From NCBI GenBank assembly GCA_023053575.1, contig JAKZAP010000018.1, positions 20,959,458 through 21,023,457 on the forward strand: DNA of 64,000 nt, read 5' to 3'. The stretch comes from Branchinecta lynchi. Taxonomy: Eukaryota > Arthropoda > Branchiopoda > Anostraca > Branchinectidae. The notes beneath the pieces are model-generated. The model ran no database searches. It had not been told where the DNA came from and saw only the letters and a program-made list of their open reading frames with translations. A program made the translations under genes and the position numbers. Positions 1 to 64,000 of this stretch are shown one piece after another. How positions within the stretch are numbered: position 1 is the first letter of the stretch; the number at the start of each line of letters is the position of its first letter.

Positions 1-1142
1 GTAAAATAAAGAAAGGAAGAAAAAATACTAAAAATAACTAAACATAAAAAAGTACTAGCGCATAAACAGGGGGATAATCGCGTGTTATTGTGAAACCCAG
101 TTATTATTAAATTACTACATTCAATAAATTCATCTTGGGAGATGGGTGATAAAAACAGAAAACCAAATTACATTACATTGATACAGGTAATCCTTCAGCT
201 CAAGCATACTATTTGACTCACTTCCAATCAAGGGTCTAGAATGACGCAATCAAGTACTGACAACTATGACGATTTCGGAAAGGAATTATCGTAGATAGCG
301 ATACTACAGCGAGACCAAACATACTACCTGACATCTAACTCTGGGATCTCTTTCTAAGGTCTAAGACCTCATGACAGGTTCTCAAGACAAGAAGTAGCAA
401 CTCAATTTCCTGTTTGGTGGACCTAACTCGAGGGAGCCCAAGGCGGATCTATGAAAGGAGTTTGGATTGCTAGGAAATGATTACATTGAGCTAAAGAACA
501 TCTTAACGTAGGGATACTAGAGATAGATGTCAGGCAGTGTGTTTGATCTTAACACCAGATATGACAATTCCTTTCCGAAATCGTCTTAGCTGTCCCTTCT
601 TGGTGGCGTAATTATATCCTCAACCAGGTAATTTTTGTTTGCAATGACATGTATAGCACCGGTCTAGGCGACCCTCCCCCTACCGCCAGCTCCCACTCCA
701 AATGCAAAATTATAGGAAATTATGAAATCTTAATAAAAACTGCAGTTCAGCTCCAAGCACTTAAGGATTTTCCCAGACGCTCGAGTTAAATGTAAACGCG
801 TGATGAGGCTCGCTGGCCGCTATAGATAGCTTTCATAAAAAATTTTTTTTACTTATTAGCTGTGTGGCGGGGAGGGAGGTGGGGGGGTCGGCGGGGGGGG
901 GGTGTATCTAATAATAAGATAAGAAACCCAATAAGTCGAACTGTAACTGCAATATGTCATGCTAGGTCCAGGGTCACTTTCAAACCTCAGGTTGTCCGTC
1001 CTAGTATTGTGATTTTTTTTGGCTAATTCACTTGTGGTTTTAAAACTGTGAACGTCTCAGGTTAAGGGAATTTAATTTGAGGATGAAAATCAGTGAAAGA
1101 AAGTACGCATCAAACCCTGGACATACTAGTTTAAAGGTGCGT
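1..1142. other. Non-coding left edge with one inverted-repeat element
   Basis: No supported gene is visible. Two arms at about 262-290 and 563-592 are near-perfect reverse complements (core GATTTCGGAAAGGAATT), enclosing about 330 bp, as expected for a small MITE. A G-rich stretch lies at about 868-902. The rest looks like unannotated repeat-poor DNA downstream of the last visible ECT2 exon, so the missing C-terminal ECT2 exon(s) presumably lie further left, beyond the window. Confidence 0.4.
262..592. repeat. MITE-like element with ~29-bp terminal inverted repeats
   Basis: The left arm 262-290 and right arm 563-592 pair with only a few mismatches around the core TTCGGAAAGGAATT. The interior has no open frame. 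No second copy was recognised in the window, and no target duplication could be fixed. Confidence 0.45.
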
Positions 1143-3524
1143 TTTTATGGCACTTGAGCTTACTCAAGTGCCATATAGCGATCATAATGTCTGTCGGTCT
1201 GTCCGCATTTTGCTAGTTTGGGCACTTCCACATCACATAGGACGGATAAAACTTGGCACGCATATCAGGGACCCAACCGGATTAACTCGGAAATAATCAC
1301 TTCCCCGATCCGACCATCAATGGGGGAGTGACAAGATGGGGAATCCGGAAATTAGTAACATTCATAACTCTGGAACGGATAATCGGGCGTGCATTAAACT
1401 TGACAGGTATCAAGAAGAAGTGTCTTGGATGTTCATTGTCAAATTCGGATCGGATCCGATAACTGGGGGGGGGGGCGGCTGGAGGGGGACACCCGAAAAC
1501 TCTTGGAACCCTTTTTCTAGTTTTTGTCAAACCCCTACCCCTTTATTCACACTAGTATAGCTCTGCTTGTGGATGAGTCATTCTTAGCTTAAATTCGCTC
1601 AGAGAGAGCTAGAGCAATCGAAGGTCGAAGGGGTTTGGAATAATATGGCAAGTGTCAGCGGCTTCTCTGGCCAAACAAAACGACCAGGGTATATGCATTT
1701 CTGAAACGCTAGATAGCCGCTATTCTTGCGACGAAATACTGGTGTGATATACGTCTATTGTGTTATTTGTGTTTCATGGCAAAGCCTTTGTTCGAACAAG
1801 CAAGCAGTTAAAGCAAGTAGTGGTAAAACAATCATTGTAGAGAGATTGCGAATAGCTATGATATTGTCAAGCTGCAGTAGAGTTGTAAATTCGAGAAGAT
1901 TGGCTTAGAAATCGCTACTTTTCAAATCCGGCCATTCCTTAAAGTACCAATCATGACCGCAAATTAAGAAAAATACTTTTAAGCAAAATATGCATTTTCA
2001 TGATCCCCATGAGCCCATTACCATTTTTGAGGTTCTAGCTCCCTTAAAGTGCGCATCTTCACCTCAAGGTCGAAAAGTACTTTTTATCAAACGATACATC
2101 TCAACCCATGATCATTTATGCAACAAGGGTTCCACTTTTGACCAAACAGTATATATCAATGATCTCTAAGAACCTGCTATCGTTTTTGCCTCAAGTGTTT
2201 TGGGTTTTGCTTACAGATGCATTCTAGCGCCTTTAAAGTCCGCATCATTACAGCCAAGTTCAACAATAAAAAACTTTTTGGGCTCCCAAAACGTAAGTGG
2301 TGGGATACCTATGCCATCGCAAAAGTTGTCCGTCTGTCCGTCCCGTCTGCGCGCACTATAACTCTCGAAGGGAATGAGATATTTTGATGAAACTTGATGT
2401 GAGGATTCTTTGAGTCAATAGTAAGGTAAAATTCGTAGATGGGACAATTAAGGGGGTTTAAATTAAGGGACAAATGAAAATTTTTTAAGCATATAATGTG
2501 AGAGTCGATTATGGGGTAAGACATGTTGAACACGATGGTGAAAACCATTTTGTCATCGGAAAAGTAGTTCGCCCGGAATCCGGCCAAAACCGGAAAGTTT
2601 GTTAAAGTAAAAGTTTTATTTGAAGTTGATTAGATTTAGGGGTAAGAAGACACGCTTAACACGATGTTGAAAACCGTTTTTTCGCCGGATAACTAGTTAG
2701 CCCGGAATCCGGCTAAAACCGGAAAGTCTGTTAAAAGTAAAAGTTGATTAGATGTTCGATTAAGGCGTAAGAAGACATGCTGAACAGAATAGTGAAAACG
2801 ATTTTCTCGCCGAACAAGTAGTTCGCCCGGAATCCGGTCAAAACCGGAAAGTTTGTTAAAAGTAAAAGTTTTATTTGGAGTTGATTAGATGTTCGATTTA
2901 GGAGTAAGAAGACATGCTGAACACTTATGTGAAAATAATTTTCTACCCAGACAAGTAGTTCGCCCGGAACCCGGCTAAAACCGAAAATCGTTAAAAGTTA
3001 GAGTTTTAATTTGTAGTTGATTAGATATTCGATTTAGGGGTAAAGAAATGTCGAATCCGTGTCTGATAGTCATTTTTTACCCGGGTATATAGTTCGACCG
3101 GAATCCGGCTGGAGCCGGAAAATTTGTTATAAGTTGAATTTTTATTTGAAGCTGATTAGATGTTCAATATTGGAGAAAGAAGATACGCTGAGTTCGTTTC
3201 TGAGCTTCATTTTTTCGCCGGACAAGTAGTTCTGGAATTCGGCAGAAACCGGGAAATTTGCAGAAGTGGCAGGAAGTTTTCGTCAAAACAGATATGACTT
3301 ACCTGGCTAAACACACATGCTGATTCAATATCTGAACTTGGTTTTCTCAGATGATTAATCTGTTTATGAATTTTAATGGGAAAAAATTCAAGGAGTCTAC
3401 TTTTTACTTAATATTCGACTCTGTACAAAGTTCCCAAACAAAAAACTCCTGCCTATTGAAAAAACTCATGCCTAAAAACTTTAGCCTATTCTTGCAAGTG
3501 CCATATGAGCTTCCAGCTCTTGTT
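1143..3524 (-). repeat. Family A element (reverse), interrupted by a family B element
   Basis: This is a family A copy read right to left. Its 3' hairpin (GGCACTTGAG / CTCAAGTGCC) is at about 1150-1175 and its 5' end (GAGCTTCCAGCTCTTGTT on the plus strand) ends at 3524. Near 1185-1205 it carries the subterminal TGTCGGTCTGTCC motif and internally a C/G homopolymer run. A family B element occupies about 2279-3440 and splits it, so B inserted after A. No coding potential is seen. Confidence 0.7.
2279..3440 (+). repeat. Family B element with internal ~130-bp tandem repeats
   Basis: It starts at a degenerate GGGATCCC-type palindrome (GGGCTCCCAAAACGTAAGTG), followed by GTCCGTCTGTCCGTCCCG. The core is a tandem array of about six units. 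The recurring GCCCGGAATCCGG lies at 2571, 2700, 2825, 2962 and about 3096, with a more diverged unit near 3231, giving a period of roughly 125-137 bp. The far end matches the other copies through CTTGGTTTTCTCAGATGATTA and then degenerates. It is nested inside a family A element. Confidence 0.75.
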
Positions 3525-4067
3525 TTGGATGTAGTTTGACGTACTTTTGTTTCAGTTATGAAAGTACGTCAAACTACAGTGAAACTCGCAAGTGTCCTTG
3601 CAAGAACTCAAATAACAAGTGGAAATCGGATGTAGTACCGTATGAACGAAAAAAAAAATGGTATGAATGTACGGTGGGAGGTGTAAGATATGCGGGAGGG
3701 GGGGGGGGGGGAGGGTGAGTATAGTCAACAACATCATGAAGTAGACTACAGTATTAGAGCACAAAAGTGAGGCAAGCGATGATCAACAGATAAAGGACCC
3801 TTACTATTAGTCCAAAATACGTCCAAAAGTCCAAAATACGCCAGTGATCCTCAGGAAGAAGGAGTAAGCGTGTCCGTACGACTCAAATCCTGTGTCAATC
3901 ATTCACCGCGATCTTTGGGTGCAGCTGTTACACCACTTCTGCCTTTCTTCCGCTAGCTACCCGGAGAGGCCAGAGATTTTGCATCGGCAAGGAGAGATAG
4001 TCGTCAAGAGTATTCCACGCCTGAAGCCGAACCCGACAAAATGAATCAGATTTCGACCCTATTTAAG
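3525..4067. other. Unassigned intergenic or intronic stretch
   Basis: It contains a poly-G run near 3697-3711 and no recognisable gene. A minus-strand stretch at about 4018-3960 has a plausible splice acceptor and a short open frame, but it does not resemble the expected ECT2 C-terminal tail, so it is not called. Confidence 0.3.
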
Positions 4068-4373
4068 CCCGATGAAAAATTTATCTCAAAATAGTACTAT
4101 GAAGTAGTACGAAAAAGTAGCATGCATTACTAACGATACTACTACATGCTTTTACTTCAAGGCTATCGTGTTACTGCATACTACTATATGCTACTATTAG
4201 CAAGACTCGATGCTACTATGGCAAGACAGGATGCTACTGGATACTACTACATAAGATTGGACCAGTCTAAGGCACATTAAATGATAGTATTCTTTGCTAT
4301 TACATTGTATCACATGCAACGTTTTCGTACTACTACCATACACTACTACGCAAGCTACAAATTTTTCATCTGG
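4068..4373 (-). mobile_element. Family D MITE-like element, reverse orientation
   Basis: The ends are CCCGATGAAAAATTTATC on the left and the inverted counterpart GCTACAAATTTTTCATCTGG on the right. The interior is rich in AGTAGCATG-type repeats, as in the other D copies. The length is 306 bp and there is no ORF. Target-site duplications are not obvious. It lies 84 bp from the last visible ECT2 exon. Confidence 0.75.
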
Positions 4374-4456
4374 AGGTTAGTTTCTAATTCGGATCGACCA
4401 AAATTTCGGCCTAGGCTCTGTCGGCGTCACTTCGGGTAGAGCCGAGTCAAGCTTAC

Positions 4457-4608
4457 CGTGTTGTTCGAGGTCAAGACGCATATCGTTTCAGCCATGGAAC
4501 GCAGGAACTTCGATTTTTCCACATCTTCGGATATGATGGAACAGCTGTAACATTGCTCTCTTACGTCTGTCGGACTTAACTTGATGAGCGCAAAGGCACC
4601 ACGACATT
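4457..4608 (-). CDS. ECT2: ECT2 exon h (end of PH domain)
   Basis: The acceptor is TTTTTAG and the donor is ACG|GTAAGC. The two leading bases AA join the G of exon g to give a Glu codon, then 50 codons follow. The translation CRGAFALIKLSPTDV and the helix ending SMAETICVLTSNNT align with the final PH strand and C-terminal helix of ECT2 (human AFALLVRPPTE...HVANTICK). The exon ends in phase 0. The next exon, expected to hold the basic C-terminal tail, is not in the window. Confidence 0.88.
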
Positions 4609-7600
4609 CTAAAAATGAACAGAAGAAAATACTGAGTTTAACGTCAAGTCAAACCAAATCAAATTAATATTAAGAATCTTACTCACGGCGTATTCTGACT
4701 AACTGATTCCAACGCCGACTTATAAACACACATCAGTATATATAAACCAGAAAATGCAACCGTAACTGCCGAGTCAACTGCTATTTCGGTTGCATCGAAA
4801 CAACAGAAAACAAAATATATAAAATTAATTACACTCTACTAAACGGTCAAACATATACAGTGGTCATACATACACAGTGGAGCTGTCTCTGTCGACCAGA
4901 TCGACCAGAACGAGTGGTAAGTTTTGGGCTACCCAAGCTCTGTCCTGCGCCTACGAAACACGCCAGATATGCAAAAAGTTTTATTTCAGAGTTCGCAAAA
5001 CCTTTTAAAGAAGCTTGGCATGATTTTTAAAGGACCCCTTGCCCGATTCACTCTTCAACTCCCAGTATTTAAAAATAATTGAAACTTTAAGGCTCTATGC
5101 TCTGCTTTCAACAAATTATCCACGGCGTTAGCTGTTTTAAGCCTTTATTCGAAACCCTTTGACTCGTAGCAAAGACGAGGAAAAATTTACATAACCGGTT
5201 TTTCTGATGGAAAAACTTCTCGCAGACAAACGTCGACAATGTGATACGCATCGAAGGTAGTAAAACACGGCAAGTGAGAAAATCAATGAGGTTTTATTAG
5301 AGGGGTTAGAATGTACCGTACGAAAGTCGGGCCTCCGGGCTTAGAAATGGTTGGAGTGATTGCGTAAGTAGGCTGCGTCAGTATTATAGGTAAGACATGT
5401 CCTTTAAGTGTATTGACGCATGTAAGTAATGTGTTTATGTTTTTTTGACAATACTCGCAAATTTGGTTGTATAACCCCGAAAGACGATTTTTAGAAGAGA
5501 CTTTCTATCTATCTATCTATATCCTCATCGTCAACACGAGAGCCTAATGCGAAAAAATATAATCCACTATACTCCAATACAAGATAAAAAAAATAAGCTG
5601 GCTTTTCAATTAAACTTTGAGCATGGACATTCATGCTACAAAAAAAATCGTGATTCTCTTGATTTTTTGTTTGGTTGTCCGTTTCGTGCACATTTCCATC
5701 GACCATGCCCCCATGGGAGGCACCACACTGTTCATGAAGACGGGGGAGTTCAGTAATGCTTGCAATTGAGGTTGCGTTCCACCGAGGTATTATCACTTAT
5801 GATTCTCTTAAAGTTTAACTGAAAAGGGCTGGGATGGAACAGTCTAGTTACCTATCACTTATTCACTTAAATTAGCTTGAAGACCCGCTGAAAATGTGTT
5901 ATTTCGTTATTCCGCTATTCACGAATGATCGATTTTCAAATAGTGGAATTTCCGTGTGATTTGTGGTACCTCTATGCGCTTGTATTTTTGTTGTATGCCT
6001 TACGAGAAAGATTTATGTATTTTTTTTTTTTTTTTTCAGGCACTAAGCAACTTTCACCGATCTCACCACTGCCCACTGAAAAGCCGCGTTTGTGTTGAGA
6101 TTATAATTCACCGCGTCATAGTAGAATTTATGCTGTGGAGACGGACACAGATATTCTGAACGTCATAACTAGAGCAGATAGTGGAAATCTAAATAATCCT
6201 TTTGCAGAATCCAAATAATCCAGTGTATTCAACTAAATGACTCAAAAACAAATTCAGTTAAACTTTAAAATTTTCGGCCATCATCAAGATTTCATGTCAG
6301 AACGATGAGGTCTGTTCACGCCAGAGCAAAGTAACACGAGGGAGTAGCGCCAAGACTTGACAGAATTGACACACACTCGAATAGCAGCGATACTAGCACC
6401 AATAGCTACTTCGACCACATCAGCAGAAGAGAAGATTCCACCCTGACGAAGAAATCTCTGCTCGCCACCCCGATGCCCGGTTGGAAGAAACTCCGGGGAG
6501 GTCAGCGTAAAACGTGGCTGAGCACCCTCAAGGAAGACGTCGAGCCCATCGGAAGCTTCCGGCGGCATGGGAGGAGATGGGATCCCTACTGGCTTCAAAT
6601 TTCGATGCCATTCACCGAAGACCGAGATTCCTGGCACGCTTGGTCCGTCAGATGTTGTCGGCAGGGACAGCTGCACAGCTTGCGCCCTGGCACAAGTACA
6701 AGTACAATAGCGATAGAGAACGTCCTTACCGAAACTCATTAGTTCGTTCACCAGCGCTGACTCCGATAAATTCAAATCGAGAACACAGCAAAAAAAAAAT
6801 ATACATCTTCCATTGCTTCCTTGGCGTTGGCAAAACGCACCTTTCCTTTACTAGAAATTTCTAAGCCCGCAAGTTTGTCTCGCTTTAAATGCCGCAAGCG
6901 TAGTGGGTGGTGCTACGAGTATGGCCCGTTTAGAAAGCATGGAAAGCATAGGTCGCTACTCCCTAGTGTTATTTTGCTCTGGTTAACGCTGATACAACTC
7001 TCATTCAAGAGAGGTAGTAACTATCACAATGAACAGTTGGCTCCTCTTATCATCATCACTTGTAATAATGTCTTTGGAGCGGGAGCCGAGTGGCAATTAG
7101 CAACCTCAGATGTGTGCATTGAAACTATTAAAGTTTAACCGAAAAGGGCTAGGATAGGACAATCTAGTTACCCATCACTTATTCACTTAAATTGGCTTTA
7201 AGACCCGCTGAAAATGCTTTATTTCGTTGTTCCACTATTCACAAATAATCGATTTTTAAATAGTGGAATTTCCGTGGGATATGTGGTACCTCTATGCGCT
7301 TGTACTTTTGTTGTATGCCTTAAGAGAAAGATTTATGTTATGTTATGTTTGTTCAGGCACTAAGCAATCTTCACGAATCTCACCACTGCCAACCGAAAGG
7401 CCGCGTTTGTGTTGAGATTAAAATTTCCCGCGTAAGAGTAGATATTCTGAACGTCATAACTAGAGCAGATAGTGGAAAATAAAAAAAATCTCTATGCAAA
7501 TCCAAATAATTCAGTATATTCAGTTGAATGACACAAAAATAAGTTGGCTTTTCACTTTAAAGGCTGTACTAGTGTGTATGTACGTACGTAAGATTGTACC

Positions 7601-10600
7601 GTGTTTGTTGCATGATGGCCTGATGGCTCTAATGTGCAAAATATATCATTTATAGCTCTGGTGCGATGGTGACACGAAAATACAACATGTATCAGTTGTT
7701 ACGCAAATATGAAAACTGCTCAACGGACTTGCTAACCATGACACATAAACCTGATAAAACTTTTAACTGGATTTACCATTCCAGGGCTGCAATGTGGAAG
7801 CCTCGTAAACAGTCCAGGACCATTACGGATTAATTATTAACTCAACTATTAACTCGACCAATAACCAAGGGTTGTATTTTTAGTAAACTTTTTGAAATGT
7901 GTTTTAAAAATATGTTTGAAGGCCTTGATGTCGAGTTAAACCAGGTTGGATTTAAAAGGGGTATGGGTTGCGATCACGCGCACGCTACTTTTTCCACTTT
8001 AATCAATGATGCGCGAGTGAGCAGACAACCGCTTTATACGCTTCTGATTGACAGAAAAGGTGCTTTCGACAATATTTCTCATGCGGCTGCTCTTCTATCC
8101 CTTGTATAATGGTATTCCCCGTTCTGTTGTGCGTGCTTTAAGGTCCTGGTAGAATGGACTGAACGTTCAAGTGGCAATTCGTTCCCCAAAAATTCTGTCT
8201 AATTTAATTTCAGTGGGAAAAGGCGTTAGACAAGGTGGAATTTTATCACCATATATTTTTAATGCATGTTTGGCAGATTGTCTTCGGTCGCTTAAGACTT
8301 CTTTAAGACATTTCGCACGTGATGTAACGTTTTTAGCATATGCTGATGGTATTATTATTTTAAGTCGGTCAAAGGAAAAATTAATTGAAAACTTTAACAT
8401 TTTAGTGTCTAAATTGGGGCAGAAGGGTCTAATAATTAGTTCTGAAAAGTGTAATTATTTTGTGATTAGTAGTTTGCCGACACTGAATTCCCCTTTGGAT
8501 TGTGGTGGGGGGATTGTTTTCAGCCCTGTTGAGAAAGTTATGTATCTTGGAATCCCTTACTCATCTAATACCAGGGATTGGAAACTTTTCCTTATTCAAC
8601 GTGTGCAAGATAAAATAAGAAGAGCATTTGGTGCTGTTATTCGTTTACGAGGGATGTATCGCAGAGATGTTCTTGGTTCTATTTATACGGCTGTTGCACT
8701 TCTTCACATTCTTTTTCCGTCTGCTTTCTTTTCTTCTTTCCGTCCTTCTGAACTTTCTGCGCTAAAAGTTACTTATTATAAATTCTCTAAATTCCTTCTT
8801 GGCTTCCCGATTTCTGCGAGTAACTCTTTCCTAACTTCGAATTTTAAAGTGAAGAATCCTTTGGAAACTTTAAATGGTAAAATCCAGAACTTTCATAAAA
8901 AGGCTGACAACATTCTTCTTCATCACAACCTTTTTCCTTTTTTCACAAAAAAATCTCCTTCGTTTATTTTGAGCTTCGTTTTTTTTTTTTTTTCCATGTA
9001 CTTCGTTGTATATTTAGTAGGCTAATTTGTCTTTAACGGTCAGCTGTTTATTAGTATGTAAGTGTGTGTGAGATAACTGAAATTTTTGGCTTTGTTTGGT
9101 TCCTTAGCCAAATTCTATCTAGCGAATGTAGTGGTTTGCCAATTTCGCTCACAAGCATCTCAGTTTGAGAGTTGGTAGTGCGTCGCTCTGGGAAGCCGCA
9201 AATCGCGGGTTCAAACCCCACCCACGGAGCAGTTTTGTCTTCCCAACCACTCCTTGCAATTTGTCCCATCCTCTGGGATACGAAATACCTTGGCATATCC
9301 TCGATGAAAAATTTGTAGCCTACGTAACTGTATGAAAACGTTGCGTGTATCGATATCTAATAGTAAAGAATACTATCATTTAACGTGCCTCACACTTGGC
9401 TAATCTTAAGCAGCAGTATCCAGTAGTATCCTGTCTTGCTAATAGTAGCATGCAGTATAATGCAGTAACACGATAGCCTTGACATAGAAGCATGTAGTAG
9501 CATCAGTTCGTACTGCATGCTGCTTTTTTCGTACAACTATACTATTTTGAGATAAATTTGTCATCGGGTCAGCTGCGCAGTGTTGGCTTTTCGTGACCCA
9601 AGTCGATACGTCATTGACTGTTGAGTTTTCTTTAATAAATACTTTTTATAGATATTCTTCAGAGATCTTTCGGCCGTTCTTGGCAAGGGTCCTCTTCCGG
9701 CTACAGCTGAAAGAAATCAACCTAGATTTTCCATTTGGCTTATTTTTGTTCATTTGCAGGTTCGTCTCTTCCAACTATAGCCTAAAGAAGACCCTTGCCA
9801 AGAATGGACGAAATATCGCTGATCTATCAGATTTTAATTCACCTTATTCATCCATAAATATTCTTTGAGCCCAAGCTGACTTTGAAACATTTATTCAACA
9901 ATGTTTACAACGGCTACGTCAGCTACGACGATCCAAAAATTCTTCATTGCGAAAAATAACATAGAAAAATGTCAATAAAGATTCAATAACATACAAACAC
10001 AAAACATACTATACTTTACATAGTCTTTATGCAATATATAATTTTGGTTTCCTAATTTGGTCCATAACAAAGTATTTCTAATAGTATATACAATTTGTTT
10101 ACAATAATATTCGATCATCGGGTCAAATACTTATGACTACGTATAGCACCAAAACACTGAAATCACTATTAATAAAACAAACATAAACTTGGTCACGTCA
10201 CAACTGATAAAATAACAACAATATAGCCAAACAGAGTTAAAATGCCACCTATTCGTTTCGAGTCATTTTTTGTAAAGGCTACGAAGAAACGACCCTTGCA
10301 ATCTGCAATTCTGCATGATTTTTAGCCATTATGTTAATATATGTTTTCCAGTCAGCTTGGTCTCAAGGAGTGTTTATTTTATTTACGTCTTATCGCAATC
10401 TGCAATCGAATGCCGGATAACGTTCTAGAATCGTCTCTAAAGCGGGAACTATCGCAAATATTTACCTTCCGTCTCTTTCACATCGACGACCCGTTTGATG
10501 TGCTGAAGTTGAATCAGCTCTAGATGTTTGTACTGTTTCCCCGGGGTTTTGGCGGCTTGGTGGAGGTTGGCAGTGCTGGGCGACTTCAGTGAGTTGAACT

Positions 10601-13600
10601 TGCTTGACCGCCGTTTACAAACCTAGAACGATGAGGGCAGCTTAAAAAGACAATCTCAAGGGATACGACACATTTTTTCTTTGCTCCCACAACTACTCCA
10701 TAGATTTAATAATCTGAATACTATGTTACTTTATTTCTTTCCACCGACATCGGTCAGTAAATTACAAAAAGAAAAACACAAAATAATGGCCAAAAAAGCG
10801 TTACATACGCTTGTTAATAGAAGTGTCAAACAACAATTGCACACTGATTGACAATGGACCGAACTTCTTGGACTACAGAACGACAGACAAGTTATCCTCC
10901 AACCATCCGGGAAATTCGGACACAATCAAAAGTTTAGTGTTTTATGTGTATTTTTATTTTGTATTTTTATTCGTACTCCGCTGTTATAAAAAAAAATGGG
11001 TCAAAAGCAAAGAAATAAATAAAAAAATCATGAAAGTATCCCTAGAACTCCATGATTTGTTGAAAATCAAATTTGGTTCAGAGCACGGCTTCCTTCGCTT
11101 GTTTTTGTTGGTAACTGATTTTGATCTCCCACCAACGTACAAAAGAGGAGGAAAAAAATTTATTTTTACTTTGTGTATTTTATTCATACTCCGTTGTTAT
11201 AAAAAAACGGGTCAAAAGTAAATAAATAAATACAAAAATCATGAAAGTATCCTTAGAACTCCATGATTTGTTGAAAATCAAATTTGGTTCAGGGCACGGC
11301 TTCCTTCGCTTGTTTTTGGTGGTAACTGATTTTGATCTCCCACCAACGTACAAAAGAGGAGGAAATAAAAGTATAAAAAGTATAAAAAGGAAAGTATCCT
11401 TAGAACTCCATGATTTGTTGAAAATCAAATTTGGATCAGGGCACGGCATCCTTCCCTTGTTTTTGATGGTAACTGATTTTGATCCCCCACCAACGTACAA
11501 AAGAGGAGGAAAAAAAAAAAAAAAAATAAACGATCCATGACGAACGATACGAAAATAAAACAAATTGTGTCTTGTTTGCTTTAGCCTACTGTATGGCATC
11601 ATGAATTAATTGCTGCAGTTTCAAGGACACAAGACGTCATCTGCTGTATGGTCGATTGTAACGAGTGAACAGCCCCCCCCCCCCCCTCCTGAAACCCCAG
11701 ACACATACAGATATATCAAGTGCTCAGTACAAGTAATGCGGAGGAAAACAGAAAACGCAGTAGCAGGGAGTTCTTTTTTAGCCTGCTGGACTCGATAGAT
11801 AGATATCATCTCTCCAATAAATCTCATCCCTCAATATATCCAATAAATAGATTAAAATTAACGTCATTGAGGGATGGAGGAGTAGCCACAAAAAGTACAA
11901 AAACTGGTTTTTAGTTTTTTAAATGATATAAAATAAGTTGAATTACAAAAGACGCAACGGGAAAAAAAAACAAAAAAAAAACTCCGGTTTATCAGAAAAC
12001 AGGCATATTCATTCCAACATGTCTCTTGCCACTTTCTGAAAATCATTTGTACAAGCATTAACGAAAAAGCCCCCCCCCCCCCCCCCCCCCCCCCCGCCAC
12101 ACACACACACGTCACATATAGTCCTTTCTGTAAAGAAGAAATAATTAGGAAGTAGTAGGGTCCACTGTTAGGGAAGTTTTAAGTTTATGGGGGACTGAAC
12201 AGGGAGATAGCATACCTCCAATACATCTGAGAACAGGCACAACAGTAAAATTTCCCCTTTGCAGTTGAAAGCATCGTTCAAAGCTAGGACTTCTATTTTG
12301 TTGACGAAGCTCCGGTTGGCGTTTACCATATGAGGCTAAAAAAAAGAAGAAACAATTTGAATAAAAGGGATCAGAATACCAGCAAAATCCCATCGAGCTT
12401 TCCTGGTGGCTCGTCCCGTCTTTACAGCAACCCTGCGCATGCATTGCAACCAATTATTTTTTTGTTAGTGCAGCCTGCCACCAACCACAGGACAAGGCGA
12501 TCTCCAACAAAGTCAGGGCTTTCTTTGCTGATAATATCCAAATCACCCAAAATCCCATTTGCCTTCTCGATGAGATCTGCCCGAAATCTTTGTCGGCGCG
12601 TAGACACCAATCAACTGACAATAGCGTTCGGCAGCAAGTGTCTGGCGTCACATGCGCATCGTGCCATTCTACCTGACTTTGAGACTACAGCAAATAGCAG
12701 GCGACAGAGACAGAGGTTTGCTGCTTTCCCAGAGACTAGAAAGACCACCTATAAACTCGACAGATCGTTACCTGATATCGTGCACCTTATTTTACCCAAT
12801 ATTTTAATTCTAGTTAAGTCAAATTATATTTTAAAGTTGTACGTGTAGGTGAAATGTCTACTTATGTAATTGTCATGTGTCATTTGCGTGAATAACAGTG
12901 CTAGAGTGTATAATACAAGCTCAAATTAAGGAAATAAAGTACATTATTAAGTGTGCACTAAGTTTGGTTATAAACTACTGGAAGGCCCATTCATCGGCAC
13001 ATACTCCTCCCCCCCCCCTCCCCATGTCCCAGACCACACAAATAATAATTCCTTTATTCTCCATAATAGCATAAGAAAAACGCTAGCTTCGGATAGTCAA
13101 TTACATGTTAATATACTTATTTTCAACACACTTAAAAAAAAAAAAAAAAAAAAAAACAGCCTCAGGAATTAAAGTTACGTACAAAATAAGGTACAAATGA
13201 AGACAAGTACCGGTCAGTCGAATTTACAGGTGGCAGGCTTAGCTTTTGAAGACCGATTGACCGTGTAAACTGCCTAGTACAGGACTTCGGTCGTAAATCT
13301 GACACATATTCAGGCAAAATATCTCTGTGAGTTTCAGACGACAGACATTTGAACCCAAATTTCATCGTCAGGGCATGTCTTCTTTCTTTAAGGGTCGGTA
13401 GACATAATACACTAAGACTATCTTCATATGAAACATACTGGGCCCCTAAAATGATTTTGCACGCTCGCTTTTGGATACCCTCGAGCTTATCACTCAGAGT
13501 CGAGGTGAGGCCAGGGTGCCACACCGGACAAGCGTATTCCGCATTTGGCCTAATGTAAGTGCAGAAAATAGACCTCAGTTGCTTGGAAGGAATCGCGAAT

Positions 13601-16600
13601 CGACGTAACGCGGCAAACGACCGTAATAACAGAGCGCATTTCTGAACTATGGCCATGACGTGGGATTGCCATTTCAGGTCGCTCTCAACTGTAACGCCAA
13701 GGATTTTAACCTTGTCCTGAACAGTGAGGCCGATATCTTCAACAGGTGGCAATTCACGCTTTAAAAACGACACTCTCATTACAACACTTTTAGGTAGGCT
13801 TACTGTTAACTTAACATCATCAAGGTCACGCGTCAGTGTAGAAAATATCTGTGAGAGTGGAGGCTGGGTCGACTGTGACGATAAAATTCGTAGCGCGAGA
13901 CTGGACAGGTCGTCAGCGAACTTATAACGATTCAACAGACTTTTTAAAACTCGATTAAAAACTATAAGAAAAAGAATTGGTCCAAGCTTCGTCCCCTGAG
14001 GCGCGCCGCAAAAAATTTGGAGAAAGGACGAAACCCGATCTTTATCCAACATAACGCACTGTTGCCGACCCGTTAAGAAGCTAGCTATCATCCGGATTAA
14101 AAATTGTCGAGCGCCCATAGTTCTAGCTTCTTGTAAGGTGATTTCGTGGTCAAGACTGTCAAAGGCCTTGACTATGTCGCTTAGTATAATTTCGGCATAA
14201 GCATCATCGACTTCGAGATGCTTATGCACTTCGTCAAGTAATCGGATCAGATAGTGTGTAGTACTATGGTCTGGACGAAAACCGAATTGGCGAGGGTCAA
14301 TGTTAGGCTCAATATCCTCCCACAATAACTCAAAAATAAAACTTTCTAAAACCTTCGACAAAATAGGCGTTTTAGAAATCGGTCGAAGGTCATTTACAGA
14401 TTGCGGTTTTTTCCCTTTAGGTATGGGCGTGACATAAGCGCTCTTAAAACATTCCGGAAAAACGCCATCAATAAAACACTGATTGAAACAAGCGGTTAAA
14501 ACAGGGCTAAGCTCACTCGCACATTCCACGATAAGCTCAGTAGGAATCTCACTCGGGTAGGATGCTTTCCGAGGATCAAGGTTACGGATTTTCTTTTCGA
14601 CTGCACCGATCTCGAGAATGGGTATTTCAGACACTGAGGGCAGATCGGGCATCACACTAAGGGGAGGATGGACTCTACAAATGGCAACAAAATGGTCATT
14701 AATAAGGTCAGCACTTACAGGCTCCCCAGCTTGATCATAAACAACCACAGGTTTTTGCTGTCTACCCATTATTTCTTGCACTTTCTTATGGAACGTGCGA
14801 GGGTCCGAGTTAGCAAGCTTGGCGACAGTAAAAACACCATACTCTTTCCGCGCTTTGCGAGTCAAGGTCACTATTCTATTTCGAAGCCGTTTTGCTTCGT
14901 CAAGCATACCCCAAGCATAAAAACAATCACGTTCCACCATGAGTTGTTCCATCTCCTTTGTCACCCATGGCTTGCTTTGGGGCTTAATCACTTTCCTCTT
15001 TTCAGGAAACACTTCTCTGTATTTATCATAGAGCTCTTCGGTCAGAGACGAGGTCATGGAGTTGCCGTCAGTAAGGCAAAGGACGTTACACCAGTTTTTG
15101 TTTTTCAACCACTCTTTGTACACAGTTACCTGGTTGGGAGTAAATGGCCGGTAGACAACCGTTCGTTTCTCTCTAACTGGTGCTTTTTCACTCGGTTCCC
15201 AAATAATGGTTAAGTGATCACTGAGACCGATGGGGGGGACACTGTATGGGGCATCGTAAAAGTCTGAGATGTTCGTAAATATTAGGTCTAACGTTTTGCT
15301 GTCACGTGTTTTCACTTTCACGATTTGACAGAGCGATAATGTATCCGCTATCCACGACGGTCTGAGATCGTTAAAGTCACCAAGAACTGTTATTGCAGCG
15401 TAGGGATACTGGGAACGTATCGAGTCGACACATAGCTGCAAATACGTCACTAGGTCTTTCCGGAATGGACCCCTGGGCGGATAGTACAATACACCAAACA
15501 CCATTGAAGATACCTCCTTCGGTAGGTACTTTGGTCTGGTCCATACCCACAGAATCTCAAACTCAGGATTCCGAGGAACTTTAGTGTTCAGTTGGCGGTT
15601 GGGGATTGATGAACGGCAGAGCAGACCAACCCCACCTCCATGACTCACAGGGTTTCCATCTTTGTCAAGTCTTGGTAACATGTACACATCATAACCCGAA
15701 ACGTCGACTAGAGACTCAGTCGCGGACCAAGTCTCAGACAGGCATGCAACATCAACTGAGTGTTTCCTCAGTGTTAGATCAAGTTCTTCAAGTTTATTTG
15801 CGAGAGATCTCACATTTGAGAGGAGAACTTTCGGAAATGGGTTTGAGGAACACTTTCTCTTTACCTCGCGGTTTAGAAGTTGCCTACATGGGACGACTGT
15901 AGCATCAGGGGTAGGAACCTGTTCGTAATCGGTATCGGGTGTTGGTATATTGCGTTGGGAGGTGGTGGGTGTTGGTAAACTGCGTAGGGGGGTGGTGGAG
16001 GTGGAAGGTGGAAGAACCAAGAGACTGGCAGAGCAGAGCAACCAGTTCCTAGAATTCAACCCGTAAGTACATCTCTTGCGCAGTATGACAAAAATTTCGT
16101 TCCCTTTCCAAGTTTTCTAACACATATCTTTAAGTTATAATTTTTAACGTCACTATTTCTATCTGTGTATTCTTATTAACCAATTGTTTGACGACGTGTG
16201 AATTTAATTGTATATAAAGTACCATATTTGAAGAGAAGACGAACTATTTTGGCTACTGTTAAAACACGGTCCTTTGAAAAATAAATTACTGATTGATAAA
16301 AATCCGTCCATTGCCGGTTCGGGAGATAAATACCGTTTGAAGTTGAAAGTTCGTGAGCAAAAATGAATGGGGTGACAGGGAAAGCAAAGTGGACTGGTAT
16401 CTCTAGCACGATTTGGCATCAAATGAAATGCTTAAAGTTTAACCGAAAAGGACTGAGATAGGACAATCTAGTTACCCATCACTTATTCACTTAAAGAGGC
16501 ATGAAGACCAGACGAAAATGCGTTACTTCGTCGCTCCGCTATTCAAGAAAATCACGAAAAATCGATTTTTCAATAGTGGACTTTCCCTGCCGGATTTGTG

Positions 16601-19600
16601 GTGTCTCTATGCGCTTGTACCTGTGTTATATGCTTGACGGCAATATTTACGAAAAATCTGTCTTCAGGCAGTAAGCAGTCTTCACGAAGGTAATCACTAC
16701 CCACTGAAAAGCCGCGTTTGTTTTGAGATTAAATATTCCGGGTCATAGTAGAATTTTGCGCTGTGGGACGGCCGTAGATATTCTGAACGTCACTACTAGA
16801 GCAGATAGTGGGAAATAAAAAAATTCCTTAGCAGAATCCAAATAAATCAATGTACTCAACTAAATGATACAAAAATAAGTTGGTTTTCCAGTTGAACTTT
16901 AATAGCACCATTTCAAATCTCCTTGATTTATTCACTACTGGTCACGAAATTCCTTGTGGGCGCTGCTCAATTTGATTATTTCTTGGTGTGCGACAGGTAG
17001 GCCGACTAAACTGAAAAACAAAACTGCCATTCGGGCACAATTTGACCCCCACATCCATTATCAAAACCGACACTAGTAATTCAGCCACCGAAACACTACA
17101 ATCGGGGGACGTAAGTAGGCAAAGGGGTTGCCCATTTGGCGCCTCTTTGGCTTTGTTTGAATTTCTCCGTGAACCTCTGCAACTGGGCCCTGAACTGTCC
17201 CCGAGGCTTTATGGTCCTGGACATCTAAATACCCCCCCCCCCCCAGTCGTGACGCCCCTGGTGCACGCTACTTTTTCGTACAACTCCATACTACCAATTC
17301 TCGGAAAAAGTTCATCGGGAACGTACCCACAAACATGAACATTCTCCGAAATACTCATCATCTATTCTTGATACCACCGGCTGTGAGCCTAAGAAGGCTA
17401 TCCATGCACAAATGGGAGCCTTGTTGAAGGAATTAGCTGCAGCTGATTGGATTTTAGACAAACATAGGCGCTGGGAAAACGGGATTACACTCATGGAGGG
17501 GAGTGGGGACACGTCAGGAGATTGTTTGAATAGTTTCATCTCAAGCGTGGAATATTGGGTCTGTGTTCTTGGGATGAAGTTTGTATTTGATTAGGCTTTG
17601 GGATACAAGGAAATGATTGAAGAGACTGACGACCAGGACTTTTTAGATCAAGTAAGGCGCGTGGAGATCACCGCCGTTCTCGATTGTTGGTGTGGTGCCC
17701 TAATTTTGCCACTGATTGGTGCAGATGTCATTATAGGTGAAGCTAACTTCGAGAGCTACCGCTAAACACGCAAAGGGGAGTGAAAATCAATATCGAGCAG
17801 GTACTTATATATAAGAAAGTGATATGATCAAGCAGTTAAAATAATAAACTATTCAAACAATGAACAAGAGCTGAAAGCTCATATGGCACCTGTAAGAACA
17901 GTTACCATGTTTGTCAGATACGGTTTGCAGTTTTCAAGGCTGGATCTCTCTCCCGATATTCCCTTCATCAGAAAATGGGCTTGATCTAGTAAATCCGAAA
18001 TGGTTATACCACTCACTGACAACTGTTTCTTCATCCAAACGATGATCAGATCGGGGGAGGGACTATTTTTAAGCCGATCTGATAGAGTCCCTAACATGCC
18101 TGCTAAGTTTCACGGTCATAGCACATCTGGAAGTACCCGAACTCGTGATCATCGGAATAGTGGAAAACCCCCTCCAACTCCCCCCACTGTGACACTATCC
18201 GGTCCTGTGTTGACAATAATATATCTACGGCTTATGCTTGTTCTTCCCTCCAAGTCCCATCCCGATCTCTCGACTCTAAGCGTCTCACGAGATTTCCAGC
18301 ACCTCCCCCAAGTTCTCGGATCCGTTCCAGACTTGAAATTGATCATCTGATACACTTGTTCTTGACACTTGACAAGTTTCATGCACGTCTGATCAGCCTT
18401 TCCAAAGTTATGCATGTCACTAGAACCCGGATTCCCCATCCTTCCACCCCCCCCCCCCGATCACCGGATCGGGAAAGGAACTATTTTCAAGTCGCTGGGA
18501 GCACTACCTGATATGTCTGCCAAGTTTCATGGTCTTAGTACATCTGGAAGTATCCTAATTCGTGATCATCGGAAATCCAGGAAAACACCCTCCAACACCC
18601 CCTACTGTGACACAATCCGGTCTTGCTTTATCAATAAAGTATCTAAGGTTAATGCTTGTTCCTCCCTTCAAGTTCCATCCTGATCCCTCGACCTAAGCAT
18701 TTCACGAGATTTCCGGTCACCCACTAAACCCCCCCCCCCCCCCCCGTTTTCGGATTCGGTCCAGATTTGAAACTGAAAATCTGATTCAGTTGTTCTTGAC
18801 AATCGTCAAGTTTCATTATCCTTACTAAAGTTAGGCATGTTTCTAGTTTCTAGTTTCCGGATTCCCCATCCCTACACTCCCCCCGCGATGGCTGGATCGG
18901 GGAAGTGATTATTTCCAAATTAATACGGTTGGTTCCCTCATATGTCTGCCAAGTTTTATTGTGCTAGCTTATGGGGAAGCGTTTCACGAGATTTCCCGTG
19001 CCCTCCTCCCCCAGTTATCGGATCTGGTCCGGATTTGAAACTCAGCATACGAAACACTTGTTCTTGACAAATGTCAAGATTCATGTATGTCCGATTACCC
19101 GTTCTAAAGTTATGCATGTTACTAGTTTCCGGATTTCCCATCCCTCCACTCCCCCCGCGATTGCCGGAATGGGGAAGTGTTTGTTTCCGAGTTAATCTGG
19201 TTGGGTCCTTATATGCCTACCAAGTTTCATCGTCCTAGCTTATGCGGAAGTACCCAAACTAGCAAAACCGGGACAGACCGACAGAAAGTACGATCGCTAT
19301 ATGGCACTTGAACGCTCAAGTGCCATAAAAACGGATCCGTCGGCTACGCCCTCGTCAGGCTATTTCAAATATTACTGCCAATGCTTCGTTGCTGACGTAT
19401 CCAGTTAGCTTGGGCTTAATAATAAAATAGTAAATTAGATACGCATACAGGTAATAACACACACAGTGCGGTTTTTGCAGTCGTGTGCTAATCGCCAAAT
19501 TTGCAAAAAGGGCACAAGGTCACAATGAAAATATGTTAGAGCAGGTAAATAGTGAAATAATTCAAACAAAACGTTTAATTGCAAATTTTCTCCTTCACTC

Positions 19601-22600
19601 CGAAACTTCGACGAGCCAATTCAGGTTTCCCTACAGCCAGAGCTGGTGGACTCGGACCCTGGACTCTTCTCGAAATGGTCTCGAGACGCCTTTTTCAAGG
19701 ACGCGGACTCGTCTATCACGGAGCTGTGCGTCCGCCAGAGCTGTGGACTCGGACTTATCTCGAGACACCTTTTTCAAGGACTCGGACTCGGATTTGCTGG
19801 ACTCGCAGCAGCTCTGCCTACAGTAATTCCGTAGCCTCTGCGTACTCTTCACACACGACATCCAATCGGACAGTATGTGCTTGTAAGCGGGTCGTCACGC
19901 TCACTACAAATTCTCTGTGCCAATTTAGGGATAGTTTTGTCAGGGAACACTTACTGGGCCACGTGGCCGTTGGAAAGAGGACTTTTCCGACTACCACCTT
20001 ACTAGTCGTCTCAGAACGGCCCGAAACAGAGAGCAGTACGGGCGGAACACATACGCGCTCGTGAGGAGAGAGGCACTGAGACGGCTCAGTACTGCCAGAT
20101 GGTGAGCATTTGCGCACCATCTGGGCGCTTTTTAGAGTCGGCTACGCTTTGAATTTTTCAAGTATACCAAATTTGTGTATTTCCCTAAATTTCGGCGCGA
20201 ACTGGGCGCGTTTTGCTCTCCATATCCCTTAGAAACTAATAACAGATTAGGATTTAAGGAACAGAGAGCGACTTTCCACATTCCATATGTCCAGGGTTGC
20301 GGGGGACTCAAAATCTTCACTGAAATATCAAAAATATATTTTGGTAACACTGATATTTAATGCTTGCTGGTTCAAAATATCTCTTACGAAAACACAGGGG
20401 CCCTCCATGGAGACAAAAAAAAACAGCAAAATGCGCCGGCGCATTTTTGAGTCACCATGAATCCAGATCTGGAATTAGCCTGTCAAAGATCTAAGTTCTG
20501 GTTCAGACTGTGGTCAGAGTGCGGTAGGCCTAAGCAAGGGCCTTTTCACAAAGCGTCGATTTGCGAAGAGTCTTGCTAAGCATAGAGTAAGCGTAATTGA
20601 TAAGCATAGCCAGTCTCTTTACAGTGATCCAAAAGATGTTTGGAAGTTTATAAAGCAAAGGCTGGTATAGCGCCACCTGATAAAGCTGTTCTCACCGACG
20701 AAGAGCTGGTGGAACATTTTGCCAGCAAGTTTGCTTCCCTGATTATGATATCGAGAAAAAGTTTAACTTAGAGCTCGATGAGTCCATCGAGTCCCATACC
20801 TGTGATCTTGGGTTTGTTGTGACAACCCGGAAAATCAAAAACGCCATAATGAAAATGAAGAAGAAACATTCAAGTGTCATTGATCAGCGTGATGCAGCTC
20901 GTTCACGGGTCTTCATCCCTTATAAGCCACTTAGACCTATTTTATCAGATAATTTTGTATTGTGAGTTAGTTCCGGATACTTTTTGTACGGGGTCATTAC
21001 ACCTGTGCGAAAAAGGTTAAACATGGCGCCGATTGTCAGTCTTACCGCCCAATAACTGTTTCTCCGGTGTTGTGCAAGCTAATGGAATCTCTTGTGATTG
21101 ATATGTTAATTCAGACCTGCTCCAAACCAGTTCGGTTTTAAAAAGAGTCATAGCCGTGAACACGTCCACATCATACTTACGAACATTTTACTTGAAACCG
21201 CTTCTCCGAGGATCCATTGTTTCTTGCTGTAACTACGGTTACTATTTCGTGAAGGTTGGAACGGTCAGCGTAGTAACTTTTTACGAGATTGGAACGAAAA
21301 TATCAACTGATAGTTCCTACTGCTAGAAGGTTGGAACACGCTTTCAGTCACTTACTGGGCAGTTTTCAATGTCGTTAAAGATGTCGAACAACGCCAGTTG
21401 GCTCTCTGTCTTTCGCTTATCCTCGTTGACATGCGCATTTACATCTTTCACCATCGCCAAAGCTTCTTCTAAAGCGACATGATCTTGGCTTCCCTTGGAA
21501 GTATGCTTCAGGAGATCTAGAAAAAAAAAATGTCTACGAATCGTAACCAAACCTTAAGACGCAATAATCAGATTCCGGTCTTCAGCTTCTTTGCTTAATA
21601 CAAACCTCTACTCGGTCACCATCCATACCAGCCGAGATTTCAGTCATGAACCACTATTGTTCTATAGAGCAACCAATTTCGACCAAGAACAGAAATAAAA
21701 TGAAAGTAGACACTGGAAATATTATTGAGTTTGTGGATTAACTGCTACTTTTACATTTCGTTTGTTTAATATAGTGTATGTCCATGCTTAGCCCTAGTAT
21801 CTTCAAGTGTTCCTCTCTATAGGCCTACCCAACTATGTATTGATTTAGTGCACTAATAAAACGAACATGAACTGCAGATACTGCACAGCTCATTATTCTA
21901 TGAATGTTCATTATTTTCCTTGAAAAAAGCTAAGAATCCTGGCGTCTCGAAGCGCATCAACATGGTGAGCAAAGCAGCTAGCCACTTGCGAGTAGGAATT
22001 AAAGGAAGTGAATGTATGAGCAACTTTTGTTCAGTGGGTACTTTAGTGGACGGAATCGATTGCTGCTATCACAAAGAACAAATAATCAGATAGAGCCTCC
22101 GTCTCCCTATCTCTGTACTATGGCTATGCGGAGTCGAGTATTTCTCCGTACCTTTTGGCTTTGAACGAGCGGAGGTTAGTAGCTTCACGCCATATCACGT
22201 TTCGTTACCTCTACAGTTAGCTATATCGACCACCTTGAGGAAAGTAGAAGACAAAGCTGGTTTGGACGCGCTCAAGAGCGGGTCAGCGCGGAGTACGCCT
22301 CGTGCATTTTTCTTTCTCTGCGATGAGCGACGGCGAAGGCGTAAGTAGAGTAGGCGGGTAAAAAGACAAAGAAAATACCTCTAAGTTCGCTCAAGGTAGC
22401 CTATTCATAGTCGCTGCATGGTACCAGCGAGAAAGGTTCTATCTGATTATCTGTTCTTGCTATCATGACGTACAGAATGGAGTTGGTTTTCTGCCAGTTT
22501 TGAGGTTAATTTTGAGTTAACGAGTTACTCGCAGAAGGTAGGTTTGGAGTCACCTAAATATCGATAAGATTGAAAAGTGTCGATATTTCGATATTGACTT

Positions 22601-25600
22601 TTCAAATATCGATATTTTCGATAGTTGCATTATGATGTGTAACAGTTCTATCAATAGGGATTTCAAACTTGATTTTGATTGGGGAGGAGAAACAGACTGG
22701 GAAGAAAGAGCGTGGAATTGCTAGTATTTCTTAATGGAATCTTTGATTTTGTTATTTTAGTTCAGTTTTTTTCTTGCTAGTTTTTTTTTGTCCGTGAAAA
22801 TGTAGCAGTATAAACATATTCTTTGAGCCCAAGCTGACTTTGAAACATTTATTCAAACAGGGTTTACAACGGATACGTCAGCTACGATTCTTCGTCAGCG
22901 ATATTTCGGCCCTTCTTGGCAAGGGTCCTCGTCAGGCTGTCAATCCTCTGGTTCAACTTCGGGGAAGGAAACAAACCTGTAATCTAGATTAACATTCAGG
23001 TAACCTGAATGTTACCTGGCGTATTAAACTGAAACAACCAAGGTGTAGCCAGCTGCCTAGTGAAAGTACACCTTGGTTACAGCTGATACGCCGCTCACCA
23101 TCGGTAAGGTAAGGTAAAGTACAATTAGATTGAGAAGCATGAAATATAAATGATATAAAAGCGACAGACATGCCAGTGGCATACGAAAATAATGCATTGT
23201 AAATTTGAACTGATTTGTTAAAAAAAAATAATAAAAGCCTAGCCTAAGGCATTTGGCACATGTCCCCCGATGGGATTTGCGACAGGTTCCTTCGAGCTTT
23301 ATCTTGTTCCGTGATCTCTTCCCACCCACCCCTCTTCGGAGGAGATCCCCCAAACTCACTAAATTTCCACAGGTAACACAAGGATGCGCACTTTCAATAG
23401 ATAACACTCAAGATGATGGACGTTATATTTTTCAAACGTTACCGGTTGAAACGTTGTGAATACAAGAAGAGCCAAAACACTGCCGGAAAAGTGTCTACTG
23501 ACTTTTTTTTGTGGTCGTGACTAAGGTTTTGGTATCGACGACGGTAATGAAAAAGATTGAAATAAATGCAACTGCAAAGGGGATTCCCTACGACGAAAGG
23601 GCATCATTTGACGCAGGAAGTGCGAAGAGGTAAACAAAAAAAATTGTGTTGTTAATGTCTTCAGGACAAAAACCCCTTTTTGGTTTGGTTGCAAAAAAAA
23701 ATAAATAAGGAGGTTAATATTCTTATAAATAATAAGTTTTAAATAAAAAGGAAATTTTAAGGAAAGGAGATATTAAAGAAGGAAAAAGTAAAGAAAAATT
23801 TCAACGTTTTAAAGATATGACGTAAATGGTAAAATGAGAAAATAAAGGTACCTAAACGAGGAAATAAGAAAGAATATTGAAAGATTAAACGTAGAGATAG
23901 AGGAAAGTGTAGGAGACGCTAAATATATAGGTCGGTCACTGAAAAAAAACAAGACCAAAGGTTTCGATGGGATCCCAAAAATTCAATATCTGATCCAGAC
24001 AACTGGGTCTTGTCTTCGCCAGATCCAGTCTTCGCCAGACTCCTTGAACATGTTTACTATTCAAATTCAGAAACAGATTAAGGCCAAATAGCTAATCATC
24101 TGAGAAAACCAAGTTCAGATATGGATTCAGCATGTGTGTTTACGCCTATAAGTCATATCTGTTTTGACCAAAACTTCCTGCCACTTCTCCCAATTTCCCG
24201 GTTTCTGCCGAACTGCGGAACTACTTGTCTGGAGAAAAAAGAAACCTCAAAAACGAACTCAGGGTATCTTCTTTCCCCAACTTCAAATAAAAATTTAACT
24301 TATAACAAATTTTCCGACTCCGACCGGATTCCGGTCGAACTATCTGTCCAGGAAAAAAATGATTGTCACACACGGATTCAGCATCTCTTCTTACTCCTAA
24401 ATCGGATATTTAATCAACTACAAGTAAAACTTTAACTTTTAACAATTTTCCAGTTTTGACCGGATTCCAGGCGAACTACATGTCCGGGTAGAAAATTGTT
24501 TTCACATAAGTGTTCAGCATGCCTTCTTGCCCTAAATCGAACATCTAATCAACTTCAAATAAAACTTGTCCTTCTAACAAACTTTCAGGTTTTGGCCGGA
24601 TTCCGGGCGAACTAGTTGTCCGATGATAAAATAGTTTTCACCATTGTGTTCAGCAGGTTTGCTTACCCCATAATCAGCTATCACATTAGCTGTTTCAAAA
24701 TATTTTGTTTGCCCCTTAATCTGAACCCCCTCCCCCACCCCTAAATGTAGGGCTACAAAGCCCATCTACGAACTTGACTTGTCCGACGACCCAACGAATC
24801 CTCACACTATGATTCATCAAAATATCTCATTCCCTTCGAGAGTTATCGTGCTTACAGACGGACGGACGGCCAGACGGACAACTTTTGCGATGTCATAGGT
24901 ATCCCTCCACTTACATTTTGGGATCCCAAAAATAATTTAAAATACGAGATGTTAGGACCGTTGGCGTCACAGAGGGAACGTGGATGCGTAGTTACCTGGC
25001 CAAATCATACTGGACAGGAAGAACGAAAAAGATAATATGCAAAGAAAAAAAAGAAAAAAATGACACTGGAAGCAGATGCTTTTCGAGTGTTTTTTTTTGC
25101 GATGTTAGTTATGCACAACGTTTAATGTCAAAAACTGAAATTATAGCAGATAACATTCCAGTTATCTGTTAAATCTGCTCTTTCTTGTGTTAATCTGTTA
25201 TTCTGACAGTACGAGAGAAATCCGAGAAAGTCCCCAAAATTAACACTAATAGGCTAACCTGCAACCATGAAGATAAGTAAAAAATGCATACTATCTTTCT
25301 AGATCTCTTTTATTCTTAAGAATAAAACCGTATCTATATTATCTCATTTGAATCTATATAGGCTACTATGTTCAAACTCTACAGGTATGTTACATCTGTA
25401 AATCTTCTGTAAACACTGAATTGAAGATACGGTAGCTTACGAAAATCTATAGGCTATGTTGACGTACATGACAAATTCGGCACCGATGCTGCGAATATAA
25501 TTTTTGTATTATTTTATATCCTACAACTCTCTACCTACTCTATTTTATCTATTTTTATTTATCTATTTGTGACCCGCTTATTGGATAACAGCGGAGTGTG

Positions 25601-28600
25601 AGTAAAATACACAAATGGGAGCTTCAACAGACGCCTTGAAAGACGTGTTATATCAAACCCAAAAAAAAAGTTAAAGCTCGTGACTTGACGTGATATGTTT
25701 TCCTGGAAAACTTGAAATCGTTATTTAATATATTCCCCAGGGAAATAGAAGCGTCGTCGAGTGAATTCAGTCCACAATAGACCAATAAACTCTCCAAAAA
25801 TGACTTCCAGAAAATCAAAGAGTAGACGAAGAAGAACAAGACGAAAGGTTTGGTATATCAAAAATGTAACATCTGAAATAGACAATTGGGTCTTGCCTTC
25901 GCTAGATCCAGTCTTCACCAGACTCGTTGACCATTTTTACTACTAAAATTTAGAAACAGATGCGCTCTTGACCTTTCTAAAGCTTTTGACTCTGTTGTAC
26001 ATTCTCATGCTCTTTATTCTTTGTCTTCCAGTGGTATTAATTTCTCTGTCATTCATCTCCTAAAGTACTGGTATGGGAATTCTTTCCTCCGTCTTAAAAC
26101 TGGTGATGGTCTTTATTCAGATTCTCTAATTCGTGTAAGGCAAGGTGTGAGACAAGGTGGTGTTTTGTCTCCTTCTATTTTCAAACTGTGTGTTTCCAAT
26201 GTATTGAATAGTCTTCCGACTACATGTTTTTTAGGAAATTCTAATGTCTCATACCTAGCTTACGCGGATGACATTCTCTTAATTAGTCGTACCCGGAAGG
26301 GGCTCTCAGATTCTGTGGGCTTTGTTGCTTCTTCTTTCTCCAGGTTGGGACTTTCTCTAAATGTTGATAAATGTGAGTTCCTTACTTTCAACGTTAAGTC
26401 TTCCTCTAGATCATCACTTACTTGTCTAAATTTTTCTATACCTTTGGTTGAATCTATTAGGTGGTTGGGAATCTCGATTACTAGTAATCTACGGTCACTT
26501 CGCTCGCGTACAGTTTCTGACGCTAAGCTTAAGCTCCAGATTGGTTACTCAAAAATTGTTGCTAACAGAAGTAAATATAACCGTAATGCATTAGCGAAAC
26601 TGTACTCGACCTATTGTGACCACTCTGTTTTATTTTTGTCTGGGTTGTTTCCAATTTTTCGTAAAAAAGATATCCAAGCTCTCCGATCCGCGTATTTCCG
26701 GTACTTGAGATTTTTACTTTATTTGCCACCGTGGTATAAGAATAGACAAATTATCCAGAATTTTAACGATTCGGATGTCACGGCAAAGCTGGCCTTGCTA
26801 CACGAGGGGTTATCCGGGTCTGCAGTTTCGAACCTTGAGCCTTTCCATGGTCTTCTACAATGTTTTTCTCGTAGTTGAGTTATTTTCTTTCTTTTTTGTT
26901 TCTTTTTTGTTTATTTAGCTTATTACTCCACTTTTTCTTGAATGTTGTAGTGGGTTAAAAATAAATTATTATTATTATTATTAAGGCCAAATAGCTAATC
27001 GTCTGAGAAAACCAAGTTCGATATGGATTCAGCATGTGTGTTTACCTCTACAAGTCATATCTATTTTGACGAACATTCCTGCCTTACTTCTTCCAAATTT
27101 CCCCTTTTGGCCAAATTCCGGGTGAACTGTCTGTCCGGCAAAAAAAAAGTTCAAAAACGAATTCAGCGTATCTCCCTACCCCTATATCGAACATCTAATT
27201 AACTTCAAATAAAACTTTAACTTATAAAAAAAAAAATCCGGTTTGTGCCGGATTCCAGGCGAACTATATGTTCGGGTATAAAAATGATTGTCATATATGG
27301 ATTCAGCATCTCATCTTATCCCTAAATCAGAAATTTAATAAACTTCAAACAAAACTTTTGCTTTTAACAAATTTTCCAGTTTCGGGTTTCGCGCGAACTT
27401 CTTGTCCGGCGAGAAAATGGTTTTCATGATCATGTTCAGCATGAAAATCTCTTTAGCTCTTTAAAAATATTTTATTTGTCCCTTAATTTGAGCCACCACC
27501 CCTAAATGTAGGGCTACAGAGCCCATCTAGGAACTCGACACTTCCCTTGACCCAAAGAATCCTCACACCAATTTCACCAAAATGTCTCTTTCCGTTCGAG
27601 AGTTGTCGTGCTGATAGACGTACGGACAACTTTTGCGATGTCATAGGTATCCCTCCGCTTACGTTTTGGGATGCCAAAAAATGGAAGTCAACATAGAAAA
27701 GAGCCATTGTAACAACTGAATGTATTTAGCTACAAATTACAAACCAAATCATGACTAGTGACATGAGTTATTTAAGTTTTTCAAGTGGAACGGTAAGATA
27801 CAAGGACACTATCCACCGACGCGCAAATAAATTTCGTAATTTCAGTAGGTTTAAAGGGTTCTTCAAAAACACCTCGCATTACTTACTCTTTATCTCTCAA
27901 TATTCGAACCCATTCTAATACTATCAGGCTCTTCTTTTAACAAATCATCCACGGTTTTGGCTGTTTTAAGCCTTTACTCAAGCCCATTGACTTCTAGCAA
28001 AAACTTGACAAAATTCACCAGTAGCATGCTACGTGAATACTCGTCACAGATCCTAGAACCCATCCTAAAACAGAACGAGAGACATTTGCGAAAAAGAAAT
28101 TCTTCAGGTAAACGACACAAGCGACGGTTAGATTTTCGAAACCAAAGTCAAGCGTCACCGGTCGGGGTAATCCATAATTGCTTTGTCCGCATCCCAAATA
28201 AAAGATCTTCGAAACAAATTTTCAATGACCGAAGTCGAGTTTCAAATTAGGCTTACTAGATTCGCAGTGCTCAATTCTATATTTCGCACTTACAATTTTT
28301 AAAAACACAATAAGGCGGGACAACGTGGGCAGCTTTTCGTCTATGACCAGAACGCTATTTGCGTTAGATCACAGCTAGTTGGATTTCGAGGTGCGTGCTG
28401 CTGTTCTAGCGTAAGTGAAAGGATATAATACCGTATTAATAATACCACATTTCTGAGACATTGGTTTCTGAATCTGAATATTGCGAAACGATTCTCCCAT
28501 ACCACGCTTCTCGTTCGTATTTCATTTTCAGTGACTTACCACACACTGTAATTACTAGACATTCCTTGAGTTTGTTAGCTCTTTTCAGTCGTTTGGTCGA

Positions 28601-31600
28601 GTATGTATTCAAGTTCCAGAGCAACGTCCCAACTTTCAGATTTCCCTCTACGCCATAAACTGGCCAATAATGAAAATATTCACCCTATTGCTTACCTTGT
28701 TGGCATGCAGCGTACATTACCCGACAGTTGGCGGCGCCGCATTAAGACGAGTCAGATCAGCAATTCGAGAGGACGTGAATGAGACGCCTCTCGACGTCAC
28801 AAGCAATGAGAAATACGACGGTGCGAAGACAACTTTACAGGACGGTGCCCTCGAACACCTCGCATCTACCCGTCAACAAATTAAAAATGTTGAGCCTCTG
28901 TCCGACTCTTTTCCTAACGGGGAAAAAGGAATTAGAGAAGAGACTGAAAAGCCGCTAGATGACGCATTCAGCGAGAATAAAACTGATCCGAAAAATATCC
29001 AACAAGACGGCACTCCAGGCAACTTCACAGCTAATCGCATTCCTCCATCCGAGAATGACAGATTTCAGCAGGAAACACCGGATGAACTGACGGAAGCTCT
29101 ACTTGACGGGACAAAAGGAATCAGAAACGAGAGCGACGAGCAGCTAGATTTTTCCAGCAGCGAGACAGACAATGACCCGAAGAAGACACGTGTGGATGGC
29201 GCACTGGAAAATTCCATAGCTACCCACGCTAAGATTAAAAACGTCCAACCTATTTCCGAGAACAGTGACCGATTTCAGGAGGACACACAGGACAGAAGGG
29301 CCGATGATTCTCCCACTCGGAAAAAAGGAACCAGAGATGAGACTAGCGAGCCGCTAGACTTTACCAGCATCGAGAAAGACAACAATCCGAAGAAGAACCA
29401 AGAGGAAGGCTTTACGAAGAATTTCACAGCTACTCGCGTTCCACCCCAAAACGAACCTTTGTCCGAGAAAACAGATCGTGATCAGCTGGACAAACCGGAC
29501 AAATTGGCGGAGGGTTCTCCCAATAGGACAAAAGGAGTCAAATACGAGAGTGAAGAGCCGTTAGATGCCACCAGCGAGAATGACGAAGATGCGACGAAGA
29601 TCCTACAGGACGACAACCTCGATAACCTCACAAGCAACATTCAAACTATAAACGTCGAGCCTCCATTTCAGCAAGACACACCGGATAAAGTGATAGAAGC
29701 TTCTCATAATGGGACAAAAGTAACTGGAGATGACACCGAAGAGCGGCTAGACTTGACGAGCATCGAAAAAGACAACCATCCGATGAAGAACCAAGAGGAC
29801 GGCTTCCAAAAATATTTCACAGCTACTCGCGTTCAACCCCAAAACGAACCTTTGTCAGAGAACACAGATCGTCATCAGCAGGACAAACCGAACAAAGTGA
29901 GGGAGGGTTCTCCCAATGAGACAACAGGAGTTAGATACACGAGTGAAGAGCCGCTAGATGCCACCAGCAACGAGAAAGACGAAGATCCGACGAAGGTCCT
30001 ACAGGACGACAACCTCGGTAACCTCACAACCCACATTCAAACTATAAACGTCGAGCCTCCATTTCAGCAAGAAACACCGGATAAAGTGATAGAAGCTCAT
30101 CATAGTGGGACAAAAGTAATCGGCAATGAGACTGACGAGCAGCTAGACTCAACCAACATCGGGAAAAACAACAATCCCAAGAAGAAACAAGAAGACGGCG
30201 TCCCGGAAAATTTCACAGCTACTCGCGTTCAATCGAGAAACGAACCTTTGTCCGAGAACACAGATCGTCACCAGCAGGACACACTAAAAAAAGTGACGGA
30301 CGGTTCATCCAATGGTACAGCAGGAGTCAGATACGAGAGTGAAGAGCCGCTAGATGCCACCAGCAACGAGAAAGACGAAGATCCGACGAAGGTTCTACAG
30401 GACGACGACCTCGATAACCTCACAACCCGCATTCAAACTATAAACGTCGAGCCTGCATTTGAGCAAGAAACATCGGATAAAGTGATACAAGCTTATCATA
30501 GTGGGACAAAAGTAATCGGCAATGAGACTGACGAGCCGCTAGACTTAACCAGCATCGGGAAAAACAACAATCCCAAGAAGAAACAAGAGGACAGCTTCCC
30601 GGAAAATTTCACAGCTACTCGCGTTCAATCCAAAAACGAACTTTTGTCTGAGAACACAGATCGTCATCAGCAGGACACACTGAACAATGTGACGGACGGT
30701 TCTTCCAATGGGATAACAGGGGTCATATACGAGAATGACGAGACGGTGAAAAGCATTCATCCCAAAAACGAACCTTTGTCCGAGGATACAGATCGTCATC
30801 AGCAGGACACACCGAACGAAGCGACAGATGGTTCTCCGAATGGGACAACTGGAGTCAGATACGAGAGTGAAGAGACGCTAGATGCCACAAGCAACGAGAA
30901 AGAAGAAGATCCGAAGAAGATCCTACATGACGACGCCCTCGATAACTTCTCAACCCGCATTCACGCTGAGCCTCCATTTCAGCAAGAAACTCGGGATAAA
31001 GTGACAGATCCTGCTCATTATGGGACAAAAGTAGTCGGAGACGAGACTGACGAGCCGCTAGATTTTACAAGCAGCGAGATTGACAAGAATCCGAAGAAGA
31101 CCCAAGATGACGACGCCCTGGAAAATTCCATAGCTACTCGCACTGAAATTAAAATCGTCCAGCCTGTGTCCGACGTTTCTCCTAACGGGACAAAAGGAAT
31201 AAGGGCCGAGACTGAAGAGCCACTAGATGTCACCAGCAACGAGAAAGAGGATGATCCCAACATCCTACGAGATGGCCCCCTCGGCAACCTCAAAGCTACC
31301 CGCAGTCAAACTAATATATTCGAGCCTCCATCCGAGAACAGTGACCGATTGCAGCAGGAAACAGAGGAGAAAATGACGGACGCCTCTCTCAATGGGACAA
31401 AAGGAAAAGGAGATGAGACTGACCAGCCACTAGACTCCGCCAGCGGTAAGAAAGACAACGATCCGAAGAAGACCCAAGAGGACGGCACCCCGGACGATTT
31501 CACAGCCCTCACTCCGGCTCAAAACGCGAAACCCCTCTCAGAAACAACAGATAGTCATCAGCAGGAGGCTGTGGATAAAGTGGTGGGTATTCCACATGAT

Positions 31601-34600
31601 GCTCCAGAGGTATCTCTTAAAGCAACTGCACATCGGGGATCAAACAACATGGAACGAACGCGTGTTGCCACGAAGAGTCCGCAACCTGTGAGACCTATGG
31701 GTACAAAGCCACTAAGCCGTCGGACCAGTCGTCAGCCAAAAGTATACAGCTCAATAGGCACTCCAAGCAAATACGCACCTCTAGAGGAGGATGACGAGTG
31801 GCCAATAGGATTTCGCGCTGGCAGGGAAGATCTGCAACTAGTGAAATCTATAGCTACGAGGCCACCGACCCGTCGGACTAGTCCCTGTCAACAAAAAAGA
31901 CAAAATTCAAAAGTCGACCCAAATTATGACGTGAGGCATCCAGAGTATGACGATGAGGAGCCAATAGGATTTCGCTCTGGCAAGGACGATTTAGAAGTAT
32001 CGAAATTTATGAGCACGAGGCCACCGATCCGTCGGACTAGTCCCTGTCAACAAAAAAGACAAAATTCAAAGGTTGATCCAAATTATGACGTGAGGCATCC
32101 AGAGTATGACGACGAGGAGCCAATAGGATTTCGATCTGGCAAGGACGATCTACAAGTATCGAAATTTATCAGCACGAGGCCACCGACTCGTCGGACTAGT
32201 CCCTGTCAACAAAAAAGAAAAAATTCAAAGGTTGATCCAAATTATGACGTGAGGCATCCAGAGTATGACGACGAGGAGCCAATAGGATTTCGATCTGGCA
32301 AGGACGATCTACAAGTATCGAAATTTATCAGCACGAGGCCACCGACTCGTCGGACTAGTCCCTGTCAACAAAAAAGAAAAAATTCAAAGGTCGATCCAAA
32401 TTATGACGTGAGGCATCCAGATTATGACGAAGAGGAGCCAATAGGATTTCGATCTGGCAAGGACGACTTGCAAGTAGCAAAATTTATGGCCACAGGTACC
32501 ACATACAACGACCAGGAGCAACCGTTTTCTCCATCCGACAAAGAGCTTGAGGCCACTGTGGCCACAAAAGCACCAATCCAAGTGACTAGTCCCTATCAAC
32601 CAGACGAAGAAGAATACAATTCAACAGATCAATATGTGCCCCCAGGGGGGAACAAAGAGAAGCCAATGATATCCAAGGATGATAGAAACGAAGTGAAGGA
32701 CACACCGCAGACAGTACCTACAGGGAATAGCACTCGAGACCCACAGAGTACAAAGAACGAAACTGAAGAAGTACGAAAGAAAACTGACTATCCAGAGAAG
32801 GAAAATTTCACTGTGAAAAACAAAAGCAATTTCCAAGATGTCAAAGAATCCAGCAGTGACAGCGTAACCGTCACTCAAGCCAATGAGACAGAGCAGGTCG
32901 CTAGGGGAACTTCAGACAGGATACCTGATGCAGAAGATCAAGGGAAGCGAAATTCGACCAAAGAAGTTAACATCCGAATAATGGAGGTCTGTAAAAGCGG
33001 AGAGGCTATGTTACAATCGATGCTGCTCCCACTAGTATTGACTCAGTTACTCATAAAAATATGAACTGAAGAAGCAGTGATAACAAGTTGAAGATAAATC
33101 TTTTGTTTACTTTTTTACCGTTCGAGTAAATCAAAATGTTGGATTTATTCAAAAAAAAACTTGGGTTTATCGATGTCAGCAAACACTGATTCCCTCGTTC
33201 GACTATCCTTTGTTGACGGGCGTTAAATCAGTAAGTCGTCTAAGATTTGCTCTGGCAGTATTTCAGTCCTTCTTGGCGAGGGTCCTAATTAGGCTGTAGC
33301 TCGAAAAATCGTAGATTCGTCTGGCGCCAATAAGTGCGATTCGCAGTCAGCTTGGGCCAAGAGTAGTTTGGGTTAGACTATAGTTGCGATTTTGCATCTG
33401 TTACCACGGTAACTGAATCTGCAATTAGTCGTTTTTGCAGTGGCCGTGGTATCTGATTGCTCGATTGCTTTGCAAAAACGACTATTGCCGAATTGCACTT
33501 TGCGAAGCCATCCCCAAAGAACAAGAGCTAGAGGCTCATATGGCACTTGCTACGCTGGGTAAGATGGAAGTGATAGTCAAAAGTATTTTTTTTTTTCACT
33601 TTTCGGTTAAGACGCGCACTTTAAGTGTGCTTAAAAATTAATTTCTAAGCGAAACCATTGAGGCGAAAGGGATCCTGCACTCACGCCGATCGTGAAAAAG
33701 TCAATTTTTCTTAAAAGTATTTTTTGTATTTTTCGGTTAAGATGAGTTCTTTAAGGGTTGGTCGGATCAGAGAAGTGGCAATGTCTAACACAATGATGTC
33801 AAGTTTCTAATGCTCTAGCAAAGTTTTATCGTCCTAGCACATCTGGAAGTATCTTAACTCACGGTCACCGGAATTCCGGACGCCCCCTACAGCTCCCCCC
33901 TTCCCCTCGGTACTGGATCCGCTAAGATTCTGTCAATGATGCACCTAGCACTTGTAACTGTACTTCCCACCAAGTTTCATCCTGATCGCTCCACTCTACG
34001 CGTGTCACAAGATTTACGCCTCCCCCCCCCCCACACAGTTCATTAGATCCGGTCCGGACTTGAAATGGGACATCTGAGACATGAGGCCTTTCAAGACGTC
34101 AAGTTTCATTAAGATCCGATAACCCTTTCGAAAGTTATGGGTGCCACTAATTTCCAGATTCTGCCGTCTCCCCCTCCCCCCACGATGGTCAGATAGGGCG
34201 AGTGACTGTTTCCAAGTTAATCTGGTCGAGTCCCTAATATGCCTGCCAAGTTGAATCGTCCTAGCCCACCTGGAAGTACATGAACTAGGGATCGCCATAA
34301 TTCCGGAACCACCCTCCAACTCTCACACAGTGTCCGAATCCGGTCCAGTCCTGTCAGTTATTTATCTAGAGCTTGTGCTTGTACTTCCAACCAAGTTTCA
34401 TCCCGATCGCTCCACTCTGAGACGCCCCTATTTTCTGGATTCCGCAACCTCTCCCTCCCCCCACGATGGTTGGATCGGGCAAGTGACTATTTCCTAGTTG
34501 GTTTGGTCGGGTACCTAATATGCCTGCCAAGTTTCATTGTCCTAGCACTTCTGGAAGCACCCTAACTCGAGAAGAGTGGACCGACAGACCGAAAGGTGAT

Positions 34601-37600
34601 CGGTATATGGCACTTGAGCGAAGCTGCAAGTGCCGTAAAGACTTATATCCAGTTACATCACTAAGTGCTAAACTTCTGTATCACCAATCTGACAAAATTT
34701 GATGAAAGTGAGATGAGTTTTCAGATACCACGACCAGTTAACACGGTCGAACCGTAGTATCTGAATACCAGATACCACGATAACTGGCCAGATACCACGA
34801 TAACTGCAAAAACGCCTTTTGACCATGGTATCAGATACCACGATAACTGCAAAAACGACTTTAGACCGTGGTATCAGATACCATGGTATCTGCAAAAACG
34901 CAACTTATGTTCTTCCTTGCTGAACACTTAAAATGTCAAACCGCAAAATTTCTGAAACATATAACAATCGATGCAGCCTAGCCTGCCTAGTAGAGAAAGG
35001 CTATAGGTAATTTGTAAGTAACCTTAACCCAGAACGGCCCGAAAGGGCATGATGAAATCGGACCTTGCCAATGTTACTACTCAGTAATAAGCTCAAGTGG
35101 TAGTTTACGTTTAATAAAGACCAAACTGAAGCCGCTAATTGTGATTCTTTTGCTTTATGTTTCTCAGTTTATTATGACTTTCCCCCGAATAGGCTACGGC
35201 TTTCAGCATTTTCCATACCTCTAAGACCGTCCGAAATATCCCCCCCAAAAAAGAACATCCCAAAACAAATCGAAAATCTGATTTTATGCTCGTTCTCTAT
35301 GTCTAAATAAGGCTGAAACTTGCTCTTAGCTAAGATTCTCAATTTATCATCCCCAATTTGTGTTTTATGTATGAATAACAAAATCAAGATGTTACAAAAT
35401 TTAGAAAAGTTGTCATATCAGCTTACCACTCAGGTCTATCTCACATCAGCTCTAATTCGCAACATGTTTCAAAATCTATCGTCGAAACCAATGGGGAATC
35501 GGATACCGGTTGTTATGCCGCTAGCACCATCTACGAAATTCATATGCGGGCATAGATTTATTCCTTGGCCTTAGCTTCTGCCAAACTGCCTAGACTGAAC
35601 ACTATTAGCCAGATGGCTGGAAACACTTACTATTTGTTTTACCACGAGGGCCATTTTCAAAATCGGTAACATATACTAGTAGTATCCGAAATAGGCGGCT
35701 TAGCAGAAGGCAAAACCAACGAGACAATCGATGCTAGAATATGATTATCGCAGATTGCGCTACCAGTCCGAACGCTGGCTTTCAGATCCCCCCCCCCCCT
35801 CCTTTTTACTCTCTACGGTTTGAAGAGCGGCGTACGGATCGAAATTTGATCACAATTCTGAATAACCTGGAGAGGGTTGAAAAAAAGGAACAAAGATGAA
35901 AGCTGATGGCACTCCTCTGCCCACTCACCTTTGTTGCCGATCGTCATTCATAAAATTGCTTAAGCTCAAACTTTTACAACATTATTCAACTTCTTCAACA
36001 TTTTGGAATCTCTCGAAAGAAGTTTTCAGTCGAATAGCGTATTTCGTGAACGAACTATTATTATAATTTATTCGTCGCTTTATTAGTCTACAACATAATT
36101 TTTCCGATACCGAATCCGTCATCAAGATATTCAGTCTAGGTGCCGATGCTTGTCTTAGTGTTGGGCTTAGTGTTCATTACCTCCGGACCATTTTATCATG
36201 AATAGGCCATTTCTATTAGGCTAAGAGTTGTGCGGGTACGACCACACTTTCTCTGTCATATTACCAGGTAGTGTGCTGTCTGTTTTAACTGCCCATCCTT
36301 GTGTCAAAGTTTTGAAAGTTCTGACAGTCTGTGACTCTTTGGTTCCTTGGGGCCAATCGTAATTTGACCCCGTTGTTGCACTAGAAAAAACCTCTCCAGC
36401 AGCGATCGCGGTGGTAAATACGTTCTGATTCGAAAAACAGTAAAAGTCAAAGTCAGTAATCTGATAGTGTAGCCAGATGAAAAATGTGTGGCTTGTAAAG
36501 TTGTATAATAGTTGTGCGAATAACATAGTACATAGTAATAAAGCATACTATAATTTAATGTACCTCAGACTGAGACAATCTTAAAGTTTAACTGAAAAGC
36601 CAACTTATGTCATTTAACCGAATACACTGCACTATTTGGATTGTCTTAAGGGATTATTCTTATTTTCCACTATTTGCTCTTGTACGATGTTCAGAATACA
36701 ACGGTCATCGTCACAACGCAAAACTCTACTATGACGCGGAGATCTGAATCAACATACAAACGTGGTTTTTCAGCAGCCAGTGATCAGCTCGGGAAGGCAG
36801 ATCCGTGAGTGAAGACTTATTTCTCGTAAATTGTTTTCGTGAGCATACAAGAAAAGTACAGGCGCAAAGAGTTACCACAAATACGACGGGGAAACTCCAC
36901 TACTTCAAAACTGATTATTTCTGAATAGCGGAGCAAGGAAGTAACGCATCTTCGTTCGGTCTTCAAGCCTCTGAATGTGAAGAAGTGATGGGTAACTAGA
37001 TTGTCTTACTTCAGCCCTTTTCTGTTAACCTTTAAGCAGTAGTACCGAGTAGCATCCAGTCTTGCTAATAGTAGCATGCAGTGGTAACAGCTACTACTAT
37101 ATGCTATAAAAACTTACAACTCCGTAAAACTAATTCTTGAAAACTTTTCATCGGGAAGCGCACCTTCAGCTTTGATTAAACGTAGATGGTGGTACGTACC
37201 GTTCAGGAGAAGACTGACGCTAGGAAGGCGCTGTACTGGACGGATCATAAGCTCTTGAAGGGACTGTCGACCACATTCGGGCTTTCCTTGTCCGATCTTC
37301 AGGAATGCATGGAATCGAGGCTTCTGTCTGTCACATTGAACAAGCATCTCTTTTGAACTTTCGAAGAAGTTGACGTAAGGGGGGTAGGCACGCAGGAGGT
37401 CCGAATGCTAAAACAGTATGGGGCATTAAATCATTAGCGACCAATGATTTTTTTTTCACGGCCTTTTGGCTTTTTTGTGCAATTAAGTCTTGTCCTTTTT
37501 CTATGTCATCCATTGGGGAGAGGAAATTTATTTTAAAGCTGGGTTGTCGGGAGTAGATTTAAAGTGGATGGCGAGTTTAAGGGGGGGGGGAATAGCTATT

Positions 37601-40600
37601 GGGGAGAAAAGAAGGTTTATAGGAAAAAATAGGTTAAAGAATCGCCCTTACTTTGCCCGATGTGTAGAAAGATGGATGACGATGTGTTCCACTTTATGTG
37701 TGAATGTGAAGGATTGAGTGATTTAAGGGTCGAATTATTTGGGGTGGGAATTACTAAAAAAATTGGAAGTACAAATATGGGGATATCCGTAAGGTGGCTA
37801 GAATCCTCCGCGTTGGTTTGTCCCATAAATAGCGATTTTTGCAATTTGGTGCGTTTTTTCTTGTTTTGTTGCCATACCCAAGGCCGTATCCAGGGGTGGG
37901 CGTTAGGGGGTTGACTTCCCCCCCCTTCCCCGAAACATACAAAAATAACGATTTTTATAGGCTTTTCCCTCTGATCTGTGTGTTTTTTGTACTTTTTTGT
38001 CCGACCAGCAGGCAACCCCCCCCCCCCCCAAATAAATTCATTCATTCATATCATGTGAGTTTTCCTGCTTAGAATGAAGCAGGATACGATTCATTCCACA
38101 AGTACTTTTGGCTTTCAATTGGCTTTCAGGTCAGCATAAAAAATCACCTTCACATAAATTTAAGTTTCAGTTAAGTTCAGTTCAGTTTAGTTTGTTTATT
38201 AACAAAAAGCAAATCATACACTGTAAACTAACTACACCCTAAGTAAGCACTGACCGTAACGGGTGACAGTATTCATTCATTTGTCAAGAAAAGAAATACA
38301 AGGAAAAAGAAAAGAAGAAGAGAAGAGAAAAAAGAAAACAAATGTACATTTATAAAACAAAACATAGACCACTATCAGTAGAAAAAGTTAGGATCTTATT
38401 CGATATTTTCCAACAAAAACTTTTAATCTTACTATTGAACTCTGGTGTGCTATTAGCATTTTTCAAGGTATCTATTCAAAACTGTTGACGCAAAGTACGC
38501 ACGGTACCGGTTTAATCCATATTACTTAAAGCAGTATTCAATACTATTTGAATAGCCTACTGTAAACCTAGGATCTGCTTTTAACACTTTATACAGAGCT
38601 TTGTCTGTTTTAAGACTTTTTCCCAGGCTCATTGACTTCTAGCAAGAAATTTACCAATTTCAGATAACCGGTTTTACGTATCAATAGCATGCATGATACG
38701 CAAACACTCGTCGGGAGCATAAAGTGCATGAAAAATAGTAAATAGTGGCGAGTGCAAGGAGGTGTTGTTAGCAGGTATAAAATGTAACATATGAATTTGG
38801 GACTCCGGGCTTAAGAATTACTGAATACAACTAAGCAAGTAGGTAGTATTGGCATTACAGGTAAGACGGGTCCTTTAAGGACAATGTACTATTAATCTCT
38901 ACTTGAGGATTTCGTAAACTTAAAAACTTCAACAAAAGCTGTGAGACAGTTGATGTTCATACCTTTCATGGACACACGAAATTGGAGGGGGGAGGGTGAG
39001 GGGAGGGGAGGGAGAGTAGATTGTAACTTCATGCAAACTTGTCTAAACCTAGGCTACTGGGTGGTAATCCGGAACCAAAGCTGACTGCCTGATGAAAAAT
39101 TTGTAGCCTGCGTAGTTGTACGAAAAAGTTGCACGTGTTGATGTGTAATAGTAAAGAATACTATCATTTAATGTGCCTCAGACAGGGCCAATATGAAGCA
39201 GTGGTATCCAGTAGCATCGTGCTTGCTATAGTAGCATCCAGTCTTACTAATAGTAGCATGCAGTAGAACGCAGCAACACGGTAGTCATTATATAGAAGCA
39301 TGTAGTAGCATCAGTTCGTACAACTTCATACTACCGTTTTTAAATACATTTTTCATCGGGTGCGAATCATAACCTCGTTTTTAAATGACATAGTGCCGCC
39401 GCATCGCTGCTGCAGCCCTTTTTTGCTCTTGCACAAGATGCGTTTTTGGATTCAATGCAGGGAATATGGAATGGATTTGAGGCTAAATGCGTCGAAAATG
39501 TGTTCGAGAATCCCTGAAATGTATTCAAGGATTCCTTAAATGTTTTCGAGGAATCGATGTTTGCATTCGAGAAACGACGAAAAGTAATCGAGGCTCGCAT
39601 TTGGCGGCGATAAGCGGATATGTCAACTGAGACTTATTCGAGCGACATTTCGGCCGTTCTTGGCAAGGTCTAAACTAAGTTGTATCGGAATTCAATACAA
39701 GCGGACCGTCACACCAATTTTATCTATTTCACCTTAGAAAACAAAAAAATCGTAGTTTCTTCCTATCGGTGAATATATATTTTAATATATATATTTAGAG
39801 AGCCGATCGGTCAGCGAGGGGCCGGTCGCGTTTACATTTATAAAACGACCTAGGGTCAATCAAATCCTACGTTGGGTCCTGAATCACTCGTCGTATGGAA
39901 TTCCGATACAATTTAATCGACACCCTTGACAATCGTCCTCGTCAGGTTTTAGCTCGAACAAGCTAGAACGACAAGGTCCTACTAAACTGTCAGAAGTTTC
40001 ATTCAGACCCGATGAAAAATTTGTAGCCTACGTAGTAGTATGGTAGTAGTACGAAAACATTGCATGTAATACTACAGAATAGCAAAGAATACTATCATTT
40101 AATGTGCCTCAGACTGGTCCAATCTTATGTAGTAGTATTCAGTAGCATCCTGTCTTGCCAATACTAGCATCCGGTCTTGCTAATAGTAGCATATAGTAGC
40201 ATGCAGTAACACGGTAGCCTTGAAGTAGAAGCATGTAGTAGCATCGTTAGTGCAACTCTTTCGTACTACTTCATAGTACAATTTTGGGATAAACTTTTCA
40301 TCGGGGATAACACAAGGATGCGCAGTTTACAACAGACAAGACTTGGGATGTAATCTGTTGTGACTTTGAAAAAATTATGCGTCAAATGTTATGCTTAACA
40401 AGTGTTACCAGGTAGACGAAAAAGCATCTGCTGATTTTTTCTGTTTGTCGTCCTGATGGACGCTTTTTCGGCTCATGTTGGTAATGGTTGTTATGCACAA
40501 TATTTAATGCATAAAATTAAATCACAACAGATGACAGATGAATTATCTTTTGTATACAATTAATGTTAATATGGACGAGAACCAGTTGACGGTTGTATCG

Positions 40601-43600
40601 GTTTTAAACTGAACTGAATTGAACATTCCAAGTGTTGTCTGCTGAAACCGCACATCCTTCTGTCATCTGTTATGAAACTTCTGACACTGTAACAGCTAGA
40701 TTTAATATGTTTTGGAAAGTTACTTCTCAGGGATTACTTGAGATGAAAGGTATACTGATGCAATTTAATTTTAGACACTTCATACATTTTTTCTTCATAC
40801 ACAAGAACTGACTCAAAACGGATGTTAGCTAGGATTTTTTTCAGCGATGTATGATTCCTAGAGTGTGTTCCACCCTTCTAACAATAGTTACTATTAGTTA
40901 CTATTTCCACTCCATCCTCACGAAACGTTACTACGCTGACCGTTCCAACCTTCTCGAAATAGTAACTAATAGCTACTATTTGCTTACCATGCTCGGGAGC
41001 TTAGTAAGCGTAGTAAATACGAATCTCTGTAGCGTCATTGGTCGGATTTGCACGTGGCATGATATCATTTCATTTCATTTAATTTATTTGTATCCGCCGT
41101 ATACGACGAGTGTAAAATATATAAAGTAAATAAACTATAACAAATATTCTTTGAGCCCAAGCTGACTTTGAAACATTTATTCAAACAATGGTTACAGCGG
41201 ATACGTTGTCACGTCAGCTATGATTCTTCATCAGCGCTATTTCGGCCCTTCTTGGCAAGGGTACTCGTCAGGCTGTCAATCACAGTTAAACCAGAGGATT
41301 GACAGCCTGACGAGGACCCTTGCCAAGAAGGGCCGAAATAGCGCTGATGAAGAATCATAGCTGACGTATCCGTTGTAAACATGAATAAACTATAACAGGT
41401 TTAAACACTATACATCCCTGCTGGAAAATAGAAAAATCGTTCCAGCCTTGACGGCAAAAAGCCTAAATTCGTGATGTCATGCGTAGGAACTACGGTAAGT
41501 AGGGTGGAACACGCTCCCGGATAGCCTGCGCTGAAGGAGTATTTCACCTTCATTTTATATCAGGTTCGCTCGTATAGCTACAGCCTGACGAGGAACCCTT
41601 CCAACAAAGGCCGTCAGCTCCCTGGGATAACCTCCACTTACTTGTCTGTGTAGCACCATCGACCAAGTGCAACTTTTCCCGGACACCATCTTGTACTGAA
41701 CCCTATTCGGTCCACATAAAGGTTATCAAATTAGTATGTTACATCCCTCTGAATGAACGAATGAAGGATTTATGAGAGAGGGAGAGAGACGGGTTTAATG
41801 CAAACAACCGGCAGTGAGACACTGAAAGGGTTGTAAAAAAAGGGTCCCTGAGGCACGCCACAATAGACTCTGTTTTCTTCCGATAAGATGTCTTTCCCAT
41901 CTTCGGTTCCAAACCTGACATAATGTTTTCTTTCTGAAAGGAAGCTTCTTAACCAGGTAATGATGTGACGTGGTAGTTCGAGTTCTCTAAGTTTTTCGAG
42001 TAGAAGGGTATGGTCGACCAGATCAAAAGCTTTAGCCAAGTCAATTGCGACAATCGCTGCAGCTCTCCCCTTCTTGTCCGTCAAACGTAGAACGTTGTCG
42101 GTCAAGTCGATCACGTAATGAGATGTCGAAACACGTTTCTGGTTACCAAATTTCATCTACTATGTACTGTTCTAACATTTTTGAGAGGATAGGGGTAAGA
42201 GATATGGGTCGAAAATTGCCGGGCTCCTTTGGGTTATCAGTGCGTTTATCAAAGCACTGCCCAAGGGCGTAAGAGCAGTAGAGAAGGACAAAGAAATACA
42301 AAGTAATCGCAAAACACTCAACAAATATTTTCCATAAAGGTTTACTAATTTGGAATCACATTGATGGGATCGTGAACAGGCAAGTTTCCAATCGGTGAAC
42401 ACAAATCAGAGAAGAGGGCTTCAAGAGTCAACAACGGGTCGGAAATTAACAAACGTCTAATTAGGTAGCGGTTCGGCGTGCGCCGTGGCAGGTAGAGAAG
42501 AAATCTCAGATATCTGAAGTATGTCCAGCGTGTGAACTACACCCACACTGTAAAAAGTTTCTCCGAGTAAGTAAGTAAGTAACCTAATTATTTGTAACCC
42601 GCCATTTTGGAAGAGCGGAGTAAATGAAGAAAATAAATAAAATAATGAAAAACACAGAAAAAGACAAGGATTAAAGTTAACTGCAGTATTTGCTACTGGG
42701 ATTAATTCTCTACCGAGTTAAGATTAATCCAAATTAGAGATAAGATTATCTTTTTAGAGACAAGATAAATCCCAGTATGAAATACTACAAGATTTTTTTG
42801 TATAGTGCATACACCCATCAAAAGCAAACTCACATATTTGATGAATACTTGGCCGACGTTGGTACTTTCACTCCAGGAACTGGCCGTATTTTTCAGGTCT
42901 CGAAGCAGCATTTCATGGACGTCGATGATTGGTGGAAGATTTCCGAAAATTATCCGGACTTCCGTCCCATCTAAGAGAGGGCCTCCGGGTTGGTTTTCCA
43001 TCTCCAATGGCATCCGAAAAACCTATGAAACACAGGGTAAGTTGTAACAACGAGATTCTTCAACAGGATCCCCAAACCTTGGAAAAGCTTACCAGTAGAA
43101 GTGGTAGGTTAGACTATCGTCCAAATGTTGAAGCGTTCTATTGTAGTCCCTACAATAGAACAATAATATATTACAATGATTCTCATTCATTTTTATTTTT
43201 TAAACTATCCTAAAAAGTGAAGGAGAAAAGTTGAAGGAAAAAGTCGCCTTAAATTAAGATTGCCGAAAAATAAGCCAGTGCTAATGGGATAATGCAGGAT
43301 TGATTTCAAATTCAATCTCCGTGTCTTGATTAATTTTCGGTTGTCGTGCAAGCAGCACACATTCTGAACGTCATTACTAGAGCCTCGAATCAAAAAATGA
43401 AAATCGCTAAGATGGGTCAAAATGTTTCAGTGTAGCCTGTTCAAATACCAGATGTGCAAATAAACTGCCTTTTCAGTTATACTTTAAGGTTTCATGAAAT
43501 ACAACTGCTAACAGGAGGCGTGCTAAAAAAAACTGTCGATAAACAAAAATGTGGAAATATGGAAAAAAAAGTTTGCAAATTATCCTACGTTATTTATGGT

Positions 43601-46600
43601 ATGCAGGACTCCAACGTAGTTTGTTTCCGTTTGTAATAACTCCATGAAGACCTTCTCCCTCGATGACATATCTTTCATTTCCATTGCGAACAGCCCAGTT
43701 TTGTCCTTGATTTCCACATCTATAAGAAAATCGCTGTTAACACACCCAGATCGAAACTCATGCACAAGTCACAGTAGAAACATGTCTTCCAATATTTTGA
43801 CATACATGGCACCTTTGAAACTCTCCAGCCGTTTCAGCCTAACTCGGCCCCCTCGGTTTTGATGAAAAACAGAACTAACTATATTTGACGGTGCCAAACG
43901 GTTAAGTCAGCTACATTTTGTTAGAACTATATTTCGGACCTTCTTGGCAAGGGTCCTCTTCAGGCTCAAGCCCCTCTAGCTGGAAAATGAACTTCTAAAT
44001 AAGTCAGCTTGGGCTGAAGGAATAACTATCGCCAAAACAGAACTAACTGGTATAGCCGGTATTGCCGTATTTGTGACCAATCGAACGCAACAGATGAGAG
44101 TCTTAGCCGCCTCGAAAAGACTCATACACACGACTAATGCAAACATTGGCGTTATACCAGGTGAGTAAAAGTGATATAGGAAGTTCAATAACTTGGAATC
44201 GATTTAAGGTTTAACGGACCTGTCCTACCTATAATACTAATGCAACCTATTTCCCTAATCACTCCATATGTTTCTAAACCCGGAGACCGCAATTTCATGC
44301 GGTAAATTCTAACCCCTATGAACCAAGCAGATTTGCTCACTTGCCGTGTTTTGCTACTTTCGATGTGTCATACTGTCGACGCTTGTCCGCGAGAAACTTT
44401 TCCATCAGGTAAACCGGTTATGTAAATTGTTTCCCTGTTTCCGCTGTAAGTCAACGGGTCTTAGAAACGGCTTAGAACAGCCAAAACCATTGGTTGTTTG
44501 TTGAAAGTAAAGCCTAGTTTTAAAGTATTCAAATATTTTAAAATACTACAGTGAAGCAGTAATAAAGGTCAGTAGGTCCTTTACAGGTAAAGCCAATTAA
44601 TCTTATTACTAATCCGACCTACTTTCTCAATCCTTTTGTCCATTCTTTTTCACGAGATATCGAATTTTCAACCTATACATTCTATCACTATTTTGAACTA
44701 CAATAAACTGTGTGCTGGCTGTGTTTGGCTGTTTTGGATAAATATTAGGCTCGCGATTATCAATTACAGGAAGAATGTGTTTGAAAATGTGTTTTGCAGC
44801 TACATTTCCTCTTTCTTTGAATCCTCGAACTGCCATCTCTAATCCCCGCAATGAATCCACAGTTTCATCTTAGCTCTGCGATTAAAGTCTCTAATCCTCT
44901 CGGGCACCCGTACCATTAATCAGAAATCCATCCGGCTATGACGAAGACCTTTGCTTTAAGAACCTGCTGTACTTGCTCACTGTGTGTTTCTAATCGTTGC
45001 ATCAATTCCCTTTGCTGAGATTTCAAGTTTCGGATGTAACGCCATTACACCGATTTTTATAGCGGTCATGTCTGACTGCATTCGAAGCGGATCAGGCTCC
45101 CAGCTATTGCTTACGGGGGGCTCACCGGTCAAGCAGACCGGTTATGAAATTGTATCCCCGATCCTCATCTAGAGGTGTATTCTCGCCGTTCCCGAGGACT
45201 CCAACTTCGCATTGGCCAAGCAAGCGGAGCCTTCAACCGCTTGAGACCCGTCTGGAGATCCAGGAAATACTCCACAAAGCTGAAGCTGCGCCTGCTGAAC
45301 ATTCTGCTGTGTCACAGTGAATGTTGGAAGCTCAACATGCAGCAGGAGAAGAGGATTCTTGCCTTCGAGACGAATTGTCTCCGGAGAATCCTCAACATAA
45401 CTTGGCAGCAGCGAGTATCGAACCAGGAGGTACGCCGTCTCACTGGTCAGCCGCTGATAACAGACGTTATCCGAAAAAGAAGATGGCGATACTTGGGCCA
45501 CGTCCTTCGCATGGACGAATCCAGGTTGCCAAACAACATCTTCCATTGGCAACCAAAAGGAAGACGTCGAAGGGGACGACCGAGAAATACGATCCGTCGC
45601 ACCTACCAGAGGGACCTTGCAAACGTCCACGCAAGTCTGCAACCTGAGTGGGAAGATGTCCTGGCGGCAGCCCACCAGAGGGAAGACTGGCGCCTATTCG
45701 TGGATGCCCTGGGTGCCTCTGGTGGCACAGGAGGATCTAAGGTCTAAGGTAAGGTCCCGAGGACTCCACTTGAGGAGTCCCCGCGTTTTTGTTTATCCCG
45801 GGCACTCACTCCCTGTATTCTCGCGAGTTCCCACGGACAGGGAATGCTCCGCAATGTTAAATTAATAAGAACAATCAGAATAAACAAAACCAAAAATAAA
45901 GTAGATCCAGACTAATATGGTCTACTACGTATTTTTTTTTTTCGAACAAAATCCATTTTCGAAGCATTCCCCGTTTTTTTGCTGTTTCTGTACGCCCAGT
46001 CCGCGCTGAGTGACTCCCTCTATTATCGCCGTTCCCTTCAATTCCCCGATGAGTCATCGGAAACGGCGAGAATCCTATGCTACAGGGGTCACGCCGCTAA
46101 AATGGCCGCGATGATTCTGTAAGTTTTGAACGACATAGCAAATTCTTACAGTAGTCAGGTACGTTACATTGTTGGAACAGAAATTCCGTATCTACCACGA
46201 CATGTGTTTTAAGTGTACTACACCGGATGAAAAACTTGTAGCCTACGTAGTCGTATGATAGTTGTACGAAAAAGCTGCATGTATTGATATGTAATAGTAA
46301 AGAACACTATCATTTGATGTGCCTCAGACTGGGCCAATCTTAAGCGGTAGTATCCAGTAGCATCCTGTCTTTATAGTAGCACCCAGTCTTGCTAATAGTA
46401 GCATGTAGTAGAATGCAGTAACACGGTGCCTCGACATCGAAGCATATAGTAGCATCAGTTCGTAGTGCACGCTACTTTTTCATGCAACTTCATACTAATA
46501 TTTGAGATACATTTTTCGTCGGGGGGGGGGGTAAGCTCCTCCGTGCTCCAGAAGCATCAAACATAGACTGCAGGACAGTTTTTCGGGCAACCTACAAGGA

Positions 46601-49234: not shown

Positions 49235-50149
49235 CTGAAAAACAAAGAAATAATATTAGGGCATCCAGAAATAATATTAGGGCGTCCACAGCCCCTAACA
49301 TGGTTTTCTTTCTAGATTTTATACCGCTTTCAGCTTCCTCGTGACCACGCAAGGTTTACCATCTCAATTCAAACTTTACAAACAAAAATACGGTAACCTG
49401 ATTTAAACGCCTCGTCCAGTGCGTTCTCACTTGCTGCACGACGTGCGCGGAAAACCAAGAATATTGTGTGACATGTGTTCTTCAAAACAATTCTTATCAT
49501 TATTTCCTCCCTGAAACTTCAAACTTGGTATTTTTGTCCACTCTAATAGGCCTTTGGCTCATCTTAACATTCGACACACTCAAGATATTGCAAGGTCAAG
49601 TAGAATTTTGTATACAAAGAAAATAATAATATGTCGACTAAAGTGCCTAAAGTACCAGTGGAATTCAAAAAGGTTAATTTATCAGAATAGTTAAAAAAGA
49701 TTAATTATCAAAAAGAATAATTATCAGATTTACACAAACGAGAATAAGGCATTGAAACTGAACAGAAATAAACAAATAAGGGCACTAGAATTTTAGGACA
49801 AGATCAAGGACCTTTTATGAGGGTCTAGCCCCCCCCCATCCACACTCACCCGTTACCAACCCCCTCCTAAATGAAAATATGAAGGAAATTGTAGAAAATC
49901 TTATTAAAAACTGCAGTTTGGAACGCGAGTACTTAAGGATTTTCCCTAGTAGAGTAGAAAGAGTAGAAACGCGTGACGCCGGCTCGCTCGTCTCAATATA
50001 AAATACGGCATTATATTAACACTGCGTGGGGGGGGGGGGGGGCTTTTTTATGAGCCCTGCGACTCCCAATAATGCTTTCTGGTAAAAAAAAAATACCGGT
50101 CGGGTTTGATTGAGATGACAAGAAATCAAAGTTTTCGAAGTTTCGTTTT
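49235..50149. other. Upstream ECT2 intron, unassigned
   Basis: A 21-bp direct duplication (AGAAATAATATTAGGGC) adjoins the exon a acceptor. A minus-strand 40-codon open stretch near 49395-49510 was examined as a possible BRCT exon and left uncalled. G-tract near 50028. Confidence 0.35.
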
Positions 50150-51402
50150 ACGGCCCATGCAGCTTCTGGCAATGTCGGTCGGGCGGTCTGTCCAACGATT
50201 GCGAGTTAGGGTACTTCCAGATGTGCTAGGACGATGAAACTTGGCAGGCATATGAGGACCCAACCAAACTAACTAGGAAATAATCGGTTTCCCGATCCGA
50301 CCATATGGGGGGGAGGAGGGAGGGAGGGGGAATCTAGAAAATTTAATCGAGCGTAACTTTCGAACTTAATATTGAACAGAAGATATGTCTCTGATATCGT
50401 TTTTGAAGTCCGGATCAAACCCGATCAAACTGACTTGAGAATACAAATTTATCCGTGTCATACATAACTTTGGAACAGTGATCGGATTCCTCTGAAATTT
50501 AACAACTAGACAGAGGACATGTCTAGGATGTTCTTTTTCATGCCAAGACCGGATCCAACAACTGTTGGGGGGGGGGGATACGTTACCCGCTTAGATTAGA
50601 GAGACCGGGATGGAACTTGGTGAGAATGACAAGCAAAATATGCTCTGGACAAATCCTTAACTGAACCGGATTGGATCCGGGCACTGTGGGGGAAGCTGGA
50701 CGGGGGGGGGGGGGGGAGTCCGGAATTCCGGTGATCGCGATTTAAGGTACTTCCAGATATACTCGGACGATCAAACTTAGCTGGAACATCAGAGATTCGG
50801 CAAGATTGGCCTAGAAATCGTCACTTCCCGACCATTCTTTAAAGTACTAATCTTAACCGCAAAGTAAAAACATATACTCTTTAAAGTACTAATCTTAACC
50901 GCAAAGTAAAAACATATACTTTTAAGCAAACTATGAGCTACATTTTCATGATCCCCATTTTGAGTCATTTTTGCCTCAAGGGTTTTCCTTACAAATAAAT
51001 TTCTAGCTCCCTTAAAATGCGCATCTTAACCGCAAAGTAAAAACAAAGTACTTTTGGATCGAACGATCCATTTCGGCACATGATCATCTGTTCCACAAGG
51101 GTTTTGCTAAGAAATTCATTTCTAGCACACTAAAATTGCAAAAAGTGAAAGAAAAAAAAATTTGGACCAGACGATATATTAATTTTCCCCAAGGGCGCCT
51201 TTAAAGTGCGCATCATTAGCCTCCAGCCAAGTTTAAAAAAAAAAATACTTTTCACCAAACGATACATTCTCGTGATTTCTAAGGGTCTATGGTCATTCTA
51301 TTCTTATCTCAAGGATTCGAACAAACCTATGCCATGACCCATGAAAAGGCAAATTCCATATTTCATCCCCCGCAAGTGCCATGTGGGCTGCCAGCTCTTG
51401 TT
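50150..51402 (-). repeat. Family A element (reverse)
   Basis: GTCGGTCGGGCGGTCTGTCC lies near the left end and GCCATGTGGGCTGCCAGCTC..TTGTT at the right end. G-runs at about 50568 and 50702. The terminal hairpin is degraded. Confidence 0.7.
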
Positions 51403-51479
51403 ATTGATTTGGTTTATCTATGAACTGGGTCCACTGGGCTCCACTTTTGAGTTCTAAAATCTAACTGTTATTAAATATT

Positions 51480-51903
51480 TCTCCGGCTGTTGTGTAGGTC
51501 GCTGTGTCAAGCACTGAACTATTTGCATTACGCAAAATGTGATCCTCCAGCATTTCTAGTTTGTATGGCAATTACAGCTTCGCTCAAGTACCATCCGGGT
51601 GTGCTTGCCCTCTATGTGGTAATGGAGTTGATGATTTGGTCTATGTTCTGTGCCGGTTTCCAGAGCTTTCTGGGTTAAGAAGGGAATTATTGGGAGGTGA
51701 GCTTACGTTACTTCCTGACATCTTAAAGAGCACGACACCAAGCGTTCCATGTAATTTTGTAGATTTTTTGATGGTGTGGTGAAATTTCGAGAGAGACATG
51801 TCGGAGTTTAGTTCATGTAAAGTTATTTTGTTTTGTTGTTTTACATCTATTTTCTTGTATATGGCCTTTGGCTTTGAATAAATTATTATTATTATATTAT
51901 TAT
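51480..51903 (+). pseudogene. LINE 3' tail with CPLC motif and (ATT)n end
   Basis: The frame has CACPLCGNGVDDLVYVLCRF and PELSGLRRELLGGELTLLPD, then a stop at 51780. A 3' UTR ends at AATAAATTATTATTATT (about 51878-51903). The (ATT)n tail is the same type as the LINE at 26985. The insertion lies between two family A copies. No RT catalytic motifs. Confidence 0.7.
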
Positions 51904-53060
51904 ACCAATCGCTTTTCGGTCGGTCGGTCGATCTGTCGGTCCACTGTTCTCAAGTTAGGGTACTTCCAGAAGAGCTAGGACGATGAAAGTTGGCATGCAT
52001 ATTACGGACCCAGCCAAACTAGCTTGGAAATAGTCCCTTGCACGAACTAACCATCGTGGGGGAGGCGGAGGTAGCGGAATCCGGAAAATAGGGGCATGCA
52101 TAACTTTCGAACGGGTGATCGGATCTTAATGAAACTTGATATCCGAGTTGACATCTGGAAAGACCTCGTGTCTCAGGTGTCTCATTTCAAGTCCGGACCG
52201 TATCCGATGGATCTGGGGGCAGGGAATCGGAGGGGGAAACCGGAAATCGTGTGAAATTCTCGTGGCGCGATGGGAACGAAACTTGGTGGGGAGATCAAGC
52301 ACAAGCTCTAGTCAAATAACTGACAGAACTGGACGGGATTGGGACACTATGGGGGGAGTTGGAGGGGGGTTCGGGAATTCCGGCGGGGGAGGTGCAGACA
52401 GCGGGATCCGGAAATTAGTGGCATGCATAACTCGGGTTGTCAGATCTTAATGAAACTTGTTATCTTGGAAGACCTCATATCTCAGATGTCCCATTTCAAG
52501 TCCGAGCCGGATCTGATGAACTGGGGGGGGGGGAGGAAGAACTGGAAATCTTGTGACACGCATAGACTGGAACGATCAGGATGAAACTTAGTGGGAAGTA
52601 CAGGCACAAGTCCTAGGTGCATCAGTGCATCGGACCGGATTCGGGTACCGAGAGGGGGGGGGGCTGTAGGGAAGTGTCTAAAATTCCGGTGATCGTGAGT
52701 TAAGGTACTTCCACATGTGCTAAGACGATAAAACTTTGCTGGAGCAGTAGAAACTTGACATCGTTGGGTTAGACATCGTCACCGATCCAACCATCCCTTA
52801 AAGAGCTTATACTAGGCAAAATTTTCTTTTTCACGATAGCCATGAGTACACGATCCTTTTTGCCTCAGGGATTTTGCTTAGAAATCAATTTTTAGCACCC
52901 ACCTTACCCGAAAAGGAAAAAAAAACTTTTGACCTCAATTCCATCCTCTGACCCGCAGCCTTGCAAGTTGGGTGCATCTTAACCGAAAAGTGAAAAAAAT
53001 ACTTTTGAGAATCACTTCCATCTGACCTGCAAGTGTCATATGAGCTTACATTTCTTGTTA
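51903..53060 (-). repeat. Family A element (reverse), tandem partner 1
   Basis: Starts at CGCTTTTCGGTCGGTCGGTC and ends GTCATATGAGCTTACATTTC..TTGTTA. Interior G-runs near 52523 and 52655. It is followed immediately by a second A copy in the same orientation. Confidence 0.75.
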
Positions 53061-54275
53061 TGGCATTAGCAGCTCCGCCCAAGTGCCATATACCCATAAC
53101 TTCTCGGTCCGTCGGTCGGTCGGTCTGTCTGTCAGGCCACTATTCTCGAGTTAGGATACTTCCAGACGAGCCACGACGATGAAACTTGCAAGGCATATCA
53201 GGGACCCGACCAAACTAATTTGAAAATAATATTTGCCGGATCCGACCATCGTGGGGGGAGGTGGAGACGGCGGCCCAGAATTTAGGAGCACGCATAACTT
53301 TCGAACAGGTGATCGGATCTTAATGAAACTTGATATTTGGAAAGACGTCACGTCTCAGACGTCCCATTTCAAGTCCAGACCGAATCCGATGAGTGTGGGG
53401 GGGGGGGGGGGGTCGGAGGGGGGGAACCGGAAATCTTGTGTCACGCTTAGAACAAGAGCGATCGGGATGAAACTTCGTGGGAAGAAAAAGCACAAGCCCT
53501 ATATGTACATCATTAACAGAACTAGACCGGATTCGTCCACTGTGGGCGGGAGTTAGAGGGGGGTTCCGGGTGAGCAGTAGTTAAGTTACTTCCAGGTGGG
53601 CTTGGTCAATGAGACTTGGCAGGCAAATCAGGGACCATACCAGATGAACCTGGAAACAGTCAACTTCCCAATCTTGAGGTATGTATAACTTCCGAACGGG
53701 GTGATCGGATCATAATGAAACTTGATATTTAGAAAGACCACATGTTTTCGAATGTCCCGTTTCAAGTCCGGACCGGATCAAACGAATTGCGAGGGGGGGC
53801 GGAGGGGGAAACCGGAAATCGTGTTATACACGCTTAGAGTGGGGCGATGAGGATGACATTTGTTGGGAAGAACAAGCACAACCCCTGCATAAATCAGTGA
53901 TTGAATCGGACTGGATTTGGAAACTGTGGGGGGGGAGTCCTGGTGATCTCAAATTAAGGTACTTCGACATGTAATAAGACTATGAAACTTGGCTTGAACG
54001 TTAGACACTTGACAAGATTGGCTTAGCGAATGATATACTTTCGTGACCTAATGATGGTTTGTGTACCACTTCATTTGCTTACAAAATGGATTGCTACCCC
54101 CCTTAAATTGCGCATTGTAATCGCAAAGTGCATGGCATATTTTTACTAAACCACACATTTTTTATGAATCGAAAGGTCCATAATCGTCCGTGCCTCAACA
54201 CAGCAAGAATCTTAGTAGTTACTATTCCCTACTGCGTATGCTTGCAAGTGCCATATGAGCTTACAGCTCTTGTTA
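53061..54275 (-). repeat. Family A element (reverse), tandem partner 2
   Basis: Starts AGTGCCATATACCCATAACT with CGGTCCGTCGGTCGGTCGGT and ends CATATGAGCTTACAGCTCTT..GTTAA. G-run of about 16 near 53397. Head-to-tail with the preceding copy. Confidence 0.75.
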
Positions 54276-54770
54276 ATTGCACAAGTGAAGTTAAAAAGTC
54301 GGATTCAAGATACGTCAGTAGCAGCTTGGTTCAAGCCCTAGATCATATCAGACGTAGCTTGCATCCCAAACCCTGATTCGGAGTTGTTTAGAAGACGTAG
54401 CTTGAATCAGACATTGATTTAGAGAAACCCTGACTCGTGCGAAATAAAATATATAACTCGCCTTTTTTAGTCAGAGTGTCTCTGACTAAGAAGTGTGTTT
54501 TTGCCACTCTTGTCCTACGTAGGACATACAAATCACTCTATTTCAGAAAATTACAAATTTGTCATTTTTGCAGCAGGGATTCGGACCATAAGTGACTATT
54601 TCAAGTTTTTGTTCATGAAACTAAAAGTAAGTCGTTTACTTTTACAGAGACGATTCCGACCAAAAGTGAACATTTCATGAAAATTAGTTTCACTCCTAAT
54701 TCACTCTCTGTTTTGGGCCAAAAGCCACTCTCTAAATATTTTTGATGTGGCAACCCTGCATCCGAGACAT
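54276..54770. other. Unassigned DNA
   Basis: Contains short direct repeats (GACGTAGCTTG.ATC twice near 54350-54400) and no recognised gene. Confidence 0.3.
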
Positions 54771-55938
54771 GTGTTCTTTCCGAACATCAAGTTCCATTAA
54801 TATCCGATCACCCGTTGAAAAGTTGGACATTTCTCAAGATTTCGAAAAACCCCTCCCTCCACTCCCCCACGATGGTCAAATCGGAGAAACGTAAATTCAG
54901 TTAAAATTGTAAGTAAGATAAGTTAAAATCGTAAGTTATAATTGTCGAGTCCCTGATATGCCTTCCAAGTTTTGTCGTCCTAGCACATGTGTAAGCATCT
55001 TAACTCAATATCACCCGAATTCCAGAACACTCCCTCCAACTACCCCGGCAGTGCTCGGACCCGGTCCGGTCTTATCAACTACGTATCTGGAGCTTGTGCT
55101 TGTTCCTCCCACCAAGTTTCATCCCGATCCCACACTCTGAACGTGTCACACGATTTCCAGCTACCCCCCCCCCCATCCAACTCCCCCCCAAAGTCATCAG
55201 ATTAGTTTCGGACTTGACGTGTGACATCGGAGACACGAGGTCTTTCCGAATACCAAGTTTCATTAAGATCCGATTACCCATTCAAAAGTTCGACATAAGT
55301 CAATATTCCGGATCCCCCTCCATTCACTCCCCCACGGTGGTCGGAACGGGAAAGTGACTACTTCCATGTTAGTTTGGTAGGGTCCCTAACATGCCTGCAA
55401 AGTTGCATCGTCCTAGCACATATGTAAGCATCTTAACTCGGGATCACAGGAATCCCGGAACCCTCGCTCCAACTCCCCCACAGTGCTCAGATCCGGTCCG
55501 GTCTTGCCAACTATCTATCTAGAGCTTGTGCTTGTTCTTCCCACCAAGGTTCATCCCGATCCGCCCACACTGAACATGTCACACGATTTCCGGTTCCCCC
55601 CCCCCCAACTCCCCGCAAAATAATTGGATCCGTTTCAGACTTGATGTGTGACATCTGAAACACAAGGTCTTTTCAAATATCAAGTTTCATTAGGATCCGA
55701 TTCCCCGTTCAAAAGTTAGACATACGTCAATATTCTGGATACCCCCTCCCTCCGCTCCCCCCACGGTGGTCGGATCGGAGAAGTGACTATTTCCAAGTTA
55801 GTTTTGTCGGGTCCATAAAATGCCTGCCAAGTTTTATCGTCCTAGCACATCTGGAAGTACCCTAACTCGCGATCACCGGACTGACCGACAGACCGGCGGA
55901 AAAGTGATCGGTATATGGCACTTGGCTGGAAGGCAAGT
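54770..55938 (+). repeat. Family A element, 5'-truncated
   Basis: Two reiterated interior blocks are present (TGTAAGCATCTTAACTC at about 54987 and 55425). The 3' hairpin GGCACTTGGCTGGAAGGCAAGTGCC is at about 55917-55942, preceded by GACTGACCGACAGACCGGCG. The 5' end is missing. Confidence 0.75.
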
Positions 55939-56569
55939 GCCAAAAAATTTAATTAGATATGTAGTACTCACCTGTCTTGTTGATCTGTGTATTTTATTTA
56001 TGAATTGAACGCTTAAACTGACTTTTTTAATACTGACACATCCAAAGCTATTTTTATACATATTAAGGATATTACGGATTAAATCACTATTTATATAACG
56101 AGAAGTCTTCACTTTTTTTTAATATTCTTCCTCCTGAGCTATCAGTTTCATTTCATACTGTACTATTCATAATTCATTTTCTCGGTGGAATGTTGCCTGA
56201 ATATTTGTACTCCCTTCCTTTGTTTTCTGATGGTTCGGTACATTGACACGGTTATTTAACGCGTAATGCTTCGATGAGGTCTCAGCCATTGGTTGTTACT
56301 GAGAGCTCAAGGTTTTCACTTAGAAATTCAGTAAGAAAAATACGGAATCAATGCATACATCTTTTTTATTCCAATTTTTCTACATCCACAATTAAAACTA
56401 AAGTAAAATCTCATCTCCTGGAATATAATTAATTGGTAATTTTTTATTTTCATTTTAACTGATTCTACTGTGGTTCATTGGTCGTCCATGTCTCCCTGCA
56501 TTCCGTTCTTCTTTTTAGTATTTTTTTTTTTTTTTAAGTTGGGAGTTTTAATGGTTTATTATTATACAA

Positions 56570-56755
56570 CAGATACGTCAGCTATGATTCTTCATCAGCT
56601 GACAGCCTGACGAGGACCCTTGCCAAGAAGGGCCGAAATATCGCTGATGAAGAATCATAGCTGAAAGCTGATGAAGAATCATCGCTGATGTATCCGTTGT
56701 AAACATTGTTTGAATAAATGTTTCAAAGTCAGCTTGGGCTCAAAGAATAGTTTTA
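56570..56755. mobile_element. Family C foldback element
   Basis: The arms TCAGCTATGATTCTTCATCA and its complement TGATGAAGAATCATAGCTGA flank GGACCCTTGCCAAGAAGGGC. The right end carries the complete terminus (GTCAGCTTGGGCTCAAAGAA). A short internal duplication of the arm is seen. Confidence 0.8.
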
Positions 56756-56759
56756 ATGG

Positions 56760-57190
56760 TTGGTGGGTATGGCGGCGTGTATACGTTGTAAGTATTATTT
56801 TGTGTTGTATTTACACTTAGATCAGTTATTAATTGGCTTATAAGGTCCCGCCTTCTCGTTCTTTGTCTCAGTCAATCAAGGACGAAAACGCTTTACAATA
56901 GAAAACTGGCAGTTTTTGGTGCTGCGGACCCCTCCTTGTGCTGCAATTTCCCCATCCTAAACCCTATTCGATAGTTTAAGTGATGTCTGACTTCTGTAAG
57001 ATAAGAGCTATCGCTCACGAACGCAATGATTGGCCAGACGAACAAATAATAGAAACAAAGAAAGTTTGGTTTTATAACTTTGTTCCATAATCTTATGGAA
57101 AAATGCTATTTAAACACTGGTTTCTTGTCAAATCACTGTTTAATCGCCGATAAGGGTAATGGGCTTATCAAATGCTTATCAACTATCTTC
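56760..57190. other. Upstream region of the DOMON gene
   Basis: No gene is visible; it presumably contains upstream regulatory DNA. No specific site can be assigned beyond the TATA box. Confidence 0.3.
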
Positions 57191-57193
57191 CAA

Positions 57194-57202
57194 TATATAT
57201 AG
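57194..57202 (+). promoter_or_regulatory. TATA box and initiator of the DOMON gene
   Basis: TATATATAG at 57194-57202 is followed 25 bases after its start by the initiator-like CTCAACG (A at about 57219). This predicts a leader of about 31 bases before AT|GTAAGT at 57250-57257. Spacing is standard for a TATA-driven RNA polymerase II promoter. Confidence 0.65.
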
Positions 57203-57218
57203 CGGCAAAATGTCCCTC

Positions 57219-59566
57219 AACGATATTCTTTAACCGAATCTTTGCTACGATGTAAGTGCACATTTTCTTCACCATAGAATATACTAATTTTTCCCGCTGT
57301 GATCCCTTCTAGCCCCGAACTAAACTATTACGATAAACAAGTACTATTAGGCTAGGCTGAACCCTAAGTATCTATAGCATCTAGTATGTTCAGAAATGAA
57401 TACTCAAAGAATGTTGGCCCTGCACCCTAGTAATTATTCGTTGTCATATCGTGATGAATGTCATCCTCAACCTTATTCGCCCTAGTGTTTGAGCCAGATT
57501 AGACCTCGGATACCCTATTGACACCAATCTTTCCCGTGGAGGCTTTCTTTCAAAGTATCCGTGATTCTAATATGATTCCAGATAGTTTACAGTCTCTCAA
57601 TATCTTCACAGTAGCCCATAAACAGCTTCTGAACGCACTTCTCGCTCGTGCTCACGCACAGCCGATAGTTATCTAGCCTTTGTCCTGACCGTAGACACCA
57701 ACTTCCATTAGGTTTGCTGACCAATTACTGGAAGACCCCCATCGCCACATTCCCGAAAGACCACAGAGCAGCAAGTTCCAAAGATCCGACCCATGCGTAG
57801 GCAGGCTGCAACTCCTCCAGTGAGGTTTCCTCCAATACTTCTAAAACAAATTATTTCCTTCTTTAATCTCAAAGTTTATTGCTACACTTTGTATTGCTAC
57901 ACTTTGTATTTTATGGCACTTGCCTTCCAGCCAAGTGTCACGTACATGTCATTTTTCCGTCGGTCGGTATTTATAAGACAGGTATTCTTTTTCATTTATT
58001 AAAACCGCTTGCGTGACTTTGAACAACCAAGACTGATTGAAGGCAGCGCAACTGGTCTCCTGAATCGGGCTTTCATTAATACTCTTTTTTCGTTGGCTGC
58101 TTATAGACTGTTTAGAAGAATATCGACAGATTTTACAAAAATAATCATTTTTTACGAAAATCTACTATTTTTAAGAAAAAATCAACCGTTTTTACGAAAA
58201 TGTAGGTGCTTTTTACCGACAACATTGGGAGGTGGGTCTCCCCCTCCCGCCTTACGTCACACCTCTGCAGATGTATTCTTTTCGCTTTAAAGACCAATCA
58301 ACAACTTTAAATTTCCAGGTTTCGTCTAGTTCTTGCATCAGCTCTTCTCATCTCCGCCGCATTGGCCAGCCCCCTGGTCAAGAGCAACAGGGTTGCCGTC
58401 GACCCCAACTATGAGCTCAGCTGGGAGGTATCAGCTGATGCCATCACATTCACCGTGGTAGCTCAGACCACCGGCTGGGTTGGCATTGGCATCAGCGAGG
58501 GAGGCGGGATGGTCGATGCCGATATTGCTGTTGGTGGAGTCGGCGCTGACGGCGCTTCATACTTCGGGGTAAGTAACAATTATGTAGGGCTTGTTTATCA
58601 TGACGAATAATTTCCATGTTTACACACAAAATCAAATTCAATCTTCGTTGGGTAAAGTCGCCTTTACTTGGACCATCGTGTAGACTACTTCTTTCTTGCA
58701 GCTATAGATTACTGCTGATTAAATAAGAAAAACTAAACGTTTAAATTGTGGTCTCTAGTTTTACCCTAAAATGTGTGGTTAATTCTATGATGTTTGACGA
58801 ACGGAATTTACAATCTGTAGGCTAGTATTTATTAGACATTCTTTTTTAACTTAGATTGTGTGTACAGAGTGACCTAGATAGTTTACTTTAAATGTTTTAG
58901 TTTACTCCCGCAACGCTGAGCCACGTAATAAGTTCACTCAAGCGACGGATGTATTACTTTATATACTGAAGCGACCCCCCGCCCCGCACCACCTACCAGA
59001 GCCATGTGTACAATATTCTTTGAGTCCATGCTTCCTTCCCCGAAGATGACCCTGAAGATTGACAGCCTGACGAGGACCCTTGCCAAGAAGGGCCGAAATA
59101 TCGCTGCTAAAGCATCGTAGCTGACGTACCCGTTTTATGCCATGTATACATTAACAAGGTTTTAAGTTCAAGAACATTTAAGGACCAACTATTATTTTCT
59201 TTTATACGAATATAAAATTATATAGAATTCAGATGATAAATATATTTATTTTATTTATTATATTTTGTATCCTATTGTCTTGCAGAAAAAAACTAAAGCC
59301 CAATTTTTCCTTTTAAGGATTACTACTCCGCCGGATCTGGTGCCCCAACACTCGACGCCGAGCAAAACTGGGAACTAGTCTCCGCCTCCGAGGACGCTAC
59401 AAGCACCACCCTCGTCATTACCCGCGCTATTGCCACCACCGATGCCGCTGAGGACAACGTAATCCCCGCTGGCGACGTGAATGTCATCTTTGCCTGGGGT
59501 GTCGACGATGTGATCGCCTATCACGATACCAACCGAGGACAGGCCATCCTCAATCTTCTTGGTTAA
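57219..59566 (+). CDS. Small secreted DOMON-domain protein (166 aa), three exons
   Basis: Exon 1 is about 57219-57251 (leader plus AT), exon 2 is 58319-58568 and exon 3 is 59318-59566, stop TAA. Introns of 1067 and 749 bp are GT-AG (ACGAT|GTAAGT / TTTCCAG|G; TTCGGG|GTAAGT / TTTTAAG|GATTAC). The protein starts with a signal peptide, MFRLVLASALLISAALA. It then has a single DOMON beta-sandwich: DPNYELSWEVSADAITFTVV, GWVGIGISEGGGMVDADIAV, DYYSAGSGAPTLD and a C-terminal VDDVIAYHDTNRGQ. DOMON domains bind haem or sugar in secreted redox proteins; no monooxygenase domain follows, so the role is unknown. The start codon appears split between exons 1 and 2. The exon 2-3 join is certain from homology; exon 1 is inferred. 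Confidence 0.88.
57908..57972 (-). repeat. Family A 3' hairpin fragment
   Basis: TGGCACTTGCCTTCCAGCCA followed by AGTGTCACGTACATG and CCGTCGGTCGGT matches the family A terminus; the rest of the element is absent. It lies in DOMON intron 1. Confidence 0.6.
58319..58568 (+). CDS. DOMON gene exon 2
   Basis: Begins with the G of the presumed split ATG, then 83 codons covering the signal peptide and the first half of the DOMON fold, ending ASYFG before GTAAGT. The previous 18 bases form an acceptor (AAATTTCCAG). Confidence 0.88.
59017..59135 (+). mobile_element. Family C element in DOMON intron 2
   Basis: ATTCTTTGAGTCCATGCTTCC, then GACAGCCTGACGAGGACCCT and TTGCCAAGAAGGGCCGAAAT. Internally deleted compared with the hairpin copies. 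Confidence 0.75.
59318..59566 (+). CDS. DOMON gene exon 3
   Basis: 82 codons plus TAA, phase 0, starting DYYSAGSGAPTLDAEQNWEL and ending YHDTNRGQAILNLLG. It completes the DOMON domain right up to the C-terminus. Confidence 0.9.
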   Translation, partial: DYYSAGSGAPTLDAEQNWELVSASEDATSTTLVITRAIATTDAAEDNVIPAGDVNVIFAWGVDDVIAYHDTNRGQAILNLLG

Positions 59567-59643
59567 TCGATTTTGTCCACTATGTTTAATTAAATGATTT
59601 TCCGAGAGGATATCTGACGAGTTTCAATTCGGAATCCGAGTAA

Positions 59644-59649
59644 AATAAA
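59644..59649 (+). promoter_or_regulatory. Polyadenylation signal of the DOMON gene
   Basis: AATAAA 78 bases after the stop codon. It lies about 90 bases before the start of a family A element. Confidence 0.6.
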
Positions 59650-59740
59650 ACTGATAAAAAGGAAAAATTCGAAGAGAGCTGTTTCCGTAGCGGTTGGCAG
59701 CAGTCATCATACAACAGAAATAGGAAAAGAAGAAAAAAAA

Positions 59741-62137
59741 AACAAGAGCTAGAAGCTCATATGGCACTTGCAAAGTCGGTTAATGCAGAGGGAGACAGTG
59801 GGAATCTGTCAGGCCGTGGGTTTAACATAATGCTTTGTAAGCAAAACCTTTGATGCACGAATGATCATAAGCCCTTGAGGATCATGAAAACGCATCGTTT
59901 GCACGAAAGTATATTTTCCGCGGTTAAGATGAGAACTTTAAGGAACTCTTTCGTAATGAGAACCCTTGAGACAAAATTACCATGGGCCCTTGGGGATCAT
60001 GAAAATCTATCGTTTGGCCAATAGTATCCTACACTTTGGAGTTATGCTGCGCGCTTTAAGGGGGCTAGGAATCCATTGAGCCATCGTTTGGTCGAAAGTA
60101 TTCTCTACACGTTGCACTTATGTTGCGCGCTTTAAGGGGGCCAGGAACAAACTGAGCCACAAATGACCATGGGCCTTGGGGATGACGAAAATGTATCTTT
60201 TGGTCAAAAGTATTCTTTTTTACACTTTGTGTTATGATGCGCACTTTAAGGGCGCTAGAAGTGCATCTGAGCGCAAAATTCTTAAGGCAAAAATGGTTTC
60301 GGACCCTTGGGGATCGAAAATGTATCGTTTACTTGTATTTTTACTAGTATTTTTGTACTTTGCGGTTAAGATGAGTAGGCTACTTTAAGGAATTCATTTG
60401 TAAGCAAAACTTTGAGGCGAACATGATCATCGGCCCTTAAATGATGAAAGTGTATATTTTGCCCAAACATTTTTTTTTACTTTGTGGTTAAAGGACATCT
60501 AAATTAAGAGTACCAAGTATCATCTCTATCTGTATGACTTCCGTTAACATTGCCTGCAGAAAACCCAATCCAAATACGAAATAGTGTTTCCAAGCTATGA
60601 TTTTTGCTCCATTTTGCATCTGTCCTTATTTCAGTACCGAACAATTTTAGAAATAAACAAATGTCCCCAATCAACTCTTCTTCTGGAATATTGTTTAACC
60701 AGTTAAGCCCAAACGTATATCTAGAAGAAATTCCAATACGGCCCAGCCAGCACTGTACAAGATTTGAATGAATTGTACTTTTTGTCTTGGAGTCTGCATG
60801 TGCAAACCTCCAGAAACGAACATTCCCTATTTTGAAAACGTCACGCTCGGAAAAAGAATGCTCTCCGTGGCCATGTCTGTAAATGCATTCTCCATGGTGT
60901 GTTCAAGTATGGTTTCAATGTTCAGGTGTCCCTTAAGAAGCGCACTTAAAGTGGACTAAGAATTCTTTTGTAAGCAAAACTCTTGTAGCAAAAAATGAGA
61001 AACATCAAATGCATGTAATCTTCACAATTTTCAAGATCGGATCACTGGTTCGAAAGTTGTGCATGCCTGGAGTTTCCGGATTTGTCCTAACTTTCCCCCC
61101 CCCCCCCCCACACCCCCAGGATAGTTGGATCTGAAAAGTGAATATTTTCATGTTAAAGTACTTTCATGTCAATCTACAAGGATCTCTAATGCGCCAGCCA
61201 AGTTTCATCGTCCTAGCGCGTCTAGAAGTATACTAACTCGAGATAACCGGAATCCTGACCCACCCCCCCTCCAACTTCCCCCACAGTGCCCGAATCCAGT
61301 CCGGTTCTTTACACAATATATCTAGGGCTCGGGTCTGTTCTTCCCACCAAGTTCCATCCCGACCCCTTCACTCTGACCGTGTCACTAGATTTCCGGTTCC
61401 CCCCTCCACCTACCCCAGGGTTCAGGTCCGGACTTGAAATGGGACTTCTGAGACTCGATGTCTTTCCAGATATAAAGTTTCATAAATATCACCCGTTCGA
61501 AAGTTACGTATACCAAAAGATTCCGGATTCCTCCTCCCTCTAGGCCTCCACTCCCCCCAAGATGGTCTGACCAGGGAAACGACTATTCTTAGGTCAATCT
61601 GGTCGGGTCCTGGATATGCCTGCCAAGTTTCATCCTCCTGGCACATCTGAAAGTACCTTATCTTAGGATCACCGGAATTCCGAAACCCCTTCGAACTCCC
61701 CCCACAGCGCACGGATCCTGTCCGGTCCTGTCAACCATGTATCTAGGACTTGTGCTTCTTCTTCCCACCAAGCTTCATCTCGACCTCTCCACTCTGAGCG
61801 TGTCATATGATTTCCGGTTCCCCCTCCAACTCCCCCCAACGTGACCGGATCCTGTCCGGACTTGAAACGGGATATCTGAAACGGGAGATCTTTCCAAATA
61901 ACAAGTTCAATTAAGATCCGTTCACCCGTCCACAAGTTATGTATACCTCAAGATTCCGGATTACCCCTTCCTCCATACTCCCCCACGATAGCCAGATTGG
62001 GGAAGTGACTATTTCCAAGTTAGTTTGGTCGTGTCCCTAATACGCCTGCCAAGTTTAATCGTCCTAGCACATCCGGATCACCTGGCGATCACCGGACCGA
62101 CCGACAGACAGACCAACCGACTGACAGTAAGACGGAA
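59741..62137 (+). repeat. Family A element, long copy with a TTAA insertion
   Basis: The 5' end is AACAAGAGCTAGAAGCTCAT. The right part carries GACCGACCGACAGACAGACC near 62095-62120, and the terminal hairpin is lost. The left third is a ladder of about 60-130-bp units with TTGGGGATCATGAAAATGTAT; the right part has the standard blocks with a C-run near 61096. An insertion with TTAA borders lies at about 60487-60945. Confidence 0.75.
60487..60945 (-). mobile_element. TTAA-bounded insertion with an open frame, inside family A
   Basis: TTAAAGGACATCT on the left and AGGTGTCCCTTAA on the right give TTAA borders and a short inverted repeat (AAGGGACACCT-like). The flanking family A sequence would be continuous without it. 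On the minus strand, 60899-60504 is open for about 131 codons without an ATG: ERDVFKIGNVRFWRFAHADS, LVQCWLGRIGISSRYTFGLN and LFGTEIRTDAKWSK. The product is not recognised. Confidence 0.5.
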
Positions 62138-64000
62138 AAAGTTGATAAAAATAAGAAAAGAGAATATCCATAAGTATAACTAAATGAATACAAAGGAAAG
62201 AAATCGATAGAAGAAGTTAGGATCGATTTCAATATTTTCGGGATGAGTCCGTATACGATGCTGGTATTGCTTAGCATAGAAGAATATATTAACATCAAAA
62301 AAAAAAAGTTCTCTTTTAAATGAGGCTCTTCTCGCTTCCTAGCATTTTAATGTCAGCTATGTCAACGAGTAAAATCCAATAAGAGCGGCCATGAGTGGAA
62401 ACGGATTGTTCTTTGGCATTTTTTGGTTTATATGTGTGATTTTTTCCTCTGTGATTTGCCCTTTGTTTTTCTTTGTTGGGTGATCTTTTTTCTGTGTTTA
62501 TTCTACTTTCTTTCTTTTTTATACTCCCATCATTTTCTCTTTCCTGTACGATAGGTGAAAAATAAACATTACATTACAATAGGCTACTACGATCTGGGGA
62601 TAAATTTTATCTTTAAGTTTTTACAAGTACGTATTTGTACAAAGTGAGTCTCAAACTCCATAATGCAGTGATTTAAGTAATCAATAATGCTCGGTATCGA
62701 AATCGGAAGTTGACCGTTAGCATTGTTCCTAGAAAATTGTCTAAGCCAGAAGGATTCAAAGATACTAATCGTGAGGTTTATCACGTAGTCTACAATCAGC
62801 AACATGATGGTCGTGCGAGCAGAGCATGGACACGAAAGTCGATATCCGCGAGTTTAACCACTCCACTCCCTTATTTGTGGATAATATAAGGACATTAAGA
62901 GCGGGAAGAGGGGTCAGGGAAGAGGAATAACCAGAATAATAAAATAAAACAATGCAAAAAAGGACAAAGGGAATGCAGGTAGCCAGGGTAAAGAAAATAA
63001 AATACATTCAAAGACAAGGAGATTCAAACTTGACATTGTTTTGAAAAAAAAAAACGACATCTCTGATGTTTTATTCTAAGATGGTCTTTAACTCTTTATG
63101 GAGCGGCAAGTTCTTGGTTACCAGATTTTCAAGGGAAAGTTTAGAACAAGTCAACAATTCTAATAAAATTCTGACGGGTGTCAGCCTTGTTGCAGCACAT
63201 TAGGACATGATTGCCCGGGTTTGACGTCGGTAGATCGTTCGAAATATATCATCCATACAGAGACCTTCTTATTCTTTCCATGCCTCTGATACACGAGGGG
63301 GGAGGGGCCATCTACCCTGCCATCTAATGTGTATTTAGTTAGAGTGACAGTTATCAATGTCCAAATGATCCGCAAAAGAAGACGAAGAAAAGTAAATACA
63401 TAAAAATAAGTTGCCTACTGCGAAACCCGGATAGGTTAGTATATTTATTTACTAAGTTAGAATTCGGATCCTCGTTTAAGTGAATTTAAATTATGCTATG
63501 AACTGATCAAACTGAAAGAGGTATAAATATTATGTTTGTGTTCCTCTTTCAGGGTTTTCGAAGATGAAGGTCGTTCTACTTACCTGGTTACCAACGCTAC
63601 CTAACAACAGGCTCGCATCCTAGCACGTGTCCTTTCAGACTTTTGACGAACTTACCGTAGGGGATAGCGATTGGCAGCACGGCATGCTAATCTAATGATA
63701 TGTGTATTTAGCTGTCTTTCTTTAGTGAGGAACAGGAGATCGTGCCTTCGGACATGATATCTTGCGACTAGCCACATCTAGAGGCGTTACTAGCCAAAAT
63801 GTTTGGGGGGGGGGGACGAGGAATTTACCGACTGGCTGGTAATTTATACCGACTTTTTCTGCAGAAAAACGACTGTTTTCAACAACAAAAATGACATTTT
63901 TGAAAAAAATAAACTGATTTTTGGAAAAAACGACTATTTTGACGAGAAATCGACCAATTTTCAGAAAAACCGACTGTTTTCATGAAAAAAATGAATTGTT
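62138..64000. other. Right edge, no supported gene
   Basis: Contains AT-rich DNA, a LINE-like TTACA-type 3' tail near 62560-62580, a poly-G tract at about 63805 and a degenerate tandem repeat from about 63850 onward. A few short open frames were examined and left uncalled. Upstream BRCT exons of ECT2 may lie here or beyond but were not recognised. Confidence 0.35.
63850..64000. repeat. Degenerate ~22-bp tandem repeat
   Basis: Successive AAAAACGACTNTTTT units (GAAAAACGACTGTTTTCAAC, AAAAAACGACTATTTTGACG, GAAAAACCGACTGTTTTCAT). A similar pattern occurs near 58130-58205. Confidence 0.55.

What the first reader, a model, noticed from the sequence alone, without database searches (positions are those of the whole stretch)
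28670..33064. Uncharacterised secreted repeat protein nested antisense in an ECT2 intron
Seen: 1464 codons without interruption, a clear signal peptide, two unrelated tandem arrays, over 25 N-glycosylation sequons and a hydrophobic C-terminal tail resembling a GPI signal. The gene lies wholly inside the 15.7-kb d/e intron of ECT2 on the other strand. I recognise no family. Its integrity amid heavily decayed surroundings suggests selection. It is the best candidate for a novel protein in this window.
Basis: partly seen in the sequence, partly recalled or inferred. Interest (0 to 1): 0.8.

Follow-up and report, generated by a model that had tools for sequence, protein, structure and literature searches.

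The report
Secreted repeat-protein gene inside ECT2 intron
An intact, probably real animal gene for a long, flexible, probably sugar-coated secreted protein made of two kinds of repeats sits backwards inside an intron of the cell-division gene ECT2; the arrangement is an ordinary one, and what the protein does is not yet known.

Summary
An open frame of 1464 codons lies at 28670-33064 (+), wholly inside a 15,683-bp ECT2 intron (37199-21517, minus strand; three nearby exons match solved ECT2). It encodes a signal-peptide-like start, 14 full and one partial degenerate units (55-70 aa), an unrelated array of four near-identical and one diverged 53-aa units, 28 N-glycosylation sequons and a hydrophobic tail. 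It looks coding, not open by chance: the other five frames carry 47-97 stops, array-1 units avoid stop-making changes (1 against 7.7 expected), and array 2 shows purifying selection in this frame (11 of 20 changes synonymous, 5.25 expected, P=0.004). Array 1 drifts almost freely in amino acids. Best reading: a disordered, acidic, secreted or GPI-tethered coat or matrix protein. Main rival: a multi-copy peptide precursor. No curated family matches the whole protein, but the protein collection also missed a metazoan control, so orphan status is untested; the own-genome search did not complete, so copy number is untested. Antisense nesting of intronless genes is common. New member of a known kind; moderate interest.

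The parts
28670..33064 (+). single-exon coding sequence, 1464 aa
   Evidence: stops in other frames and Markov control
28670..28741 (+). signal-peptide-like N-terminus (aa 1-24, small residues G-G-A at the likely cut); then R-R-V-R (aa 26-29), a minimal RxxR furin-type site
   Evidence: sequence; 15-residue hydropathy 2.04 at residue 1; motif; cleavage rules recalled, no predictor run
28784..31621 (+). array 1: 14 full units of 55-70 aa (consensus PLDxTSxEKDxDPKKxQxDGxLxNFTATR...) plus a partial extra unit at 30746-30874; two unit types alternate in a 132-aa higher-order repeat in the middle
31700..32494 (+). array 2: one diverged 53-aa unit (31700-31858, 41% identical) followed by four near-identical ones (the other three 94, 94 and 89% identical to the first)
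32495..32989 (+). unique acidic C-terminal region with 7 sequons
32990..33061 (+). C-terminal tail from CKSGEA (aa 1441-1464), hydrophobic, GPI-signal-like
   Evidence: 15-residue hydropathy up to 1.83; helix, block-mean pLDDT 72 and 74 over the last 17 residues
21517..37199 (-). ECT2 intron (15,683 bp) that holds the gene

Best explanation
A real single-exon animal gene, nested antisense in an ECT2 intron, that encodes a secreted, acidic, largely disordered, probably heavily N-glycosylated repeat protein, held at the cell surface by a GPI anchor or released into a coat or matrix. Shown: intact frame, two in-frame arrays, avoidance of stop-making changes, and constraint on the array-2 peptide. 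Inferred: the signal peptide and a short RRVR-ended leader are removed; array 1 works as a long flexible spacer whose length and charge matter more than its sequence, growing and shrinking by unequal exchange; array 2 (RRTSPCQQKR...PEYDDEEPIGFRSGKDDL; one cysteine and one strongly acidic tyrosine in each of the four near-identical units) is the sequence-specific, multivalent part, binding a partner or cross-linking chains.
For: Open frame and chance controls. Unit spacings in both arrays are multiples of 3 (this follows in part from the open frame and is not independent of it). Array 1: among 263 distinct changes in 70 codon columns of 14 units, 1 stop-making type against 7.7 expected under random placement, 0 of 2000 draws as low. 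Array 2, four units: 11 synonymous and 9 amino-acid changes, 5.25 synonymous expected, P=0.004; the two shifted plus-strand frames gave 2 synonymous of 19 each; pooled pN/pS 0.26. Charge-hydropathy on the disordered side for the mature protein and each of the three parts tested; single-sequence AlphaFold models of residues 1008-1464 and 1-427 have mean pLDDT 42.2 and 47.2. 28 sequons. No DNA-level match to the ORF elsewhere in the window.
Against: No transcript data. No AATAAA or ATTAAA between the stop and 35000. Array 1 shows little amino-acid constraint: A group 17 synonymous of 63 (P=0.29), B group 8 of 44 (P=0.84), all 14 units 72 synonymous against 64.9 expected (P=0.08). Sequons in array 1 are no commoner than random placement leaves (19 against 17.7, P=0.40), so glycosylation there may not be selected. 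Low pLDDT without an alignment is weak evidence of disorder, and residues 428-1007 were not modelled. The GPI-like tail is short and ends in K-I.
Confidence: 0.5

Rival explanations
1. Precursor of many secreted signalling peptides: proprotein convertases cut at the basic sites of array 2, and the glycine in R-[SA]-G-[KR] becomes a C-terminal amide, giving five related acidic peptides ending in PIGFRS-amide (four) or PIGFRA-amide (one), the four with a possibly sulfated tyrosine.
For: Signal-peptide-like start; RR in five of five units, KR in four of five, R-[SA]-G-[KR] in five of five, the diverged first unit included; the clearest purifying selection lies in array 2.
Against: G-[KR] is followed by an acidic residue, not a second basic one; no G-[KR]-[KR] in array 2; the other conserved residues of the unit (DL...K, the cysteine) are not explained; a 950-residue second array and a GPI-like tail are unusual for such precursors (recalled). 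The PIGFR block is identical in DNA in the first two units, so its invariance there may come from gene conversion.
Confidence: 0.17
2. Part of a repeated or mobile element (a multicopy transposon ORF), not a host gene.
For: Flanks at 27401-27683, 27926-28018, 33231-33314, 33516-34421 and 34424-34642 match other places in the window; copy number in the genome untested.
Against: No DNA match of the ORF elsewhere in the window; no long terminal repeats around it, only a 15-nt inverted pair (28001/33792, 87%) and an A+T-rich 18-nt family among the 20 of 29 direct families shown; no reverse transcriptase, integrase or other element domain in it; residues 1008-1464 found no relative in viral contigs.
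Confidence: 0.08
3. A recently lost or never used frame, kept open because its units are multiples of three.
For: Array 1 amino-acid changes are close to neutral; no transcript data; no polyadenylation hexamer nearby.
Against: Unique ends are open too; stop avoidance in array 1 and purifying selection in array 2; the other frames of the same arrays are full of stops.
Confidence: 0.07
4. A secreted lectin of the OAA (MBHA/BOA) kind, with one sugar-binding loop per array-2 unit.
For: The profile of array 2 against PDB sequences ranks myxobacterial hemagglutinin (E 0.00018) and BOA (0.00083) first, on the motif Y..E.PIGF[RK].
Against: Stretches of at most 15 residues align and none passes alone (per-stretch E-values 24 and more in the four alignments shown); the total comes from summing the lectins' own repeats. 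No Pfam lectin match; no confident fold.
Confidence: 0.03

Closest known systems
Nested intronless genes on the opposite strand of a host intron (Assis 2021, PMC8467205, passages seen; the Drosophila Gart / pupal cuticle protein pair is recalled)
   Same: Inside one intron, opposite strand, no intron in the coding sequence; 74.3% of simple human nested pairs and 77.8% of mouse pairs are opposite-strand (PMC8467205, passages)
   Different: Long coding sequence (4.4 kb), where that paper calls internal genes typically short; origin of this one unknown
Secreted, disordered, glycosylated tandem-repeat surface and matrix proteins (mucin-like and acidic matrix proteins, recalled)
   Same: Signal-peptide-like start, tandem arrays, predicted disorder, many sequons, repeat turnover
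   Different: S+T about 17%, P 7.7%, D+E about 20%, so not serine/threonine-proline dominated as mucins are; no sequence match to any
Multi-copy neuropeptide precursors (recalled)
   Same: Repeats with basic sites and G-[KR]
   Different: No dibasic amidation sites in the array; a very large second array
OAA-family lectins (MBHA, BOA)
   Same: Y..E.PIGF[RK] motif
   Different: Nothing else of the domain matched

Membership tests
Nested antisense intronic gene | whole coding sequence within one intron of the host, opposite strand | tested here: met
Nested antisense intronic gene | independently transcribed | not testable with these tools
   no RNA data
Secreted repeat protein | N-terminal signal peptide | tested here: inconclusive
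   hydropathy and cleavage rule by eye; no predictor
GPI-anchored protein | small omega residues, spacer and hydrophobic tail | tested here: inconclusive
   CKSGEA plus about 18-residue tail; no predictor
Neuropeptide precursor | copies bounded by dibasic sites with glycine for amidation | tested here: inconclusive
   RR 5 of 5, KR 4 of 5, G-[KR] 5 of 5 but followed by an acidic residue
OAA-family lectin | whole sugar-binding domain | tested here: not met
   at most 15 residues align; no Pfam match
Multicopy transposon ORF | further copies | tested here: inconclusive
   none by blastn in the window; genome search not answered
Viral_NABP (PF05515) | domain above cut-off for the whole protein | tested here: not met
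   16.4 bits against 23 for the whole protein; two array-2 sub-pieces reach 24.6 and 23.6 with no stretch passing alone and 47-48 residues aligned

The most novel reading that the evidence does not exclude
A lineage-specific secreted protein family with two unrelated arrays under different regimes: a nearly free-drifting glycosylated spacer and a constrained, sulfatable, cysteine-bearing PIGFR module that is either a multivalent binder or a set of new amidated peptides.
Probability: 0.3. Interest if true: 0.55.

Novelty: new member of a known kind. Interest (0 to 1): 0.36.

Why it matters
If it is expressed, it is a compact case of a fast-evolving secreted repeat protein nested in a conserved cytokinesis gene, and one protein would separate a freely drifting spacer from a constrained repeat module. 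The kind of arrangement is already well known, and the missing data are ordinary (transcripts, relatives).

Tried and rejected
Homology: Pfam, NCBIfam and PHROGs gave no family for the whole protein (one PHROG at E 0.077, no stretch passing alone); the whole protein found no PDB sequence up to E 1 and the array-1 profile none up to E 5. Pieces of array 2 and the C-terminus gave weak Pfam matches: Viral_NABP just above its cut-off in two sub-pieces with no stretch passing alone; MRP, DUF6579, ASFV_P17, Vesiculo_matrix and HAM1_N below their cut-offs. I treat them all as chance.

Protein collection: two searches, with about 8000 of the best-sharing candidates scored each, none found; a control with the window's DOMON protein (165 aa, 268 candidates) also found none, so these misses say nothing about animals. 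Viral contigs (residues 1008-1464) and genome contigs (whole protein): 4 and 43 pattern matches, none a relative. Rfam and tRNA: none in the window.

Lectin kinship looked at and rejected. Retrocopy origin: no long flanking repeat seen (20 of 29 direct families shown); not settled. Selection on sequons tested and not found (the partial unit was left out). Excess of amino-acid changes in array-1 B units (1 synonymous, 8 changing between two units): in the four-unit group not significant (P=0.20).

Synonymous-change tests in the coding frame: eight runs on seven sets; two lie below 0.02 (array 2, 0.004; units at 29141 and 31055, 0.015), no correction made. Rows dropped: the diverged array-2 unit from the array-2 test, the partial unit from the array-1 tests, and codon columns with fewer than 7 units. 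A possible arthropod initiator (TCAGTC at 28585; the motif is recalled) upstream of the ATG was looked at and not used: such hexamers are common.

Papers: three searches, listing 1, 10 of 39 and 0 papers; of one (PMC8467205) passages were seen, not the whole text. The organism could not be named.

Full report
Observation. The window holds an ATG-initiated frame of 1464 codons at 28670-33064, plus strand. The same stretch carries 72, 97, 47, 51 and 72 stops in the other five frames, and 2000 sequences simulated from its dinucleotide transitions never gave a frame longer than 295 codons. Taken alone, the two arrays also carry 27-67 (array 1) and 10-18 (array 2) stops in each of the other five frames, so repetition by itself does not explain the open frame.

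Nesting. On the minus strand, three exons match solved ECT2 (chain 6l30_A, named Protein ECT2, the top PDB hit each time): 42702-43022 to residues 313-378 (E 7.4e-14), 37201-37407 to 377-444 (E 1.9e-31) and 21350-21514 to 447-499 (E 1.1e-10); two of them also match Pfam RhoGEF. Between the last two the intron runs from 37199 (GT) down to 21517 (AG), 15,683 bp.

Anatomy. MKIFTLLLTLLACSVHYPTVGGAALRRVRS is a signal-peptide-like start followed by an RxxR site. Array 1 (aa 39-984) has 14 full units of 55-70 aa and one partial unit; two unit types alternate in a 132-aa higher-order repeat in its middle. Array 2 (aa 1011-1275) has one diverged 53-aa unit and four near-identical ones; against the first of the four, the others are 94, 94 and 89% identical and the diverged one 41%. 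Then follow an acidic unique region and a hydrophobic tail. There are 28 sequons: 21 in the first 984 residues, none in 985-1275, 7 after that. D+E are 289 and K+R 194; there are six cysteines, four of them at 53-residue spacing.

Is it coding? Spacings of successive unit copies in both arrays are multiples of three, which partly restates the open frame. In array 2, 20 distinct changes among the four near-identical units split 11 synonymous to 9 amino-acid changing; placing the same kinds of change at random gives 5.25 synonymous (P=0.004), and the two shifted plus-strand frames give 2 synonymous of 19 each. In array 1 the 263 distinct changes among 14 units (70 codon columns with at least 7 units) include 1 stop-making type against 7.7 expected, with no draw of 2000 as low, and 72 synonymous against 64.9 expected (P=0.08). 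The one stop-making type is a change counted against the consensus codon; the real frame has no stop. Within array-1 groups the amino-acid changes are near neutral: A 17 synonymous of 63 (P=0.29), B 8 of 44 (P=0.84); one pair (29141 and 31055) leans to purifying, 15 of 40, P=0.015. These tests treat columns as independent and ignore gene conversion, so the P values are approximate and uncorrected. The block PIGFR is identical in DNA between the diverged unit and its neighbour, so conversion may account for its invariance there.

What it is not, as far as tested. No curated family matches the whole protein. The array-2 profile ranks OAA-family lectins first in PDB sequences, but through stretches of at most 15 residues repeated in the lectins, with per-stretch E-values of 24 and more in the four alignments shown. 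The ORF has no second copy in the window by blastn, and no long terminal repeats flank it. The protein collection gave nothing, but it also gave nothing for a DOMON-domain protein of the same window, although its two exons match Pfam DOMON at 8.2e-12 and 9.2e-11. The collection therefore cannot speak on animal orphans. The own genome could not be searched.

How it most likely works. A secreted, acidic, probably disordered chain (charge-hydropathy below the boundary in all parts tested; models of residues 1008-1464 and 1-427 with mean pLDDT 42.2 and 47.2) with possible glycans along array 1 and a constrained module in array 2, held at the surface or in a matrix. Array 1 looks like a spacer: its sequence drifts, its frame is kept, and its sequons are no commoner than drift would leave (19 against 17.7, P=0.40). 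Array 2 carries the constraint. The strongest rival is a peptide precursor, because five of five units keep RR and R-[SA]-G-[KR].

Place among known things. Internal genes in introns are typically short and intronless, and most lie on the opposite strand: 74.3% of simple human pairs and 77.8% of mouse pairs (PMC8467205, passages). So the nesting itself is ordinary. The protein is filed as a new member of a broad known kind, fast-evolving secreted repeat proteins, with no relative named here.

Noticed in passing
13162-16116 (-): Open 984-codon LINE-type frame with endonuclease and reverse transcriptase domains, so not all surroundings are decayed.
   Followed up: partly
2518-3260, 24278-24655, 27200-27430, 47332-47856: Related 125-137-bp tandem repeats with a CCGGATTCCGGGCGAACTA-like core, in both orientations (the 27200-27430 copies seen by eye).
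   Followed up: no
58311-59566 (+): Two exons of a DOMON-domain protein, probably secreted.
   Followed up: partly
33427-33457 and 34721-34900: ATCAGATACCACG inverted and tandem copies, like ends of a small inverted-repeat element.
   Followed up: no
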